From NCBI GenBank assembly GCA_902544135.1, contig CACCBF010000001.1, forward strand, positions 124,001-188,000: a DNA stretch of 64,000 nt. The letters run 5' to 3'. Origin of the DNA: an uncultured Pelagibacteraceae bacterium. GTDB lineage: Bacteria; Pseudomonadota; Alphaproteobacteria; Pelagibacterales; Pelagibacteraceae. A model generated the notes under the pieces. That model was not told the DNA's origin and did no database searches. It worked only from the letters and a program-made list of their open reading frames with translations. Positions 1 to 64,000 of the stretch are shown here, in pieces. Both the position numbers and the translations under genes were made by a program. The stretch's first letter is position 1; each line of letters opens with the position of its first letter.

Positions 1-556
1 GATAATCATTCTTTTTTTTCCAGATCAAATCTCCATTTTCTAAGTTAGTTAAAAATATATTTGATAAATTATCAACAACTATAAGTTTTTCATTCAACAA
101 CGCGAAAGAAAGTTTTGGATTATTTTTTTTTTCAAATTTAGAATAATAATTTTTTTTCCAAACAATTTTTTGATTTTTGTTGTATCTAATAATTGAACCC
201 TTACTATCAAAAAAAACAATCCCATCATTTAAAAATAAAGGGTTTAAATCGGTGTCATTTTCATTATTAAATTTGGAAAATTTGAAGTTTTTGATTTTTT
301 TTAATTTACCGGAGTAATTTTGTGGCCCATAGTTATTTTTATTATCTATAATCTTATTTTGAATGTTAGCCTGTGAGAAATCTAAGATAATATTAGAATT
401 TAATTCCTTATAAGAAATTGTTTTGTCTTCAAATATAACTTCAATATTTTTTTCAACTTTTATTTTTTTTTTCTTATTCCAAATTTTTGAATTTTCGTTT
501 AGAGAGCAATTCGCCAAAATTAAAGATATCGAAAAAAAAATAACAATTCTAATCAC
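1..556 (-). CDS. bamB: BamB-like PQQ-repeat outer-membrane lipoprotein (C-terminus outside window)
   Basis: Open reading frame read leftward off the window edge; about 185 residues are visible. It begins at a GTG (556-554) and opens with a short hydrophobic signal ending in a lipobox (L14-A15-N16-C17), so the product should be a lipoprotein. The body contains the G-x-I-x-x-x-(N)-x-x-x-x-x-W-K pattern of PQQ/BamB beta-propeller blades (for example NGDLIWKK and QKIVWKK). BamB helps the BAM complex insert outer-membrane beta-barrels. The start overlaps the end of the upstream YfgM-like gene by 8 nt, and yfgM-bamB is a common gene pair in proteobacteria. The start choice rests on the lipobox; no ATG lies nearby. 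The repeat count cannot be judged because the gene is cut. Confidence 0.72.
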   Translation of the reverse strand, partial: MIRIVIFFSISLILANCSLNENSKIWNKKKKIKVEKNIEVIFEDKTISYKELNSNIILDFSQANIQNKIIDNKNNYGPQNYSGKLKKIKNFKFSKFNNENDTDLNPLFLNDGIVFFDSKGSIIRYNKNQKIVWKKNYYSKFEKKNNPKLSFALLNEKLIVVDNLSNIFLTNLENGDLIWKKKNDY

Positions 557-1193
557 TTAAATCTCTGTTTAATCTTTTTTGTGACTCTGTAACTATACTC
601 GGGTTTGATTTTTTTGAATTGATAATTTGATTAAAAAAATCTTTAGATTTCAATTTTTGATCTTTCGAATAAAAATACTCTGCCAATAAATATAGTGCAT
701 GAGAACTCCAAACACTTTCGGACTTAATGATTGGATTTAAAATTTCTAGTAATTCATTTTCTGATATTTGATCAGCATTATACAAACCCTTTTTATAAAT
801 AATTAAATTTTTAATCTCTTTATCTAATGCAGTCTTGTTAATTAAAGTATCAAATAAAGTGTTTATTTCACTTGGGTTTGGAATTAAATTATTATCTAAA
901 ATGAAATATAGTGAAAGTGGTGAATAAGTTGCATCTTTCAATTTAATTATTTGTTTTAGTTTATCTGTGGTTTTTTCTTTATTATTATCATTGTAATCTA
1001 TTATTGTTGAGTAGAATAAATTAGAAACTTTTTCTCGCTGATAATCTTTAAACTCTCCATATCCAAAAAAAGATATCAGCAATAACACAATAGTGATTAG
1101 AAAGATTAATATTTTTTTTTGGTTATTTACAAAAAAATTTTTTATTTTTTCTTTTCTCGTGTTTGAATTAATTATTGAAATATCTTCATCCAT
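549..1193 (-). CDS. YfgM-like tetratricopeptide membrane protein
   Basis: A 214-residue protein with a short Lys-rich cytoplasmic N-terminus, one membrane segment (about residues 28-46) and a helical region whose end (ALYLLAEYFYSKDQKLKSKDFFNQII) has the spacing of a TPR unit, giving the topology of YfgM. In E. coli YfgM is an inner-membrane protein with a periplasmic TPR domain that associates with the Sec translocon and periplasmic chaperones. It lies just upstream of a BamB-like gene, as yfgM does elsewhere. It overlaps acnA by 8 nt and bamB by 8 nt, so the three are probably co-transcribed. Sequence conservation is weak; the call rests on topology and neighbourhood. Confidence 0.6.
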   Translation of the reverse strand: MDEDISIINSNTRKEKIKNFFVNNQKKILIFLITIVLLLISFFGYGEFKDYQREKVSNLFYSTIIDYNDNNKEKTTDKLKQIIKLKDATYSPLSLYFILDNNLIPNPSEINTLFDTLINKTALDKEIKNLIIYKKGLYNADQISENELLEILNPIIKSESVWSSHALYLLAEYFYSKDQKLKSKDFFNQIINSKKSNPSIVTESQKRLNRDLSD

Positions 1194-3864
1194 AATAAAT
1201 CATATTTCGAAGTACATACTGCAAAATTCCCCCGTTTTTGTAATATTCAAGTTCATTTTTGGTATCAATTCTGCATAAAGTTTCGATTTTTTTTATTTCA
1301 CCTGATAAATATTTAATTTCTAACTTTACTTTATCTGATGGATTTAATCCTTTTTCTAAATTAATTACGCTAATCAATTCAGAACCTTTTAAATTTAAAT
1401 TTTTTCTGTTTATATTATTAATAAACTGAAGAGGCAATACACCCATACCTATTAGATTTGATCTATGAATTCTTTCAAAACTTTCTGCTATTACAGCTTT
1501 TATACCTAAAAGCTTTGTACCCTTCGCAGCCCAATCTCTTGATGATCCTGTCCCATATTCTTTACCACCAATCACAACTAAATCAGTCTTTCTTTTTTTA
1601 TATTCAACAACAGCATCATAAATCGGCATAACTTTCTCTTCCGGGTACAATTTTGTAAAACCACCTTCAGTTCCTGGGGCCATTTCATTTTTAATTCTTA
1701 TATTTGCAAATGTACCTCTCATCATTACTTCATGATTTCCTCGTCTAGAGCCGTACGAATTATAATCCTTAGGAAGAATTTGATAATTCATAAAATATTC
1801 ACCTGTTGGACTATCCTTTTGAATATTACCTGCCGGAGAAATATGATCAGTGGTAACCATGTCTCCCAATATTAACAATGGTCTTGCATTTTTAATTTCT
1901 TTAAAACCGTCTGGTTTATCGCTAAGATTTTCAAAAAATGGGGGTTTTTTTACATAGGTAGAATTTTCATCCCAATTATAAATACTGCTTTTTTCTGTTT
2001 TGATTTCTTGCCATTGTTTTGGTCCCTCAGATACATTTGAATATCTTTTGACAAACATTTCCGCATTTAGAGAGTTCTTCAAAGTATCCTCTATTTCTTT
2101 ATTTGAAGGCCATATATCTTTTAAAAATACATCTTTACCGTTTTTATTTTTTCCAAACGAGTCTCTGAATAAATCAAATTCCATGTGACCTGCAAGAGCA
2201 TAAGCAACAACAAGTGGTGGAGAGGCTAAATAATTTGCTTTGATATGAGGTGAAATTCTTCCCTCAAAGTTTCTGTTACCTGACAAAACAGATACTGCGT
2301 ATAAATTATCTTTTTGAATAGCCTCTACTATATTTTCTGCTAAGGGACCTGAATTACCGATACAAGTTGTACAACCATAACCGACTAAATTAAATCCTAA
2401 TTGATCTAAGTAAGTATTTAGACCAGCTCTCTCTAGATAATCTGTTACTACTTGAGACCCTGGAGCTAAAGAGGTTTTAACCCATGGTTTAACATTTAAT
2501 CCTAACTCAACAGCCTTTTTTGCTAAAAGGCCAGCTCCAATTAGAACATTAGGATTAGAAGTATTGGTACATGACGTGATTGCTGCAATTAATATTGAAC
2601 CATCCTTAATTTCATAGTCTGTGTCTTTTACCTTGGAAATTTTATAATCCTTTTTATCTGTAGCCTCTTTAAATACTTTTTTAAAATTATTTGATGCGTT
2701 GGTTAATAGAACTTTGTCTTGTGGTCTTTTGGGACCTGAAATAGTAGGAACTACAGTGGACATATCCAATGAAATTTTATCAGTGAACTCGATTTCATCA
2801 CTTGACCATAAGCCTTGTTCTTTCGCATACTTTTCAACAATCGCCACTGTCTCTTTATCTCGTCCAGAAAATTCTAAATATTTTAAAGTTTCTTGATCAA
2901 TTGGAAAGAACCCACATGTTGCTCCATATTCAGGAGCCATATTAGCAATTGTCGCTCTATCAGCTAAAGTTAAATTTTTTAATCCCTCACCATAAAATTC
3001 AACGAATTTTCCAACTACACCTTTATCTCTAAGCATTTTAACAACTGTTAAAACTAAGTCAGTAGCGGTTGTGCCCTCTGGCAGTTTTTTTGTAACTTCA
3101 AACCCAATTACTTCAGGGATTAACATTGAAATAGGTTGTCCTAGCATCCCTGCTTCAGCTTCAATTCCACCAACACCCCATCCTAGAACTGACAAACCAT
3201 TGACCATTGTAGTGTGGCTGTCTGTTCCAACAAGTGTATCTGGGAATAGATATTTTTCTCCTTTATATTCCTCTGACCAAACTACTTTTGATAAATATTC
3301 TAAATTTACCTGATGACAAATACCAGTTCCTGGAGGAACAATCCTAAAATTATTAAAGGCACTTTGGCCCCATTTTAAAAAAGAATATCTTTCACCATTT
3401 CTTTTAAATTCAATATCTACATTTTTTTCAAATGAGTCTTTTTTTGCAGATTGGTCAACTTGAACAGAATGATCAATAACTAAATCAACTGCAGACAAAG
3501 GGTTAATTGTGTTTGGATCTTTATTTTTCTCTTTTACAGCCTCTCTCATAGCAGCCAAATCAGCTACTGCAGGTATTCCTGTATAATCTTGAAGCAAAAC
3601 TCTGGCTGGCCTATAAGCTATTTCAGTTTTTGATTTTTTCGTATCAAGCCAGTTTTTTATGGCTTCAATTTGGTTTTTATTAACTGATACATCATCTTCG
3701 TATCTAAGTAGATTTTCCAATAAAACTTTTAAAGACTTAGGTAATTTTGAAATACCTTGTAATCCATTCAACTCAGCTTTTTTTAATGAATAATATTTAA
3801 AATTCTTACCATTAGCCTCTAAGTGAGATAAAGAATTGTAAGAATTTTTTTTTCCTGGTTTCAT
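1186..3864 (-). CDS. acnA: aconitate hydratase (AcnA type)
   Basis: 892 residues, the full AcnA/IRP length. It converts citrate to isocitrate through cis-aconitate in the TCA cycle. The three [4Fe-4S] cysteines are present: C432 in TSCTNTSNP and C498/C501 in GYGCTTCIGNSG. The swivelling C-terminal domain (around residues 670-800) carries the LGDMVTTDHISPAG and GSRRGNHEVMMRGTFAN motifs, and the GKEYGTGSSRDWAAKG loop follows. The ATG start is clear. It overlaps the YfgM-like gene by 8 nt. The LysE-type gene ends 4 nt upstream, so a shared transcript is likely. Confidence 0.97.
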   Translation of the reverse strand: MKPGKKNSYNSLSHLEANGKNFKYYSLKKAELNGLQGISKLPKSLKVLLENLLRYEDDVSVNKNQIEAIKNWLDTKKSKTEIAYRPARVLLQDYTGIPAVADLAAMREAVKEKNKDPNTINPLSAVDLVIDHSVQVDQSAKKDSFEKNVDIEFKRNGERYSFLKWGQSAFNNFRIVPPGTGICHQVNLEYLSKVVWSEEYKGEKYLFPDTLVGTDSHTTMVNGLSVLGWGVGGIEAEAGMLGQPISMLIPEVIGFEVTKKLPEGTTATDLVLTVVKMLRDKGVVGKFVEFYGEGLKNLTLADRATIANMAPEYGATCGFFPIDQETLKYLEFSGRDKETVAIVEKYAKEQGLWSSDEIEFTDKISLDMSTVVPTISGPKRPQDKVLLTNASNNFKKVFKEATDKKDYKISKVKDTDYEIKDGSILIAAITSCTNTSNPNVLIGAGLLAKKAVELGLNVKPWVKTSLAPGSQVVTDYLERAGLNTYLDQLGFNLVGYGCTTCIGNSGPLAENIVEAIQKDNLYAVSVLSGNRNFEGRISPHIKANYLASPPLVVAYALAGHMEFDLFRDSFGKNKNGKDVFLKDIWPSNKEIEDTLKNSLNAEMFVKRYSNVSEGPKQWQEIKTEKSSIYNWDENSTYVKKPPFFENLSDKPDGFKEIKNARPLLILGDMVTTDHISPAGNIQKDSPTGEYFMNYQILPKDYNSYGSRRGNHEVMMRGTFANIRIKNEMAPGTEGGFTKLYPEEKVMPIYDAVVEYKKRKTDLVVIGGKEYGTGSSRDWAAKGTKLLGIKAVIAESFERIHRSNLIGMGVLPLQFINNINRKNLNLKGSELISVINLEKGLNPSDKVKLEIKYLSGEIKKIETLCRIDTKNELEYYKNGGILQYVLRNMIYYG

Positions 3865-3867
3865 ATC

Positions 3868-4458
3868 TTATATATAAAATGTAATTATGCTCAAAAGAAG
3901 AAGAACTGACATAACATAATTAAAGTATTTAATAAATTTCTCATTTGTCGCAAATTTTCTTAAATATTTGCCAACAAAAGTCCAAAAGGTGATGCTTGAT
4001 AAAGATACTATAAAAGCAAATAAAACGACTTGAGTCGCATAATTTAGATAATTTTCTCCGTATTCAACATATGTTGAGACTATAATAATTCCAATCAAAA
4101 TGCCTTTTGGATTTAAAAACTGAAAAATAAAAGTATCTAAAAAGGAAATTGGGTTTTCGTTTTTTTTTTCATCAGATAGTTGTGAAAAACTAATTTTATA
4201 AGCTAAATAAATCAAAAATAAACTTCCTAAATATTTTAAGACTGTTTGTATAATTGGAAACAGTTTAAAAATATTAACTAAGCCAATTGTTAAAGTAAAT
4301 ACCACAGAGGTAAACCCAAAAGTAACTCCAAAAATATGTGGGATTGTTTTTTTAATTCCAAAATTAAAACCAGAATAAGATGCAACAACATTATTTGGTC
4401 CTGGGGTATAAGCGGCCACAATCCAAAAGAGTGCCATTGATAAAAACTCTGGGTGCAT
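3868..4458 (-). CDS. LysE/RhtB family amino-acid exporter
   Basis: A 196-residue, very hydrophobic protein with about six predicted membrane helices and the N-terminal family signature: the stretch AYTPGPNNVVASYSGFNFG (about residues 17-35) corresponds to the TPGPN.. motif of LysE/RhtB transporters. These export amino acids or related metabolites across the inner membrane. The substrate cannot be predicted. It is packed between the csaA-like gene (2 nt upstream) and acnA (3 nt downstream). A second family member lies at 31430-32044. Confidence 0.85.
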   Translation of the reverse strand: MHPEFLSMALFWIVAAYTPGPNNVVASYSGFNFGIKKTIPHIFGVTFGFTSVVFTLTIGLVNIFKLFPIIQTVLKYLGSLFLIYLAYKISFSQLSDEKKNENPISFLDTFIFQFLNPKGILIGIIIVSTYVEYGENYLNYATQVVLFAFIVSLSSITFWTFVGKYLRKFATNEKFIKYFNYVMSVLLLLSIITFYI

Positions 4459-4460
4459 AT

Positions 4461-4802
4461 TTATGCTATCGGTAAACCGTTATCTGCTTTTTGTGATGGA
4501 TGTACCAATGTCACTTTTCCTTCAGGGTCTATTGATCCTAAAAGTAAAAACTGAGATTTTACACCAGCAATATTTTTTTCTGGAAAATTACAAACACCAA
4601 TCACTTGTTTGCCAACTAAATTTTGTTCACTATAAAAATGAGTTATTTGAGCCGATGAAGTTTTAACACCTATTTCATTTCCAAAATCGACTTCTACCAC
4701 TAATGATGGTTTTCTAGCTTTTTCATTTTTTTTGACTGATAGGACGGTTCCAAGTCTAATATCTATTTTTTCAAATATGTCGTAAGTAATTTGCTCTTTC
4801 AT
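4461..4802 (-). CDS. csaA: CsaA-like tRNA-binding (EMAP/OB-fold) protein
   Basis: 113 residues from the ATG at 4802; this is the usual CsaA length. A longer version from a TTG at 4832 adds ten residues unlike the family and would overlap the divergent argE start, so I reject it. The sequence follows the OB-fold tRNA-binding domain also found at the C-terminus of MetRS: FEKIDIRLGTVLSV, then KPSLVVEVDFG, SSAQITHFYS and KQVIGVCNFPEKNIAGVKSQ. CsaA binds tRNA and has been described as a chaperone for export; the role here is not defined. Confidence 0.85.
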   Translation of the reverse strand: MKEQITYDIFEKIDIRLGTVLSVKKNEKARKPSLVVEVDFGNEIGVKTSSAQITHFYSEQNLVGKQVIGVCNFPEKNIAGVKSQFLLLGSIDPEGKVTLVHPSQKADNGLPIA

Positions 4803-4831
4803 AAACGTGATATTTATATTAATTATTACCA

Positions 4832-6022
4832 ATGAGTACAGAAGTAAATTTAGAGAAAATATACGAGAATTCTATTCAGATTTTATCTGATTTAATTGGA
4901 TTTAAAACTATTTCAGGAGATGATAACAATGATTTAATTAATTATTGTGAAAAATACCTCTGTAACCTAGGGGCCACTTCATTTAAAACATATGATGAAG
5001 AAAAAAAAAGAGTAAATCTTTTTGCAACAATTAAAGCAAAAAAGTCAAATGGAGTAAAACCAATAATTTTGTCTGGTCATACTGATACTGTTCCCGTCTC
5101 CAAAAGTTGGAGCACAGACCCTTTTAAGGCAACAATTAAAGAGGATAAACTTTATGGAAGAGGTTCCTGTGACATGAAAGGATTTATTGCATGCACTTTA
5201 GCATTTGCTCCTATTTTTTCTAAAGCTGATCTAAATAGAGATATCCATTTTTCTTTTACTTTTGACGAAGAAACTGCATGCTTAGGTGCGCCATTATTAA
5301 TTAAAGAACTTAAAAAAAGAAAAATTCAAAACGGAATTTGTATAGTTGGTGAACCTACAAATATGAAAATCATAGACGCTCATAAAGGATGTTACGAATA
5401 CACTACTTATTTTGAAGGACTGGCTGGACATAGCTCAATGCCACACAAAGGTGTCAGTGCTGTTGAATTTGCATCAAGATATGCCAACAAATTAATAGAA
5501 CTTAGAGAAGAATTAAAAAAAAGAGCGCCTAAAGACTCAATATTTGATCCTCCGTTTTCAACACTTCAAGTTGGAGGTATATTTGGAGGTATAGCTCACA
5601 ATGTAATTGCTGACAAATGTCGTGTTGAATGGGAAACAAGACCAGTTATCAAAGAAGATGGTGTCTTTCTAAATCAACAAATAGATAAATATGCCAAAGA
5701 CGTTTTGTTGCCAGAAATGAAAAAAGTTTTTCCTAATTCAAAAATAACAAAGGAGATAATTGGCGAGGTTACCGGTTTTGATCGTATAAATAGCTCAGAG
5801 GCATGTGAATTGGTATCAAGTTTAACTGGTGATAATTCTAGAGAAGTCGTTTCTTTTGGAACTGAAGCAGGATTGTTTCAAGAAATAGGTATCAGCACAG
5901 TTGTTTGCGGCCCAGGTTCTATTGAACAAGCTCACAAAGTTGATGAGTTTATAGAACTAAATGAGCTTAAGAAATGTTTGAAATTTCTTGAGGGAATTAA
6001 AGATAAATCTACTCTTAATTAG
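4832..6022 (+). CDS. argE: acetylornithine deacetylase (M20 family)
   Basis: 396 residues. It hydrolyses N-acetylornithine to ornithine and acetate in arginine synthesis. Metal-site residues of the M20 fold are visible: H83 and D85 in SGHTDTVP, bridging D114 in GSCDMKG, the catalytic Glu pair E146/E147 in FDEETAC and E174 in GEPTN. The dimerisation domain starts near GLAGHSSMPHKG (about residue 195). It is transcribed alone on the plus strand and its end overlaps the convergent aldehyde dehydrogenase gene by 8 nt. Related M20 enzymes act on other N-acyl amino acids, so the substrate is probable rather than proven. Confidence 0.85.
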   Translation: MSTEVNLEKIYENSIQILSDLIGFKTISGDDNNDLINYCEKYLCNLGATSFKTYDEEKKRVNLFATIKAKKSNGVKPIILSGHTDTVPVSKSWSTDPFKATIKEDKLYGRGSCDMKGFIACTLAFAPIFSKADLNRDIHFSFTFDEETACLGAPLLIKELKKRKIQNGICIVGEPTNMKIIDAHKGCYEYTTYFEGLAGHSSMPHKGVSAVEFASRYANKLIELREELKKRAPKDSIFDPPFSTLQVGGIFGGIAHNVIADKCRVEWETRPVIKEDGVFLNQQIDKYAKDVLLPEMKKVFPNSKITKEIIGEVTGFDRINSSEACELVSSLTGDNSREVVSFGTEAGLFQEIGISTVVCGPGSIEQAHKVDEFIELNELKKCLKFLEGIKDKSTLN

Positions 6023-7451
6023 TCCAACCACCAACTGATTTAACTTCTAAGAATTCTTGAAGACCATGTTCACCAGCTTCTCTACCTATTCCTGAATGTT
6101 TAAAACCTCCAAAAGGTGTGTCTATGGCTATTCCTGCTCCATTTACATCAACCATTCCTGATCTGAGTTTTTTTGCAACTCGTTTAGCTTTTTCTTGATC
6201 TTGAGTTTGAATATAATTTGTTAGTCCATAAGGAGTATCGTTTGCAATTTTGATTGCATCTTCCTCTGTTTCAAATGGTATAACTGACAATACAGGTCCA
6301 AAAATTTCGGTTCTAGCAATTTCCATATTATTATCAACATCAATGAATACAGTTGGTTTTACAAAATATCCTTTTTCATGACCATCAGGTTTTCCTAGTC
6401 CACCTGCAATTAATTTTGCTCCTTCATCGATTCCCTTCTTAATTAAATTCTGAATCTTGTTATATTGAGACTCTGATACAACTGGCCCAATATGTTCTCC
6501 ATCTTTTTTTGGATCCCCTACCTGAATAGTATCTGTGTATTCTTTGAGTCTTTTAATTGCATCAGAGTAATTCGATTTTTCAATCAACATTCTTGTTGGC
6601 GCATTACATGATTGACCTGAATTTTTAAAACATCTTAAAGCACCCCATTCAATAGCTTTTGGATCAGCATCTTTAAAAATTATATTTGCTCCTTTGCCAC
6701 CTAACTCTAAACTTACTCTTTTAAAATCATTTGCTGCATTTTGTGAAATCAAAGCACCAGCCCTAGTCGATCCAGTAAAAGAAATCATGTTAATATCTGG
6801 ATGTCGCGTCAGTGCATCACCAGTTATATTTCCGTCACCATTTATTAAATTAAATACTCCTGGGGGAAATTTTGTTTCATCAATAATTTCGGTCAAAATC
6901 ATTGATGATAATGGAGCAAGTTCTGATGGCTTTAAAACCATTGTACATCCTGATGCTAAAGCAGGTATTACCTTAAGACAAACCTGATTCATTGGCCAAT
7001 TCCATGGTGTTATCAATGCACAGACTCCTTTAGGCTCGTATAAAAGTCTTTGATTGGGAGCATGATCGCCCAAGGGTTTTTCAAATTCAAAATTCTTAAG
7101 ATGTCTTATAAAAGATTTAATATGAGCAGCTCCTGTGCCTACCTGAAGCTTTGTTGCAAAGTCTTTTGGTGCACCCATTTCAGTAGTGATTGCCTCAGAA
7201 ATATCTGCCCACCTTTTTTTATAATTTTCATAAAGTTTTTCTAAAAGTTTTATTCTTTCTTCTTTGGTTGAAAAAGCCCAAGAGTTATAAGCTTCTTTAG
7301 CAGAACTTACTGCAATATCGACATCTTCTTTATTGCCAAGAATTATAATTGCACATTTTTCTTCGGTAGAAGGATTAACAACTTCAATTTGTTGTTTGCT
7401 TTTTGGAGTCTGCCATTTACCATTTATATAAAAATTTTTTTTATCTTTCAT
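6015..7451 (-). CDS. NAD(P)-dependent aldehyde dehydrogenase
   Basis: 478 residues, a standard ALDH-superfamily enzyme. The catalytic cysteine is C282 (NSGQSCNAPTR), the general base E249 (SLELGGKGAN) and the oxyanion Asn N151 (TPWNWPMN); the cofactor loop FTGSTRAG lies near residue 225. It oxidises an aldehyde to a carboxylate. It follows the agmatinase-family gene by 8 nt, so the two probably form one operon. That suggests an aldehyde from amine or guanidino-compound breakdown, such as an aminobutyraldehyde or guanidinobutyraldehyde; this is an inference from context. Confidence 0.9.
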   Translation of the reverse strand: MKDKKNFYINGKWQTPKSKQQIEVVNPSTEEKCAIIILGNKEDVDIAVSSAKEAYNSWAFSTKEERIKLLEKLYENYKKRWADISEAITTEMGAPKDFATKLQVGTGAAHIKSFIRHLKNFEFEKPLGDHAPNQRLLYEPKGVCALITPWNWPMNQVCLKVIPALASGCTMVLKPSELAPLSSMILTEIIDETKFPPGVFNLINGDGNITGDALTRHPDINMISFTGSTRAGALISQNAANDFKRVSLELGGKGANIIFKDADPKAIEWGALRCFKNSGQSCNAPTRMLIEKSNYSDAIKRLKEYTDTIQVGDPKKDGEHIGPVVSESQYNKIQNLIKKGIDEGAKLIAGGLGKPDGHEKGYFVKPTVFIDVDNNMEIARTEIFGPVLSVIPFETEEDAIKIANDTPYGLTNYIQTQDQEKAKRVAKKLRSGMVDVNGAGIAIDTPFGGFKHSGIGREAGEHGLQEFLEVKSVGGWTN

Positions 7452-7459
7452 AATTTTTA

Positions 7460-8431
7460 CTAACTGTTTGTTATTTTTTTTGCAAATAAATTAGTTAATT
7501 CATAAACAATTGTAGCAGCAGCTAGTGATGTAACTTCAGCATGATCGTAAGCTGGTGAAACCTCAACTACATCTGCAGATATAAGATTGAGGCCTGATAA
7601 ACCTCTTAAAACATTCACCATTTCCCTAGATGTCATCCCAGCAATTTCTGGAGTTCCTGTACCAGGTGCAAAAGCAGGGTCTAATACATCTATATCTATA
7701 GATAAATATAAGGGATTATTACCTACTCTTCTCTTTATTCTCTCAGCAATATTATCTGTTCCCTCTGATTGAAATTCATCACAATGAATAATTTTAAATC
7801 CGAAACTCTCGTCATTCTTAATATCATCTCTGCTATATAAAGGACCTCTAATACCAACATGCATTGAAGCATCATCTAAAAATAAATTTTCCTCCCTTGC
7901 TCTTCTAAAAGGAGTTCCATGAGTGTAGGGAGCTCCAAAATAAGTATCCCAAGTATCAAGATGAGCATCAAAGTGTACTAATGCGACTGGTCCATTGTTA
8001 ATTTTATTCACTGCTTTTAAGAGAGGAAAAGCAATTGTATGATCTCCACCTAAACAAATAATACCTCCAACTTTTTTTAATAACTCTTCAGCTCCTACTT
8101 CTATCTGTTTTATCGCTTCATTAATATTAAATGGATTACAAGTAATATCTCCTGCATCAGCCACTTGTTGTATCTTAAAAGGCTCAACATCATAACTTGG
8201 ATGATAATTCGTTCTTAAGTGTCTTGAGGCCTGTCTTATACTTTGAGGTCCAAATCTCGCTCCAGGTCTGTAACTTGTGCCAGCATCAAATGGAACTCCA
8301 ACAATTGCAACATCACAACTCTCTACATCTCTTAGCTCTGGCAATCTTGCAAATGTTGAAGGCCCCGCAAACCTAGGGACTTTTGTTCCACTAACAGGTT
8401 GAATTGGATCTTTATTTGTTCTTTTTTTCAC
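7460..8431 (-). CDS. speB: agmatinase-family ureohydrolase
   Basis: 323 residues of the arginase/agmatinase fold. All binuclear Mn ligands are visible: H131 (LGGDHT), D155, H157 and D159 (HFDAHLDT), D246 and D248 (SIDIDVLDPAFAPGTGTPE). The N-terminus (PVSGTKVPRFAGPSTFARLP) is typical of agmatinases and guanidinobutyrases rather than arginases. It releases urea from a guanidino compound. The start is a GTG at 8431; the conserved N-terminus begins about ten residues in, and no ATG precedes it. Adjacent aldehyde dehydrogenase suggests catabolism. Agmatine, guanidinobutyrate and guanidine itself are all possible substrates in this family. Confidence 0.85.
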   Translation of the reverse strand: MKKRTNKDPIQPVSGTKVPRFAGPSTFARLPELRDVESCDVAIVGVPFDAGTSYRPGARFGPQSIRQASRHLRTNYHPSYDVEPFKIQQVADAGDITCNPFNINEAIKQIEVGAEELLKKVGGIICLGGDHTIAFPLLKAVNKINNGPVALVHFDAHLDTWDTYFGAPYTHGTPFRRAREENLFLDDASMHVGIRGPLYSRDDIKNDESFGFKIIHCDEFQSEGTDNIAERIKRRVGNNPLYLSIDIDVLDPAFAPGTGTPEIAGMTSREMVNVLRGLSGLNLISADVVEVSPAYDHAEVTSLAAATIVYELTNLFAKKITNS

Positions 8432-8484
8432 AGTAAAGTTGTATCACATTCTTTTAATTTGGAATATCTTCTATATAAAGATTT

Positions 8485-9207
8485 ATGATTTATTTTAGAT
8501 ATATAATATTATTTTTAATATTTTTTAATTCAGCACAAGCAGATACCATTTACAATCTCATCAAGATTCCTAATTTGGAAATATATGATATTAAAACTCC
8601 AAATAAGCTTAGATACTTGTACGCTAAACAACCTTTCACAATAGGAGTTGATAATAATATAAATTGTTATGACCCTGAAAAAAAAACTTTAGATAAAAAG
8701 TATAAAGTTATTCAGAAAAATTTAAGCAGATATAATCAAGTATTTTTGAAAAAAATAAATTTAAAATATATTGTCTTATGTGAAGATTTATCAATCTCAA
8801 ATATAAATACAGCAGGTATTCCAGATAATGTAATGAAAACATTAATTCTTGATATAAAGTTTAATGAAAAATATTTTGAACGAGTAATTCATCATGAAGT
8901 TTTTCATATAATAAACGATAGTCATAAGGATATATTTAATGAAAGCACCTGGTCGGGCTTTAATTTAGCAGATTTTAAGTATGCAGAATGTTCCACCTGT
9001 ACCAATAAATTAGGTCTAGAAACCTACAGCAATACTGAGGGATTTTTCTCAGAATACTCTCAATCCACTGCATCTGAGGATATGGCAGAAGTTTTCTCTC
9101 ATTTGATGATTGGAACAAGCTTAAATAATAAAGACCCAATCTTAGAAAAAAAAATAAATTTTATAAAAAAAAATTTGTTAAGAATTGATCAAAACTTTAT
9201 CCTATGA
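8485..9207 (+). CDS. secreted HExxH zinc-metallopeptidase-like protein, unknown substrate
   Basis: 240 residues. The first 19 residues form a signal peptide ending in AQA, so the protein is probably periplasmic. A zinc-binding HExxH motif is present (H137-E138-V-F-H141, preceded by another His), and a helix about 60 residues later (SEDMAEVFSHL; E198 or E202) could supply the third ligand, as in gluzincins. Three cysteines near residues 169-176 may form a disulfide or a metal site. I do not recognise the family. Its stop overlaps the start of the cyclophilin gene by 4 nt (ATGA), so the two are translationally coupled and may share an envelope job. Confidence 0.7.
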   Translation: MIYFRYIILFLIFFNSAQADTIYNLIKIPNLEIYDIKTPNKLRYLYAKQPFTIGVDNNINCYDPEKKTLDKKYKVIQKNLSRYNQVFLKKINLKYIVLCEDLSISNINTAGIPDNVMKTLILDIKFNEKYFERVIHHEVFHIINDSHKDIFNESTWSGFNLADFKYAECSTCTNKLGLETYSNTEGFFSEYSQSTASEDMAEVFSHLMIGTSLNNKDPILEKKINFIKKNLLRIDQNFIL

Positions 9208-9851
9208 TCAAAAAAATTAAGGCAACAAGATCAGAAAAAATAATTCTAATATTTTTACTATCCTTAGCAATATTTTCTTTTGGCTCTTTTTTTTTAATAA
9301 AGAATAAGTGTTTATTTGTAAAAAATTATGATCCAACAAAAATTACTTTTGAAAATCCCTCAGATATTGCAATTTTAAATGTTCCTTGTGGGAATGTTAT
9401 AATTGAACTCTATCCACAAATTTCTCCAAATGCTGTTCAAAGATTTAAGAAATTAGTAGAGTCTAAAGCCTATGATAATTCTGCCTTTCATAGAGTGATA
9501 AAAGACACACTTGTGCAAGCGGGTGATTTAGAATTTGGTAAAAAAGGAAGCTTGAATTATGCAAAGATCGGTACTGGTAAGTCTGGTTTGGGAACAATAA
9601 ATTCAGAAATAGACACTCCATTTGATTTCAAAAAAGGAAGTGTAGGATTAGCAAGATCAAAAAATTATAATACGGAAGATAGTCAGTTTTTTATAATTTT
9701 AAGAGATGAACCGTTATATGAATCTGAATACACTCCTATTGGTAAAGTTATTTATGGTTTAGAGGTGCTAAAAAAAATTAAGTATCTTGATAAATCTCAA
9801 TATGTATTAAGACCTGATTTTATTAATTCTATAAGAATGCTAATTAACTAA
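9204..9851 (+). CDS. membrane-anchored cyclophilin-type peptidyl-prolyl isomerase
   Basis: 215 residues. A Lys-rich N-terminus is followed by one membrane segment (about residues 13-32) and then a compact bacterial cyclophilin domain: NVPCGNVIIELYPQISPNAVQRF, the core AFHRVIKDTLVQAGD (corresponding to the family FHRV...QGG/D motif) and EDSQFFIILRDEP (the SQFFI motif). The domain should face the periplasm and catalyse proline isomerisation during folding. It overlaps the metallopeptidase-like gene by 4 nt, and its 3' end overlaps the convergent fadN-like gene by 12 nt. Confidence 0.85.
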   Translation: MIKKIKATRSEKIILIFLLSLAIFSFGSFFLIKNKCLFVKNYDPTKITFENPSDIAILNVPCGNVIIELYPQISPNAVQRFKKLVESKAYDNSAFHRVIKDTLVQAGDLEFGKKGSLNYAKIGTGKSGLGTINSEIDTPFDFKKGSVGLARSKNYNTEDSQFFIILRDEPLYESEYTPIGKVIYGLEVLKKIKYLDKSQYVLRPDFINSIRMLIN

Positions 9852-12062
9852 TGGCTTACCAGTTGCTAAAGTGTGTTTTATTCTGTCTTGTGTTTTTTTT
9901 GTTTCGATTAATCTCATAAATGCATCTAGCTCTAACTTAAACAAATCATCTTCGGATAATGTTTTGTCTAATGTTGTGTCCCCGCCACTTAAAACATATG
10001 CTAATTCTTTTGCAACTTGAACACCATGGTCTAATATCACTTTTTCATTATAAAGTTTTTCTATAATCTTATTCATTTCACTTCTGACACTTTCCCCAGG
10101 AAGCTTAAATACAAGCTCCTCAGGTACTTTAAAATTTTTATTTTCATTAAGGATTTTTTTTGAGACTTCTAATAAACTGTTTCTGTTCATAATCTTTTCA
10201 TCTTCAGGTCTTAGATATTTTAACGGTTCGGCCTCTACAGGTGAGGTAGCTGTCTTTCCATATCCAATAATATCAAAAACTTTAAGTGGAGCAAAATTTG
10301 GGTCTTTTTTTGCTTGTTCTGTCTCTAACCATCTGCTTAACATTTCCTTACATCCTCCACCTGCAGGAATTAATCCAACAATGGTTTCAACGAGTCCTAC
10401 AACAATATTTGTATGAGATGCTACAAAATTACTTTGGACCATAACCTCAAAGCCACCACCAAGCGTCAAACCCGATGGAGCAGAAATCACAGGAAATTTT
10501 GAATATTTTAAATGCTTACACGTTTCTTGAAAATATTTAATAAATTTTTCTATTGATTTAAAATCATTTTTATTTGCAAATTGCATAGTGTAAGTTAAGT
10601 TTACTCCTGCAGAAAATTGCATACTCTCATTTATTATGATCAGCGGTTTATCTGTAGCTTTTTTAAGCGCATCCATTGAGTCATAATCTAAAGCGTTAGC
10701 TTTAGTGGTAAACTCAACAATATTATAATCTTGAAACCTATATATCTTCGCGGAGTCATTGCCGTCTAAATTAATTGCTGTTTTTTTAACTTTACCTAAT
10801 GTTTCGATATTTGTGTATTTCTGTCTTTCTCCATAGAAATCTTCATTTTTATTTTTATTTAATTCCTCTAAAAAATTATTCCCACTAAAACCATCGGCTT
10901 TGTTAAAAAAGTTTTGAACACCAATTTCCTCAAGCATTTCAAATGGTCCTTTAGCCCAGTTAAAACCTAAACGCATTGCCTCATCAATATCATTAAATTG
11001 ATTGGTAATCCCTGGAACTAGTGATGATGCATATTTTATTATTTTTGAAATCACAGACCATGCATACTCTCCATATTTATCTTTTCTGTTAATTAATCCT
11101 TTAAGATCTACCTTGTCAGATTTAATATCAATTTTTTTACTTGGTGAATAATCACCTGTTTCAAGATTAATTGCCTCCATTACTTTTGTAGTTCCAGATT
11201 TATTCATTCTATAAAAGCCACCTTTGCCTTTTCTTCCCGTATAACCCGTCTCAATTAATTTTTTTACTAATGGGATTTCTTTCGCAACTTCATGAAATTC
11301 ATCTGTTTCTGGTAACTCTTTAATGAAACTTTTCAATACATCGGCCATTAAATCAATTCCAATCAGGTCATAAAGACCAAAAACACCTGTTTTTGGAATT
11401 CCCATAGGCCTTCCAAAAATGGCATCCGCCTCTTCGACTGATAACTTCATTCTAAAAGCTTCTGTCATTGCAATTTGCATGGCATAAACTCCTACTCTAT
11501 TTCCTAAAAATCCTGGTGTATCGTTACAAACAATTGCGCCTTTACCTAGCTCAGTTTCGCAAAATTCTTTTAATTGATTTATTTTATTTAGATCGTTGTT
11601 CTCATTTTTAACAATTTCTAATAGCCCCATATATCTAACAGGATTAAAAAAATGAGTTATACAGAAATCTTTTTTTTCTGTATCTGTTAAGTTTTGAGAT
11701 AAAACTTTTATAGGTATAGAGGAAGTATTAGATGAAACAATTGCTCCTGCTTTTCTTGATTTAAATATTTTTTCATAAATTTGGTGTTTTACATCTATTC
11801 TTTCAACTACCGCCTCAACAATCCAATCAGCATTTTTTACAACATCAAAATCATCAGATATATTTCCAACTTTAATATTATTTATTTTAGATTTATCAAT
11901 TAATAATGGAGGTCTAGATTTATGAATTCTTTCTCTAGCCTTTTCACTAATTTCAGTTTTTAAATCTAATAATGTAACCGGGATATTTGCATTACATAGA
12001 TGGGCTGCTATACCGCTACCCATCGTACCAGATCCAATCACCACAACATTTTTTATATTCAT
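9840..12062 (-). CDS. fadN: bifunctional 3-hydroxyacyl-CoA dehydrogenase / enoyl-CoA hydratase, FadN domain order
   Basis: 740 residues. Order of domains: NAD-binding Rossmann domain with VIGSGTMGSGIAAHLC (8-23); dehydrogenase catalytic H137 (CITHFFNPVRYMG) and E149; dehydrogenase C-terminal domains to about residue 400 (PGFLGNRVG, GRKGKGGFY); then a crotonase domain (about 440-640) with the oxyanion loop PSGLTLGGGFE and VETIVGLIPAGGG. This is the reverse of E. coli FadB/FadJ, where the hydratase is N-terminal, and matches Bacillus FadN. It performs the two middle steps of beta-oxidation. It follows potC by 12 nt and may be co-transcribed with the transporter. Confidence 0.9.
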   Translation of the reverse strand: MNIKNVVVIGSGTMGSGIAAHLCNANIPVTLLDLKTEISEKARERIHKSRPPLLIDKSKINNIKVGNISDDFDVVKNADWIVEAVVERIDVKHQIYEKIFKSRKAGAIVSSNTSSIPIKVLSQNLTDTEKKDFCITHFFNPVRYMGLLEIVKNENNDLNKINQLKEFCETELGKGAIVCNDTPGFLGNRVGVYAMQIAMTEAFRMKLSVEEADAIFGRPMGIPKTGVFGLYDLIGIDLMADVLKSFIKELPETDEFHEVAKEIPLVKKLIETGYTGRKGKGGFYRMNKSGTTKVMEAINLETGDYSPSKKIDIKSDKVDLKGLINRKDKYGEYAWSVISKIIKYASSLVPGITNQFNDIDEAMRLGFNWAKGPFEMLEEIGVQNFFNKADGFSGNNFLEELNKNKNEDFYGERQKYTNIETLGKVKKTAINLDGNDSAKIYRFQDYNIVEFTTKANALDYDSMDALKKATDKPLIIINESMQFSAGVNLTYTMQFANKNDFKSIEKFIKYFQETCKHLKYSKFPVISAPSGLTLGGGFEVMVQSNFVASHTNIVVGLVETIVGLIPAGGGCKEMLSRWLETEQAKKDPNFAPLKVFDIIGYGKTATSPVEAEPLKYLRPEDEKIMNRNSLLEVSKKILNENKNFKVPEELVFKLPGESVRSEMNKIIEKLYNEKVILDHGVQVAKELAYVLSGGDTTLDKTLSEDDLFKLELDAFMRLIETKKTQDRIKHTLATGKPLVN

Positions 12063-12074
12063 GTAATGAAATTT

Positions 12075-12929
12075 TTATCGATTTATACCTCTGAGTCTTT
12101 CAGATCTTCTTCTTAAAAGTTCAGCAGTAACTAATATTAATGTTGATAAAATAATCAGACAAGTTGCAACAGCAAGAATTGTTGGACTTAGTTGTTCCCT
12201 CAAACCTGTCCACATTTGAATTGGTATGGTTGTGTTTTCTAATCCTGCTAAAAATAGAACTACTACGACTTCATCAAATGATGTAACAAAAGCAAACAAC
12301 CCTCCAGATATCACTCCTGGTAAAATAAGTGGTAAAGTAATTTTCATAAATGTATTTACAGGGTCGCTACCTAAACTGGCTGCAGCTCTTGTGACACTAT
12401 GATCAAATCCTGATAGAGTTGCGGTTACTGTAATAACTACAAATGGTGTTCCTAAAATAATATGTGCAAGTACTATTCCTGTGTGAGTGGCTGCTAATCC
12501 AACTTTAGCCATGAAGAAAAATATCGCTACGCCTGAAATAATTAGAGGAACTATCATAGGTGAAATTAATACTGCCATAATTAAACCTTTGTACGGCATA
12601 TGCCTGCTACTCAAACCCAAAGCCGCAACTGTTCCAAGTATTACCGAGCCTATTGTTGCAAATATAGCAATGATAAAACTATTTTTTGCAGCTAATCCCC
12701 AAGGATTTTTAGTCCCATAAATCATATCTTGATACCATCTTAGAGAAAACGCATCAGGATCTAAACGTTTCATTCCATCAGAAAAAACTAAAAATTCCTC
12801 GGCATTAAAAGATAATGGAAAAATAACAAACAATGGAGCAACAAGAAAAAAAAATACTGCTGCACAGATTGTCAAATAAACATAGTGCCAAATTCTATAG
12901 TGTGGTTCAGTATATTTGGGTAGAGCCAT
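12075..12929 (-). CDS. potC: ABC transporter permease, PotC type
   Basis: 284 residues with six predicted membrane helices. The EAA loop (RAAASLGSDPVNTFMKITLPL, about residues 185-205), which docks the ATPase, is clear. It is an inner-membrane permease of the spermidine/putrescine (PotC) class. It lies 5 nt downstream of potB and 12 nt upstream of the fadN-like gene. Pot-type systems also carry other organic cations or osmolytes, so the polyamine assignment is by family only. Confidence 0.9.
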   Translation of the reverse strand: MALPKYTEPHYRIWHYVYLTICAAVFFFLVAPLFVIFPLSFNAEEFLVFSDGMKRLDPDAFSLRWYQDMIYGTKNPWGLAAKNSFIIAIFATIGSVILGTVAALGLSSRHMPYKGLIMAVLISPMIVPLIISGVAIFFFMAKVGLAATHTGIVLAHIILGTPFVVITVTATLSGFDHSVTRAAASLGSDPVNTFMKITLPLILPGVISGGLFAFVTSFDEVVVVLFLAGLENTTIPIQMWTGLREQLSPTILAVATCLIILSTLILVTAELLRRRSERLRGINR

Positions 12930-12934
12930 TTTGT

Positions 12935-14188
12935 TTATCCTAATTTAATATTATCTATTCCAACTAATTTATTGTACAGCCAATAAATGACTAATACTCC
13001 ACTTAACAACATAAGTCCCATTGCTGAAGCAAAACTCCAGTCGAGAGTACTTTTCATATGAAATGCTATCTGGTTACTTATTAACGTACCTGAAGCTCCG
13101 CCAACTAAAGCTGGGGTAATGTAATAACCTATTGCTAAAATAAAAACTAATAAGCATCCCGCTCCAATACCTGGGATAGTTAAAGGGAAATAGACCTTCC
13201 AAAAAGCCACAAAAGGTGTTCCGCCTAATGACTTACCGGCTCTCATTAAACTTGGAGAGATTGTTTTCATCACGCTATAAAGTGGAAGAACCATAAAAGG
13301 CAGTAAAATTTGAGTCATTGCAACATAACTACCTGTTTTATTAAACATCATTTCTAGCCGGTTATCATCGCTAACTAGACCTATCATAACAAAGAAATCA
13401 TTTACTATTCCTTGCTGTTGTAGAAGAATCATCCAACTAGCAGTTCTAACTAATAATGAGGTCCAAAAAGGAAGTAAGACACAGATCATTAAAAGGTTAC
13501 TGTACTTCATCGGTAATGTTGCCAGTAAATGTGCAATTGGATATGCCATTAAAAAACAAAACACCGTAACAAAGAATGCAATCTCCAAAGTCCTCATCCA
13601 TAAAATTCTATGAACTCTTCTATCTTCAGGAACATTGATTATTTCTCCTTTTTCATTTTCATACATATCAATCCCCTTTAAATATTTTTGATAAGTATAT
13701 GCAGGAGCTCTTCTTTTAATTGCTCTCCAATATTCAACATCAGCCCATCTTCGATGAACAGACATAATTTGCTCTTTATAATTACCCTCTTCAAAAGATT
13801 TAGACTTTCTTCTTAATTTTTTGATAATACTTTTAAAGCCATTTTTTGTATAATTTAGTTGTGTTGAAAGTTTTCCTTCTCGCTCCTCTTCAATTAATTT
13901 TTTAAAATCAAAATAGAAAGCTTCAAATACTTCTTCAGGAGGAAGATCTTGTCCGTCCCATTTTTCCATGGATTTAAAAGTTTTAGGAAGCATCTCAGTA
14001 ACCATTTTATCGTCAACACTTCTCATAAGCATATCGCCTATTGGAAACACATATGTAATTATTATGAACAACAATAATGGAGCAACAAGTAAAAAAGCTT
14101 TAATCTTATTTTTCTTTTCTGCTTTTTTAAGACTAACTTCTAAAGGGATACCGTCAGTTGTTAAAATTTGTTTTGTTTCTGAGCTCAT
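12935..14188 (-). CDS. potB: ABC transporter permease, PotB type, with a large extramembrane insertion
   Basis: 417 residues, well above the 280-320 usual for PotB. After the first membrane helix (31-50) comes a charged, helical stretch of about 135 residues (55-190, rich in Lys, Glu and Arg); the remaining five helices and the EAA loop (RAGKSLGGTPFVAFWKVYFPL) follow. By topology the insertion should be periplasmic and so could contact the binding protein. The ATG at 14188 lies only 8 nt downstream of a terminator-like hairpin that separates it from potD. Substrate as for potC. Confidence 0.87.
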   Translation of the reverse strand: MSSETKQILTTDGIPLEVSLKKAEKKNKIKAFLLVAPLLLFIIITYVFPIGDMLMRSVDDKMVTEMLPKTFKSMEKWDGQDLPPEEVFEAFYFDFKKLIEEEREGKLSTQLNYTKNGFKSIIKKLRRKSKSFEEGNYKEQIMSVHRRWADVEYWRAIKRRAPAYTYQKYLKGIDMYENEKGEIINVPEDRRVHRILWMRTLEIAFFVTVFCFLMAYPIAHLLATLPMKYSNLLMICVLLPFWTSLLVRTASWMILLQQQGIVNDFFVMIGLVSDDNRLEMMFNKTGSYVAMTQILLPFMVLPLYSVMKTISPSLMRAGKSLGGTPFVAFWKVYFPLTIPGIGAGCLLVFILAIGYYITPALVGGASGTLISNQIAFHMKSTLDWSFASAMGLMLLSGVLVIYWLYNKLVGIDNIKLG

Positions 14189-14196
14189 AAATAAAA

Positions 14197-14220
14197 AGGG
14201 CGGTTAACAATAACCGCCCT
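14197..14220 (-). terminator. intrinsic-terminator-like hairpin between potD and potB
   Basis: A perfect 10-bp inverted repeat with a 4-nt loop. Read on the minus strand, the stem (GC core GGGCGG/CCGCCC) is followed by TTTTTATTT and then directly by the potB start codon. The form is that of a Rho-independent terminator. Because potB and potC lie downstream and no other promoter is obvious, partial read-through seems likely, giving excess potD mRNA over permease mRNA. Confidence 0.85.
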
Positions 14221-14259
14221 CTTAATATAATATAAAATTTTAATCTTTAAAACTTAAAA

Positions 14260-15375
14260 TTAAAATCCTGCTTTCATTGCTTCCCATTTTTCACCAAGTT
14301 CTGTTCCATTATCAGCCCAGTAAAGTGGATCTACTAAGAAGTAATTTTTAGTGTTTGCTGGTGCAGTTGGCATATTAGGTACCATGTTTGTCTTACCATC
14401 TTTGTACCATGGCTCACCTTTTTCCATCACAGCAATAGATGATTTTCTCCAAGGAGCATATGCTATATATTTTGCACTTCCTGCTAAACCTTCTGTACTT
14501 GTCATCTCAGCTAAAGCTTTTTTAGCATCAGCTTCGTTTGGCGAACCTTTAACTAATACAAAATACTCATAGTCTAGACCTTGAGCATCCCATACTTGTA
14601 CGATTGGAGCACCTTCTCCAACAGCAGCATTAAAGAATCTACCATTCCAGCCAGTTGCCATAACAACTTCACCGCTCATTAATAGTTCTGGTGGTTGAGC
14701 ACCTGCAGACCAAAATACACATCCACCTTGTGGGTCTGTGCAAAGTTTTTTGATCTTATCCATAGCTCTTTGAACACCTTTGTCAGTGTTTAAAGCTTTA
14801 TAGATTTTTGCTCCACCTTTACCTGGTTTGATACCATCTGCAGCTAAAGCAATCTCTAAGTTTGTTAGAGCGCCTTTGTAGATAGCTCTTTTTCCAGGGA
14901 ATTTTTTAGTGTTAAAGAAATCTTTGATAGTCTTAGGAGTGCCTTTAACGTTATCTGAGTTATAAGCGTAGTTCCAAGAGTATAAAATATTTCCTACAGC
15001 ACATTCACTTGGCATGCTAGTGAAAAAGTCTTTACTTGCAGGAGTTCCATCTGGAGCTGCTGGGAAGTCTTTATCAAAATCAAATTTAACAAATAAACCT
15101 TCATCACAGCCATTGATAGTATCCATAGCAAATACGTCCATTATATCCCACGTAATTTTGCCTGCTTCTTTTTGTGCTTTAATTTCTGATAATCCACCTG
15201 AGTAGTCGACCCAATTGATCGGTATACCTAACTTTTTAGCAGTAGGATCACCATAACCTAACTTTTGACTTTCTGTATAAGCTCCACCCCAAGACGCAAC
15301 TGTTACTGCGAATGCTGATGTTGTTATAGAAAATAAAAAAGATAGGGCTAGTAATAATTTACTAATTTTTTTCAT
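14260..15375 (-). CDS. potD: Pot-type ABC transporter periplasmic substrate-binding protein
   Basis: 371 residues with a clear signal peptide (about 1-23, cut after SAFA). The mature protein follows the PotD/PotF class of binding proteins: VASWGGAYTESQ at the start, IPINWVDYSGG, WDIMDVFAMD, and GWNGRFFNAA in the hinge-spanning region. It should capture its ligand in the periplasm for PotBC and PotA. Strong Shine-Dalgarno (GGAGG) 6 nt before the ATG and a near-consensus promoter upstream (15409-15437) fit high expression. Polyamines are the family default; an osmolyte such as an ectoine is conceivable given the neighbouring M24/EutA-like genes, but this is inference. Confidence 0.9.
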   Translation of the reverse strand: MKKISKLLLALSFLFSITTSAFAVTVASWGGAYTESQKLGYGDPTAKKLGIPINWVDYSGGLSEIKAQKEAGKITWDIMDVFAMDTINGCDEGLFVKFDFDKDFPAAPDGTPASKDFFTSMPSECAVGNILYSWNYAYNSDNVKGTPKTIKDFFNTKKFPGKRAIYKGALTNLEIALAADGIKPGKGGAKIYKALNTDKGVQRAMDKIKKLCTDPQGGCVFWSAGAQPPELLMSGEVVMATGWNGRFFNAAVGEGAPIVQVWDAQGLDYEYFVLVKGSPNEADAKKALAEMTSTEGLAGSAKYIAYAPWRKSSIAVMEKGEPWYKDGKTNMVPNMPTAPANTKNYFLVDPLYWADNGTELGEKWEAMKAGF

Positions 15376-15383
15376 TTTTCCTC

Positions 15384-15393
15384 CGTTTAAACG
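15384..15393. promoter_or_regulatory. 10-bp palindrome in the potD leader
   Basis: CGTTTAAACG lies between the predicted potD promoter and its Shine-Dalgarno sequence, starting one base upstream of GGAG. It could be an operator or a short mRNA hairpin, or chance in AT-rich DNA. No matching regulator is evident nearby. Confidence 0.3.
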
Positions 15394-15408
15394 TTTTGTA
15401 TAAACACT

Positions 15409-15437
15409 ATTACAACAAGATCGATAATGAGAGTCAA
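15409..15437 (-). promoter_or_regulatory. sigma-70 type promoter for potD
   Basis: On the minus strand, -35 TTGACT (15437-15432) and -10 TGTAAT (15414-15409) are separated by exactly 17 bp. Each box differs from consensus at one position. The expected start lies about 30 nt upstream of the potD ATG. This would give potD its own transcript, independent of potA upstream. Confidence 0.72.
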
Positions 15438-15477
15438 CAGCCCTTTTTTACTTGTTTAATTGAGATATTTCTGGTGT

Positions 15478-16563
15478 TTATTTTGGATCTAGTGCTCTTG
15501 CATCTTCACTATTCCAACCAATCTTAATTTCATTTCCTAATTTAATATCTAGATTAGACGAACTATTTGGGACTTTAAGAATAAATTCAGAATTACCTAA
15601 CAAATTAATTCTAACCCTAGTGTGATCTCCATGATAAATTACTTCCTCAATTTTTCCTTTATGAATATTGTCCATTTTATCACTTGGATTAATTAGAGCT
15701 CTTTCAGGTCTTAATGAAACTGTCGTTCTCTCACCTTTTCCTTTAACGGAAATTGGGTTTGCCAATATATCCGCACTCGCTAACTTAACTTTACACTTTC
15801 CGCCTGAAATATCAGAAACTTCTCCTGCAAAAGTATTATTCTCTCCAATAAATTCTGCCACAAAAGAATTAACAGGTTTTTCATATAACTCATCTGGACT
15901 TGAAAGTTGTTGGACCTTTCCATCATTAAAAACTGCAATTCGATTAGACATAGTTAATGCTTCACTTTGATCATGAGTTACATAAACAACAGTCACTCCG
16001 ATACTTTCATGAATGTGTTTAATTTCATATTGCATACTTTCTCTTAAATTTTTATCTAAAGCCCCAAGAGGCTCGTCCATCAAAACTAATTGTGGGTCAA
16101 AAACTAAGGATCTTGCTACTGCTACTCTCTGTTGCTGACCACCTGATAATTGACCTGGCATCCTTTGTGCAAATCCTTGTAAGGATACCATAGATAAAGC
16201 TTTATCAATTTTTTTATCTGCTTCATCTTTTGGAATCTTCCTGACTCTCAACGGAAAAGCCAAATTTTCATATACTGTCATATGAGGAAATAAAGCATAG
16301 TTTTGGAAAACCATTCCTATACCTCTTTTATGTGGAGGAATACTGGAGATCGCATTTCCATCAAGGTATATTTCTCCATTGGTTGGTGTTTCAAATCCAG
16401 CTAGCATCATTAAACATGTGGTTTTACCTGATCCAGAGGGACCTAACATGGTAATAAACTCACCTTCTGCAATGTCTAATTGGAGGTCTTTGACAACTAA
16501 AACTTTGCCATCGTAACTTTTATCTACTTTATCAAACTTAACGAATTCTTTATTAACTGACAT
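15478..16563 (-). CDS. potA: ABC transporter ATPase, PotA type
   Basis: 361 residues. Walker A LGPSGSGKTT (about 40-49), Q-loop QNYALFPHMT, signature LSGGQQQRVAVAR, Walker B LVLMDEPLGALD and the H-loop VYVTHDQSEA are all intact. The C-terminal part (about 245-361) is the TOBE regulatory domain found in PotA/MalK. It powers the PotBCD importer. It is 51 nt downstream of the M24-family gene and about 100 nt upstream of potD, which has its own promoter. Confidence 0.93.
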   Translation of the reverse strand: MSVNKEFVKFDKVDKSYDGKVLVVKDLQLDIAEGEFITMLGPSGSGKTTCLMMLAGFETPTNGEIYLDGNAISSIPPHKRGIGMVFQNYALFPHMTVYENLAFPLRVRKIPKDEADKKIDKALSMVSLQGFAQRMPGQLSGGQQQRVAVARSLVFDPQLVLMDEPLGALDKNLRESMQYEIKHIHESIGVTVVYVTHDQSEALTMSNRIAVFNDGKVQQLSSPDELYEKPVNSFVAEFIGENNTFAGEVSDISGGKCKVKLASADILANPISVKGKGERTTVSLRPERALINPSDKMDNIHKGKIEEVIYHGDHTRVRINLLGNSEFILKVPNSSSNLDIKLGNEIKIGWNSEDARALDPK

Positions 16564-16614
16564 AAATTAAGTAACTATAAAACATTTGTAAGAAAAAATA
16601 TCAACCTTAAATAA

Positions 16615-17784
16615 TTAGCTTTTAATGTGAAGTTCTTTTGACATATTGCAAAATAGTTCTGATCCTTTGTCAGTAACTCTAATAGCTTCTGAAGCTTCAA
16701 CACCCCAATCACCAAATTGCATAACAGCAATCATGTGAAAACAAACATTAGGTTTTAGAACAGTCATATCACCTTTATAAATATTCAATGTATGCTCTCC
16801 CCAATCTGGTGGATAGCCAATACCAATTGAATAACCAGTTCTTGATTTCTTTTCTATTCCGTACTTATCTAAAACTTTCCAGAAAGCTTGCGCTACATCA
16901 TTAGCAGTATTATCTGGTTTAGTAGCGCTTATACCTGCATCAATTGCTTCAATAGTTTTTTTCATTGTATCGATTTTTAATTGATCAGGTTTTCCTAACA
17001 AAACTGTTCTAGCCATCGGAGCATGATATCTTTTAAAAACTCCTGATAATTCAATAATAGTTGCCTCACCCTCAACAAATTTGTCTTGTGATGCAGTCAA
17101 ATGTGAAGCTGAAGTACCTTTCCCAGTTGGTAATAAAGTTGCAATACTTGAATACTCCCCACCAAATTCAGGCGATCCATAAAATAAAGATTTTTGAATT
17201 TCGCCAACAGCATCACATTGTCTAACTCCTGGTTTAATTACGTCAAAAGCTGTTTTCATTCCAATTTCAGAAATTTTTGCTGCAGATTTCATATAATTTA
17301 TTTCAACATCAGATTTTACTAACCTCGCCCAATTAACCAGTCTCTCTGAATCTTTCAAATTTGCATTTGGTAAACCTTGTTTAATTTTTTCATAACAAAA
17401 TGCTGTAAAATAATGAGCATCCATTTCTAATCCTATAGAAAGTTTATCCCACTTTTTATCTTTAATAACTTTAACTAAATAATCGTAAGGATGTTTTGGC
17501 CAACTATGAATATAATCTTCATCATAAACAATTATGTTTTCTTTTTTTAAATATGTTTTTATGTAAGCCCCTCCAGCATCTTGATCTCTTACAAAACATA
17601 TAGGTTCATCAGCATTTATATGAACCACTGCACATTGAGCGTAATAAAATGACCAAGCATCATACCCCGTTAGGTAATTGATATTATTTGTGTCATGAGA
17701 AATCAAAAGTTCAATACCTTTTTCTTGCATCATTTTTTGAACTTTAGATAATCTTTTTTTGTATTCTTCTTTTGTAAAAAGCAT
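16615..17784 (-). CDS. M24-family hydrolase of the creatinase / ectoine hydrolase (DoeA/EutD) type
   Basis: 389 residues with the creatinase N-terminal domain followed by the pita-bread fold. The N-terminus (FTKEEYKKRLSKVQ, NYLTGYDAWSFYYAQ) closely resembles ectoine hydrolases as I recall them. Metal-dependent members keep two aspartates where this protein reads IELSGVFKRYHAPMARTVLLG: the first Asp is Glu or lost and the second is Pro, as in metal-independent creatinase. So a non-metal C-N hydrolase is more likely than an Xaa-Pro peptidase. The EutA-like gene 2 nt upstream supports a role in ectoine or hydroxyectoine use. The remaining ectoine catabolism genes (doeB, eutB, eutC) are not in the window. 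Confidence 0.75.
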   Translation of the reverse strand: MLFTKEEYKKRLSKVQKMMQEKGIELLISHDTNNINYLTGYDAWSFYYAQCAVVHINADEPICFVRDQDAGGAYIKTYLKKENIIVYDEDYIHSWPKHPYDYLVKVIKDKKWDKLSIGLEMDAHYFTAFCYEKIKQGLPNANLKDSERLVNWARLVKSDVEINYMKSAAKISEIGMKTAFDVIKPGVRQCDAVGEIQKSLFYGSPEFGGEYSSIATLLPTGKGTSASHLTASQDKFVEGEATIIELSGVFKRYHAPMARTVLLGKPDQLKIDTMKKTIEAIDAGISATKPDNTANDVAQAFWKVLDKYGIEKKSRTGYSIGIGYPPDWGEHTLNIYKGDMTVLKPNVCFHMIAVMQFGDWGVEASEAIRVTDKGSELFCNMSKELHIKS

Positions 17785-17786
17785 AA

Positions 17787-18533
17787 TTAAAAATTGGAAA
17801 ACAAACTTCCAAAACCTTTGATGTTATTATTTTTTCCAATTTTTTCTAAAGTATCCCAAATCAATGTTTGATTGCTAGACAAAACAGGTTTGTTTAATTT
17901 TTTTTCTATTCTGTCTATAATGTTTAAAACCGGTAAGGCTGTACAAGAAATGAATAAAGCATCAGCATCTTCAATATTCATATTTATTAAAGAATCATAA
18001 ATAAAATCTTGATCAACTTTTCCAATGTCATAATCTGCAGCTATATCTAAATATGAATTAGAGACCACATCAAATTTTTCCTCTTTAAAATATTCAACAA
18101 CCTCATTATTTAGTTTTTTACTATACGGAGTAAAGATCGCTAATTTTTTGACCTTTAATTTTTTTAACGCTTTTATTGCAGCTGTGCTAGGAGTTGTTAA
18201 CTCAGCCTTAGGTTTTGCTGCCCTTACTTTTTTCTCAATCACATCATAACCTGTTGCTATTGTTCCAGAGGTACATCCATAAACAACACAATCTATATCC
18301 TCATTGGGTAAAATATTATTTGTAACTTCAGTTACTTTATCAGACATTTTTATCAAATTTTCTTTCGTTAAGGGATTATAACATTCAATTCTGTTAACAA
18401 AAAAATCAATCTCTTTATCTTTAATTACGTTTATAAAATCCTTCTCAATCATAAAATCAGTAGCTAAAGCAATTAATCCAATCCTTGGATTAGAGTTTTT
18501 TTTAAACCGAGGTTCTATTTTGTTTAATTTCAT
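17787..18533 (-). CDS. EutA-like Asp/Glu/hydantoin racemase superfamily protein
   Basis: 248 residues with the paired-cysteine layout of the Asp/Glu racemase, maleate isomerase and arylmalonate decarboxylase superfamily: C87 in CVVYGCTSGT and C197 in LFISCTALPVL, each at the end of a beta strand. EutA proteins of ectoine/hydroxyectoine utilisation clusters belong here, and the next gene (2 nt downstream) is ectoine-hydrolase-like, so the pair is best read as an EutA-EutD module. Maleate isomerase is the main alternative. It heads the minus-strand run that continues into potA and is preceded by a good promoter. Confidence 0.7.
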   Translation of the reverse strand: MKLNKIEPRFKKNSNPRIGLIALATDFMIEKDFINVIKDKEIDFFVNRIECYNPLTKENLIKMSDKVTEVTNNILPNEDIDCVVYGCTSGTIATGYDVIEKKVRAAKPKAELTTPSTAAIKALKKLKVKKLAIFTPYSKKLNNEVVEYFKEEKFDVVSNSYLDIAADYDIGKVDQDFIYDSLINMNIEDADALFISCTALPVLNIIDRIEKKLNKPVLSSNQTLIWDTLEKIGKNNNIKGFGSLFSNF

Positions 18534-18572
18534 ACTAAATTAATATGAAACAAGTTTAGATTAATTAAACGC

Positions 18573-18601
18573 ATTATAAAATAAGATAATTTGCTTGTTG
18601 A
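18573..18601 (-). promoter_or_regulatory. candidate promoter for the eutA-like operon
   Basis: On the minus strand a perfect -10 TATAAT (18578-18573) lies 17 bp downstream of TCAACA (18601-18596), a 4/6 match to the -35 consensus. It sits about 40 nt upstream of the eutA-like ATG, in the divergent gap shared with livJ. The -35 region overlaps a TTGTTGA on the other strand that may serve livJ. Confidence 0.45.
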
Positions 18602-18669
18602 AAATCTTTACAAATCGGATTTAATTAAATTTATATAAAATAATTTTTAACTAAATATAGAGGATAATA

Positions 18670-19851
18670 ATGAAAAGACTAATTGTTGCTGCTTTCATAT
18701 TTGTTTCAACTTTTTCAACAAATGTTTTTGCAGAAATTAAAATGGGTATAATTTTGGGTTTCACTGGCCCTATTGAATCTCTGACCCCTGCTATGGCTGC
18801 ATCAGCCGAGCTTGCTTTCAAGGAAGCTTCAGATTCTGGATCCCTACTAGGTGGAAAAAAAATTTCAGTGATAAGAGCTGACTCAACATGTGTAGATTCT
18901 GCTGCTGCAACTGCAGCCGCCGAGGGAGTTATTTCACAAGGAGTTGCAGCAATAATGGGTGCTGATTGCTCTGGAGTAACTGGTGCGATAGCATCAAATG
19001 TTGCGGTTCCAAATGGTGTTGTAATGATTTCACCATCAGCAACATCACCAGGATTAACAACTCTTGATGATAAAGGATATTTCTTTAGAACTGCACCATC
19101 AGATGCAAGAGGTGGTCAAATCCTAGCTGATATTACTAAAGACAGAAAAGTTAAAAGTGTTGCAATTACGTATACAAATAATGATTATGGAAAAGGTTTA
19201 GCAGATGTTTACAAGGCAGCTGTCGAAGCACACGGAATTAAAGTTACTACTGTAACTGCTCACGAAGATGGAAAAGCAGACTACTCTTCTGAAGTAGCAA
19301 CTCTTGCCTCAGCAGGCGGAGATGCAGTAGCTGTAATTGGATATCTAGACCAAGGTGGTAAAGGAATTATTCAAGCTTCTTTAGACTCTGGTGCATTTGA
19401 TAAATTTATTTTATCGGATGGAATGATCGGCCAATCATTAGTTGATACATTTGGAAAAGACTTAAGAAAATCTTTTGGTTCAATGCCAGGATCAACAGGA
19501 AAAGGTGCTGGAGTATTCTCTAAAGTTGCAAGTGGCGCAAACATAGATAGCTCTGGTCCATACACTGGTGAGTCATACGATGCTGCTGCTTTAATCGTTT
19601 TAGCAATGCAAGCAGGAAACTCAGCTGATAGAGCATCAATTGCAAAAAATGTGATGGATGTTGCTAACAGCCCTGGAACAAAAATTTATCCAGGTGAACT
19701 AAAAAAAGGTTTAGATTTATTAGCTAAAGGTAAAAAAGTTGACTACGAAGGTGCAACTGGAGTTACTTTTACTAGCGTCGGTGAAGCTGAAGGTTCTTTC
19801 TTGGAGCAAGAAGTAAAAGGCGGAAAATTTAAAACTAAAAAACAAAGATAA
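18670..19851 (+). CDS. livJ: LIV-type ABC transporter periplasmic binding protein (system 1)
   Basis: 393 residues with a signal peptide (1-21, cut after VFA). The mature part shows the type I binding fold of LivJ-like proteins: IKMGIILGFTGPIESL at the start, repeated Ala-rich helices, GADCSGVTGAIA and MISPSATSPGL in the ligand cleft, and ITYTNNDYGKGLAD in the hinge. It should deliver amino acids or related compounds to an inner-membrane LIV complex. A Shine-Dalgarno AGAGGA precedes the ATG. It has a strong terminator behind it and is transcribed towards its probable partner genes livMHFG (19977-23849), which lie on the other strand. The ligand cannot be read from sequence. Confidence 0.92.
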   Translation: MKRLIVAAFIFVSTFSTNVFAEIKMGIILGFTGPIESLTPAMAASAELAFKEASDSGSLLGGKKISVIRADSTCVDSAAATAAAEGVISQGVAAIMGADCSGVTGAIASNVAVPNGVVMISPSATSPGLTTLDDKGYFFRTAPSDARGGQILADITKDRKVKSVAITYTNNDYGKGLADVYKAAVEAHGIKVTTVTAHEDGKADYSSEVATLASAGGDAVAVIGYLDQGGKGIIQASLDSGAFDKFILSDGMIGQSLVDTFGKDLRKSFGSMPGSTGKGAGVFSKVASGANIDSSGPYTGESYDAAALIVLAMQAGNSADRASIAKNVMDVANSPGTKIYPGELKKGLDLLAKGKKVDYEGATGVTFTSVGEAEGSFLEQEVKGGKFKTKKQR

Positions 19852-19867
19852 TTTATCTTAAAATTAA

Positions 19868-19902
19868 AACCCCCAGCATTAATTTGTTGGGGGTTTTTTT
19901 TT
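19868..19902 (+). terminator. intrinsic terminator of livJ (system 1)
   Basis: A 9-bp stem rich in G-C (ACCCCCAGC with GTTGGGGGT, one G-U pair) followed by nine T residues on the plus strand, 17 nt after the livJ stop. On the opposite strand the stem is followed by a shorter T-rich stretch, so it may also serve the convergent liv operon. Confidence 0.9.
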
Positions 19903-19972
19903 AAAAAAATAAATATTTATCAGCCATATATAAAGCCCAAGCCAATGCAGCACCTGTAATGATATATTTCAT
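19901..19972 (-). CDS. possible 23-residue membrane micropeptide after livM
   Basis: An ATG 4 nt after the livM stop opens a 23-codon frame that ends in a TAA just before the livJ terminator. The peptide starts MKYIITGAALAWALYMADKY and ends in two Phe, so it would be a single short hydrophobic segment. Position suggests the last gene of the liv run; there is no clear Shine-Dalgarno and nothing I recognise. An ORF this short can occur by chance. Confidence 0.3.
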   Translation of the reverse strand: MKYIITGAALAWALYMADKYLFF

Positions 19973-19976
19973 AATC

Positions 19977-21347
19977 TTATTTTATTTCTATTTTTTCAGG
20001 AAGTATACCTTTTGGTCTATATCTCATTATTACCAAGAGTCCTATTCCCATCATTAAAAATCTAAAATATGGAACACTTTCAATTAAGTGTACTTTTAAA
20101 AAGTGTGTATCATCTAATCCAGCAGTAGTTAAATTAACTAAGTAAAGACCTATAGGTGCGGCCTCAATCCATAAGAACCAAACAACAAAACCTCCAAGAA
20201 TTGCACCAAAGTTATTTCCACTTCCACCAACAATGACCATTACCCAAATCAAAAAAGTATATCTCAAAGGTCTATAACTTCCTGGGGTAAACAAGCCATC
20301 TTGAGTAACTAACATGGCACCCGCAATACCAACAATGGCTGAACCTAAAACAAAAATTAAAAGGTGTTGTTTAACAACATTTTTTCCCATTGCATTAGCT
20401 GCTTCCTCGTTATCTCTAATTGCTCTCATCATTCTTCCCCAAGGAGAATAAAGAGCTTTTTGAGTTAAGATTAATAAAATAATTACTACAACTAAAAATA
20501 ATCCAGAGTAACAAAGTTTTACAAAAACTGATGATCCTTCGATTACAAGTTGATTTAAAGCTTTTTGTCTTTCAGTCAAATCAGTAATTATATTTAATTT
20601 ACTTGAGTTAAATTTTTCGACAAGATTTATAAACCAATCTGTTTGTTGTAAATTTACTTCATAAGGTGCAGGTCTTTTTAATCCGATTACATTCTTAACA
20701 CCTCTTGTTAACCAATCTTCATGTTTTATAATTGCAATAACAATTTCTGATATTAGCAAAGTTGCTATAGCTAAATAATCTGCCCTTAATCCTAAGGCCA
20801 CTTTTCCTATAACAAAAGCTAATCCACCTGCAAAAAAAGCTCCAACAACCCAAGAAAAAATAATTGGAAGACCTAATCCTCCAAGAAAACCAGTTTTTGC
20901 TGGTTCTACATTTTCAATTGCCTCAATTCCAGGTTCTGAAATAAATCTTATGATTACAATTCCTAAAATTATAATAGCAGCTACAATGTAAGTTCTGTTT
21001 TTCGATTTCTTATAATTTTTTAAGATATATCTAACAGCTAATACCATCGCTATTATAAGAAAAAGACTAAATAAAATATTAGGTCCACCTGCACTCCAAG
21101 CTTCTTGAACTGGATCTACTGAAATTAAAACAGCTGCCAAACCACCTAAAGCTGTAAAACCCATTATTCCAAAGTTAATAAGACCAGCATATCCCCATTG
21201 AATATTAGCACCCATTGTCATCACTGCTGAAATAAGACAAAGATTAAATATTGATAGAGCAATGTTCCAAGACTGAAATATACCCACAAGGATAATTAAT
21301 CCCATCATAATACTATATGCAGCAATTACGTTTAAATTTTTTCTCAC
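19977..21347 (-). CDS. livM: LIV-type ABC transporter permease LivM (system 1)
   Basis: 456 residues, longer than typical LivM (300-430). About ten hydrophobic segments; the family signatures NIQWGYAGLINFGIMGF (about 49-65) and the ATPase-contact loop WGRMMRAIRDNEEAANAMGKN (about 310-330) are clear. A hydrophilic stretch (about 210-265) lies between the Leu/Ala-rich helix GLRADYLAIATLLISEIV and the loop. Start is a GTG overlapping the livH stop by 4 nt, so translation is coupled. It forms the inner-membrane channel with LivH. Confidence 0.9.
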   Translation of the reverse strand: MRKNLNVIAAYSIMMGLIILVGIFQSWNIALSIFNLCLISAVMTMGANIQWGYAGLINFGIMGFTALGGLAAVLISVDPVQEAWSAGGPNILFSLFLIIAMVLAVRYILKNYKKSKNRTYIVAAIIILGIVIIRFISEPGIEAIENVEPAKTGFLGGLGLPIIFSWVVGAFFAGGLAFVIGKVALGLRADYLAIATLLISEIVIAIIKHEDWLTRGVKNVIGLKRPAPYEVNLQQTDWFINLVEKFNSSKLNIITDLTERQKALNQLVIEGSSVFVKLCYSGLFLVVVIILLILTQKALYSPWGRMMRAIRDNEEAANAMGKNVVKQHLLIFVLGSAIVGIAGAMLVTQDGLFTPGSYRPLRYTFLIWVMVIVGGSGNNFGAILGGFVVWFLWIEAAPIGLYLVNLTTAGLDDTHFLKVHLIESVPYFRFLMMGIGLLVIMRYRPKGILPEKIEIK

Positions 21348-22354
21348 AACACCTTCCCTTTAAATATACCTGATGGACGATAGAGCAAGACAATGACCAG
21401 TATTGAAAAAGATACTGCAAATTTATAATCCGTGGAAAGCAATTGAATTAAACCATCTGGCTCCATACTTTCAGGTAAAACATACATAAAAAATTTTCTA
21501 TAAGCGTAAGTTAATAATATTTCTGAAAAAGCAATTACATATCCTCCTAGAAAGGCTCCAAATGGATTACCAATACCACCCACTATAGCTGCTGCAAATA
21601 TTGGCAGCATATTATTAAAGTAGGTAAATGGTTTGAAGCTTTTGTCTAAACCATATAAAGCACCACCAATAGTAGCAAGGATACCTGCTATGATCCAAGT
21701 TGTCATAACAATTTTTTTTGGATCAATACCTGATAATAATGCTAAATCCTCATTATCAGAATACGCTCTCATACTTTTTCCTGTCTTAGTTTTATTTAAA
21801 AACCAAAACAGAGTTGAAACTAAAATCAATGTAACAATAATTGTAATAACTTGAGTAGATTTTATCGCGAGACCTTCGTTTAATCCTGTCATTTCTTTAA
21901 ATTCACCTGCTTTAATCAAAAATTTTTCTCCATCAAAAAATCTTCTATCAGAGGGTCCAATAATTATACGGACCACTGCTTGAGTAACAAACATTACTCC
22001 AATGCTTACCATTGCTAATTGTACAGGGGGGCTTTTTTTTGTTCGGTAATATTTAAAGACAAATTTATCTATTATTAACATGTAACCAACCATGAAAATA
22101 ATTGCAAAAGGAATTGCTAGAAGGGCTGTAGGTAAAACCCCAAAACTAATTCCAACAGACTGGAAGTAGAAAGTGAATAAAATCACAAACATTGTCCCAA
22201 AAGACATCATGTCCCCTGTAGCAAAGTTTGCAAATCGTAAAATCCCATATACCAATGTTACAAAAATTGCACCGAGTGCCAGTTGAGATCCGTATGCTAA
22301 AGCTGGAACAAAAATGTAATTTAATAAAAGTGTAATTGCATTTACAAAGTCCAT
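21344..22354 (-). CDS. livH: LIV-type ABC transporter permease LivH (system 1)
   Basis: 336 residues with about eight membrane helices. The family motif ALGAIFVTLVYGILRFANFATGD (about 26-48) and the glycine-rich AAAIVGGIGNPFGAFLGGY (about 253-271) mark LivH. The loop GKSMRAYSDNEDLALLSGID corresponds to the ATPase contact. It follows livF by one nucleotide and overlaps livM by 4 nt. Confidence 0.9.
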   Translation of the reverse strand: MDFVNAITLLLNYIFVPALAYGSQLALGAIFVTLVYGILRFANFATGDMMSFGTMFVILFTFYFQSVGISFGVLPTALLAIPFAIIFMVGYMLIIDKFVFKYYRTKKSPPVQLAMVSIGVMFVTQAVVRIIIGPSDRRFFDGEKFLIKAGEFKEMTGLNEGLAIKSTQVITIIVTLILVSTLFWFLNKTKTGKSMRAYSDNEDLALLSGIDPKKIVMTTWIIAGILATIGGALYGLDKSFKPFTYFNNMLPIFAAAIVGGIGNPFGAFLGGYVIAFSEILLTYAYRKFFMYVLPESMEPDGLIQLLSTDYKFAVSFSILVIVLLYRPSGIFKGKVL

Positions 22355-22355
22355 A

Positions 22356-23063
22356 TTAACCGCCTAGAAATGAGCTTCTTACTCTTGGGTCTTCTAGTAG
22401 TTCTTTTCCAGTTCCAGAGTGTCGGTTCTCCCCAGTCACCAGAACATAACCCCTATCAGAAATATTTAATGCTTGTTTTGCATTTTGCTCAACCATTAAA
22501 ATTGCTACGTTCGTTCTTTTTACTTTTACGATATGATCAAATAATTCATCCATCACAATAGGTGATACGCCAGCAGTTGGTTCATCCAACATTAATACAG
22601 AGGGCTTGATCATAAGTGCTCTACCTAATGCAACTTGTTGTCTTTGTCCTCCAGATAACTCACCAACTAATTGATTTTTTTTTTCTTTTAGAATTGGAAA
22701 TAATTCAAAGATTTCATTAATAGTCTCTTTAAATTCGGTGTTTATTAAGAAAGCACCCATCTCTAAATTTTCCTCCACCGTCATACCTGCAAAAACATTT
22801 TTTGTTTGAGGAACGAATGAGATGCCTTCTTTTACTCTGTCTTGTGGAGAAAGTTTTGAAATATCTTTACCATTGATAATTACTGAACCAGATTTTAAAT
22901 TCAATAAGCCTAACATTGCTTTCATCGCGGTAGATTTTCCAGCTCCATTAGGTCCAAGGATCGATACTATTTCTCCTCTTTCAACATTTACCGAACATGA
23001 ATTAATTATGTCTGGGCCATTTCCATATCCACCGGTCATGTTATTCCCTTCAAAAAATGCCAT
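22356..23063 (-). CDS. livF: LIV-type ABC transporter ATPase LivF (system 1)
   Basis: 235 residues. Walker A GPNGAGKST (about 37-45), signature LSGGQRQQVALGRAL, Walker B PSVLMLDEPTAGVSP and the LivF-specific VEQNAKQALNISDRGYVL are present. LivF and LivG form the ATPase pair of the importer. It begins immediately after the livG stop and ends 1 nt before livH. Confidence 0.92.
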   Translation of the reverse strand: MAFFEGNNMTGGYGNGPDIINSCSVNVERGEIVSILGPNGAGKSTAMKAMLGLLNLKSGSVIINGKDISKLSPQDRVKEGISFVPQTKNVFAGMTVEENLEMGAFLINTEFKETINEIFELFPILKEKKNQLVGELSGGQRQQVALGRALMIKPSVLMLDEPTAGVSPIVMDELFDHIVKVKRTNVAILMVEQNAKQALNISDRGYVLVTGENRHSGTGKELLEDPRVRSSFLGG

Positions 23064-23849
23064 TTAATTATCCTTTAATTTTGAGCCTCTACCTAAATAA
23101 CTTTCAATAACTTTTTCATCTTTTTTTGCATCCTCAACTGAACCTTCGAAAAGGACTGAGCCTTCCGCCATTACGATCACTGGATCACATAATCTTCCTA
23201 TAAAATCCATGTCATGTTCGATCATACAAAAAGTGTAACCTTTTTCTTTATTAAGTTTTTCAATAGCAGTTCCAAGATCCTTTAGTAAAGTTCTATTAAC
23301 ACCAGCACCTACCTCATCTAACAATACTAATTTTGCATCAACCATCATTGTTCGACCTAGTTCTAACAATTTTTTTTGTCCTCCGGATAAATTTCCTGCT
23401 AATTCATTTTTTAAATGACCAAGATTAAGAAAATTAATGACCTCCATAGCCTTTTCTTTAATTTGACTTTCTTCTTTTGCAACTAATGAGGGTTTTAACA
23501 AAGCATTAACCAATTTTTCTCCAGATTGATTTCCTGGAACCATCATTAAGTTTTCTAAAACAGATAAATTTGTAAATTCATGAGCTATTTGAAAAGTTCT
23601 TAGCAACCCTTTTGAAAATAATTCATATGAAGGAACATCAGTAATGTTTTCATTATTAAAAATCACACTGCCAGCAGAGGATTTTAAATTTCCAGCAATA
23701 AGGTTAAATAAAGTGGTTTTGCCAGAACCATTCGGTCCAATAATACCTGTAATAGTTCCCTTTTTAACTTTAAGAGAACACTCCGATACTGCCGCTAGTC
23801 CTCCAAAATATTTTGACAAATTATTAATTTCTAAAATATTTTGTGACAT
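23064..23849 (-). CDS. livG: LIV-type ABC transporter ATPase LivG (system 1)
   Basis: 261 residues. Walker A GPNGSGKTT (about 37-45), signature LSGGQKKLLELGR, Walker B AKLVLLDEVGAGV (note Glu-Val instead of the common Glu-Pro after Walker B) and IEHDMDFI as the H-loop. The long loop between Q-loop and signature is typical of LivG. It starts 3 nt after the ProC-like gene. Confidence 0.92.
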   Translation of the reverse strand: MSQNILEINNLSKYFGGLAAVSECSLKVKKGTITGIIGPNGSGKTTLFNLIAGNLKSSAGSVIFNNENITDVPSYELFSKGLLRTFQIAHEFTNLSVLENLMMVPGNQSGEKLVNALLKPSLVAKEESQIKEKAMEVINFLNLGHLKNELAGNLSGGQKKLLELGRTMMVDAKLVLLDEVGAGVNRTLLKDLGTAIEKLNKEKGYTFCMIEHDMDFIGRLCDPVIVMAEGSVLFEGSVEDAKKDEKVIESYLGRGSKLKDN

Positions 23850-23852
23850 TAA

Positions 23853-24620
23853 TTATTTGCTTAGTCTTTTGTGTATATCATTCAAAGTTTTTACAACTGA
23901 ATTATAAACACCTTTACTTCTCATAAGTTCAAGACCTTGCTCATTTAATCCTTTAGGGGTTTGAGACTCTTTTACTAAATATTTGAGTTCCTTCTTTGAG
24001 TTTACGACTGCATCTTCAGACAAAGCTACAAATAGAGAAGTAATATATTTCTGTGCATCTTGTCTCTTTACTCCTTTTTTTACCAACCAATCACTCATGA
24101 TCTTTAAAATTTCATAATAAGCAGCCATCATTCCCGATGTTGACCAAAAATTAATTGATAACTTTTCATTTTTAATCTCTACAGTTGAGCCAAGTTTATC
24201 AAAAAAACTTTTTACTTTTTTATTTGGAGGACAAATTGGAACTGGTCCTTTTTTTAAGGAAATTGGAGGTAACGGTATCGCTCTTACTATGTCTGATTTA
24301 ACTTTTATTATTTTTTTCAATTGGGGTATCGTGATTGTTGAAATAAAACTTATTACAGTTTGATTTGATCTAAATTTAAGATTCTTTAATATTTTTTTAC
24401 CTACAGTTGGTGTGACAGCTAGAAATATCCAACTGCAACTATCAATTATTTTTTGATTATTTTTTTCGATAGAAATTTTTTTAAATCTTTTTTTGAGATT
24501 TTTGGAGATTTTATTATTCCGTGAAGAAACAAATATCCTGTTATATTTTATAGATGAATTACAAATACCAGTTATAACTGATGATGTAATTTTACCCGTT
24601 CCAATAAAACCTAATTTCAT
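23853..24620 (-). CDS. proC: pyrroline-5-carboxylate reductase family protein
   Basis: 255 residues. N-terminal NAD(P)-binding motif GFIGTGKITSSVITG (4-18) and the ProC-like AIPLPPISLKKGPVPICPP stretch (about 114-132), corresponding to the family VRAMPNTP..V. The usual Gly-rich and Thr-rich C-terminal signature is poorly kept: the expected DxVTSPGGTT region reads KYLVKESQTPKGLNEQGLE. So this is a divergent ProC homologue that may act on another cyclic imine. It sits between the glutarate hydroxylase gene (30 nt gap) and livG (3 nt gap), which suggests a catabolic role linked to transport. Confidence 0.7.
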   Translation of the reverse strand: MKLGFIGTGKITSSVITGICNSSIKYNRIFVSSRNNKISKNLKKRFKKISIEKNNQKIIDSCSWIFLAVTPTVGKKILKNLKFRSNQTVISFISTITIPQLKKIIKVKSDIVRAIPLPPISLKKGPVPICPPNKKVKSFFDKLGSTVEIKNEKLSINFWSTSGMMAAYYEILKIMSDWLVKKGVKRQDAQKYITSLFVALSEDAVVNSKKELKYLVKESQTPKGLNEQGLELMRSKGVYNSVVKTLNDIHKRLSK

Positions 24621-24650
24621 AATTTAAATACTTATAAAGAATTGTTTATA

Positions 24651-25565
24651 TTAATTAATAAAAAAAGAACCCCTTATTCTTAATAATTCTCTACTTAAAT
24701 CTTTATTTTCTTTAAAAGGTCTTCGTCCATGAAGCCAAAAATAGTTGTTTGCTACAATTGAAGATCCCACTGGAAGTTTTGTGATTATCTTATTTTTACT
24801 CTCTTCTAAGTTGTCAGATAACTTTTGTAAAAAAATACCTTGTTTCATATTTTTTGGTTCTGGAAACTGATCTATATAAGAAATTTGAGCTCTACCGTTT
24901 TGATCTGTTGAAAATATAGGATGTTCAACTTTATAGTCTATATTTTTACTTTTTGGTGATCCCCAAAGAAAATTTTCCTGTCCTGTTGGATCATTAAACA
25001 ATTCATCACAATGTTCCCAATCATCGAGATGCAACATGGCAGTTTCACCACCTTCTGCATTTCTTTCCTCTAATTTTGACATTAATAACCAATCAGTTTT
25101 CTCTTTTACGTAAGTGCCATCTGTATGAAGATCCATGTTTGTATACGCTTTCCTTAAATAAGAGTCGCTTTTATCGATGTGCTTTACATGAAATCTTGCA
25201 TAATATTTACCAGCCATAGCATCGTAATTAGGTATACCTACTAAATGAGAGATGGCAGTTGATAATTTAACTAAAAAATTATCATCAATTTTTGAATTTA
25301 AATTTTGAGGTTTAATAATAAAACATCCTGTATTTCGATCTTTTAAAATTTCATTTAAAAATTTTGATAATTTATTATTACTCAAGTCGTCTAAACTTTT
25401 TGCAATAGTGAATCTTGTAAAAGGTTTGTATTCTAGGGCAGTAATATCGAACTTATTAAATGGAAAAATGAGTTTACTCAAAACTTCATCGCTGATGTCA
25501 ATATTGACAATTCTAGATGACAGTTCGTGTTTTTCTATTTGAAATCCATCAATCTTTTCGCTCAT
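24651..25565 (-). CDS. glaH: glutarate 2-hydroxylase (CsiD/GlaH family, Fe(II)/2-oxoglutarate dioxygenase)
   Basis: 304 residues, nearly the E. coli CsiD/GlaH length, with strong matching stretches such as ALEYKPFTRFTIAKSLDDL (43-61), YDAMAGKYYARF, HLDDWEH and YIDQF. Iron ligands H147, D149 (LHTDGTY) and H279 (WLHGRRPF) and the 2-oxoglutarate-binding Arg (R292 or R296 in SRELLRIRG) are all present. It converts glutarate to L-2-hydroxyglutarate in lysine/5-aminovalerate breakdown. The start overlaps azlD by 4 nt (ATGA), so it is translated with the liv2-azlCD run. The expected next enzyme, L-2-hydroxyglutarate oxidase, is not in the window. Confidence 0.9.
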   Translation of the reverse strand: MSEKIDGFQIEKHELSSRIVNIDISDEVLSKLIFPFNKFDITALEYKPFTRFTIAKSLDDLSNNKLSKFLNEILKDRNTGCFIIKPQNLNSKIDDNFLVKLSTAISHLVGIPNYDAMAGKYYARFHVKHIDKSDSYLRKAYTNMDLHTDGTYVKEKTDWLLMSKLEERNAEGGETAMLHLDDWEHCDELFNDPTGQENFLWGSPKSKNIDYKVEHPIFSTDQNGRAQISYIDQFPEPKNMKQGIFLQKLSDNLEESKNKIITKLPVGSSIVANNYFWLHGRRPFKENKDLSRELLRIRGSFFIN

Positions 25566-25885
25566 ACAAAACTTGTAATTAGAGATAGGATGATAGCAGA
25601 GAAAATTGTAGGGTAAACTAAATTTTTTTTAGTTAAAAAGAAAATAATTATACATAAAGAAACCACAAAAATTCTGACTGATAAATCTACTTCTGCTAAA
25701 GATCCTAATGGAAAAATAACTATTCGAGCAATTAATGCAGCAAGAGTTGAATAAGCAAGACAATTAAACCATCTGAACATTTTTGAAGTTTCTTTAATTT
25801 TTTCTGAACTAACAACTCCTAAAAATCTTGATAAATATGTGGCTAAAGATGTGACAAATATAACAATTAAGATATTACCTGCCAT
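25562..25885 (-). CDS. azlD: AzlD-type subunit of a branched-chain amino acid exporter
   Basis: 107 residues with four hydrophobic segments and the AzlD pattern TSLATYLSRFLGVV near the N-terminus. I use the ATG at 25885 with GGAG 6 nt upstream; the TTG at 25897 adds four residues without a ribosome site. It overlaps azlC by 11 nt and the glutarate hydroxylase by 4 nt. AzlC and AzlD together export branched-chain or other neutral amino acids. Confidence 0.82.
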   Translation of the reverse strand: MAGNILIVIFVTSLATYLSRFLGVVSSEKIKETSKMFRWFNCLAYSTLAALIARIVIFPLGSLAEVDLSVRIFVVSLCIIIFFLTKKNLVYPTIFSAIILSLITSFV

Positions 25886-26579
25886 TTTTTTCTCCAATTA
25901 AAAACGCTATAGTTCCAGCAGTGAAGCCACCAAACAAGATACACCACTCAGCTGATAAAAAATAAAAAATAGGACCAAGCGTTGCACCCAAAATAACCGA
26001 TAAACTTATTTGAAAAGTTTTCATAGCACCAACCATCATGCATATAAAATATATTGGATTTATAATTGCTAGACCAATAAGTATGTCTTTGTTAAAAAAA
26101 TCGGAAGCTACATAGCCAATAATTGTTGAGAATATCGCAACAGACCAAGTTGCTACTCCAATTCCAATCCAAAAATCAATTCTATTTTCTTTTTCTATAT
26201 TTTCATAATTATCCTTCATTATCAGCCAAGAAGAAACTGCTATAAAATGACAGGACAAATAATATTTCCATCTTGGCTGGTCTTGATGCATCAACAACGG
26301 CATTAGCGCGACTGTCATTGGATATAATCTCGCATTAACCAACCAAACGGCTAAAAAAATATTTATCAAAGATGCTCCAATTAACATTGACTCAGCCATC
26401 ACTAGTGAACCAGGTAAAGCGTATGTGAGGAAAGTTGAAAAAATACTTTGTTGAATTGTGAAACCTAAATTTTTTAATAGTGCGCCTATAGCTATAAAAC
26501 TTGCACCTAAAGCTATGGCAGGACTACCAACACCTTTTATAGCACTGAAGCCTTTTAAAAAATATTTTGAACTAATCAT
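25875..26579 (-). CDS. azlC: AzlC-type subunit of a branched-chain amino acid exporter
   Basis: 234 residues, membrane protein with the AzlC signatures GASFIAIGALLKNLGFTIQQ, FLTYALPGSLVMAESMLIGAS and WLVNARLYPMTVALMPLL. It forms the export channel with AzlD. Start and stop are shared with neighbours by overlap: the livF2 stop overlaps its start by 1 nt and azlD starts inside it. An exporter in the same transcript as an importer suggests homeostasis or exchange of an amino acid. Confidence 0.87.
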   Translation of the reverse strand: MISSKYFLKGFSAIKGVGSPAIALGASFIAIGALLKNLGFTIQQSIFSTFLTYALPGSLVMAESMLIGASLINIFLAVWLVNARLYPMTVALMPLLMHQDQPRWKYYLSCHFIAVSSWLIMKDNYENIEKENRIDFWIGIGVATWSVAIFSTIIGYVASDFFNKDILIGLAIINPIYFICMMVGAMKTFQISLSVILGATLGPIFYFLSAEWCILFGGFTAGTIAFLIGEKNGR

Positions 26580-27364
26580 TAACCACCCAAAAACAGGCGA
26601 CCAACATCCGGATTATTTAAAAGATCATCCCCTTTACCTGCAATTGCAGTCTGACCAGATACTAGCACATAACCAATATCTGCGAACTCGAGTCCTTTTT
26701 TAGCATTTTGTTCAACTAAAATAATTGTCTTTTTTTCATTCTCTTGGAGATCTCTTAAAATTTCAAATACCATATCAATATACCTTGGTTCTAGACCAAT
26801 TGATGGTTCATCAACTAATAAAACTGATGGCTTCATTACCAATGCTCTTGAAATTTCTAACAATCTTCTTTCTCCACCTGATAATACTTTTGCAGGTTGG
26901 TTTCTTCTGTTTCTTAATCTTTCATATTTCTCAAAAATTCGCTCAGCTTCCGCGTAAGACTCTTCCGTTTTTTCTTTAATAAATCCACCCATTAATAAAT
27001 TTTCCTCCACGGTCATATCTGGAAAGACAGAATTATCCTGTAGTATGTATGCTATTCCAACAGTTTTCAATTTTTCAGCTGGTGTTAAATTTGTGATTTC
27101 TTTTCCGTCTATTTCTATTTGCCCTGAAAAAATATTTGTAAAACCATAAATAGAGTGAAGAATAGTAGATTTACCAGCTCCGTTTGGTCCAATCAGACAT
27201 AAAGATTGAGCCTTACTAACGAATAGATCGAAATTATGAAGAATTTCCATTTTACCATATCCAGCATTCATATTTTTAATAGTAAGATGAATATTATTTG
27301 GGGATAATTTTTTTAAGTCTTCTGCTACTGGAGCTTTTCCTAAAACTTCGTATTGATTTGACAT
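26579..27364 (-). CDS. livF: LIV-type ABC transporter ATPase LivF (system 2)
   Basis: 261 residues with about 27 extra N-terminal residues relative to LivF of system 1. Walker A GPNGAGKST, signature LSGGERRLLEISRAL, Walker B PSVLLVDEPSIGLEP and the LivF-type VEQNAKKGLEFADIGYVL are present. It starts exactly at the livG2 stop (shared nucleotide) and ends on the azlC start. Confidence 0.92.
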   Translation of the reverse strand: MSNQYEVLGKAPVAEDLKKLSPNNIHLTIKNMNAGYGKMEILHNFDLFVSKAQSLCLIGPNGAGKSTILHSIYGFTNIFSGQIEIDGKEITNLTPAEKLKTVGIAYILQDNSVFPDMTVEENLLMGGFIKEKTEESYAEAERIFEKYERLRNRRNQPAKVLSGGERRLLEISRALVMKPSVLLVDEPSIGLEPRYIDMVFEILRDLQENEKKTIILVEQNAKKGLEFADIGYVLVSGQTAIAGKGDDLLNNPDVGRLFLGG

Positions 27365-28104
27365 TATTGTGCTCCTAAGTACGCATCTATTACACGTTTA
27401 TCATTTTTAATTTCGTCAGGTGTCCCATTAGCAAGCATCTTACCATGTGCTAAACAATAAATACTTTCTGCTAGTTGCATAATAACTCTCATATTATGTT
27501 CAATTACCAAAAGTGTAATACCAAAGTCTTGATTCACTTTAATTAATCTATCGATGATACCATTTATAAGAGTAGGATTGATCCCTGCAGTAGGCTCATC
27601 TAATAGTAACATTTCAGGTTCATTCATCAAAGCCATTGCTAGCTCTAGAAGTTTTTGTTGACCAAAAGATAAATCTCCAGCCCTTAATTTTCTTTTTTGA
27701 TAAAGTCCAACGAAGTTCAGAAGATTTTCTGCTTTTTCTGCTAAATCTTGTGGAATTTTTGAGAATATTTTTAATATACTTTCATCACTACCTTTATGAC
27801 TAATTAACATATTATCTACGCAATTTAGTTTTCCATAAATTCTAGTTTGCTGAAAAGTTCTAAGTAAACCAAGTTTTGCAATAACAGGGACGGGTAAGTC
27901 TGAGACTTCTTTATCATTAAATTTTATTGAACCATTATCTATTGGATATGTTCCAACAATAGAATTGAACAGTGTTGTTTTACCAGATCCATTTGGACCG
28001 ATCAGTCCAAATATCTTACCTTTTTCTACTGACATTGAAATATCTACATTAGCTTTTACACCACCAAAAGATTTACTAACATTGTTTACTTCTAAAATAC
28101 TCAT
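27364..28104 (-). CDS. livG: LIV-type ABC transporter ATPase LivG (system 2)
   Basis: 246 residues. Walker A GPNGSGKTT, a LivG-type signature region LSFGQQKLLELAMAL (LSFGQ in place of LSGGQ, common in this branch), Walker B PEMLLLDEPTAGINP and the H-loop VIEHNMRVIM. It overlaps livM2 by 4 nt. Confidence 0.92.
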   Translation of the reverse strand: MSILEVNNVSKSFGGVKANVDISMSVEKGKIFGLIGPNGSGKTTLFNSIVGTYPIDNGSIKFNDKEVSDLPVPVIAKLGLLRTFQQTRIYGKLNCVDNMLISHKGSDESILKIFSKIPQDLAEKAENLLNFVGLYQKRKLRAGDLSFGQQKLLELAMALMNEPEMLLLDEPTAGINPTLINGIIDRLIKVNQDFGITLLVIEHNMRVIMQLAESIYCLAHGKMLANGTPDEIKNDKRVIDAYLGAQ

Positions 28105-29150
28105 TTAAGTTCTACTTGAGCCTTTCGATCTTTTTCATCAATTACTTCACCAAATTTTTCGGGATATTTTTCTCTTAACCAGCCCATAATCCCTTCAGGA
28201 AAATAAATTACGATTACAACAATTAAAACTCCTAAAGCAACATACTGCCAACCTAAAAAGAATGTCCAAAACCCTTCTTTGAAAATATGAAATACTGTTG
28301 CACCAATAACTGGTCCCCATAAAGTTCCTTTGCCTCCTAGGATTGCCATTAAAACCATGAACACTCCCATTTCTCTACCATCAAAAGCAACATCAGTTGA
28401 GTCGATGTATCCAACTAGTCCTCCCATAATACCACCTGCTAAACCACAAAAGAATGCAGATACCATCCAACCAATAATTTTATATTTCATTGTTTCAATA
28501 CCCATTGCCTCAGCTTTATCCTCATTATCTCTAATCGCATTTAAGATTAATCTAAATCTTGTTGAATAAATTGCTCGTACCGCAACAAAAGTTAATATGA
28601 GAGCTCCAAAACTTAAAAAGTAAAAAAATTCTCCCCTTGCTTCAAGACCGCCAACCTCAGGAAATGGAGGAGTGGTAAACCCCTGACCTGCACCTATAAT
28701 TTCTATACCTCCAGAAATTTCTCCTGCTGCAACACCTAAACCTAAAGTACAAATAGCAAAATAATGTCCTCTTAAACCTAAAATCGCATATCCAATTAAC
28801 CCAGCTACTATTGTTGGAACTACTGCAGCTACAACAAGTCCAACAGCCATACCTTGAAAAAATTGAGCTGGAGTATGAACAAAAGTTTTTTCACCTCCAC
28901 TTTCTGTCCATTCTGCAAGAGGGAAAAACATACCAACTTGAACAGATGCACATAAATACATGCCTAAACCATAAAATAGTATATTCCCGAATGTATTGTA
29001 TCCCATTTCACCACCCTGAATATTCCAAGTTGTAGCTAAAACTATCAATACACATAGAATGGATAATTGAACTTTAAATGCAGGAAAAACAAATGGTGCC
29101 ACCAATCCAAAGATTAGAATTGCTGAATATAAAAGAATATTTTTACTCAT
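28101..29150 (-). CDS. livM: LIV-type ABC transporter permease LivM (system 2)
   Basis: 349 residues with about ten hydrophobic segments. Family signatures: NIQGGEMGYNTFGNILFYG near residue 45, GLRGHYFAICTLGLGVAAG in the middle and the ATPase-contact loop RLILNAIRDNEDKAEAMGIE. It overlaps livH2 by 1 nt and livG2 by 4 nt. It forms the membrane channel of transport system 2. Confidence 0.91.
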   Translation of the reverse strand: MSKNILLYSAILIFGLVAPFVFPAFKVQLSILCVLIVLATTWNIQGGEMGYNTFGNILFYGLGMYLCASVQVGMFFPLAEWTESGGEKTFVHTPAQFFQGMAVGLVVAAVVPTIVAGLIGYAILGLRGHYFAICTLGLGVAAGEISGGIEIIGAGQGFTTPPFPEVGGLEARGEFFYFLSFGALILTFVAVRAIYSTRFRLILNAIRDNEDKAEAMGIETMKYKIIGWMVSAFFCGLAGGIMGGLVGYIDSTDVAFDGREMGVFMVLMAILGGKGTLWGPVIGATVFHIFKEGFWTFFLGWQYVALGVLIVVIVIYFPEGIMGWLREKYPEKFGEVIDEKDRKAQVELK

Positions 29151-30043
29151 TATTTTAGATACTCTCTCTTCCTAGACAGTTTAAATCTTCTGTAAACGAG
29201 AATTAAAACTAATAATAAAAATACTGCACCAATTCTAAATTCAGTTCCTAAAATATAGTCAGCAAATTCCTCAAAAACTCCAAGTCCCATTCCAGACATT
29301 GCTACTCCTGGTAAATTACCAAGTCCTGCAACAATTACGATCATAAAAGACCTTATTGTATATGGTAATCCCATGTATGGATGAATTGTAAATGTAATAG
29401 ATATTAATGCACCTGCCACCCCACAAAGCGCAGCATTAATTCCAAATGTAGCTGCATAAACTTTCTCGGTATCAACTCCCAAAATCTTTGCAGCTCTTGC
29501 ATTCTGTGCAGTCGCTCTAATTGCACGACCAAGTTTTGATTTTTTCATGTAAATTACTAAACAAATTGCAAAAACAATACTGATTACCGCTGAAAAGATT
29601 TTTGAATTAGGTAAAGTAACATTGTTATCAAATAACATTGTTGTTCCATAACCTGAATTAGCCAGAACGACATCTGCGCCAAATGCAAAATTCATTAACT
29701 GCATAAATAAAATACTTATTCCAAAAGTTGCAAGAATAGAGATGAATAAATCTCGATCGACTACTTTGTTAATTACTAATTTGTAAATTCCAACTCCAAT
29801 AAAATACATTATTATTGGAGAAACAATTACACCCCAGGCTGGATGTATTCCATAAAGATACATGAAGTAAGCAATGTAGCCTCCAAGAATGACTAGGTCA
29901 CCTTGTGCAATATTAATGATATTCATAACTCCCCATTGCAATGCCATGCCGTATGCAATCAAAGCAAATAAAATACCAAGAAGTAATCCATCCAAGCAAG
30001 CTTGAACAGTAATCATTGGATATTGGAAAACCATGAAATCCAT
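29150..30043 (-). CDS. livH: LIV-type ABC transporter permease LivH (system 2)
   Basis: 297 residues from the ATG at 30043; a TTG two codons upstream is unlikely. Eight predicted helices; signatures LLGILFALIAYGMALQWGVMN, IINIAQGDLVILGGY, the contact loop GRAIRATAQNARAAKILGVD and VAGLGNLPG are present. A weak Shine-Dalgarno (AAGAG) sits right after the T-run of the terminator that follows livJ2, so expression should depend on read-through or an internal promoter. Confidence 0.9.
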   Translation of the reverse strand: MDFMVFQYPMITVQACLDGLLLGILFALIAYGMALQWGVMNIINIAQGDLVILGGYIAYFMYLYGIHPAWGVIVSPIIMYFIGVGIYKLVINKVVDRDLFISILATFGISILFMQLMNFAFGADVVLANSGYGTTMLFDNNVTLPNSKIFSAVISIVFAICLVIYMKKSKLGRAIRATAQNARAAKILGVDTEKVYAATFGINAALCGVAGALISITFTIHPYMGLPYTIRSFMIVIVAGLGNLPGVAMSGMGLGVFEEFADYILGTEFRIGAVFLLLVLILVYRRFKLSRKREYLK

Positions 30044-30054
30044 AATCAACTCTT

Positions 30055-30086
30055 AAAAAAAAATACCCCCTAGAATTTAGGGGGTA
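30055..30086 (-). terminator. intrinsic-terminator-like hairpin between livJ2 and livH2
   Basis: A perfect 9-bp stem (TACCCCCTA with TAGGGGGTA, 30064-30086) with a 5-nt loop lies 15 nt after the livJ2 stop. On the minus strand it is followed by nine T residues, giving a textbook Rho-independent terminator. The four downstream liv genes have no other obvious promoter, so partial termination is likely. Confidence 0.88.
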
Positions 30087-30101
30087 TTTATAGATTAGTT
30101 T

Positions 30102-31340
30102 TTATCTTTCAGACCACTTAGGAATTGGGTGAATCAACTTCGCTGAAGCCCATTTAGTTGGAGCTACAACTTTGTTTTCACATTTTCCTGAGCCATCACA
30201 CATTACCTGGAAAAGAACCATCGGCTTGTCAACGTTCTGACCACCTTCTGCGAACTTTATATTTCCATAAAATGTTTGCATATTAGTAGCTGCAAGAGCA
30301 TCTCGTACTTTTTTTTGATCAAAAGAATTTGCTCTCTCAAATGCATCTTTAAATACTAACAGCGCAGCTGAAGACTCTGCTGACTGATACGGCGGATCAT
30401 AACCAAACTCTTTTTCAAAGTCTGCTGCATATTTCATACCGTCTTTAAAGAAATTATCTTTATAAGTTAATGTCTTATGCCATTGAGATGCGCATAAAGC
30501 ATACTGTGAATTCTTACCATGTTGTTTTGATAATTTCGCAGCATCGCAGTGTGTCATCGCTAGCATAGGGACATCTACTTTCATTTCAGCTATTTGTCTA
30601 ATTGCAGTCAGTGCACCTTTTGTATGACCTGATACTACAAGAACATCTGGCTTCATTTGTTTTACCTTAACTAATGTAGCAGCCATATCATTTAACTCTT
30701 TTGGTAATTTATCGTCTATTACTTTTTTAGAGCCTGTTCTTTTAATCGCATCAAGCACTCCCAATCTTACATCTTGAGAAAATGCATCTTGTTCGAATGC
30801 CATTGCAACTGTTACTGGTTTACCGTTATTCTTTTCAACTGCTAAATCTATAGCAACATCAAGATATAAGTTTGCTGGAGCTAACACTGCAAATAGATAT
30901 TTGTATCCTTTTGTAAACAAAGATCTAGAAGCACCATTTGCTTCAACCATTGGAACACCATATTTTTCTGTAACCGGTGCAATTGCTTTTGTTAAACCTG
31001 AACTATATGGTCCAAGCATGAACTCAACACCATCTTGTGAGATTAATCTTTCTGCTAACTGAGCTGCTCTTTTTGGGTTTGATTCATCGTCATAATAAAT
31101 GATTTCAAACTTATAAGTTTTTCCACCAACTTTTACTCCACCCATGCTGTTAATTCTATCAACAGCCATGTTGTAACCATTTTGTGTATGAACACCATTA
31201 GATGAATATTTTCCAGTTAATGAAATGGCAGCACCTAAGACAATCTTATCTCCAACAACTTTTGCAAATGATACAACTGAAGTTGAAAATAAAATTACTA
31301 CTGCAGAAATAAAACTCAAGATTATTCTATTTATTTTCAT
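30102..31340 (-). CDS. livJ: LIV-type ABC transporter periplasmic binding protein (system 2)
   Basis: 412 residues with a signal peptide (about 1-26, cut after SFA). The mature protein follows the LivJ/amide-binding type: IVLGAAISLTGKYSSNGVHTQNGYNMAVD, YYDDESNPKRAAQLAERLI and MLGPYSSGLTKAIAPV. Four cysteines occur in the C-terminal half (two in MCDGSGKCE), unusual for this family, and could form disulfides. RBS AAAAGGA precedes the ATG. It is followed by a terminator and then livHMGF. Ligand unknown; the glutarate hydroxylase in the same run hints at lysine-derived or dicarboxylate-type compounds. Confidence 0.91.
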   Translation of the reverse strand: MKINRIILSFISAVVILFSTSVVSFAKVVGDKIVLGAAISLTGKYSSNGVHTQNGYNMAVDRINSMGGVKVGGKTYKFEIIYYDDESNPKRAAQLAERLISQDGVEFMLGPYSSGLTKAIAPVTEKYGVPMVEANGASRSLFTKGYKYLFAVLAPANLYLDVAIDLAVEKNNGKPVTVAMAFEQDAFSQDVRLGVLDAIKRTGSKKVIDDKLPKELNDMAATLVKVKQMKPDVLVVSGHTKGALTAIRQIAEMKVDVPMLAMTHCDAAKLSKQHGKNSQYALCASQWHKTLTYKDNFFKDGMKYAADFEKEFGYDPPYQSAESSAALLVFKDAFERANSFDQKKVRDALAATNMQTFYGNIKFAEGGQNVDKPMVLFQVMCDGSGKCENKVVAPTKWASAKLIHPIPKWSER

Positions 31341-31429
31341 TTTATTTCCTTTTGTTATTAATTAATTAATACTTAATTTAATAAATAATTTTAAAGTATT
31401 GCAAGTGGCAAAAAAACTTTACATATGTG

Positions 31430-32044
31430 CTAATACTGTTGTGTTACAATAATAATTAAGGCTATGATTACCAAAACACTCGCTGAGATTGTATTAATTG
31501 TTTTTGGATTTGTTTTTATCCATGTAATAAGTTTTTGCGCCAACAGAGCGTAACCAATCAAAGAAATAAAATCTAAAATAACATAAGTAGTTATTAAAAT
31601 AAAAAATTGGACGATGTAATTAGCACTAAAGTCAATAAATTGGGGGAAAATTAAGGGAAAGAACAACCAAGCCTTAGGACTTGTACCTGCAACTAAAAAA
31701 CCATCTTTATAAAAAGAAAAAGTTCCTTTTGAGCTAATTATTTTCGAATTAATATCTTTTGGTGAAGATTTGTAAACATCATAAGCTAAATAAATTAAAT
31801 AAATTACACCAATCCATTTAAAAATATTTAGTATATTTGGATTGTCAGATAAAAAAGAACCGATGACAAAAATTACTAGAGTTGCCTGTAGTAAATTTGC
31901 GGTAACATCTCCAAAGGCTGTCCAAATACAATTTTTAACTCCATAATTCATTGAATAAGAAATGATTACTATTCTAGGGGTACCAGGTGTAATAAATAAA
32001 AAAATAATAATCTGTAAGAAAAGGATAAAATCTAGGGGGAGCAT
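31430..32044 (-). CDS. LysE family exporter
   Basis: 204 residues, six hydrophobic segments, LysE N-terminal signature FITPGTPRIVIISYSMNYG (about 17-35) in which TPGTPR replaces the more common TPGPN. It should export an amino acid or related compound. Its ATG comes directly after a hairpin plus nine T residues (32045-32100), so its expression may be controlled by transcription attenuation. The next gene downstream, livJ2, has its own upstream region. Confidence 0.82.
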   Translation of the reverse strand: MLPLDFILFLQIIIFLFITPGTPRIVIISYSMNYGVKNCIWTAFGDVTANLLQATLVIFVIGSFLSDNPNILNIFKWIGVIYLIYLAYDVYKSSPKDINSKIISSKGTFSFYKDGFLVAGTSPKAWLFFPLIFPQFIDFSANYIVQFFILITTYVILDFISLIGYALLAQKLITWIKTNPKTINTISASVLVIIALIIIVTQQY

Positions 32045-32100
32045 AAAAAAAAAGATAGTCCTTAAAAACCGGGAGCTAAAGATGGCTAAGAAGGACTATC
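32045..32100 (-). promoter_or_regulatory. hairpin with T-run abutting the lysE-type start codon (possible attenuator)
   Basis: A perfect 10-bp inverted repeat (GATAGTCCTT at 32054-32063 with AAGGACTATC at 32091-32100) encloses a 27-nt loop. Read towards the lysE-type gene it is followed by nine T residues and then at once by the ATG. This is terminator architecture inside a 5' leader, and a TATAAT (32139-32134, minus strand) lies upstream. It could be an attenuator with an unrecognised ligand or the end of a short RNA. I do not recognise a known riboswitch class. Confidence 0.5.
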
Positions 32101-32164
32101 AAATAATAATATATCAGGTCTTAAAAAAAATGCATTATAGATTTTTTTGAAATATAAGGGATTT

Positions 32165-32461
32165 ATGAAAAAAAAAGGTCACAGGCCTATCACTAAAGTC
32201 AAAAATCCTGAGCCAAGCATTGAAAGTCCAGATTGGGTCATATGGGCTGCCTGGGCTGACAGGATCACATTTGAGGAAATTAAAAAAAAAACTGGTTACG
32301 CAGAATCTGATGTCATAAGAATAATGCGAAGATCACTCAAACCCTCCTCATTTAGATTATGGAGAAAAAGGATTCATGAAAAAAGTATCAAACATAGAAA
32401 GAAATTTGAATACTCTCGAAAACAAATATCTAGTAAAATTAAAAAAGATGATTATCTATAG
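32165..32461 (+). CDS. DUF2805 / TIGR03643 family protein
   Basis: 98 residues from the ATG at 32165, which has AAGGG 4 nt upstream; a TTG 18 nt earlier is unlikely. The sequence WVIWAAWADRITFEEI, KTGYAESDVIRIMRRSLKPSSFRLWRKR is the hallmark of this small, uncharacterised family. It has the look of a helix-turn-helix followed by a very basic tail, so nucleic-acid binding is plausible, but the function is unknown. The glutaredoxin gene starts 3 nt after its stop, so the two are co-transcribed. Confidence 0.85.
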   Translation: MKKKGHRPITKVKNPEPSIESPDWVIWAAWADRITFEEIKKKTGYAESDVIRIMRRSLKPSSFRLWRKRIHEKSIKHRKKFEYSRKQISSKIKKDDYL

Positions 32462-32464
32462 TCT

Positions 32465-32719
32465 ATGAAAAATGTTACAATATATACTGGACCATACTGT
32501 AATTATTGCGATGCAGCAAAACGATTATTAACAAGAAATAATGCACCTTATAAAGAAATTAATGTAGCTGAGGTCGATGGTGCAAAAGATGAAATGATAA
32601 AGAAAGCTAATGGAAAAAGAACAATACCACAAATATTTTTTGATGATCAGCACGTCGGTGGTTATGATGAAGTTAGAGCTTTAGAAAAAGAAAATAAACT
32701 CCAAGAAATGTTAAAATAA
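32465..32719 (+). CDS. grxC: glutaredoxin 3
   Basis: 84 residues, standard GrxC length. Active site C12-N-Y-C15 (YTGPYCNYCDAAK) instead of the usual CPYC; the cis-Pro TIPQIF and the glutathione-binding VGGYDEVRAL are kept. It reduces disulfides and glutathione mixed disulfides in the cytoplasm. The Pro to Asn change in the active site is a modest oddity that can alter redox potential or iron-sulfur cluster binding. Confidence 0.92.
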   Translation: MKNVTIYTGPYCNYCDAAKRLLTRNNAPYKEINVAEVDGAKDEMIKKANGKRTIPQIFFDDQHVGGYDEVRALEKENKLQEMLK

Positions 32720-32721
32720 TT

Positions 32722-33090
32722 TTATTTTTGTTTAAAGATTAAACAAATACCATTATTACAATACCTTTTGCCAGTTGGTTTTGGTCCATCGTCAAATACA
32801 TGACCATGATGAGCGTTACAATTTTTACAATGATATTCAGTTCTAGCATAACCTATTAAATGATCTGTTTTTGTTTCAAATACATCTGGTAAGGATTCAT
32901 AAAATGAAGGCCATCCAGATCCACTTTCATATTTTGTTTTTGAATCAAATAACTTTATATCGCAATTAGCACAATGATAAGTTCCTTCTCGCTTTTCATT
33001 ATTTAATTCACTTGATCCAGGTCGTTCAGTGCCTTCTTCAAACATAATTAATTTTTGTTCTGCTGTGAGATTTGGATTTTTTTTATTCAT
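32722..33090 (-). CDS. msrB: peptide-methionine (R)-S-oxide reductase
   Basis: 122 residues. Structural zinc ligands C40/C43 (CANC) and C88/C91 (CKNC), substrate-pocket SGSGWPSFY and GHVFDDGPKPTGKRYC with catalytic C111 are present. It repairs methionine-R-sulfoxide in proteins using thioredoxin-type reductants. The C-terminal motif reads RYCNNGICLIF where most members have RYCINSASLRF; the extra Cys (C116) is unusual. Convergent with grxC (2 nt apart) and 5 nt downstream of the HDAC-like gene. Confidence 0.92.
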   Translation of the reverse strand: MNKKNPNLTAEQKLIMFEEGTERPGSSELNNEKREGTYHCANCDIKLFDSKTKYESGSGWPSFYESLPDVFETKTDHLIGYARTEYHCKNCNAHHGHVFDDGPKPTGKRYCNNGICLIFKQK

Positions 33091-33095
33091 AATTA

Positions 33096-33989
33096 CTAAA
33101 TTAATTTAGCACATGACTGGTGCAAAAAAGAGTGTAATTCAACAAGTTTATCAATATTTTTATTGTAACCACCTCCTAAAACTCCACAAAGGGGAATTCT
33201 TTTAGAAAAAAAATTTTCTGTAACAATTTCATCTCTTTTTTTTATACCATCATCTGAAATCTTTAATTTACCTAAACGATCATTAAAATGGATGTCAACC
33301 CCTGCAATATAGAAAACAAAATCAAAATTTTCTTTATTTAATTTATTTAAATGAAATTTAAGTATATTTAAATATTCCTTATCCTCCGTATCATTTTCAA
33401 GCTCAACATCGCAATCGCTAATTGATTTTTTGGCAGGATAATTTGATTTTGAATGCATACTAAAAGTAAAAACATTTTTATTATTCTTGAATATATCTGA
33501 ATTACCGTTTCCTTGATGAACATCCAAATCAACAATTAATATTCTTTTTGCCAATTCTCTATCTAATAGAAATTGAGAAGCAACCGCTACATCATTAAAA
33601 ACACAATATCCTGCACCACTATCATAATTCGCATGATGACTTCCACCTGCAGTATTACAAGCAATACCATGATTTATTGCAAGTTTAGACGCAAGCACTG
33701 TTCCTCCAGTTGCAACCAACGACCTTTGAACTACGCTATTAACTAATGGAAAACCAATTTTTTTAACTCCAATTTCATCTAGTGTTTTATTTTTAATTTC
33801 TTTAATATATTTTTCAGAGTGAGCACCTTTTAAAGTTTCATCTGAACATGGATATGGTTTGTGAAACTTTGTTACTATCTTATTCTTTAATAAAAAATCT
33901 GCAAGATCACCAAATTTATTAATAGGAAATTTATGATCATCGCCAATTTTAGCAAAATAATCTTCATGATTAACTACAGGTAAATCCAT
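33096..33989 (-). CDS. histone-deacetylase-family amidohydrolase
   Basis: 297 residues from the ATG at 33989; an upstream TTG would only add three residues. The deacetylase fold is marked by AGGSHHANYDSGAGYCVFNDVA (active-site His pair), DLDVHQGNGN (zinc Asp/His) and IAGVDIHFNDRLG (second zinc Asp). Bacterial members deacetylate acetylpolyamines, acetoin-pathway proteins or other N-acetylated compounds. It lies 1 nt after the 2-hydroxyacid dehydrogenase gene in a run with a DMT permease and a DadA-like oxidase, so a catabolic role on an N-acyl amine is a reasonable guess. Confidence 0.83.
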   Translation of the reverse strand: MDLPVVNHEDYFAKIGDDHKFPINKFGDLADFLLKNKIVTKFHKPYPCSDETLKGAHSEKYIKEIKNKTLDEIGVKKIGFPLVNSVVQRSLVATGGTVLASKLAINHGIACNTAGGSHHANYDSGAGYCVFNDVAVASQFLLDRELAKRILIVDLDVHQGNGNSDIFKNNKNVFTFSMHSKSNYPAKKSISDCDVELENDTEDKEYLNILKFHLNKLNKENFDFVFYIAGVDIHFNDRLGKLKISDDGIKKRDEIVTENFFSKRIPLCGVLGGGYNKNIDKLVELHSFLHQSCAKLI

Positions 33990-33990
33990 T

Positions 33991-34941
33991 TTACTCAATT
34001 ACCCGAATTGGTTCGCCATTAACACAAGCCTCTAGTGACTCGATCATTTGAGTAAAATAAATGTGATAATTTTCAGCCGTCACATATCCAATGTGAGGTG
34101 TTAATAAAGCATTTGGTAAAAATCTTAATTTATTATTTTCTGATAAAGGCTCTTTTTCATAAACATCTAATCCAGCACCTGCAATCACATTTGTTGATAA
34201 TGCAATTATCAAATCGTCTTCGTTTATTATGGGACCCCGAGAGGTATTAATTAAAAATGAGGTCTTTTTCATCTTATCCATTTCTTTAAGAGTAATACAA
34301 TTTTTATATCTCTCTCCACCTTGTACATGAATAGATAAAAAGTCAGAGTTTTTTATTAGATCTTCTTTACTACAAGGCAGAACATCTAATTCTTTACAGG
34401 TGTCTAAATTTAAATTTTCACTCCAAGCCATCACCTGCATACCAAATGCCTTGCCAACCTTAGCAACCTGCGTTCCTACTTTTCCGAGGCCAATCAAACC
34501 AAGAATTTTACCTTTTAATTCTACACCAATTGAAGTTTGCCAATAACCTTGATACATATTGTCAATTTCCTCTTTTAAGTTTCTTGCTAATCCAAGTATT
34601 AATGCCCAAGTTAATTCAGGTGTTGGATTAGTATTGCTCTCAGTACCACTGACAACAATTTTTCTTTTTTTCGCGACATCTAAATCAATTGATTTATTTC
34701 TTAACCCACTGGTGATTATAAATTTTAATTTATTTAAATTTTCTATCAAATTTTTTGTTATAGGAGTTCTTTCTCTCATTATAAGGAGAGCCTCAAACTC
34801 TGCTAATTTCTCTATAGCATCAGCTTCATCCACAAAAGGCTCACTAAAAATTTTTATTTCATATTTTCCTGATAATTTTTTTAGATCCACAAATTGTTGT
34901 GAAACATTTTGATAATCATCTAAAATTGCAACTTTAAGCAT
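33991..34941 (-). CDS. D-2-hydroxyacid dehydrogenase family protein
   Basis: 316 residues. NAD-binding motif GLIGLGKVGTQVAKVGKAFG (about 147-166), catalytic Arg in NTSRGPIINEDDL, Glu in DVYEKEPL and His in LLTPHIGYVT follow the SerA/LdhA superfamily. It interconverts a D-2-hydroxyacid and a 2-oxoacid with NAD(H). It overlaps the DMT permease gene by 8 nt. The specific substrate is unknown. Confidence 0.88.
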   Translation of the reverse strand: MLKVAILDDYQNVSQQFVDLKKLSGKYEIKIFSEPFVDEADAIEKLAEFEALLIMRERTPITKNLIENLNKLKFIITSGLRNKSIDLDVAKKRKIVVSGTESNTNPTPELTWALILGLARNLKEEIDNMYQGYWQTSIGVELKGKILGLIGLGKVGTQVAKVGKAFGMQVMAWSENLNLDTCKELDVLPCSKEDLIKNSDFLSIHVQGGERYKNCITLKEMDKMKKTSFLINTSRGPIINEDDLIIALSTNVIAGAGLDVYEKEPLSENNKLRFLPNALLTPHIGYVTAENYHIYFTQMIESLEACVNGEPIRVIE

Positions 34942-35830
34942 AAATTTTTTTATTAGATAAATAAATGCCAGACAATATGAAAAATGCTCCTACAAAATGA
35001 TACATTTCAAATTTTTCTTTGAAAATAATAATAGCCATAATGGCACTAAATAACGGCATTAATTGAATAAACATAGAAGCTCGATTTGGACCAATTAACT
35101 CAATACCCTTTTGCCAAAAATAATAAGCAGCTATAGCTGGAAAAATTGCTACATAAGTTAATATTAAAAAAAAATTTTTATCTAAATTTAATTCAAGACC
35201 GATTGATTTTTCATAAAAAAATTGTGGAATTAAAAACAGTATCCCTACAGAAACCATTAATTGTATCAATGTAAATTGTGAAAATTTAAATTTATTTTTT
35301 TTTAGTAAAGTTGAATAAAGAGACCAGGTAATTACACAAACCAACATCCATATATCACCTTTATTAAAATCTAGAGAAATTATCTTTTGAAAATCTCCAT
35401 TAGAAATTATTGAGCCTATTCCAACTATTGAAACTAATAATCCAATTAACTGAAAAATATTTGTTTTTTCAATTTTCATTAATGATGAAAGGACAATTGT
35501 TGCTGCTGGAATAGCTGAAAGCATAAGCACAGCATTAATTACTTGTGTATAATTAAGAGCAAAATAAACTACAGAATTAAATGTACTTATAGTAATTACT
35601 CCCATAAAACTAATTACAAGCCAATTTTTTTTTATATAGTATAGATTTTTGAAAATTTCTTTGTAGGTAAAAGGTATTAGAATAAACCAAACAGAAATCC
35701 ACCTAAAAACATTTAAAGTTAAAGGAGGAATATCAAATAATGTTGCAAATTTTCCAACTATAAAGTTGCCTGACCAACAAAATGTTGCAAGCACTAAATA
35801 TAGGTATGCTAAATAGTTTTTATTAGTCAC
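34934..35830 (-). CDS. EamA/DMT family permease
   Basis: 298 residues with ten predicted membrane helices arranged as two EamA repeats (starts LATFCWSGNFIVGK and LVCVITWSLYSTLLKK). Members move amino acids, metabolites or nucleotide-derived compounds out of or into the cell. It begins with a GTG (35830), with no nearby ATG, and sits 4 nt after the DadA-like gene. Substrate unknown. Confidence 0.83.
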   Translation of the reverse strand: MTNKNYLAYLYLVLATFCWSGNFIVGKFATLFDIPPLTLNVFRWISVWFILIPFTYKEIFKNLYYIKKNWLVISFMGVITISTFNSVVYFALNYTQVINAVLMLSAIPAATIVLSSLMKIEKTNIFQLIGLLVSIVGIGSIISNGDFQKIISLDFNKGDIWMLVCVITWSLYSTLLKKNKFKFSQFTLIQLMVSVGILFLIPQFFYEKSIGLELNLDKNFFLILTYVAIFPAIAAYYFWQKGIELIGPNRASMFIQLMPLFSAIMAIIIFKEKFEMYHFVGAFFILSGIYLSNKKIYA

Positions 35831-35834
35831 AAAA

Positions 35835-37076
35835 TCAAGAAAATCTTCTTGAGCTATAAGGATCTAAGTTTAAATTTGTATTTTCTTTAGCTATCATTCC
35901 AGAGACTATCTTTCCAGATATTGGACCTAATGTCCATCCTAAATGATGATGTCCAAAACAATAAAACACATTTTTATAATTTTTAGATGGACCCATTACA
36001 GGCAAAAAATCTGGTAATGTTGGCCTGAAGCCTAACCACTCATCTTCATGCTCAGGAAGATCCCCTAACATATACTTTGCATTATTAATTAAATTATTAA
36101 TTCTCAATTTTGAGGCGGGATTATCTAAACCACCAAATTCAACGGTGCCGACTACTCTTAAACCTTGTTCCATTGGCGTTATACCGAAACCTCTATTATG
36201 AAATATGACTGGTCTACTTAAAAGATGATCACAATCTTTAAAATGAACATGGTAACCTCTCTCTGTATCTAATGGAATTTTTTCATCCAAGTTATCAGTT
36301 AGTTTCTTAGAAAAAGCGCCACAAGTTATTACAATCTTATCACATCTGAAACTTTCATTTTCACTCTGCAAAATAGGGCTCTCTCCCTCAAAATTAATAT
36401 TTAAAATATTCTTTTTTTGAAATTTTCCACCTTTTTTTAAGAAAAGTTCAAAAAGTTTTAATAAAATCTTTTTTGGGTTTCTGGCATGTCTTGCGTATGG
36501 GTAATAAACTCCTGCATGATAAAATTTTTTAAGATTTGGTTCCAAATCATGTATATCTTTTTTATCAACGAGTTGTTGTTTGACACCTAACTCTTCTCTT
36601 ACTCTAATTTCTAGTTCTCTACTTTTTAGATTTTTATCATTCCAAACATAAAGAATGCCTTTATTTTCAACTAAGTTTTCTAGACTAATTTCCTCAAATA
36701 ATTCGTCATAAGCAGGAAGAGCTAAATCTAAAATTTGGTGCATATTTTTAGCAGTGTGCATCATTTTGCTTTTAGTCGTATTAAAAATAAATTTCAAAAA
36801 CCAAGGAATCATTTTTGGCACATAGTTCCATTTTAAAGCTAAAGGACCTGTTGAACTTAATAACATTGCAGGGACATCCATTAAAATATCTGTTCTATTT
36901 AGCGATAAGGATGCGTATGGTGAAAAGTGACCTGCATTACCATATGAGGCGACAGGACTACCAGGTTTCTCTCGATCAAATATTGTTACTTTAAAACCTT
37001 TTTTTTGTAAAAATAAAGCGTTAGAAATACCTTGAATACCAGCACCAATAACGCCTATATTTAAATTTTTATTCAT
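35835..37076 (-). CDS. FAD-dependent D-amino-acid dehydrogenase-like oxidoreductase
   Basis: 413 residues of the DAO fold. The FAD-binding motif VIGAGIQGISNALFLQKKGF (9-28) is followed by the glutamate-ending strand FDREKPG and the DadA-like ASYGNAGHFSPYASLSL (45-61). Near the C-terminus FGHHHLGWTLGPISGKIVSG completes the FAD site. DadA deaminates D-amino acids and feeds electrons to the respiratory chain. It begins a four-gene minus-strand run with a permease, a hydroxyacid dehydrogenase and an amidohydrolase. Other amine substrates are possible. Confidence 0.82.
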   Translation of the reverse strand: MNKNLNIGVIGAGIQGISNALFLQKKGFKVTIFDREKPGSPVASYGNAGHFSPYASLSLNRTDILMDVPAMLLSSTGPLALKWNYVPKMIPWFLKFIFNTTKSKMMHTAKNMHQILDLALPAYDELFEEISLENLVENKGILYVWNDKNLKSRELEIRVREELGVKQQLVDKKDIHDLEPNLKKFYHAGVYYPYARHARNPKKILLKLFELFLKKGGKFQKKNILNINFEGESPILQSENESFRCDKIVITCGAFSKKLTDNLDEKIPLDTERGYHVHFKDCDHLLSRPVIFHNRGFGITPMEQGLRVVGTVEFGGLDNPASKLRINNLINNAKYMLGDLPEHEDEWLGFRPTLPDFLPVMGPSKNYKNVFYCFGHHHLGWTLGPISGKIVSGMIAKENTNLNLDPYSSRRFS

Positions 37077-37126
37077 TTAAAAAATATACAATTATTCTTC
37101 CAAAAAATTTAAGCGACAAATTATAC

Positions 37127-38254
37127 TTAGGCGATTAATTGTTGGCTGTGTACCCTCGCACTCATCACTATTCCAAAGCCGATCATGGTGGCTAGCATTG
37201 AAGAACCTCCATAAGACATTATCGGCAAAGGAGATCCAACTATAGGTAGCAAGCCTAGAACCATGCTCATATTTATTGTAATGAAAACAAAAATAGCAGC
37301 TCCAAATCCATAACAAAAAAGTTTTGCAAAATAACTTCTAGAATTAGCTCCAATAGCAATTATGCGATAAATTATGATAATATAAACTACTAATAAAACC
37401 ACTGAACCAACAAAACCAAACTCCTCTGAAAAAAGAGTAAATATAAAGTCAGTGTGTTTTTCTGGCAAAAATTCCAAATAACTTTGAGTACCTTTTAAAA
37501 AACCTTTGCCAAAAATACCTCCAGATCCAACCGCAATTTTAGATTGAATAATCTGATAACCTGCGCCTAGAGGGTCTTTGTCTGGATTTAGAAAAGTTAA
37601 AACTCTCAGCTTTTGATAAGGTTTTAAAAACGCTATTACAAATGGTAATGAAATTACAAATCCTAACATAGTATAAATAAAATATTTGTGATTAATTCCT
37701 GCAAACCACAAAACAGCTATTCCACTAACAGCAATTAATAATGAAGTGCCCAAATCAGGCTGAATTATCACAAGACCCATTGGTAATATAATTATTATTA
37801 TTGAAGTTAAAATTGTATAGACAGAATTAACATTCTCTAATTTCATCCTATGAAAGTACTTTGCCAAACATAAAATTATAAATATTTTCATAAGTTCTGA
37901 TGGTTGTAAATTTATAAAGTATAAGTTCATCCATCTTTGTGACCCTGAGGAAGTTATTCCAAAAAAATAGGTCCATACTAAAAGACCTACCACACCCAAG
38001 TAAGACAGGTAACCAATAGAAAACCAAAATTTAATATTAATGAATGAAATAAAAAGCATCATCATTGTAAAAATCATTAACTTTATAAAATGACTTTTTG
38101 TATGAAATAAAATCTTTCCACCATCGGTCGAATACATCGTTGCTAAACTGATAAAACCAAGCAATAAAATACAAATGAGTAAAATATAGTCAAAATTTTT
38201 AAATTTTTGAAAAAAAGTAAAATTGTTATTTGTTAATCTGGTATGTTGATACAT
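37127..38254 (-). CDS. rodA: RodA peptidoglycan glycosyltransferase (SEDS family)
   Basis: 375 residues, about ten membrane helices. SEDS hallmarks: DLGTSLLIAVSGIAVLW, LNPDKDPLGAGYQIIQSKIAVGSGGIFGKG and the C-terminal PLPIMSYGGSSMLATM. RodA polymerises glycan strands during cell elongation, working with the transpeptidase PBP2, encoded immediately upstream with no gap. It is the last gene of the mreBCD-mrdA-rodA cluster. Confidence 0.95.
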   Translation of the reverse strand: MYQHTRLTNNNFTFFQKFKNFDYILLICILLLGFISLATMYSTDGGKILFHTKSHFIKLMIFTMMMLFISFINIKFWFSIGYLSYLGVVGLLVWTYFFGITSSGSQRWMNLYFINLQPSELMKIFIILCLAKYFHRMKLENVNSVYTILTSIIIIILPMGLVIIQPDLGTSLLIAVSGIAVLWFAGINHKYFIYTMLGFVISLPFVIAFLKPYQKLRVLTFLNPDKDPLGAGYQIIQSKIAVGSGGIFGKGFLKGTQSYLEFLPEKHTDFIFTLFSEEFGFVGSVVLLVVYIIIIYRIIAIGANSRSYFAKLFCYGFGAAIFVFITINMSMVLGLLPIVGSPLPIMSYGGSSMLATMIGFGIVMSARVHSQQLIA

Positions 38255-40129
38255 CTAAATCTCCAAATATTTTTTTTCATTAATTGATTGTCTCATTTCA
38301 TGTCGATCAATAATAAGTTTAAATAATTTCTTTGCCATTGGAGCGGCAGTTGTGCTTCCATTGCCGCCATGCTCCACAACAATACTTAATGCATATCTTG
38401 GATTAACATAGGGACCATAAGCAATATATAAAGCATGATCTCTTTGTTCGTAAGGAATCTCAGAAGTTTTTAAATCTAATTCTCTTTCTCGTTCAGTAAT
38501 TTTTTTAACTTGAGCTGTACCTGTTTTACCAGCAAATTGGTATTTTGGATTGTCAATTCTTGATCGATAAGAAGTTCCCATTACTTCATTGGTAGAGCCA
38601 AACATTGCATCTTGGATAATTCTCATATTTTTAGAATTTTTATAAAGGGGAGTGTAATAATCACTTGGTTTTATTTTATCATTATCATTTATAACTATTT
38701 TTGGATATATCTTATATCCACCATTAGCAATTTGTGCTGTCATTAAGCATAATTGAATTGGTGTGGTTTGAATATAACCCTGGCCAATTCCAGTAATTAT
38801 TGTTTCTCCTAATAACCATCCTTTACCTAAAGCATTTTTTTTCCATTGAGTATTTGGAATCAATCCATCTTTTTCAATTTCGAATAAGTTATCAAAAACT
38901 TTTTTTCCTAATCCAAATTTTTTCGCAGTTTCGCTTAATTTATCTACTCCAAGTCTTCTTGCTATCTCATAAAAATAAGTATCACATGACATCTTCATAG
39001 CGTTTCTTAGACTAACATATCCATGACCCTCTTTTTTCCAACAATGATAGGTTTGATCATACATTTCAGTTTTACCAGTACATCTAACTGTAAAGCTCGT
39101 ATTTATAATTCCATTTTCTAAAGCGGATAAGGCTACAATGGGTTTCAATGTCGAACCTGGAGAATATCTACCTTGCAAAGTTTTGTTCAATAGTGGTTTC
39201 AATGGATCATTACGGATTATTTGCCAATTATCTTGGCTAATACCGAAAACAAATAAATTTGGATCAAATGAGGGAGACGAGTGCATAGCAATAACTTCAC
39301 CAGTAAATATATCCATTACGCATATAGATCCTGCTTTATCTTTTAATAGTGCGTTTGCTAATTTTTGAATTTCTGTATCAACTGTGAGTTTTAAGGTTTG
39401 ACCTTTTTTACCTTTTTGAAATTCAAGCTGACTTATTCGTCTACCATATGCATTTACTTCGTATCTTTCGATATCATTAGTTCCAATTAATATTTCCTCA
39501 AAAGATTTTTCTAATCCAATTTTTCCAACTTTAATACCGGGTACAAAATTCTTTTTTATTAATTCTGAATTTTCAATATCCTGCTCATTTGCCTGACTAA
39601 CATAACCAATGATGTGAGTAAAATTTTCATCAAAAGGATAATTTCTTGAAATAGAGATGACAGGTTTTACTCCATTTAAGTCGTACAAATGATTATTTAT
39701 TTTTGAAAATTTATCCCAACTTAGATTATTTGAAACAATTAGAGTTTCCCAAGGTTTAATCTCTTTTTTCTTTTTTAATACTTTTTTGAACTCTGTGTCA
39801 GATAACTCTAATAAATCTTTAAGCCTATAGATCACATATTTGAAATTTTCTACTTGCTCAGGTATCACATGTAGTTGATAGGCTTCAAAGTTACCGGCTA
39901 TCACATTACCAAAATAGTCTTGAAATTCTCCTCTGACAGGCGCTAATTTCCATTCTCTAATTCTGTTCTTGTCCGATAGCGTAAGATATTTTTTATTTTC
40001 TTTAACTTGTAAAAAAAACAGCCTACTTACGATTCCCACCATTATGAAAAACTTTAACGATCCCGTTATGAACATTCTACGATTAATAGAATTTAATTTT
40101 TTTACATTGTCACTTGATGAATTAATCAT
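38255..40129 (-). CDS. mrdA: penicillin-binding protein 2, elongation transpeptidase
   Basis: 624 residues. One N-terminal membrane anchor (about 20-40), a PBP dimerisation domain (RIREWKLAPVRGEFQDYFGN), then the transpeptidase domain with S326-T-L-K329 (GRYSPGSTLKP), the PBP2 form of the second motif S381-C-D and KTGTAQ near residue 546. It cross-links side-wall peptidoglycan. It overlaps mreD by 8 nt and abuts rodA. Confidence 0.95.
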   Translation of the reverse strand: MINSSSDNVKKLNSINRRMFITGSLKFFIMVGIVSRLFFLQVKENKKYLTLSDKNRIREWKLAPVRGEFQDYFGNVIAGNFEAYQLHVIPEQVENFKYVIYRLKDLLELSDTEFKKVLKKKKEIKPWETLIVSNNLSWDKFSKINNHLYDLNGVKPVISISRNYPFDENFTHIIGYVSQANEQDIENSELIKKNFVPGIKVGKIGLEKSFEEILIGTNDIERYEVNAYGRRISQLEFQKGKKGQTLKLTVDTEIQKLANALLKDKAGSICVMDIFTGEVIAMHSSPSFDPNLFVFGISQDNWQIIRNDPLKPLLNKTLQGRYSPGSTLKPIVALSALENGIINTSFTVRCTGKTEMYDQTYHCWKKEGHGYVSLRNAMKMSCDTYFYEIARRLGVDKLSETAKKFGLGKKVFDNLFEIEKDGLIPNTQWKKNALGKGWLLGETIITGIGQGYIQTTPIQLCLMTAQIANGGYKIYPKIVINDNDKIKPSDYYTPLYKNSKNMRIIQDAMFGSTNEVMGTSYRSRIDNPKYQFAGKTGTAQVKKITERERELDLKTSEIPYEQRDHALYIAYGPYVNPRYALSIVVEHGGNGSTTAAPMAKKLFKLIIDRHEMRQSINEKKYLEI

Positions 40130-40628
40130 TTAAACCCTTTAGATAATATTTAAATAAATAAGCAAACAACATATACAAAATAAAAGTAAAAAGAATATTT
40201 ACGAGATAATTTAGAAGTAAAAGATCATATGAAAAAAATAAAGTTAAAATTGAATAATTTATTGAATTTATCAAACTTATTATAAATAAAAAATAAAACC
40301 AATCTTTTATCGGATTAGGCCTTATAGTAATATTTCTTAGGTAAGATGTAGCTATACAAATTAATATGTAAGATAAACTACTAATTCCAAGGGGCAATCC
40401 AACAACTGTATCATTAACTAAGCCTGATAAAAAAACTAAAAGATAATCAAAATTTTTGAAATCTTTTAAAGTAAAGAAAAAAATTAAAATGAAAGGAAAA
40501 TTGAATGAAAAGTATTTAAGTTTCAAATAATTTAGGTCAAATTCATTTAATACAGAAATAAATAACACTATTATCGGCAAAAAAGAGTAAAATTTAACAT
40601 AAAAACCTCTTGATTTAAAATTAGTCAT
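40122..40628 (-). CDS. mreD: MreD rod-shape membrane protein
   Basis: 168 residues, five to six hydrophobic segments, poorly conserved as usual for MreD. LSGLVNDTVVGLPLGISSLSYIL matches the family pattern (G.hxDhh.g..lG...l). Assigned with confidence because it lies between mreC (8 nt overlap) and mrdA (8 nt overlap). It belongs to the elongasome in the inner membrane. Confidence 0.88.
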   Translation of the reverse strand: MTNFKSRGFYVKFYSFLPIIVLFISVLNEFDLNYLKLKYFSFNFPFILIFFFTLKDFKNFDYLLVFLSGLVNDTVVGLPLGISSLSYILICIATSYLRNITIRPNPIKDWFYFLFIISLINSINYSILTLFFSYDLLLLNYLVNILFTFILYMLFAYLFKYYLKGLND

Positions 40629-41850
40629 TTGTCTGTCCTTTGTTCATTACGCAGCTTTTATATTCTAAAGTTCCTACTTCAAAACCACCGTTATTTAGAA
40701 AAGACTTGCGACATGTGTGGCCAAATTTTAAATTTAATCTTAAAAACTTAATTTCATCTAAATCAATATTATACTGAGCTATTATTTGCTTTTGATCATA
40801 AACTTCGTTTCTAAATTCTGTAATTTGTTTGTTTAAATTGTTAATTGTGATTTTTAATAATTCATTCTCATTTTTAAATTTTAAATTTGTTTGCTCAATA
40901 ATTTTTTTTTCATCTTCTAATATTTGTAATTTTTTATCTGCGGTACTATTTATTTGTGAATTCTCTATTTTAACTGGCTGATCTTCATTTTTAACTTCAG
41001 TTTTAGTAACTAACTCAGCAAAAACATACTTTAATTGACTAAAATCACTATAAAAGTCTACTTTAAATTTTTTTGAACTTCCTGATCCGGCCACATCTAG
41101 TCTACCAATAGGAATGCCACTTTTAAAAATTGCACCAGTACCTGATGTATAAACAATGCTATCACTTAAGATTAAATTTGAAATACCCTCTTTAATATAT
41201 TTTATTTCTCCAAAGTTCTCACCAGTTCCTGTTATAATTGCTTGAATATTTTGTGGTGCTATAGTTACAGGAACATTAGAATTAAGATCAGATAGTAATA
41301 AAACTCTTGAGGTTTTATAATTTACTTCAACCACTCGACCAACCAAGTACGATCTATCATAAACGTTAGTGCCGATTTTAATATTATCTTTACTACCTTT
41401 GTTAATAATAATGCTTTTTAAATAAGGGCTGTCATGATCAACAATTATTTTGGCTAATAGTTTATCTGAACTTAAAGTATAATTATTAATAAGCTCTTTT
41501 AATTCCTCATTTTCAAACTGAGTTATCTTATCTGAGATGATTTTAGACTTTAATTCTTTAAGCTCTTCTTTGTTTATTTTATAATTTTGAAAAAAAGTTG
41601 AATACTCTTTTATCTCAAAAAAAGTATTTTTTAAGAAGTTTTCAGGTATTGAGACAATAAAAGAAGATCTGTATACTGCTTCACTAATTCCTGCCTTTAA
41701 ATACCTTATGAACTTTAAATCAAAACTAGATAAAACAATTATAAAAATAGATATAAAAACTAAAGTTAATAATGAAAACTTTTGTTGAGTGCTTTTTTTT
41801 AAAAAAGCAGAACGAATCGCAATTATAAAATCATCTCTGCTAGAGGCCAT
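40621..41850 (-). CDS. mreC: MreC rod-shape protein with C-terminal coiled-coil extension
   Basis: 409 residues, against 280-370 usual. One membrane segment (about 24-45), the first coiled coil (70-120), then the beta-barrel core (LLAKIIVDHDSPYLKSIIINKGSKDNI ... GRLDVAGSGSSKKFKVDFYSD, 131-285) that scaffolds PBP2. After the core come a linker, a second predicted coiled coil (about 305-360) and a tail with two cysteines, C380 and C400, spaced like a disulfide pair. The extension is presumably periplasmic. It overlaps mreD by 8 nt; mreB ends 3 nt upstream. Confidence 0.9.
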   Translation of the reverse strand: MASSRDDFIIAIRSAFLKKSTQQKFSLLTLVFISIFIIVLSSFDLKFIRYLKAGISEAVYRSSFIVSIPENFLKNTFFEIKEYSTFFQNYKINKEELKELKSKIISDKITQFENEELKELINNYTLSSDKLLAKIIVDHDSPYLKSIIINKGSKDNIKIGTNVYDRSYLVGRVVEVNYKTSRVLLLSDLNSNVPVTIAPQNIQAIITGTGENFGEIKYIKEGISNLILSDSIVYTSGTGAIFKSGIPIGRLDVAGSGSSKKFKVDFYSDFSQLKYVFAELVTKTEVKNEDQPVKIENSQINSTADKKLQILEDEKKIIEQTNLKFKNENELLKITINNLNKQITEFRNEVYDQKQIIAQYNIDLDEIKFLRLNLKFGHTCRKSFLNNGGFEVGTLEYKSCVMNKGQTND

Positions 41851-41853
41851 CTT

Positions 41854-44465
<2,612 letters not shown>

Positions 44466-44548
44466 AAAATTTTCTTTAAGGAAATATACAACCTATCGTT
44501 TAGATTGCAAAATAAATCAACTAAATTAGCCCAATTTGAAATAAGAAT

Positions 44549-45583
<1,035 letters not shown>

Positions 45584-45592
45584 TTAGTAAAT

Positions 45593-46141
45593 TTATTTAA
45601 ATATTTCAGAACCTCTGGTCATAGCTATTGCACCAGTTCTTGATGTACTTACAAGTCCATTTGACTTTAATTTTTTATTCATTTTATCTATTTCTCTTCG
45701 TAGAGCAGTAATTTGAATTACTACAGATTTTTTTGTTTTATCTAATATTACTGGATTGAAAGTTTTGCAAGCTTTAAGACACTTATCAATTTTACTTCTA
45801 TTTCCCACAACTTTAAGCAGAGCCATTTCTTTAAAAATGACTTTTTTATCTTCTCTTTTAAAGTCTGCAACTTTATGAACTGGGACTAATTTCTTTAATT
45901 GTAGTTTAATTTGATCAATTACCTGGGGTGTTCCAGTCGTTACAATGGTAATTCTTGATATATTTTTTGTTGCATCAATCTCTGCTACAGCCAGGGATTC
46001 TATATTATAACCTCTGCCAGAAAATAATCCGACTACTCTGGCAAGTACTCCAGCCTCATTATCCACCCAGACTACAATAATATGTGTGCCAGATTTACTT
46101 TTTTTTGTTGGAATATTATAAGCTGATTTAGGGTTTGACAT
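45593..46141 (-). CDS. ilvH: acetolactate synthase small (regulatory) subunit
   Basis: 182 residues. N-terminal ACT domain (HIIVVWVDNEAGVLARVVGLFSGRGYNIESL, about 20-50) senses valine; the C-terminal ferredoxin-like domain follows. It binds and activates the large subunit encoded next to it. Its start shares one nucleotide with the ilvI stop, so the two subunits are translationally coupled. Confidence 0.95.
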   Translation of the reverse strand: MSNPKSAYNIPTKKSKSGTHIIVVWVDNEAGVLARVVGLFSGRGYNIESLAVAEIDATKNISRITIVTTGTPQVIDQIKLQLKKLVPVHKVADFKREDKKVIFKEMALLKVVGNRSKIDKCLKACKTFNPVILDKTKKSVVIQITALRREIDKMNKKLKSNGLVSTSRTGAIAMTRGSEIFK

Positions 46142-47907
46142 TAAACTAAGGCTTTTCCTTTACCTGTAATTTTATTATCATCTTTATCATTTGGGCCTAA
46201 AATCATCTGATTATGAGGTTTTCCTGATGGTATCATTGGAAAGCAATTCTCGTTAGGGTCAACCCTACAATCAAAAATTACTGGACCATTATGCTCTAAC
46301 ATTTCATTTATCTTAACATCTAATTCATTTGGATTATCAGCTTTAATTCCTTTGCATCCATATGCCTCTGCCAATTTTACAAAATCTGGCAAAGCCTCTG
46401 AATAACTTTCAGAGTAGTTTTTTTCATGAAGCAATTCCTGCCATTGCCTTACCATTCCCATATATTGATTATTCAAAACGAATATTTTAATTGGCAAATT
46501 GTACTGGACCGCTGTTGACATCTCTTGCATAGTCATTAGAACAGATGCTTCTCCAGCAATATCAATAACAAGCTTATCAGGATGCGCAATTTGAACCCCT
46601 ACTGCAGCCGGAAGACCATATCCCATTGTTCCAAGTCCACCAGATGTCATCCATCTATTTGGTTTATTAAATTTATAATGTTGTGCGGCCCACATCTGAT
46701 GTTGACCAACTTCTGTAGTAATAAATGTGTCTTGATTTTTTGTTAATTCATATAATCTTTGGACCGCATGCTGTGGTTTAATAGATTCTTTGCTATTTAT
46801 AAAACCGAGAGAGTCTTTTTCTCTCCATTTTTCAATTTTTTCCCACCATTTAGAAACATTTTGTTTATTTGAATTTTTAAAACCATTTTTTTTTTGACTA
46901 ATGGTTTTAACGGCTGCTTTCAGAACTTCATTTACATCACCCACGATTGCTAAATCAACTTTAATTATTTTATTTATCGAAGATGGATCAATATCAATAT
47001 GAACTTTTTTAGATTTCGGAGAAAATTCATCTATCTTTCCAGTAATTCTGTCATCAAATCTAGCTCCAATATTTATTAATAAATCACAATCATGCATAGC
47101 ATTATTTGCTTCATAAGTTCCATGCATACCAAGCATACCTATAAACTGACTATCATCTCCGGGAAAAGCTCCTAGTCCTTGTAATGTTGACGTAATCGGA
47201 AAACCAATCATTCTTACAAATTCTCTTAACGACTCACTTGCTTCTGGGCCTGAGTTGATAACTCCACCACCAGTGTAAACTACAGGTTTTTTTGCTCTCG
47301 CAATTAAATCAACTAATTCATTAATTTCTTCTTGAGAAAAGTTACTATGCAATTTTCCATTAGATTTTTTTTCTTTTTTTGGTTTTGTATATTTGATTTT
47401 TGCGAATTGAATGTCTTTTGGAATATCTACTAAAACAGGACCCGGCCTTCCTGTTGTGGCGACTTTAAAGGCTTCATGAAGAGTTTTTGATAGTTCTTTA
47501 ATGTCTTTTACTAACCAATTATGTTTTGTGCATGGTCTAGTAATTCCGGTGGTATCACACTCTTGAAAAGCATCTGTTCCTATTAAGTGTGTAGGCACTT
47601 GTCCTGAGATACAAACTAATGGTACCGAATCCATGTAAGCATCCGTCAAAGCTGTAACTACATTTGTGGCACCTGGTCCAGAAGTTACTAAAACAACACC
47701 TGGTTTTCCAGACGATCTTGCATAACCCTCAGCTGCATGACCGGCACCTTGTTCGTGTCTGACTAATATATGCTTTATAGAAGAATGATTTTTTAATTCA
47801 TCATAAATTGGAAGAACTGCACCTCCAGGATAACCAAAAATAAATTGTACATCTTGATCCTCAAGACATTTAAAAACAATTTCAGCACCTGAATATAATT
47901 TAGACAT
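46141..47907 (-). CDS. ilvI: acetolactate synthase large (catalytic) subunit
   Basis: 588 residues. ThDP enzyme with the catalytic glutamate in RHEQGAGHAAEGYAR (about E51), FAD-site GMLGMHGTYEAN and the ThDP/Mg motif GEASVLMTMQEMSTAVQYNLPIK..NNQYMGMV (GDG-like motif reads GEA). It makes acetolactate and acetohydroxybutyrate, the first common step of branched-chain amino acid synthesis. First gene of the ilvI-ilvH-ilvC-leuA run. Confidence 0.96.
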   Translation of the reverse strand: MSKLYSGAEIVFKCLEDQDVQFIFGYPGGAVLPIYDELKNHSSIKHILVRHEQGAGHAAEGYARSSGKPGVVLVTSGPGATNVVTALTDAYMDSVPLVCISGQVPTHLIGTDAFQECDTTGITRPCTKHNWLVKDIKELSKTLHEAFKVATTGRPGPVLVDIPKDIQFAKIKYTKPKKEKKSNGKLHSNFSQEEINELVDLIARAKKPVVYTGGGVINSGPEASESLREFVRMIGFPITSTLQGLGAFPGDDSQFIGMLGMHGTYEANNAMHDCDLLINIGARFDDRITGKIDEFSPKSKKVHIDIDPSSINKIIKVDLAIVGDVNEVLKAAVKTISQKKNGFKNSNKQNVSKWWEKIEKWREKDSLGFINSKESIKPQHAVQRLYELTKNQDTFITTEVGQHQMWAAQHYKFNKPNRWMTSGGLGTMGYGLPAAVGVQIAHPDKLVIDIAGEASVLMTMQEMSTAVQYNLPIKIFVLNNQYMGMVRQWQELLHEKNYSESYSEALPDFVKLAEAYGCKGIKADNPNELDVKINEMLEHNGPVIFDCRVDPNENCFPMIPSGKPHNQMILGPNDKDDNKITGKGKALV

Positions 47908-47961
47908 TTAAGCAATCTAGCTGAAGTTGTGCTTATTGGTCAAGGTAAAGTAAAAAAATAT

Positions 47962-48870
47962 CTAAATATTTTTGAGAAAGTTGTTCAGCCTGGTATGCCT
48001 GATTTTGTTCCAATCCATCATGTTTCCTCTGCCCCAAGTAACCTGTCTTTTGGCGTATTGCCTAGTCTTTATTGATATTCTCTCAATAACTTCATTAATT
48101 TCAATTTTTTTATCAATAAAGTCCTTAATTTCAATTAAGCCTATTGCTTTGGTTGCAGTTCTTTTTTTTGAAACCTTCATGTTCAAAAATTTTTTAGCCT
48201 CTAAAATGGCGCCTTTATTGATCATGTCTTGAGCGCGGTTGTGAATCTTATTTACTAAAATATCCCTTGGGTAATCGATGTAAATTTTATAAAAATCTTT
48301 ATCTTCAAAAATTGATTTAGTTAATTTAAACCATTCAAGTAATGTTTTTTTTGTAAATAATTTAACTTCATAAGCTCTTATTAATCTTTGAGTATCAGAT
48401 GGATTGACATAATCTTGAATTTTTGGATCAAGTTTTTTTAATTTTTTTAGAAAACTTTTATTGCCCATAGAATTATTCAATTTCCTGACTTTTTCTCTTA
48501 TTTGAATTGGAATTTTGGGAATATTAACTATCCCATCAGTTAATGTTTTAAAATATAAACCAGTGCCTCCAACTATTATTGGAACATTGTTTCTCTTTTT
48601 AATGTCTAAAATTTTTTTTTTTACAGCTTTAAGCCATTCTCCTGATGAGTAATTTTTTTTTACAGACTGAAATCCATATAGATGATGCTTAATCTTTTTA
48701 TAATCTTTTTTAGATGGTCTAGCAGATAAAATTTTAAGCTCTTTATAAACCTGCATACTGTCAGCGTTTATAATCTCACCCTTTATTTTTTTTGCAAGTT
48801 TTACTGCGAATTCTGATTTTCCTGATGCTGTGGGTCCATAGATTAAAATAATTTTGGATTTAAAATCCAT
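47962..48870 (-). CDS. miaA: tRNA dimethylallyltransferase
   Basis: 302 residues. P-loop YGPTASGKSEFAVKLA (10-25), DSMQVYKELKI and the characteristic VGGTGLYFKTLTDG. It adds a dimethylallyl group to A37 of UNN-reading tRNAs. The C-terminus (RQYAKRQVTWGRG) matches the family RQYAKRQ.TW. It follows the protease gene by 3 nt and precedes the ilv genes. Confidence 0.95.
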   Translation of the reverse strand: MDFKSKIILIYGPTASGKSEFAVKLAKKIKGEIINADSMQVYKELKILSARPSKKDYKKIKHHLYGFQSVKKNYSSGEWLKAVKKKILDIKKRNNVPIIVGGTGLYFKTLTDGIVNIPKIPIQIREKVRKLNNSMGNKSFLKKLKKLDPKIQDYVNPSDTQRLIRAYEVKLFTKKTLLEWFKLTKSIFEDKDFYKIYIDYPRDILVNKIHNRAQDMINKGAILEAKKFLNMKVSKKRTATKAIGLIEIKDFIDKKIEINEVIERISIKTRQYAKRQVTWGRGNMMDWNKIRHTRLNNFLKNI

Positions 48871-48873
48871 AAA

Positions 48874-50292
48874 TTAATCCAACTTAATACCGATATATCT
48901 TCTTTGATTTTGACTATTATAAATAACCAATAAAATTGTCTTTTGATCACTTTTCAAAACATTATTTATAACTTTAGATAAGTCCTCAATTGATCTTATT
49001 TTTTTCTTTTGAGCCTCTAAAATAATACTATTTAATTCAATAGACCCTTTGAGTGGACTGTCATTTTCAATTTTAGTGATTACCAGCCCTGATGTTTGAT
49101 TAGGTAAATTTCTACTTTTAATATCTTCTTTATTAATCAACCTTACATTTATTTTTAGTTTATCAATTGAAGTCTCTTTTGGTGAGGTTTTTTTCTCAGC
49201 AACTTTGAAATCTTCTGAAGTTTCTAATCTGCCAAGCGTGATCGTTTTAATTATCTCTTTTTTATTTCGCCAAATTTTTACTTTTACACTTTTTCCAACT
49301 TCCGTTCTAGCAACGATTGTTGGTAGTTCTTTCATCTCTTTTATTTTTTCACCATTAAATTCAAGTATGATATCACCTGCCTTTACACCAGCTTTTTGTG
49401 AAGGACTATTGTCAGCAACACTAGCAACTAATGCACCCCTAGGCTCATTTAAATTTTCAACATCTGCAATCTCTTTTGTAACATCCTGAATTCTGACACC
49501 TAACCAACCTCTTTTGGTTTCACCAAATTTCACCAACTGATCTATTACAATTTTTGCACTGTTAGATGGTATTGCAAAACCAATACCTATAGAACCGCTT
49601 CTTCCAAGAATTGCCGTATTGATCCCAATTACATCTCCGTTTAAATCAAAAAGAGGTCCACCTGAATTTCCAGAGTTAATTGATGCATCTGTTTGTATGT
49701 AATCTTCATATCGAGTTAAGCCTAATGAACGATTTCTTGCTGAAATAATTCCAGATGTAACAGTTCCACCAAATCCAAATGGATTACCAATTGCAATTAC
49801 CCAATCACCAATTCTTGCTTTATCTGAGTTTCCAAATTTAACTGGAATGAATTTCTCATTAGAATCTAATTTTAAAACAGCTATATCAGAAAGAGGATCT
49901 GCTCCAATTACTTTAGCTTTAAACTCTTTGTCACCGTTAACTCTTACAATAATATCTTCTGCATCCTGAATTACATGGTTATTAGTAATTACTATTCCTT
50001 TTTCATCAATAATAAAACCTGATCCTAATGCGGCAGACTTTCTTTCTTGAGGAGCTCCAAATTCTTTGAACATATCCTCAAATGGTGAGCCAGGTGGAAA
50101 CTGAAATGGAAAGGGATTAGATTGAGTGGTAACCGTTGTGGTAGTTGAAATATTTACAACTGATGGCATTAATTTTTCTGCTAAATCGGCAAATGAACCT
50201 GGAATTTCCTGTGAAAAAGAGGAAAGTGAATTATTGCATAACAACAAAATAGAGAAAAAAAATACTCTTATTTTTTTTTTAAATCTTCGCAT
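48874..50292 (-). CDS. degP: DegP/HtrA-type periplasmic serine protease
   Basis: 472 residues from the ATG at 50292; an upstream TTG would add three residues. Signal peptide about 1-27. Catalytic triad H106 (TNNHV), D136 (LSDIAVL) and S210 (INSGNSGGPL). PDZ1 spans about 255-345 (RGWLGVRIQDVT ... AGVKAGDIILEFNG); a degenerate PDZ2 occupies the C-terminus. It degrades or chaperones misfolded envelope proteins. It overlaps the DUF2065 gene by 14 nt, and follows hflKC as in many alphaproteobacteria. Confidence 0.94.
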   Translation of the reverse strand: MRRFKKKIRVFFFSILLLCNNSLSSFSQEIPGSFADLAEKLMPSVVNISTTTTVTTQSNPFPFQFPPGSPFEDMFKEFGAPQERKSAALGSGFIIDEKGIVITNNHVIQDAEDIIVRVNGDKEFKAKVIGADPLSDIAVLKLDSNEKFIPVKFGNSDKARIGDWVIAIGNPFGFGGTVTSGIISARNRSLGLTRYEDYIQTDASINSGNSGGPLFDLNGDVIGINTAILGRSGSIGIGFAIPSNSAKIVIDQLVKFGETKRGWLGVRIQDVTKEIADVENLNEPRGALVASVADNSPSQKAGVKAGDIILEFNGEKIKEMKELPTIVARTEVGKSVKVKIWRNKKEIIKTITLGRLETSEDFKVAEKKTSPKETSIDKLKINVRLINKEDIKSRNLPNQTSGLVITKIENDSPLKGSIELNSIILEAQKKKIRSIEDLSKVINNVLKSDQKTILLVIYNSQNQRRYIGIKLD

Positions 50293-50464
50293 AATAAACA
50301 ATTATAAAACCTATTATCGCAAAAACTAATCCACCAGTCCTAAGTTGTCCTGAGGGAATAAGCTCCAGTTTTTTTAACATACTTTTCATTTTTGATGGAA
50401 ATATGGCATATAATAAACCCTCGATAAATAAGAATAGACCAAATGCAATGATCAATTCACTCAT
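50279..50464 (-). CDS. DUF2065 family small membrane protein
   Basis: 61 residues, two membrane helices (about 2-18 and 43-59) with the family pattern FGLFLFIEGLLYAIFPSKMKSM and RTGGLVFAIIGF. Members lie next to hflC in many proteobacteria; the function is unknown but a role linked to HflKC or membrane quality control is plausible. It begins 6 nt after hflC and overlaps degP. Confidence 0.88.
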   Translation of the reverse strand: MSELIIAFGLFLFIEGLLYAIFPSKMKSMLKKLELIPSGQLRTGGLVFAIIGFIIVYYAKI

Positions 50465-50470
50465 TAATAT

Positions 50471-51343
50471 TTAATTTGATTGAGGCTGCTTTATATTCCC
50501 AAAAAATTTAAAAAACTCACTGTCAGGCGATAAAATCAACGAAGTTTCACCTCCTATCAAAGCTTTTTCATATGCTTGCATTGCTCGATAAAATGCAAAA
50601 AATTCTGGGTCTTGTCCAAAGGCACTAGCAAATATATTGTTTCTTTTACCATCACCTTCACCCTTCATAATCTCTGATTTTTTTTGCGCGTCAGCTAAAA
50701 TTACCGTAACTTCTTTATCCGCTGTGGAAGTGATTGTCACTGCCATCTCCGCACCTCTTGCTCTAAATTCTTTTGCCTCTCTTTCCCTTTCGGTTTGCAT
50801 TCTTCTAAAAATTGCATCACTGTTTGCCTGAGGAAGATCAGCTCTTTTAATTCTTACATCATTAATCTTTATCCCAAAGTTTTCTGCTTCGTTATTAACT
50901 CCTTCTTGAATTAAAGCCATCTGCTTTGTTCTATCTTCTGATAATAAAGTTTGAAGTTCTTGTTGACCTAAAACATTTCTGATTCTTGAATTAATAATTG
51001 TTGCTAATCTTGATCTAGCTACCCGTTCGTTACCCACAGAAATATAAAATTTTAAGGGATCTACTATCTGAAATCTTGCAAAAGCATCTACAATTAGTCT
51101 TTTTTGATCTGATGCAATAACCTCCTCGGGTGGAGTATCCAAGTTTAAAATTCTTTTATCTAAAAAAACTACATTTTGAATAAAAGGAATTTTAAAATTT
51201 AAACCTGGTTTTACAATTATTCTTTTTGGATCACCAAATTGCAAAACGATAGCTTGATTTACTTCTTTAACAATAAAAATTGAAAAAAATAATGTTGCTG
51301 CAATTGCAACACTAATTCCAGCAATAACTTTTCCCATATTCAT
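50471..51343 (-). CDS. hflC: HflC, SPFH-domain regulator of FtsH
   Basis: 290 residues. One N-terminal membrane anchor (about 7-25), SPFH/band-7 domain (VKEVNQAIVLQFGDPKRIIVKPGLNFKIPF ...), then a helical region with REREAKEFRARGAEMA. HflC pairs with HflK to form a large periplasmic cage around FtsH. It lies 3 nt after hflK. Confidence 0.94.
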   Translation of the reverse strand: MNMGKVIAGISVAIAATLFFSIFIVKEVNQAIVLQFGDPKRIIVKPGLNFKIPFIQNVVFLDKRILNLDTPPEEVIASDQKRLIVDAFARFQIVDPLKFYISVGNERVARSRLATIINSRIRNVLGQQELQTLLSEDRTKQMALIQEGVNNEAENFGIKINDVRIKRADLPQANSDAIFRRMQTEREREAKEFRARGAEMAVTITSTADKEVTVILADAQKKSEIMKGEGDGKRNNIFASAFGQDPEFFAFYRAMQAYEKALIGGETSLILSPDSEFFKFFGNIKQPQSN

Positions 51344-51346
51344 AAT

Positions 51347-52450
51347 TTAATTAGTCACTTTCTTTTTTAATTCAGGCAATGGTAGATAAGGCACTACGCC
51401 TGATCCAGCATTTTTTTCTATAATCACTTTATCTATGTCTGCTAAAACCTTTTCCATAGTTTCTAAATACATTCTTTCCTGTGTTACTGATTTAGCATTT
51501 TTGTACTCATTATAAATCGCTAAAAATCTGCTTGCCTCACCTTCTGCTTTTGCAACAACCTCTTTTTTGTATGCTTCAGCAGCTTGTAATATTTTAGCTG
51601 CTTCCCCTCGAGCTCTTGGTATAACATCATTTGCATATGCCTCTGCTTCGTTTTTTGATCTTTCCATATCAGCTCTTGCAGCTTGGACATCTCTAAAAGC
51701 GTCAATCACTTGATCCGGTGGATCAGCTTTTTGCGTTTGAACCTGAGTGATTTGAATACCACTTGTGTATTCATCTAAAATTTTTTGAATAATTTCTTGA
51801 GTATCAGTTTCTATTAAAGATCTTCCTTCTGTAAGAATAGGTTGAATATTTGATCGAGCAATAACTTCTCTCATTGCGGTCTCTGCTGCAGCTTTTACAG
51901 TACCTTCTGGATCTTGAATTTTAAATAAAAAATTTCCTGCATCTTTGATTACCCAAAAGACAGAAAAATCTATGTTAACTATATTTTCATCTCCAGTTAA
52001 CATTAAGCTTTCTTGCGGAACATCGGCAACACCACCTTGAGAAGAAAATCCACTGTCTCGTTCAGACCTGAAACCTATATCTATTCTGTTAACTTTTGTT
52101 ACCTTTGGAGTGAGTACATTCTCAACGGGAAAAGGGATATGATAATTTAATCCTGGTTGAGTAGTTTTTACAAACTTTCCAAATCTTAATACTACCCCCT
52201 GCTCATCTGGCAATACTCTATAAAGACCGCTTGCCAACCAAACAAAACCTAAAATAAGTAAAACTAAAACAGCTTGTTTTCCGCTAGAGGAACTTCCTCC
52301 TGGTAAAAACTTTTTAAGTTTTTCTTGAAATTCTCTAATAATTTTATCGACATCTGGTGGAGTCGGTCCTCTACCTGAACCATTTCCACTCCCTCCTCCT
52401 GGAGGCTTGCCCCAGGGGCTACCACCACCTTGTCTAAAATCATCTGACAT
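51347..52450 (-). CDS. hflK: HflK, SPFH-domain regulator of FtsH
   Basis: 367 residues. Gly/Pro-rich cytoplasmic N-terminus (FRQGGGSPWGKPPGGGSGNG), membrane segment (about 62-80), SPFH domain (YRVLPDEQGVVLRFGKFVKTTQPGLNYHIP) and a long coiled coil (240-330) with RARGEAAKILQAAEAYKKEV. Partner of HflC. First gene of the hflKC-DUF2065-degP-miaA run and divergent from the mrp gene. Confidence 0.95.
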   Translation of the reverse strand: MSDDFRQGGGSPWGKPPGGGSGNGSGRGPTPPDVDKIIREFQEKLKKFLPGGSSSSGKQAVLVLLILGFVWLASGLYRVLPDEQGVVLRFGKFVKTTQPGLNYHIPFPVENVLTPKVTKVNRIDIGFRSERDSGFSSQGGVADVPQESLMLTGDENIVNIDFSVFWVIKDAGNFLFKIQDPEGTVKAAAETAMREVIARSNIQPILTEGRSLIETDTQEIIQKILDEYTSGIQITQVQTQKADPPDQVIDAFRDVQAARADMERSKNEAEAYANDVIPRARGEAAKILQAAEAYKKEVVAKAEGEASRFLAIYNEYKNAKSVTQERMYLETMEKVLADIDKVIIEKNAGSGVVPYLPLPELKKKVTN

Positions 52451-52502
52451 TATGGCAATCTATATAATGTCTTTATGGTGAAAAACAAGGTAAGATCACA
52501 TT

Positions 52503-53327
52503 ATGCCTAAAGAAAAACCAGAATTAAGTGACGCAATGCGAAAGAAGTTGAGTGGAAAATTAACTGAAAGGAAGCCAATTAATGGAACAAAATTCACTAT
52601 TGCCGTTTCAAGTGCTAAAGGTGGAGTTGGAAAGTCAACTTTTGCTACAAACCTCGCTTTAGCCTTAAAACAAATCGGCTGCAGAGTTGGGTTGTTAGAT
52701 GCTGATATATATGGCCCCTCTATTCCTAAAATGTTTGGGATAGATGAGAAACCAAAGAGTGATGGTCAAAAGTTAGAGCCTATTATCAAATACGGTATTC
52801 AATGTATGTCCATAGGCTTTTTAACAGATGAAAAAACTCCAATGATATGGAGAGGTCCAATGGTAACAAGTGCAATAAAAACATTCACTCAACAGGTCAA
52901 CTGGAAAAATCTAGATTTTATAATTGTCGATATGCCACCCGGAACTGGTGATACTCAACTAACTTTTTCTCAAGGCATTGAAATGAATGGAGCAATCATT
53001 GTATCTACGCCACAAGAAGTAGCGCTTTTAGATGTCAAAAGAGGAATAAAAATGTTTGATAAGCTTGGGGTAAAAATTTTGGGTCTTATAGATAATATGT
53101 GCTCTTTTACAGGAGATGATGGGAAAAAATATGCAATTTTTGGAGAAGGTGGAGTTAAAAGAACTGCAGAGGAATTCAATAAAGAATTTTTGGCAGAAAT
53201 ACCGATTGATTCAGATGTTGGTAAATTTGGAGATCAAGGAAAGCCTATAGTAGAAAGTAACCCAAACAGTAAGATATCTCAAATCTATATTAATTTAGCA
53301 AAAAAGATTAGATCAATTTATCTTTAA
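52503..53327 (+). CDS. mrp: Mrp/NBP35-family iron-sulfur carrier ATPase, lacking N-terminal domain and CxxC
   Basis: 274 residues. Deviant Walker [12 protein letters not shown] (36-46), [16 protein letters not shown] and [13 protein letters not shown] are conserved. Most bacterial Mrp/ApbC proteins have an N-terminal MIP18/DUF59 domain and a C-terminal CxxC that holds a [4Fe-4S] cluster. Here only about 27 residues precede the ATPase core, and the region that normally reads ENMS..ICxxCG...IFGxGG is [21 protein letters not shown], with a single Cys. So cluster binding may differ. Convergent 20-nt overlap with thyX. Confidence 0.9.
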
Positions 53328-54255
53328 GTTCTAAAGCAGACATAAGCTCGTTCCACTCTCTTTTTGACAAGCCAGACTTTTCAGCATCTACTTTTTCACC
53401 ACTAATAAGTTTTTGTATTATTTTTTTTCCTTTTGATGATACTTCTGTACCCCCCACTCTATAATCTAAAAATGCATCATAAGTAATTGGTACCCATCTT
53501 TTAACAGTATCTAGCATAACATCTGCATAAGCCCTTATTTCATATTGAGCGTGATGATCAGCTCTTAATCTTAAAAAATTCATTAAATTTAAAAGATCTG
53601 TTTTCCAATACCATTGTGTATAAGTATTTAGTGTTAGATTCATTCTTGCTAGCTCTCTTGCTAAACCAACTTGTTTTTCATCAATTACAGATCCATCATA
53701 TCTCTCATTAAGCATAGTTTCGTAATTATCATAGGTTTGTTCTGCATCCTTTTTCAGTAAATCTAAAACTTTTTTTGCCTGATCTCCTGAAAGAACATCT
53801 CCTCTTCCTTGTCTATTACTTTGAGATTGTGCTGCTAAATTTTCTACAGCAGGCAGATAGAACTCTTTATCTAAAATAGAATATCTTGCGGAATATTCAT
53901 TTACATTAGCCGTTCTATGTCTGATCCATTGTCTTGCAATAAAAATTGGAAGTTTTACGTGATACTTAATTTCACACATTTCAAATGGCGTACTGTGCCA
54001 ATGTCTCATTAAATATTTTATTAACCCTGAGTCAGTTGAAACTTTTTTTGTACCTTTGCCGTAAGAGACTCTTGCAGCCTGAACAATGGAAGTATCGTCA
54101 CCCATATAATCAATCACTCTTATAAAACCATGATCTAAAATGGGTATTGCCTCGTAAAGAATATTTTCTAGTTCTGTTACAGTAACCCTCTTTGTTTTAT
54201 TTTCTTGAGACTGTTGATCTTTAATTTCTTGTTGCTGTTCCTTGGTTAATTTCAT
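53308..54255 (-). CDS. thyX: flavin-dependent thymidylate synthase
   Basis: 315 residues. ThyX motif [15 protein letters not shown] (family RHRxxSxNExSxRY with Ala at the usual Ser), plus [10 protein letters not shown] before it and a C-terminal [16 protein letters not shown]. It makes dTMP from dUMP with FAD and NADPH, and replaces ThyA. It is about 80 residues longer than many ThyX proteins, with a charged N-terminal extension ([18 protein letters not shown]). Its 3' end overlaps mrp by 20 nt; ssrA is divergent from it. Confidence 0.96.
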
Positions 54256-54265
54256 GAATAATTTA

Positions 54266-54293
54266 TTGAATCTTTAAGGATTACTTTTATATT
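54266..54293 (+). promoter_or_regulatory. candidate promoter for ssrA
   Basis: TTGAAT (54266-54271) and TATATT (54288-54293) are separated by 16 bp in the gap between thyX and ssrA. The predicted transcript would start near 54300, just before the acceptor piece of the tmRNA. Confidence 0.5.
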
Positions 54294-54299
54294 AAACAT

Positions 54300-54559
54300 G
54301 TTGGTTTTCCAACTATGACGATAAACGAATTTCGTAATAACCACCGCGGACGTGGGGGCAGTACCCACCACCTCCACCATTTACAACTTATGGGGGTGAA
54401 CTAGAGTCGACGGGTGACTAAAGGCTGTTCTTTCGTTCGGAATTGTTCCTCCGTAAAGGGCTAATTTATAATTGCTAACGAAAGTTACGCACTTGCTGCC
54501 TAATTAACTTTGTTAATTAAGCAAACGGGGTTTTGGGGCACCTGGCAACAGAACGCCCC
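54300..54559 (+). ncRNA. ssrA: transfer-messenger RNA, circularly permuted two-piece form
   Basis: The gene is permuted. The acceptor piece comes first and ends in an encoded CCA (54377-54379). After a 12-nt intervening segment (54380-54391) the coding piece begins with GGGGGTG (54392-54398). The two pair as a 7-bp acceptor stem with CACCTCC (54369-54375), with the G-U pair at position 3 that AlaRS needs. A second helix links 54432-54437 to 54324-54329. The tag reads A-N-E-S-Y-A-L-A-A followed by TAA (54474-54503), then an 8-bp hairpin. The coding piece ends near a GGGGC/GCCCC stem (54535-54559). tmRNA rescues stalled ribosomes with SmpB. The outer ends are estimated. Confidence 0.95.
54535..54559 (+). 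repeat. ssrA-terminal 25-nt repeat, copy 1
   Basis: Last 25 nt of the ssrA coding piece; GGGGC and GCCCC at its ends can pair. An exact copy lies at 54960-54984 and the final 14 nt (CAACAGAACGCCCC) recur at 55120-55133. Candidate attachment-site core. Confidence 0.85.
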
Positions 54560-54687
54560 TTCCTATTTTAAAATAAGTTTTGTTTATCAACGTAATTTAA
54601 AAAATACAACCTGACGAGTCGGAGTAGAGTCGTAATTCTCTAATCAAAATTATTATGCTAAGATCAATTATTAACAAAGGAGCTATT

Positions 54688-54843
54688 ATGAAATATACTA
54701 ATTTCATCCTAACCGTGATTGCAGTTGCATTAATCGGAATACTATTTAAAGGCGAGGCATATGCTGTAAGTGATCGAGCTATCTATATGTATATAAGAGA
54801 TGACGTTATACCATTATTAGAGCAACTTATTAGTATGCATTAA
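54688..54843 (+). CDS. short exported protein of unknown function (51 residues)
   Basis: From the ATG at 54688, which has AAGGAG 5 nt upstream; a start at 54655 would add 11 residues but has no such site. The peptide begins with a signal-like hydrophobic segment (NFILTVIAVALIGILF) and an AYA cleavage pattern, leaving a mature part of about 26 residues with an amphipathic helix (DDVIPLLEQLI). I do not recognise it. It lies between two exact copies of the ssrA-terminal repeat and is followed by a 12-bp hairpin, so it looks like cargo of a small inserted element. Confidence 0.55.
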   Translation: MKYTNFILTVIAVALIGILFKGEAYAVSDRAIYMYIRDDVIPLLEQLISMH

Positions 54844-54852
54844 AATCTTATA

Positions 54853-54882
54853 CTATGACGACCAGATTTTTGGTCGTCATAG
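54853..54882 (+). terminator. 12-bp perfect hairpin after the small ORF
   Basis: CTATGACGACCA (54853-54864) pairs with TGGTCGTCATAG (54871-54882) across a 6-nt loop. It begins 9 nt after the small ORF stop. No T-run follows, so it may stabilise the mRNA 3' end or be a protein-binding site rather than an intrinsic terminator. Confidence 0.5.
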
Positions 54883-54959
54883 AGTCGGAATTATTCTATA
54901 ATTTATCTGATTTGATTATTACTAATTGTTGCAATGAAAGGATTATTGAAACAAAGTTC

Positions 54960-54984
54960 GGGGCACCTGGCAACAGAACGCCCC
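54960..54984 (+). repeat. ssrA-terminal 25-nt repeat, copy 2 (exact)
   Basis: Identical over 25 nt to the last 25 nt of ssrA. Same orientation, 425 nt downstream of copy 1. Typical of a direct repeat left when an element integrates at the 3' end of a small RNA gene. Confidence 0.9.
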
Positions 54985-55041
54985 TATAAAAAAAATAATC
55001 ATTACAACTCAATAGTTTTTTAATAATAAAAATAAAAAAAG

Positions 55042-55074
55042 AACTATGTACCGACTATGTACCAACTATGTACC
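55042..55074 (+). repeat. three tandem 11-bp repeats
   Basis: The unit (A/G)ACTATGTACC occurs three times head to tail; units one and three are identical and unit two differs in its first base. No gene covers it. Short direct repeats beside a recombination site can be arm-type integrase sites, but that is speculative here. Confidence 0.85.
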
Positions 55075-55111
55075 TTTCCAAAAACCTATATTTTCTGATA
55101 TAAACTCATTT

Positions 55112-55133
55112 GGGTCGGACAACAGAACGCCCC
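55112..55133 (+). repeat. ssrA-terminal repeat, copy 3 (partial)
   Basis: The 14 nt CAACAGAACGCCCC at its end match copies 1 and 2 exactly; the preceding eight bases have diverged. The methyltransferase ATG follows 8 nt later. Confidence 0.75.
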
Positions 55134-55140
55134 GTTTAAA

Positions 55141-55977
55141 ATGGTACAAATAAAAAAATTAATCAAACAAATTATTGGGATCAATAATATTTTAAGATTG
55201 AGACTAATATGTAAACATATTTCAGGAAATTTTTTAACATCGAAAATTTTAGCGACTGAAGAAGAATATCTTGAATTACACAGAAATTATATTGAGAAAA
55301 TTAAAGATAACGAATTTTTGAATAAAAATTTTTTATCGTCTGACATAAAATTTGTAAATGATCTTGCGCTAATTACTCAAGTCGTAAAAAAGGATACAAA
55401 AATAAATTGGATGCATGGCTTTATTTTGATGAATACTTTAAGAGATTATGTTAATAAAAATAAAACTAATATAAATATTTTTGAGACAGGCACATCGAAG
55501 GGTTTTTCTGCGATAGTTATGTCCTACGTTTTAAACCAGTTAAATTTAAATTTTAATATATATACTTTAGATATCATACCTCATGAAAAAAAGATTTACT
55601 GGAATTGCATTTCAGATCTTAAAAATGGCAAAGTATCAAGGAAGATGTTGCTTTCTGAGTATTCGAGATATTTAAAAAATATTAATTTTATAAATGGTAT
55701 ATCAAAATATATTCTAAAAGAATTAAATATAAAAAGGATACATTTTGCTTTCCTTGATGGATCACATAATTATGAGGATGTGAAATTAGAATTTGAATTT
55801 ATCAATAAAAGAAATAAAGTTGGCGATATAATAGTATTAGATGACTATACTCCCGGAAAATTTGATGGAGTGGTAAAACTCATAGAAGAGGTAAAAGTAA
55901 AAAAAAATTATAATTTACATATTTTGAATAATGATAAAGATAGAGGTTATGCTATTTTAAAAAAAATTGTTTCTTAA
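55141..55977 (+). CDS. class I SAM-dependent methyltransferase (Methyltransf_24-like)
   Basis: 278 residues. SAM-binding motif I is FETGTSKGFSAIVMS (about 118-132), then IYTLDIIPH, and the family's acidic motifs AFLDGSHNYEDVKLEFEF and IIVLDDYTPGKFDGV near the C-terminus. Related proteins methylate sugars or small molecules and often occur in surface-polysaccharide or island loci. The ATG lies 8 nt after a partial ssrA-terminal repeat and has no Shine-Dalgarno, so its 5' end may have been reshaped by recombination. It is very AT- and Lys-rich. Acceptor substrate unknown. Confidence 0.78.
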   Translation: MVQIKKLIKQIIGINNILRLRLICKHISGNFLTSKILATEEEYLELHRNYIEKIKDNEFLNKNFLSSDIKFVNDLALITQVVKKDTKINWMHGFILMNTLRDYVNKNKTNINIFETGTSKGFSAIVMSYVLNQLNLNFNIYTLDIIPHEKKIYWNCISDLKNGKVSRKMLLSEYSRYLKNINFINGISKYILKELNIKRIHFAFLDGSHNYEDVKLEFEFINKRNKVGDIIVLDDYTPGKFDGVVKLIEEVKVKKNYNLHILNNDKDRGYAILKKIVS

Positions 55978-55990
55978 TAAGAATATGAGC

Positions 55991-58654
55991 TTATAATTTT
56001 TTTTTTAATTCCGCTTGTGCTGCTGCCAGTCTTGCAATAGGAATTCTATATGGAGAACATGAGACATAATTTAGACCTATTCTTGAGCAAAAATTAATGC
56101 TTTTTGGGTCACCACCATGTTCTCCACAAATACCTAATTTAATTTGTTTGTTTTGTTTTCTTCCTTTGGTAACAGCTATTTCAACTAAATCTTCTACACC
56201 TTCATCTATTGAAATAAATGGATCTATTGAAAAAATCTTATTTTCGATATAATCGTTTAGAAATTTTCCACTATCATCTCTACTAATACCAAAAGTGGTT
56301 TGAGTTAAATCATTTGTCCCAAAGCTAAAAAATTCAGCATGTTTTGCAATATCCTTTGCTTTAATTGCTGCTCTAGGTAGCTCAATCATTGTTCCAACTA
56401 AAAATTCTATTTTTACTTTATTTTCTTTTTGTACTTTTCTCGCGGTGTTGATTACAAGATCTTTCATTATTTTGATTTCCGCTTCAGTCGACACTAATGG
56501 AATCATTATTTCAGGGAATGCAAATTTTTTTTTATTTCCTATAAGCTCTGACAAAGCTTTAAAAATTGCCTCACATTGCATTTCATAAATTTCAGGAAAT
56601 GAGATACCTAGTCTACAACCTCTGTGTCCAAGCATTGGATTTTGCTCATGAAGTTCATCAATTCTAGATTTTACTTCTTTAACACTTAAACCAACCACTT
56701 CTGCAACCTCTGAAATTTCTTTTTCAGATTTTGGGAGAAACTCATGTAATGGGGGATCAAGTAAACGTACTGTTACTGGTAATCCATGCATAATCTTGAA
56801 TATTTCAATAAAATCTTTTTTTTGATGTGGTAAAAGCTTCAAGAGTGCTTTTGATCTATCATCTTTAGTTTTAGAAAGTATCATCTCTCGCACAGAAATA
56901 ATTCTTTCCTCATCAAAAAACATATGTTCCGTTCTACATAAACCAATTCCTTCCGCCCCAAAATCTCTTGCAACTTTTGTGTCTAAAGGGGTTTCTGCAT
57001 TTGTTCGAACTTTAAGTTTTCTAACATTGTCAGCCCAACTCATTAATTTTGAGAAGTCCCCTGAAATTTCAGGTTTAACTGTTGGTACACTTCCTAAAAT
57101 AATTCTTCCAGAAGACCCGTCAATTGTGATGATATCACCTTCTTTAATCTCCATTGAAGAAGTTTTGAAAATTTTTTTCTCATAATCAATATCAATTTCG
57201 CTTGAGCCTGAAACGCATGGTCTACCCATTCCTCTTGCAACAACAGCTGCATGACTAGTCATTCCTCCCCTAGAAGTCAGTATCCCTTTAGCGGCGTGCA
57301 TACCCTGAATATCTTCTGGCGAAGTTTCTACTCTAACCAATATTACATTTTGCATCATATTATTAAGTCTCTCAGCTTCTTCAGATGTAAACACTACTTT
57401 TCCACTAGCAGCTCCTGGAGAGGCAGGCAAACCATTTGCAATTATTTCTATAGAACTTTTTTCATTCAAGGTAGGATGTAATAATGTGTCCAAAGAATTT
57501 GGGTCAACTCTTAAAATAGCTTGTTTTTTTGAAATCAATTTTTCTTTAACCATATCTACAGCAATCTTAACTGCTGATTTTGCAGTCCTTTTACCTGACC
57601 TAGTTTGTAGGATCCATAATTTCTCATTCTCAACTGTAAATTCTACATCTTGCATATCTTTGTAATGCGCCTCTAACTTTTTTAAAATTTTATGAAGCTC
57701 TAAATAAACTTTTGGCATAGACTCTTCCATAGAAGGTGCTTCAACTTTTGCCTCTCGTTTGGCTTTTTTCGTAATATATTGTGGTGTCCTTGTCCCTGCT
57801 ACCACATCCTCTCCTTGAGCATTAATTAAATACTCTCCATAAATATTATTTGATCCGTCTGACGGATTTCTTGTAAAAACAACTCCGGTAGCACAATCAT
57901 TTCCCATATTTCCAAAAACCATAGATTGTACATTAACTGCTGTTCCCCATTCAGATGGTATTTGATTTAACTTTCTATAAATTTTAGCTCTATTACTTTC
58001 CCAAGATAAAAATACTGCACTTATTGCTCCAAATAATTGTTGATATACATCTTGAGGAAATTCTTTTTTTGTTTTTTCTTTAACAATACTTTTAAAATCT
58101 TTTATCAAACCATCCCAATCATCTTCATCAAGATCTGTGTCTAGTAAAACTCCTTTGGTTAATTTATAATTTTCTATAAGTTCCTCAAAATGATAATTTT
58201 CTACTCCAAGAACAACATTTCCATACATTTGAATAAATCTTCTGTAACTATCTTTGGCAAATCTTCCGTTAGATGTTTCGTTAGCTAGTGCTTTAACTGT
58301 TTTGTCATTCAAGCCAAGGTTAAGAATTGTATCCATCATACCAGGCATAGACACTCTAGCACCAGATCTCACTGATAATAAAAGAGGATTTTTTAAATCT
58401 CCAAATTTTTTTCTCACATCTTTCTCAATTATCTTCAACTCTTTTTTAATTTGATTTATCAATGAAGAATTCAATCTCTTTTTATTTTGGTAAAAAAAAT
58501 TGCAGACTTTTGTTGAAATTGTAAATCCAGGTGGAACTGGAAGACCCATTCTTCCCATTTCTGATAAATTGGCACCTTTACCGCCTAAAAAATTTTTGGG
58601 ATTTTTAACTTTTTTAGAGTCTTTAGATTTAAAATTTAAAATCAACTTATTCAT
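55991..58654 (-). CDS. ppdK: pyruvate, phosphate dikinase
   Basis: 887 residues, full length. N-terminal ATP-grasp domain (LGGKGANLSEMGRMGLPVPPGFTIST), central phospho-histidine domain with GGMTSHAAVVARGMGRPC, and C-terminal PEP/pyruvate barrel ending in the catalytic Cys motif LGICGEHGGDP. It interconverts pyruvate, ATP and Pi with PEP, AMP and PPi, for gluconeogenesis or PPi-driven glycolysis. It overlaps glyS by 8 nt. Confidence 0.97.
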   Translation of the reverse strand: MNKLILNFKSKDSKKVKNPKNFLGGKGANLSEMGRMGLPVPPGFTISTKVCNFFYQNKKRLNSSLINQIKKELKIIEKDVRKKFGDLKNPLLLSVRSGARVSMPGMMDTILNLGLNDKTVKALANETSNGRFAKDSYRRFIQMYGNVVLGVENYHFEELIENYKLTKGVLLDTDLDEDDWDGLIKDFKSIVKEKTKKEFPQDVYQQLFGAISAVFLSWESNRAKIYRKLNQIPSEWGTAVNVQSMVFGNMGNDCATGVVFTRNPSDGSNNIYGEYLINAQGEDVVAGTRTPQYITKKAKREAKVEAPSMEESMPKVYLELHKILKKLEAHYKDMQDVEFTVENEKLWILQTRSGKRTAKSAVKIAVDMVKEKLISKKQAILRVDPNSLDTLLHPTLNEKSSIEIIANGLPASPGAASGKVVFTSEEAERLNNMMQNVILVRVETSPEDIQGMHAAKGILTSRGGMTSHAAVVARGMGRPCVSGSSEIDIDYEKKIFKTSSMEIKEGDIITIDGSSGRIILGSVPTVKPEISGDFSKLMSWADNVRKLKVRTNAETPLDTKVARDFGAEGIGLCRTEHMFFDEERIISVREMILSKTKDDRSKALLKLLPHQKKDFIEIFKIMHGLPVTVRLLDPPLHEFLPKSEKEISEVAEVVGLSVKEVKSRIDELHEQNPMLGHRGCRLGISFPEIYEMQCEAIFKALSELIGNKKKFAFPEIMIPLVSTEAEIKIMKDLVINTARKVQKENKVKIEFLVGTMIELPRAAIKAKDIAKHAEFFSFGTNDLTQTTFGISRDDSGKFLNDYIENKIFSIDPFISIDEGVEDLVEIAVTKGRKQNKQIKLGICGEHGGDPKSINFCSRIGLNYVSCSPYRIPIARLAAAQAELKKKL

Positions 58655-60719
58655 TATTTACTTTTAATAATTGAAAATTCATAAAATTTTGAAAGGTTTT
58701 ACATAACATATTTATAAGTTCCAAACGATTTTTTCTTAAATCTTCATTATCTTCGTTTACTTTTACATTATCAAAAAATTCAAAAACTTCTTTTTTTGCC
58801 CCAGCTAAGACTGATAAAGACTCTTCATAATTTTCATTATTATTTATATCTGAATAATACTTTTTTATATCAGTAATCTTTTTAAACAAATTTTTTTCAT
58901 AATCACTTTTAAAAATACCAGGATCAGTTGAATTAGTTATTTCGATTTCATTATTTTCCATTTCACTTTGAAGTATATTGGAAGCCCTTTTAAAACTTGA
59001 TGTTATATCTATACCAATTTGATTATTGATTATTTTATTTACACATCTTGCTTTTTCGAAAGATGAAAACAATTTATTAGTTGAAAAATTTGAAATCGAT
59101 GCCTCAATGATATCAAATCGAATATCTTTTTCTTTTAGATAATATCTAAATCTGTCTTTTAAAAAATTACTTAAATCTTTTTTTAATTCTTCATTACCGA
59201 GAGTAAAATTTTGCTCTTGATATAAGCCAATAGAATAATTCAATAAATCATTTAATTTTAAGTCTTTTTTATTTTCAATTATTATTCTTATAATGCCAAG
59301 CGCCACTCTTCTAAGTGCGAACGGATCTTTTGAGCTTGTAGGTTTTTCATTAATCCCGAAAAAACCAACAAGATTATCTATTTTGTCTGTCACTGATAAA
59401 GCAATACTGAAAGGTTTTTTTGGCACAGCAGAATCTAAGCCAATTGGTAAATATTGTTCAGTTATTGACAAAGAAATATCTTTATCAAAACCTTGTTGTG
59501 CAGAAAAATACCCTCCCATAATTCCCTGTAATTCTGGAAATTCACCAACTAAATCAGAAGTCAAATCAGTTTTACAAATAGATGCTGATAACTCTACTTT
59601 TTCTTTACTGATTAATAATTCATCAGATATCATTCCACCTAATTTTCTCATTCGATGGACTTTATCAAAATAGGTTCCAAGTCCCTTGAAAAAATTAATA
59701 CTTTTTAATTCAGACACTTTTTTAACTAAATTTTGGGTTTTATCTTTATTCCAAAAAAATTCTGCATCACTCAATCTGGCATCAACAACTCTTTGATTTC
59801 CAAGTTTGATTAATCCTTTTTGGTCTTTTTTGTTTGCAACAAGTAAAAATTGATTTGTAATTTGATTATTCTTATCGAGTGTAGGAAAGTATTTTTGATG
59901 TGACTGCATAGTTAAAATAAGTATTTCCTTAGGGATCGATAAAAATTTTTTATCAAAATCACATAATAAAACATGTGGGCATTCAACTAAATTTACAACC
60001 TCATTAAATAATTTAGAATTTTCTAAAACAAGTAATTTTTTTTTACTTAATATCTTTGTAAATTCTTTTTGAATAATTTGTTTTCTTTTAGTTTGATCAA
60101 CAATCGTTCCATGCATCTTAAAAAAATTTTCATAAGATTTAAAATTTTTAAATACTCTTGTTTTTTCTTCAGAGTCCTTATCAATAAAGGTCCTGTTAGA
60201 TGAAGTTAGATGGTAAAATTTAAAATCTATTATTTTTTCATCCAACACTGATAAAATAGACTTTAATGGTCTTGCCCAATTAAGGTTAAATTCACCCCAT
60301 TTCATTGATTTTTTCCATTGGTAGCTACCTAAAAGTTTTGGTATTAAATCTTTTAACAAATCTGAAGTGTTCAATGTTTTTGAGGGTGTTTTAAAAAAGT
60401 AGAATTCTCCTTTTTCTGTATCACGTTTAATAAGTAGTTTTTTGCTAATTTTATTTGATCTCAAAAAACCCTCAATTGCTTCTGCTGGAGCACTAGTTTT
60501 AGGTCCTTTTATTTCCTCAGACCCAACTTTAATTTTTTTTTGCAAACCCTCAAATACAACAATTACTCTGTTTGGAGTTGATAATGAAAAACTTTTTTTT
60601 GATTTTATAGATTTATTGATAAAATATTCTCTAAATTCCCCTAAAAGTTTTTCACGAAAATTTTGTTGTAAATTAGCTGGAATTTCTTCACTAAATAATT
60701 CTAAGAAAAATTCTGCCAT
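58647..60719 (-). CDS. glyS: glycyl-tRNA synthetase beta subunit
   Basis: 690 residues. N-terminal FFLELFSEEIPANLQ, central HQKYFPTLDK and ELQGIMGGYFSAQQG are signatures of the GlyRS beta chain; the C-terminal DALR-type domain follows. It forms an alpha2-beta2 enzyme with GlyQ, encoded 1 nt upstream. Long antisense open frames over this gene are shadows. Confidence 0.97.
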   Translation of the reverse strand: MAEFFLELFSEEIPANLQQNFREKLLGEFREYFINKSIKSKKSFSLSTPNRVIVVFEGLQKKIKVGSEEIKGPKTSAPAEAIEGFLRSNKISKKLLIKRDTEKGEFYFFKTPSKTLNTSDLLKDLIPKLLGSYQWKKSMKWGEFNLNWARPLKSILSVLDEKIIDFKFYHLTSSNRTFIDKDSEEKTRVFKNFKSYENFFKMHGTIVDQTKRKQIIQKEFTKILSKKKLLVLENSKLFNEVVNLVECPHVLLCDFDKKFLSIPKEILILTMQSHQKYFPTLDKNNQITNQFLLVANKKDQKGLIKLGNQRVVDARLSDAEFFWNKDKTQNLVKKVSELKSINFFKGLGTYFDKVHRMRKLGGMISDELLISKEKVELSASICKTDLTSDLVGEFPELQGIMGGYFSAQQGFDKDISLSITEQYLPIGLDSAVPKKPFSIALSVTDKIDNLVGFFGINEKPTSSKDPFALRRVALGIIRIIIENKKDLKLNDLLNYSIGLYQEQNFTLGNEELKKDLSNFLKDRFRYYLKEKDIRFDIIEASISNFSTNKLFSSFEKARCVNKIINNQIGIDITSSFKRASNILQSEMENNEIEITNSTDPGIFKSDYEKNLFKKITDIKKYYSDINNNENYEESLSVLAGAKKEVFEFFDNVKVNEDNEDLRKNRLELINMLCKTFQNFMNFQLLKVNNE

Positions 60720-60720
60720 T

Positions 60721-61602
60721 TTATATTTGTGTATCTATCCAAATTGAAGCAACAGATTTTGTAATTTCTCTTATTCGTCCAATATATTCTGCTCTCTGTA
60801 CAACACTGATAGCTCCTCTTGCATCAAGTATATTAAATACGTGACTTGCTTTTAAGCATTGATCATAAGCTGGAAGCGATATTTTTTTATTTATCAACGA
60901 TTTAGCCTCACCTTCGAACATATCAAATATTTTAAACAGATTTGAGGTATTAGCATGTTCAAAGTTATAAGCCGAAAATTCTTTCTCCGCTTGATGAAAA
61001 ACTTCTCTATATTCAACATTTTCGTTATTCCAAATTAAATCATAAACATTATTTTTTTGTTGTGTGAACATACAAATTCTTTCTAAACCATAAGTAATTT
61101 CTACTGAAACAGGTTTACATTCAAAGCCAGCCATTTGTTGAAAATATGTAAATTGAGTTATTTCCATTCCATCACACCAAACTTCCCAACCAAGACCTGC
61201 TGCGCCTAAAGTTGGACTTTCCCAATCATCCTCAACAAATCTAATATCATGATTTTTATGATCAATACCAATTGTAGACAAACTATTTAAATAAAGTTTT
61301 TTTATATTTGTTGGAGAAGGTTTAATTATTACTTGAAATTGATAATAGTGCTGAAGTCTATTAGGATTATCTCCATATCTTCCATCAGTTGGTCTTCTGG
61401 AAGGTTGCACATAAGCCGCTTTCCATGGTTTTGGTCCTAGTGACCTCAGAGTTGTAGCTGGATGAAAAGTTCCTGCTCCAACTTCAATATCATATGGTTG
61501 TAAAATTATACAACCATGCTTACTCCAATATTTTTGGAGATTTAAAATTGTATCCTGAAAAGTTTGAAATTTCGGTTTTTTTTTATTTTTTTTAGAGGCC
61601 AT
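60721..61602 (-). CDS. glyQ: glycyl-tRNA synthetase alpha subunit
   Basis: 293 residues. Class II core with [24 protein letters not shown] at the start, [26 protein letters not shown] (motif 2 area) and [18 protein letters not shown]. Works with GlyS. It overlaps the S49 peptidase gene by 11 nt. Confidence 0.97.
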
Positions 61603-62398
61603 ATTTTTGCCAAATAGACTTTTCTTCTAATATATTTGCGACCTGATCGATGTGATCGTTAGATGATGATAATTTCTTACTCAACCAACTTTTAGATTTT
61701 TCGAATTTTTTGATTATTACATCTTCTCCAAATTTTTCTCTCAAAACTTGATTGGCATCACCTATTTCATCAATTAAACCAAGTTCTTTAGCTTTAGTCC
61801 CAGACCAAAACTCTCCAGAAAATAACTCAACTTCTGATTTCTTTAACTTTGCACTTCTACTTTTTTCAACAACGTTAATGAAGTCTTTATGCAAATCTAA
61901 TTGTATATTTTTTAATCTTTCTATATCTTCTTTTTTTTCATCCAGAAACGGATCGAGAGTGCTTTTATTTTTACCAGCAGTGTGAACTCTTCTTTCAACT
62001 CCAATTTTTTTAATTAATTCTGTAAAACCAAATGACGAATAAATTACGCCTATAGATCCAATAATTGAACTAGAATTTGCATAAATTTCATCACCAGCAC
62101 ATGCAATCAAATAGCCTCCAGATGCAGCAATATCCTCAGCAAAAACCATTACCTTTTTTTTATTTTTTTTTGCTTGTTGTCTTATAAAATTAAAAATTAA
62201 GTGTGATTGAACAGGTGATCCACCAGGAGAATTAATTGTTATAGCAACACATGGTGCTTTTTTTACAGAAAAAGCCTTTAGAATTATCTCTTCTTGACCT
62301 GAAAAATCTATACCTTGTTTAAATTTACCTACATTTCCAATAACACCAGTTAATTTAATATGAGGAATAATTTTCTTCTTTTTAAAAATCGAGAGCAT
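61592..62398 (-). CDS. sppA: S49-family signal peptide peptidase (SppA/SohB-like)
   Basis: 268 residues. The Ser/Lys dyad of the family fits S93 ([13 protein letters not shown]) and K145 ([13 protein letters not shown]), with the same 52-residue spacing as Bacillus Spp[11 protein letters not shown] and SIIGSIGVI are also kept. It has no strong N-terminal membrane segment, only a basic FKKKKI start, so it may be cytoplasmic-face or peripheral. It degrades signal peptides or membrane-protein fragments. First gene of the sppA-glyQ-glyS-ppdK run. Confidence 0.88.
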
Positions 62399-62466
62399 AA
62401 TAAATCTTTATAGAATTTTTGTATTAATATAAAGACACCTTATAATTGAAGATTTAGGTGCGTCAA

Positions 62467-62480
62467 TTGATAAGTATCAA
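62467..62480. promoter_or_regulatory. palindrome TTGATA-AG-TATCAA upstream of the prenyl synthase gene
   Basis: A 6-bp inverted repeat with a 2-nt spacer about 32 nt before the ATG, in the divergent gap with sppA. Possible operator; could be chance in AT-rich DNA. Confidence 0.25.
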
Positions 62481-62511
62481 ATAAAACTTATTACACTAAT
62501 TTGCTCTCATT

Positions 62512-63525
62512 ATGGGAAGCGTAATACAACTTAAAAAACAAATTAACAACTCTTACTTTCAACTTAAAAACTCAGTTGATAATAAGTTATTACAAGTTGA
62601 AGAAAAAATTAAATCAAAATTAGATAGTAATGTTGAGTTGGTTCAAAAAATGACAGATTATCATTTAGATTCTGGTGGCAAAAGATTAAGAGCCTTATTA
62701 ACTTTAGGCTCATCAAAATTATGTGGTTATACAAAGGGTACTAGAGACATTAATTTAGCAGCTTGTGTGGAACTAATTCATGCTGCAACATTGATGCATG
62801 ACGATGTTATAGATAATGGTTCAATTAGAAGAGGTAAAAAAACACCAAATATGATCTGGGGTAACCACTCTTCTGTTCTAGCTGGCGATTACCTTCTAAG
62901 TAGGTGTTTTGAAATGATGGTAGAAGATGGAAACATTGAAGTTTTAAAACTATTATCATCAACATCATCAATAATTGCTCAAGGTGAAATTTTGCAACTC
63001 CAACATAAAGGCGAAGTTGATATGCTTGAAGAAACTTATTTGAAAATAATTTCTTCAAAGACGGCTGAGTTATTTGCTGCTGCAACTAAGGTAGGGGCAA
63101 TTTTATCAGAAATGAAAACTAAAGAGAAAGAAGCTTTAGAGTTTTATGGTAGAAATTTGGGTTTAACTTTTCAAATTGCTGATGATACTTTAGATTATAA
63201 TTCAGAATTAAAATCATTTGGAAAAAATATTGGTCAAGACTTCTATGAAGGGAAAATTACACTACCAATAATTCTTTTGTTTCAAAAAGCTAATAATGAT
63301 GAAAAAGAAATCCTCAAAGAATCTTTTGCAAAAGAAGAGAGAGATCAAAATGATTTAAATTATACTTTATCTTTAATAAAAAAATACGATGTCATAAATT
63401 GTTGTTATCAAAAAGCTAAACATTACATTAATTTATCGTCAAATTCATTATCAGTGTTTAAAGACTCCGAGGAAAAAGATATTCTTGAAAATTTAACATC
63501 TTTTAGTTTATCAAGAAACTTTTAG
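62512..63525 (+). CDS. ispB: long-chain polyprenyl diphosphate synthase (octaprenyl type)
   Basis: 337 residues. First Asp-rich motif D97-D98-V-I-D101 (LMHDDVIDNGSIRRGKKTP) and second motif QIADDTLDYN; GGKRLRALLTL near residue 56. The small residues at the chain-length positions before the first motif and overall similarity fit a long-chain synthase for the ubiquinone side chain rather than farnesyl diphosphate synthase. Single plus-strand gene; 4-nt convergent overlap with pdxH. Confidence 0.88.
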   Translation: MGSVIQLKKQINNSYFQLKNSVDNKLLQVEEKIKSKLDSNVELVQKMTDYHLDSGGKRLRALLTLGSSKLCGYTKGTRDINLAACVELIHAATLMHDDVIDNGSIRRGKKTPNMIWGNHSSVLAGDYLLSRCFEMMVEDGNIEVLKLLSSTSSIIAQGEILQLQHKGEVDMLEETYLKIISSKTAELFAAATKVGAILSEMKTKEKEALEFYGRNLGLTFQIADDTLDYNSELKSFGKNIGQDFYEGKITLPIILLFQKANNDEKEILKESFAKEERDQNDLNYTLSLIKKYDVINCCYQKAKHYINLSSNSLSVFKDSEEKDILENLTSFSLSRNF

Positions 63526-64000
63526 GGGCTTAAAAGACTTTTTGTCCAATCATTATTGGCTGTCAATTTATACTTTAGTCTTTCGTGTATTCTATTATCT
63601 CCATCTAACCAAAATTCTATGCTTGTAGGTTTTAAATTCCAGCCAGACCAATGATTTGGTCTTGGAACATTATTTTGATCTTGATACTTATTTTTAAACT
63701 TTTCTAATGATTTTATTAATTCTTCTCTATTGATTAATTCACTACTTTGTTTTGATGCCCAAGCCCCAATTCTACTTTCGTAAGCTCTAGAATTAAAATA
63801 GTTATCAGCTACCTCATCTTCTACTTGGCTCAAAGTACCAACAATTCTTATTTGCCTTAGCAAACTTTTCCAATGGAAACACATCGTTGCGTTAGGGTTT
63901 TCTTTTATTTCGTTCCCTTTTTGACTATTAAGGTTAGTATAAAAAATAAATCCATTTTTATCGTAACCTTTAAGTAACACCATCCTTACTGATGGAACAC
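63522..64000 (-). CDS. pdxH: pyridoxamine 5'-phosphate oxidase (N-terminus outside window)
   Basis: About 159 C-terminal residues are visible. Reading continues in frame to the window edge as V-P-S-V-R-M-V-L-L-K-G, the conserved FMN-site stretch, so the Met at 63983 is internal and not the start. FYTNLNSQKGNEI, RIGAWASKQS, RPNHWSGWNLKPTSIEFW and the final W-x-K-S-L-L-S-P complete the signature. It oxidises pyridoxamine or pyridoxine phosphate to pyridoxal phosphate. Confidence 0.94.
   Translation of the reverse strand, partial: VPSVRMVLLKGYDKNGFIFYTNLNSQKGNEIKENPNATMCFHWKSLLRQIRIVGTLSQVEDEVADNYFNSRAYESRIGAWASKQSSELINREELIKSLEKFKNKYQDQNNVPRPNHWSGWNLKPTSIEFWLDGDNRIHERLKYKLTANNDWTKSLLSP

What the first reader, a model, noticed from the sequence alone, without database searches (positions are those of the whole stretch)
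54300..55140. ssrA 3' end is a recombination hotspot: three direct repeats of the tmRNA terminus in 600 nt
The last 25 nt of the ssrA coding piece are repeated exactly at 54960-54984, and its final 14 nt recur at 55120-55133, all in the same orientation. They bracket a small exported-peptide ORF and a short gene-free segment, with a methyltransferase gene just beyond. Small RNA gene 3' ends, ssrA included, are well-known integration targets, and such repeats are the usual att footprint. No integrase is present, so this would be a remnant or a non-autonomous insert in a very streamlined genome.
Basis: partly seen in the sequence, partly recalled or inferred. Interest (0 to 1): 0.72.

Follow-up and report, generated by a model that had tools for sequence, protein, structure and literature searches.

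The report
Integrase-less gene cassettes at SAR11 ssrA
In SAR11 ocean bacteria the end of the tmRNA gene is a docking site for small mobile gene cassettes that carry matched recombination sites but no integrase, and this stretch holds two of them; the same cassette families recur across the Pelagibacteraceae at several chromosomal sites, so they are a gene-shuffling system in one of the most abundant and most streamlined groups of cells in the sea.

Summary
The repeats are real and the att reading holds, but this is a family-wide system, not a lone remnant. The 25-nt 3' end of the permuted ssrA gene (54535-54559) recurs at 54960-54984, and its last 14 nt at 55120-55133. These bound two consecutive elements of 425 and 149 bp. 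In relatives the same thyX-ssrA-ppdK interval is empty (14-19 bp to ppdK), holds one element, or holds three different ones, with the ppdK flank resuming 13-32 bp after the last repeat. The core occurs in 119 of 151 genomes of the genus, often as arrays of 2-8 copies, at ssrA and at the 3' ends of rnhA, pnp and bmt. Cargo proteins up to 99% identical occur at different sites. Element ends have conserved frameworks carrying 11-12-bp-spaced arm repeats. Arm alleles match between the two ends of one element and not between elements (0 of 5000 permutations): tyrosine-integrase attP anatomy. No integrase lies in 222 core-bearing loci (1.5 Mb). Genomes usually encode one tyrosine recombinase, a Cre-like non-Xer protein without an arm-binding domain. 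Best explanation: non-autonomous integrative cassettes moved by an integrase supplied in trans and not yet identified. New variant of a known kind.

The parts
54262..54563 (+). ssrA, permuted alphaproteobacterial tmRNA gene; its 3' end is the attB-like target
   Evidence: Rfam RF01849 224 bits; ARAGORN tag ANESYALAA
54535..54559 (+). core copy 1 (attL of element A): GGGGCACCTGGCAACAGAACGCCCC, RNA hairpin end of ssrA
54560..54984 (+). element A (425-bp unit), H1 end to T1 end, cargo one 51-aa peptide
   Evidence: H1/T1 end pairing; T end conserved in over 40 other loci with unrelated cargo
54616..54633 (+). H-side arm repeats GAGTCGG / GAGTCGT, 11 bp apart
   Evidence: read; arm analysis
54688..54843 (+). 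51-aa exported-type peptide ORF (element A cargo); no Pfam or PHROGs match
54853..54888 (+). T-side arms of element A: inverted repeat CTATGACGACCA/TGGTCGTCATAG followed by GAGTCGG
   Evidence: read; conserved arm framework in 32 loci
54960..54984 (+). core copy 2 (attR of element A and attL of element B), exact 25-nt copy
54985..55133 (+). element B (149 bp core to core), H6 end to T3 end, no cargo: minimal element
   Evidence: its left part 96% identical in L351/L253; H6 end also in L014
55043..55074 (+). three arm repeats ACTATGTACC at 11-bp spacing
   Evidence: 0.04 expected in window; paired arms occur only beside cores in 151 genomes
55120..55133 (+). core copy 3 (short T3-type core, CAACAGAACGCCCC)
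   Evidence: same T3 end in L039 and L050
55141..55977 (+). methyltransferase (Methyltransf_24), inserted DNA without a right-hand core; absent from the empty site in L063
53308..54255 (-). thyX, left flank of the integration site
55991..58654 (-). ppdK, right flank; its 3' end is 14-19 bp from the ssrA core in empty sites

Best explanation
The stretch is an array of two non-autonomous, site-specific integrative cassettes at the 3' end of the permuted ssrA gene, plus a methyltransferase insert. Each cassette ends in a copy of the ssrA terminal hairpin sequence, which is the crossover core, and carries integrase arm sites inside both ends (a full attL/attR pair). Integration at the ssrA core restores the tmRNA 3' end and leaves a second core, at which further cassettes can stack. 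The cassettes encode no recombinase. A tyrosine integrase with an arm-binding domain, supplied in trans by a mobile element or phage not present in these genomes, most likely excises and inserts them. Arm alleles that match within a cassette but differ between cassettes imply several such integrase specificities. Shown here: core repeats, empty and filled sites, matched ends, several target sites, shared cargo, absence of an integrase. Inferred: the trans-acting integrase, the direction of movement and current activity.
For: Core repeats beyond chance. Empty, single and multiple occupancy of one interval with the ppdK flank resuming 13-32 bp after the last core. Core in 119/151 genomes of the genus with 0 matches to the reversed control pattern, often in clusters, and in 10 of 14 genera of the family. 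End families pair consistently. H and T ends of an element share direct 8-mers 3.2 vs 0.94 expected, inverted 0.99 vs 0.92. Arm 7-mers matched within elements 5.68 vs 3.29 between elements, 0/5000 permutations, n=152; also 0/5000 within the T1 and T2 families. Cargo 83-99% identical at different chromosomal sites, e.g. 99% at rnhA and ssrA, 95% at rnhA and ssrA in another genus. Distal cores in other genera differ from the local ssrA core, which puts the crossover in AACAGAACGCC. rnhA site: core in 4 of 22 genomes, so it is acquired. No integrase in 222 core loci, with 30/30 positive controls detected. 85 of 87 exact end matches in GTDB are Pelagibacteraceae, largely single-cell assemblies; the other two are chance coding hits.
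Against: No integrase with matching arms was found in SAR11 genomes, phage records or IMG/VR, so the moving agent is unproven. No read-level or circular-form evidence is available. How cores reached the rnhA, pnp and bmt ends is unexplained; empty rnhA sites show no obvious core-like sequence. The T7 family does not show arm matching beyond chance (925/5000). The methyltransferase has no right-hand core.
Confidence: 0.82

Rival explanations
1. The resident recombinase moves the cassettes. Pelagibacteraceae genomes usually carry one conserved 317-aa Cre-like tyrosine recombinase at the edge of the variable glycosyltransferase region. It would act in trans on ssrA-core cassettes as a chromosomal integrase does on an integron array.
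For: It is the only PF00589 match in most genomes, including the one-contig genome G153 that carries a cassette array. It is conserved 64-91% between most sampled species and sits beside variable glycosyltransferase genes. Its catalytic residues are invariant. It is not XerC/D (72-76 bits vs cut-offs near 330), while the sister family has both XerC and XerD and no arrays in the three loci read. P. ubique has no dif/Xer system (PMC2731167), so its function is open.
Against: The predicted fold is two-domain Cre-type with no N-terminal arm-binding domain (moderate-confidence model), whereas the cassettes have arm sites with several alleles. One conserved protein does not explain many arm alleles. 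The gene is also present in genera with no array in the loci read (g5, g9).
Confidence: 0.13
2. The core is a dispersed terminator or REP-like sequence copied around the genome, and the gene content between copies changes by homologous recombination or gene conversion, with no site-specific recombinase.
For: The core forms a hairpin and sits just after stop codons between convergent genes at rnhA and pnp.
Against: It does not explain H/T end frameworks, arm repeats that match only within units, precise empty sites, or cargo shared between sites. A 25-nt core is short for homologous recombination (general knowledge).
Confidence: 0.04
3. Homing endonucleases carried as cargo drive the spread by cutting the ssrA core.
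For: A few cassettes encode GIY-YIG or endonuclease-VII-like proteins.
Against: Most cassettes examined carry no recognisable nuclease. Arm sites and tandem arrays are not features of homing.
Confidence: 0.02

Closest known systems
Integrative elements and genomic islands in tRNA/tmRNA genes (tmRNA as integration site: PMC11915505)
   Same: Target is the 3' end of a small RNA gene, direct core repeats, gene restored, arm sites, tandem arrays
   Different: No integrase in any unit, units of median 0.9 kb, target is the non-tRNA-like 3' end of a permuted ssrA, same core also at several protein-gene ends
Additive flexible island of Ca. Methylopumilus with repeats of the last 20 nt of tRNA-Lys (PMC10872708)
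   Same: Recurring copies of an RNA gene 3' end delimiting small variable segments (330 bp upward) of mostly unknown function in a streamlined planktonic bacterium
   Different: Different RNA gene and lineage; no end families, arm alleles or multiple target sites appear in the passages read
Tycheposons
   Same: Mobile cargo next to an RNA gene in streamlined marine bacteria
   Different: Tycheposons are described as 4-200 kb with a tyrosine recombinase and a tRNA border (PMC10872708); here about 0.15-5 kb, no recombinase, tmRNA and protein-gene ends
Integron cassette arrays
   Same: Arrays of small, mostly single-gene units separated by recombination sites, with shared cargo in different orders
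   Different: No intI and no attI/attC; sites are double-sided att ends with arm repeats; several anchor sites
pdif modules of Acinetobacter (Xer-mobilised)
   Same: Gene modules flanked by recombination sites and without their own recombinase
   Different: No XerC/XerD found in Pelagibacteraceae; the core is not dif-like

Membership tests
tRNA/tmRNA-targeting integrative element | direct core repeats made of the 3' end of the RNA gene | tested here: met
tRNA/tmRNA-targeting integrative element | empty and filled sites with core-precise boundaries | tested here: met
tRNA/tmRNA-targeting integrative element | arm-type repeats inside both ends | tested here: met
tRNA/tmRNA-targeting integrative element | own integrase gene (autonomous members) | tested here: not met
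   none in 222 loci; hence filed as non-autonomous elements only
tRNA/tmRNA-targeting integrative element | excision and integration activity | not testable with these tools
   needs reads or experiment
Tycheposon | tyrosine recombinase within the element and a tRNA border | tested here: not met
   border is ssrA
Tycheposon | 4-200 kb size | tested here: not met
   94 intervals, median 879 bp, range 149-13653 bp
Integron | intI integrase next to the array | tested here: not met
   (integron integrase model 31 bits vs cut-off 265 for the resident recombinase)
Integron | attC sites recombined as single strands | not testable with these tools
   the core folds as a short hairpin but the ends carry arm repeats of the double-strand att type
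pdif / Xer-exploiting module | dif-like sites and host XerC/XerD | tested here: not met
   PMC2731167
Phage satellite | phage-related packaging or interference genes | tested here: inconclusive
   none in the sampled cargo, but most cargo has no family match

The most novel reading that the evidence does not exclude
Pelagibacteraceae have a genome-wide cassette system analogous to an integron: a vertically inherited, non-Xer, Cre-like chromosomal recombinase moves single-gene cassettes among ssrA and other terminator-like core sites, with cassette arm alleles setting specificity.
Probability: 0.12. Interest if true: 0.92.

Novelty: new variant of a known kind. Interest (0 to 1): 0.74.

Why it matters
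SAR11 is usually held to be poor in mobile elements, yet its large flexible gene pool needs a route. These cassettes give a concrete, testable route for gain and loss of small exported proteins, proteases, restriction genes and homing nucleases in one of the most abundant bacterial groups. They raise a sharp question: which recombinase moves them. They also expose a conserved Cre-like recombinase of unknown function in a lineage that lacks Xer. The permuted tmRNA terminus as target extends the known range of integration sites.

Tried and rejected
Pelagiphage or other viral attP: the exact core in IMG/VR hits only tmRNA genes, mostly in T4-like phages; short-core hits are chance; end frameworks and arms give nothing; phage records give nothing. 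Prophage-type integrases of SAR11 (320-556 aa) lie in about half the cases next to tRNA genes, with no core and none of the known arms nearby. E. coli-type dif search in eight genomes: nothing. The idea that the rnhA core is a native terminator was rejected, because most relatives lack it; for pnp the fabI-anchored search often did not reach the pnp junction, so it was not tested properly. The idea that the methyltransferase is a third core-bounded cassette was rejected: no right core. Two non-SAR11 hits (Adhaeribacter, a gammaproteobacterial MAG) are coding coincidences. A first integrase regex failed and was replaced by phmmer with a positive control.

Full report
Observation. The terminal 25 nt of ssrA (54535-54559) recur exactly at 54960-54984 and the last 14 nt at 55120-55133, all direct. 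Shuffles of the window give none. The gene is a permuted alphaproteobacterial tmRNA, so this is the non-tRNA-like 3' end of the coding piece.

Empty and filled sites. In 27 fetched stretches that hold thyX, ssrA and ppdK (some are repeat fetches of one place), the distance from the ssrA core to the ppdK end is 14-19 bp with one core in L063 (95-96% identical flanking proteins to the window), L346 and L197. In L194, L259, L271, L036, L281 and L300 it is one or more units, after which ppdK resumes 13-32 bp past the last core. The window has units of 425 and 149 bp and then 863 bp with a methyltransferase. The whole 1.43 kb is therefore inserted relative to L063, but only the first two units are bounded by cores on both sides.

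Distribution. CACCTGGCAACAGAA is in 119 of 151 genomes of the genus, against zero for the reversed pattern; about a third (52, counted from the table) hold two or more copies, and copies on one contig are typically 0.2-5 kb apart. The 19-mer is in 10 of 14 genera of the family. Arrays reach eight cores (L180). Besides ssrA, cores and arrays lie at rnhA|prx, pnp|fabI and bmt|tsaD-like junctions and elsewhere. At rnhA, 4 of 22 genomes have a core and the others do not, so these are acquired. In GTDB, 85 of 87 exact matches to an element end are Pelagibacteraceae, largely single-cell genomes; the other two are chance. This argues against assembly artefacts.

Anatomy. Units between neighbouring cores have a head (H) and tail (T) end that pair by family: H1 with T1, H2 with T2, H3 with T5, H4/H6 with T3. 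The T1 end of window element A is about 140 bp long and conserved in more than 40 other loci with unrelated cargo. Inside the ends lie short repeats spaced 10-12 bp: GAGTCGG in element A, ACTATGTACC in element B. Paired ACTATGTACC and ATTGAAGT arms occur in 151 genomes only beside cores. Across 152 elements the arm words of the two ends match within an element (5.68 shared 7-mers) more than between elements (3.29), 0 of 5000 permutations. The same holds inside the T1 and T2 families, weakly in T1b (75/5000) and not in T7. Direct, not inverted, sharing is enriched. This is the layout of tyrosine-integrase arm sites, with allelic specificities.

Crossover and transfer. In G152 (g3), G190 (g12) and G223 (a member of the window's genus with a divergent ssrA) the local ssrA core reads CACCGGGC.., CACCTTGC.. 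or CACCGGGT.., while the distal copy differs and in two of the three reads C[AT][CT]CTGGC.. as in the cassettes elsewhere. The left half of the distal core is thus element-borne and the exchange lies in AACAGAACGCC. Short T3-T5 cores share only that part. It also indicates movement between genera.

Cargo. 94 intervals have a median of 879 bp (149-13653). In those under 6 kb, 125 ORFs run against ssrA and 37 with it. Cargo includes exported and lipoprotein-like proteins, trypsin-like proteases, GIY-YIG and endonuclease-VII-like nucleases, MrcB_N/NOV_C and DNA methylase genes, cupredoxin and DUF6994; many have no match. Homologous cassettes occur at different sites: 99% protein identity at rnhA and ssrA, 95% at rnhA and ssrA of another genus, 86% at pnp and ssrA.

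Recombinase. No integrase is in 222 core-bearing loci (1.5 Mb); the same queries find 30 of 30 control loci. Genomes with a match mostly have a single PF00589 protein. It is 64-91% identical to the reference in nearly all loci compared and lies beside glycosyltransferase genes, scores far below XerC/XerD cut-offs, and folds as a two-domain Cre-like protein (model pLDDT 68). The sister family has XerC and XerD instead. P. ubique was reported to lack dif/Xer (PMC2731167). Its lack of an arm-binding domain speaks against it as the cassette integrase. Prophage-type integrases in some genomes lie at tRNA genes or elsewhere and lack these cores and arms. No viral record tested has the ends.

Conclusion. 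The window holds two non-autonomous integrative cassettes at ssrA, members of a family-wide set. The mechanism up to the att anatomy is well supported; the enzyme is inferred. Closest known things are tmRNA/tRNA islands and the tRNA-Lys repeat islands of Methylopumilus (PMC10872708). I found no description in the open-access papers searched, which does not prove there is none. From memory, Williams (2003) reported an element at the non-tRNA-like end of a permuted ssrA in cyanobacteria; I did not read that paper here.

Noticed in passing
G000:C2:94135-94659 (L141 5728-6702); L083-L111; L381; L384: Conserved Cre-like tyrosine recombinase at the edge of the variable glycosyltransferase region in Pelagibacteraceae; not XerC/D, function unknown; the sister family has XerC and XerD instead.
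   Followed up: partly
window 55141-55977; L034, L047, L064, L049, L067: A plus-strand gene, often methyltransferase-like, recurs between the last core and the right flank without a right-hand core.
   Followed up: no
cores in all arrays, e.g. window 54855-54989: Reading frames through the core give APGNRTP, so short annotated ORFs ending or starting with this motif are probably core translations rather than proteins.
   Followed up: no
L038, L046, L049, L052, L066, L068, L180: Cassette proteins with unrelated mature parts share near-identical signal peptides (MKKLSLYIFL..., MKKLLGIVVLG...), suggesting the gene start belongs to the conserved cassette end.
   Followed up: no
L196 (G324:C1:166000-175000): A prx gene, normally the right flank of the rnhA site, sits inside an ssrA array.
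   Followed up: no
L071-L081: Marine viral contigs, mostly T4-like, carry their own permuted alphaproteobacterial-type tmRNA genes with the same terminus.
   Followed up: partly
window 32036-32118 (-): Rfam rhtB sRNA match, 80.6 bits.
   Followed up: no
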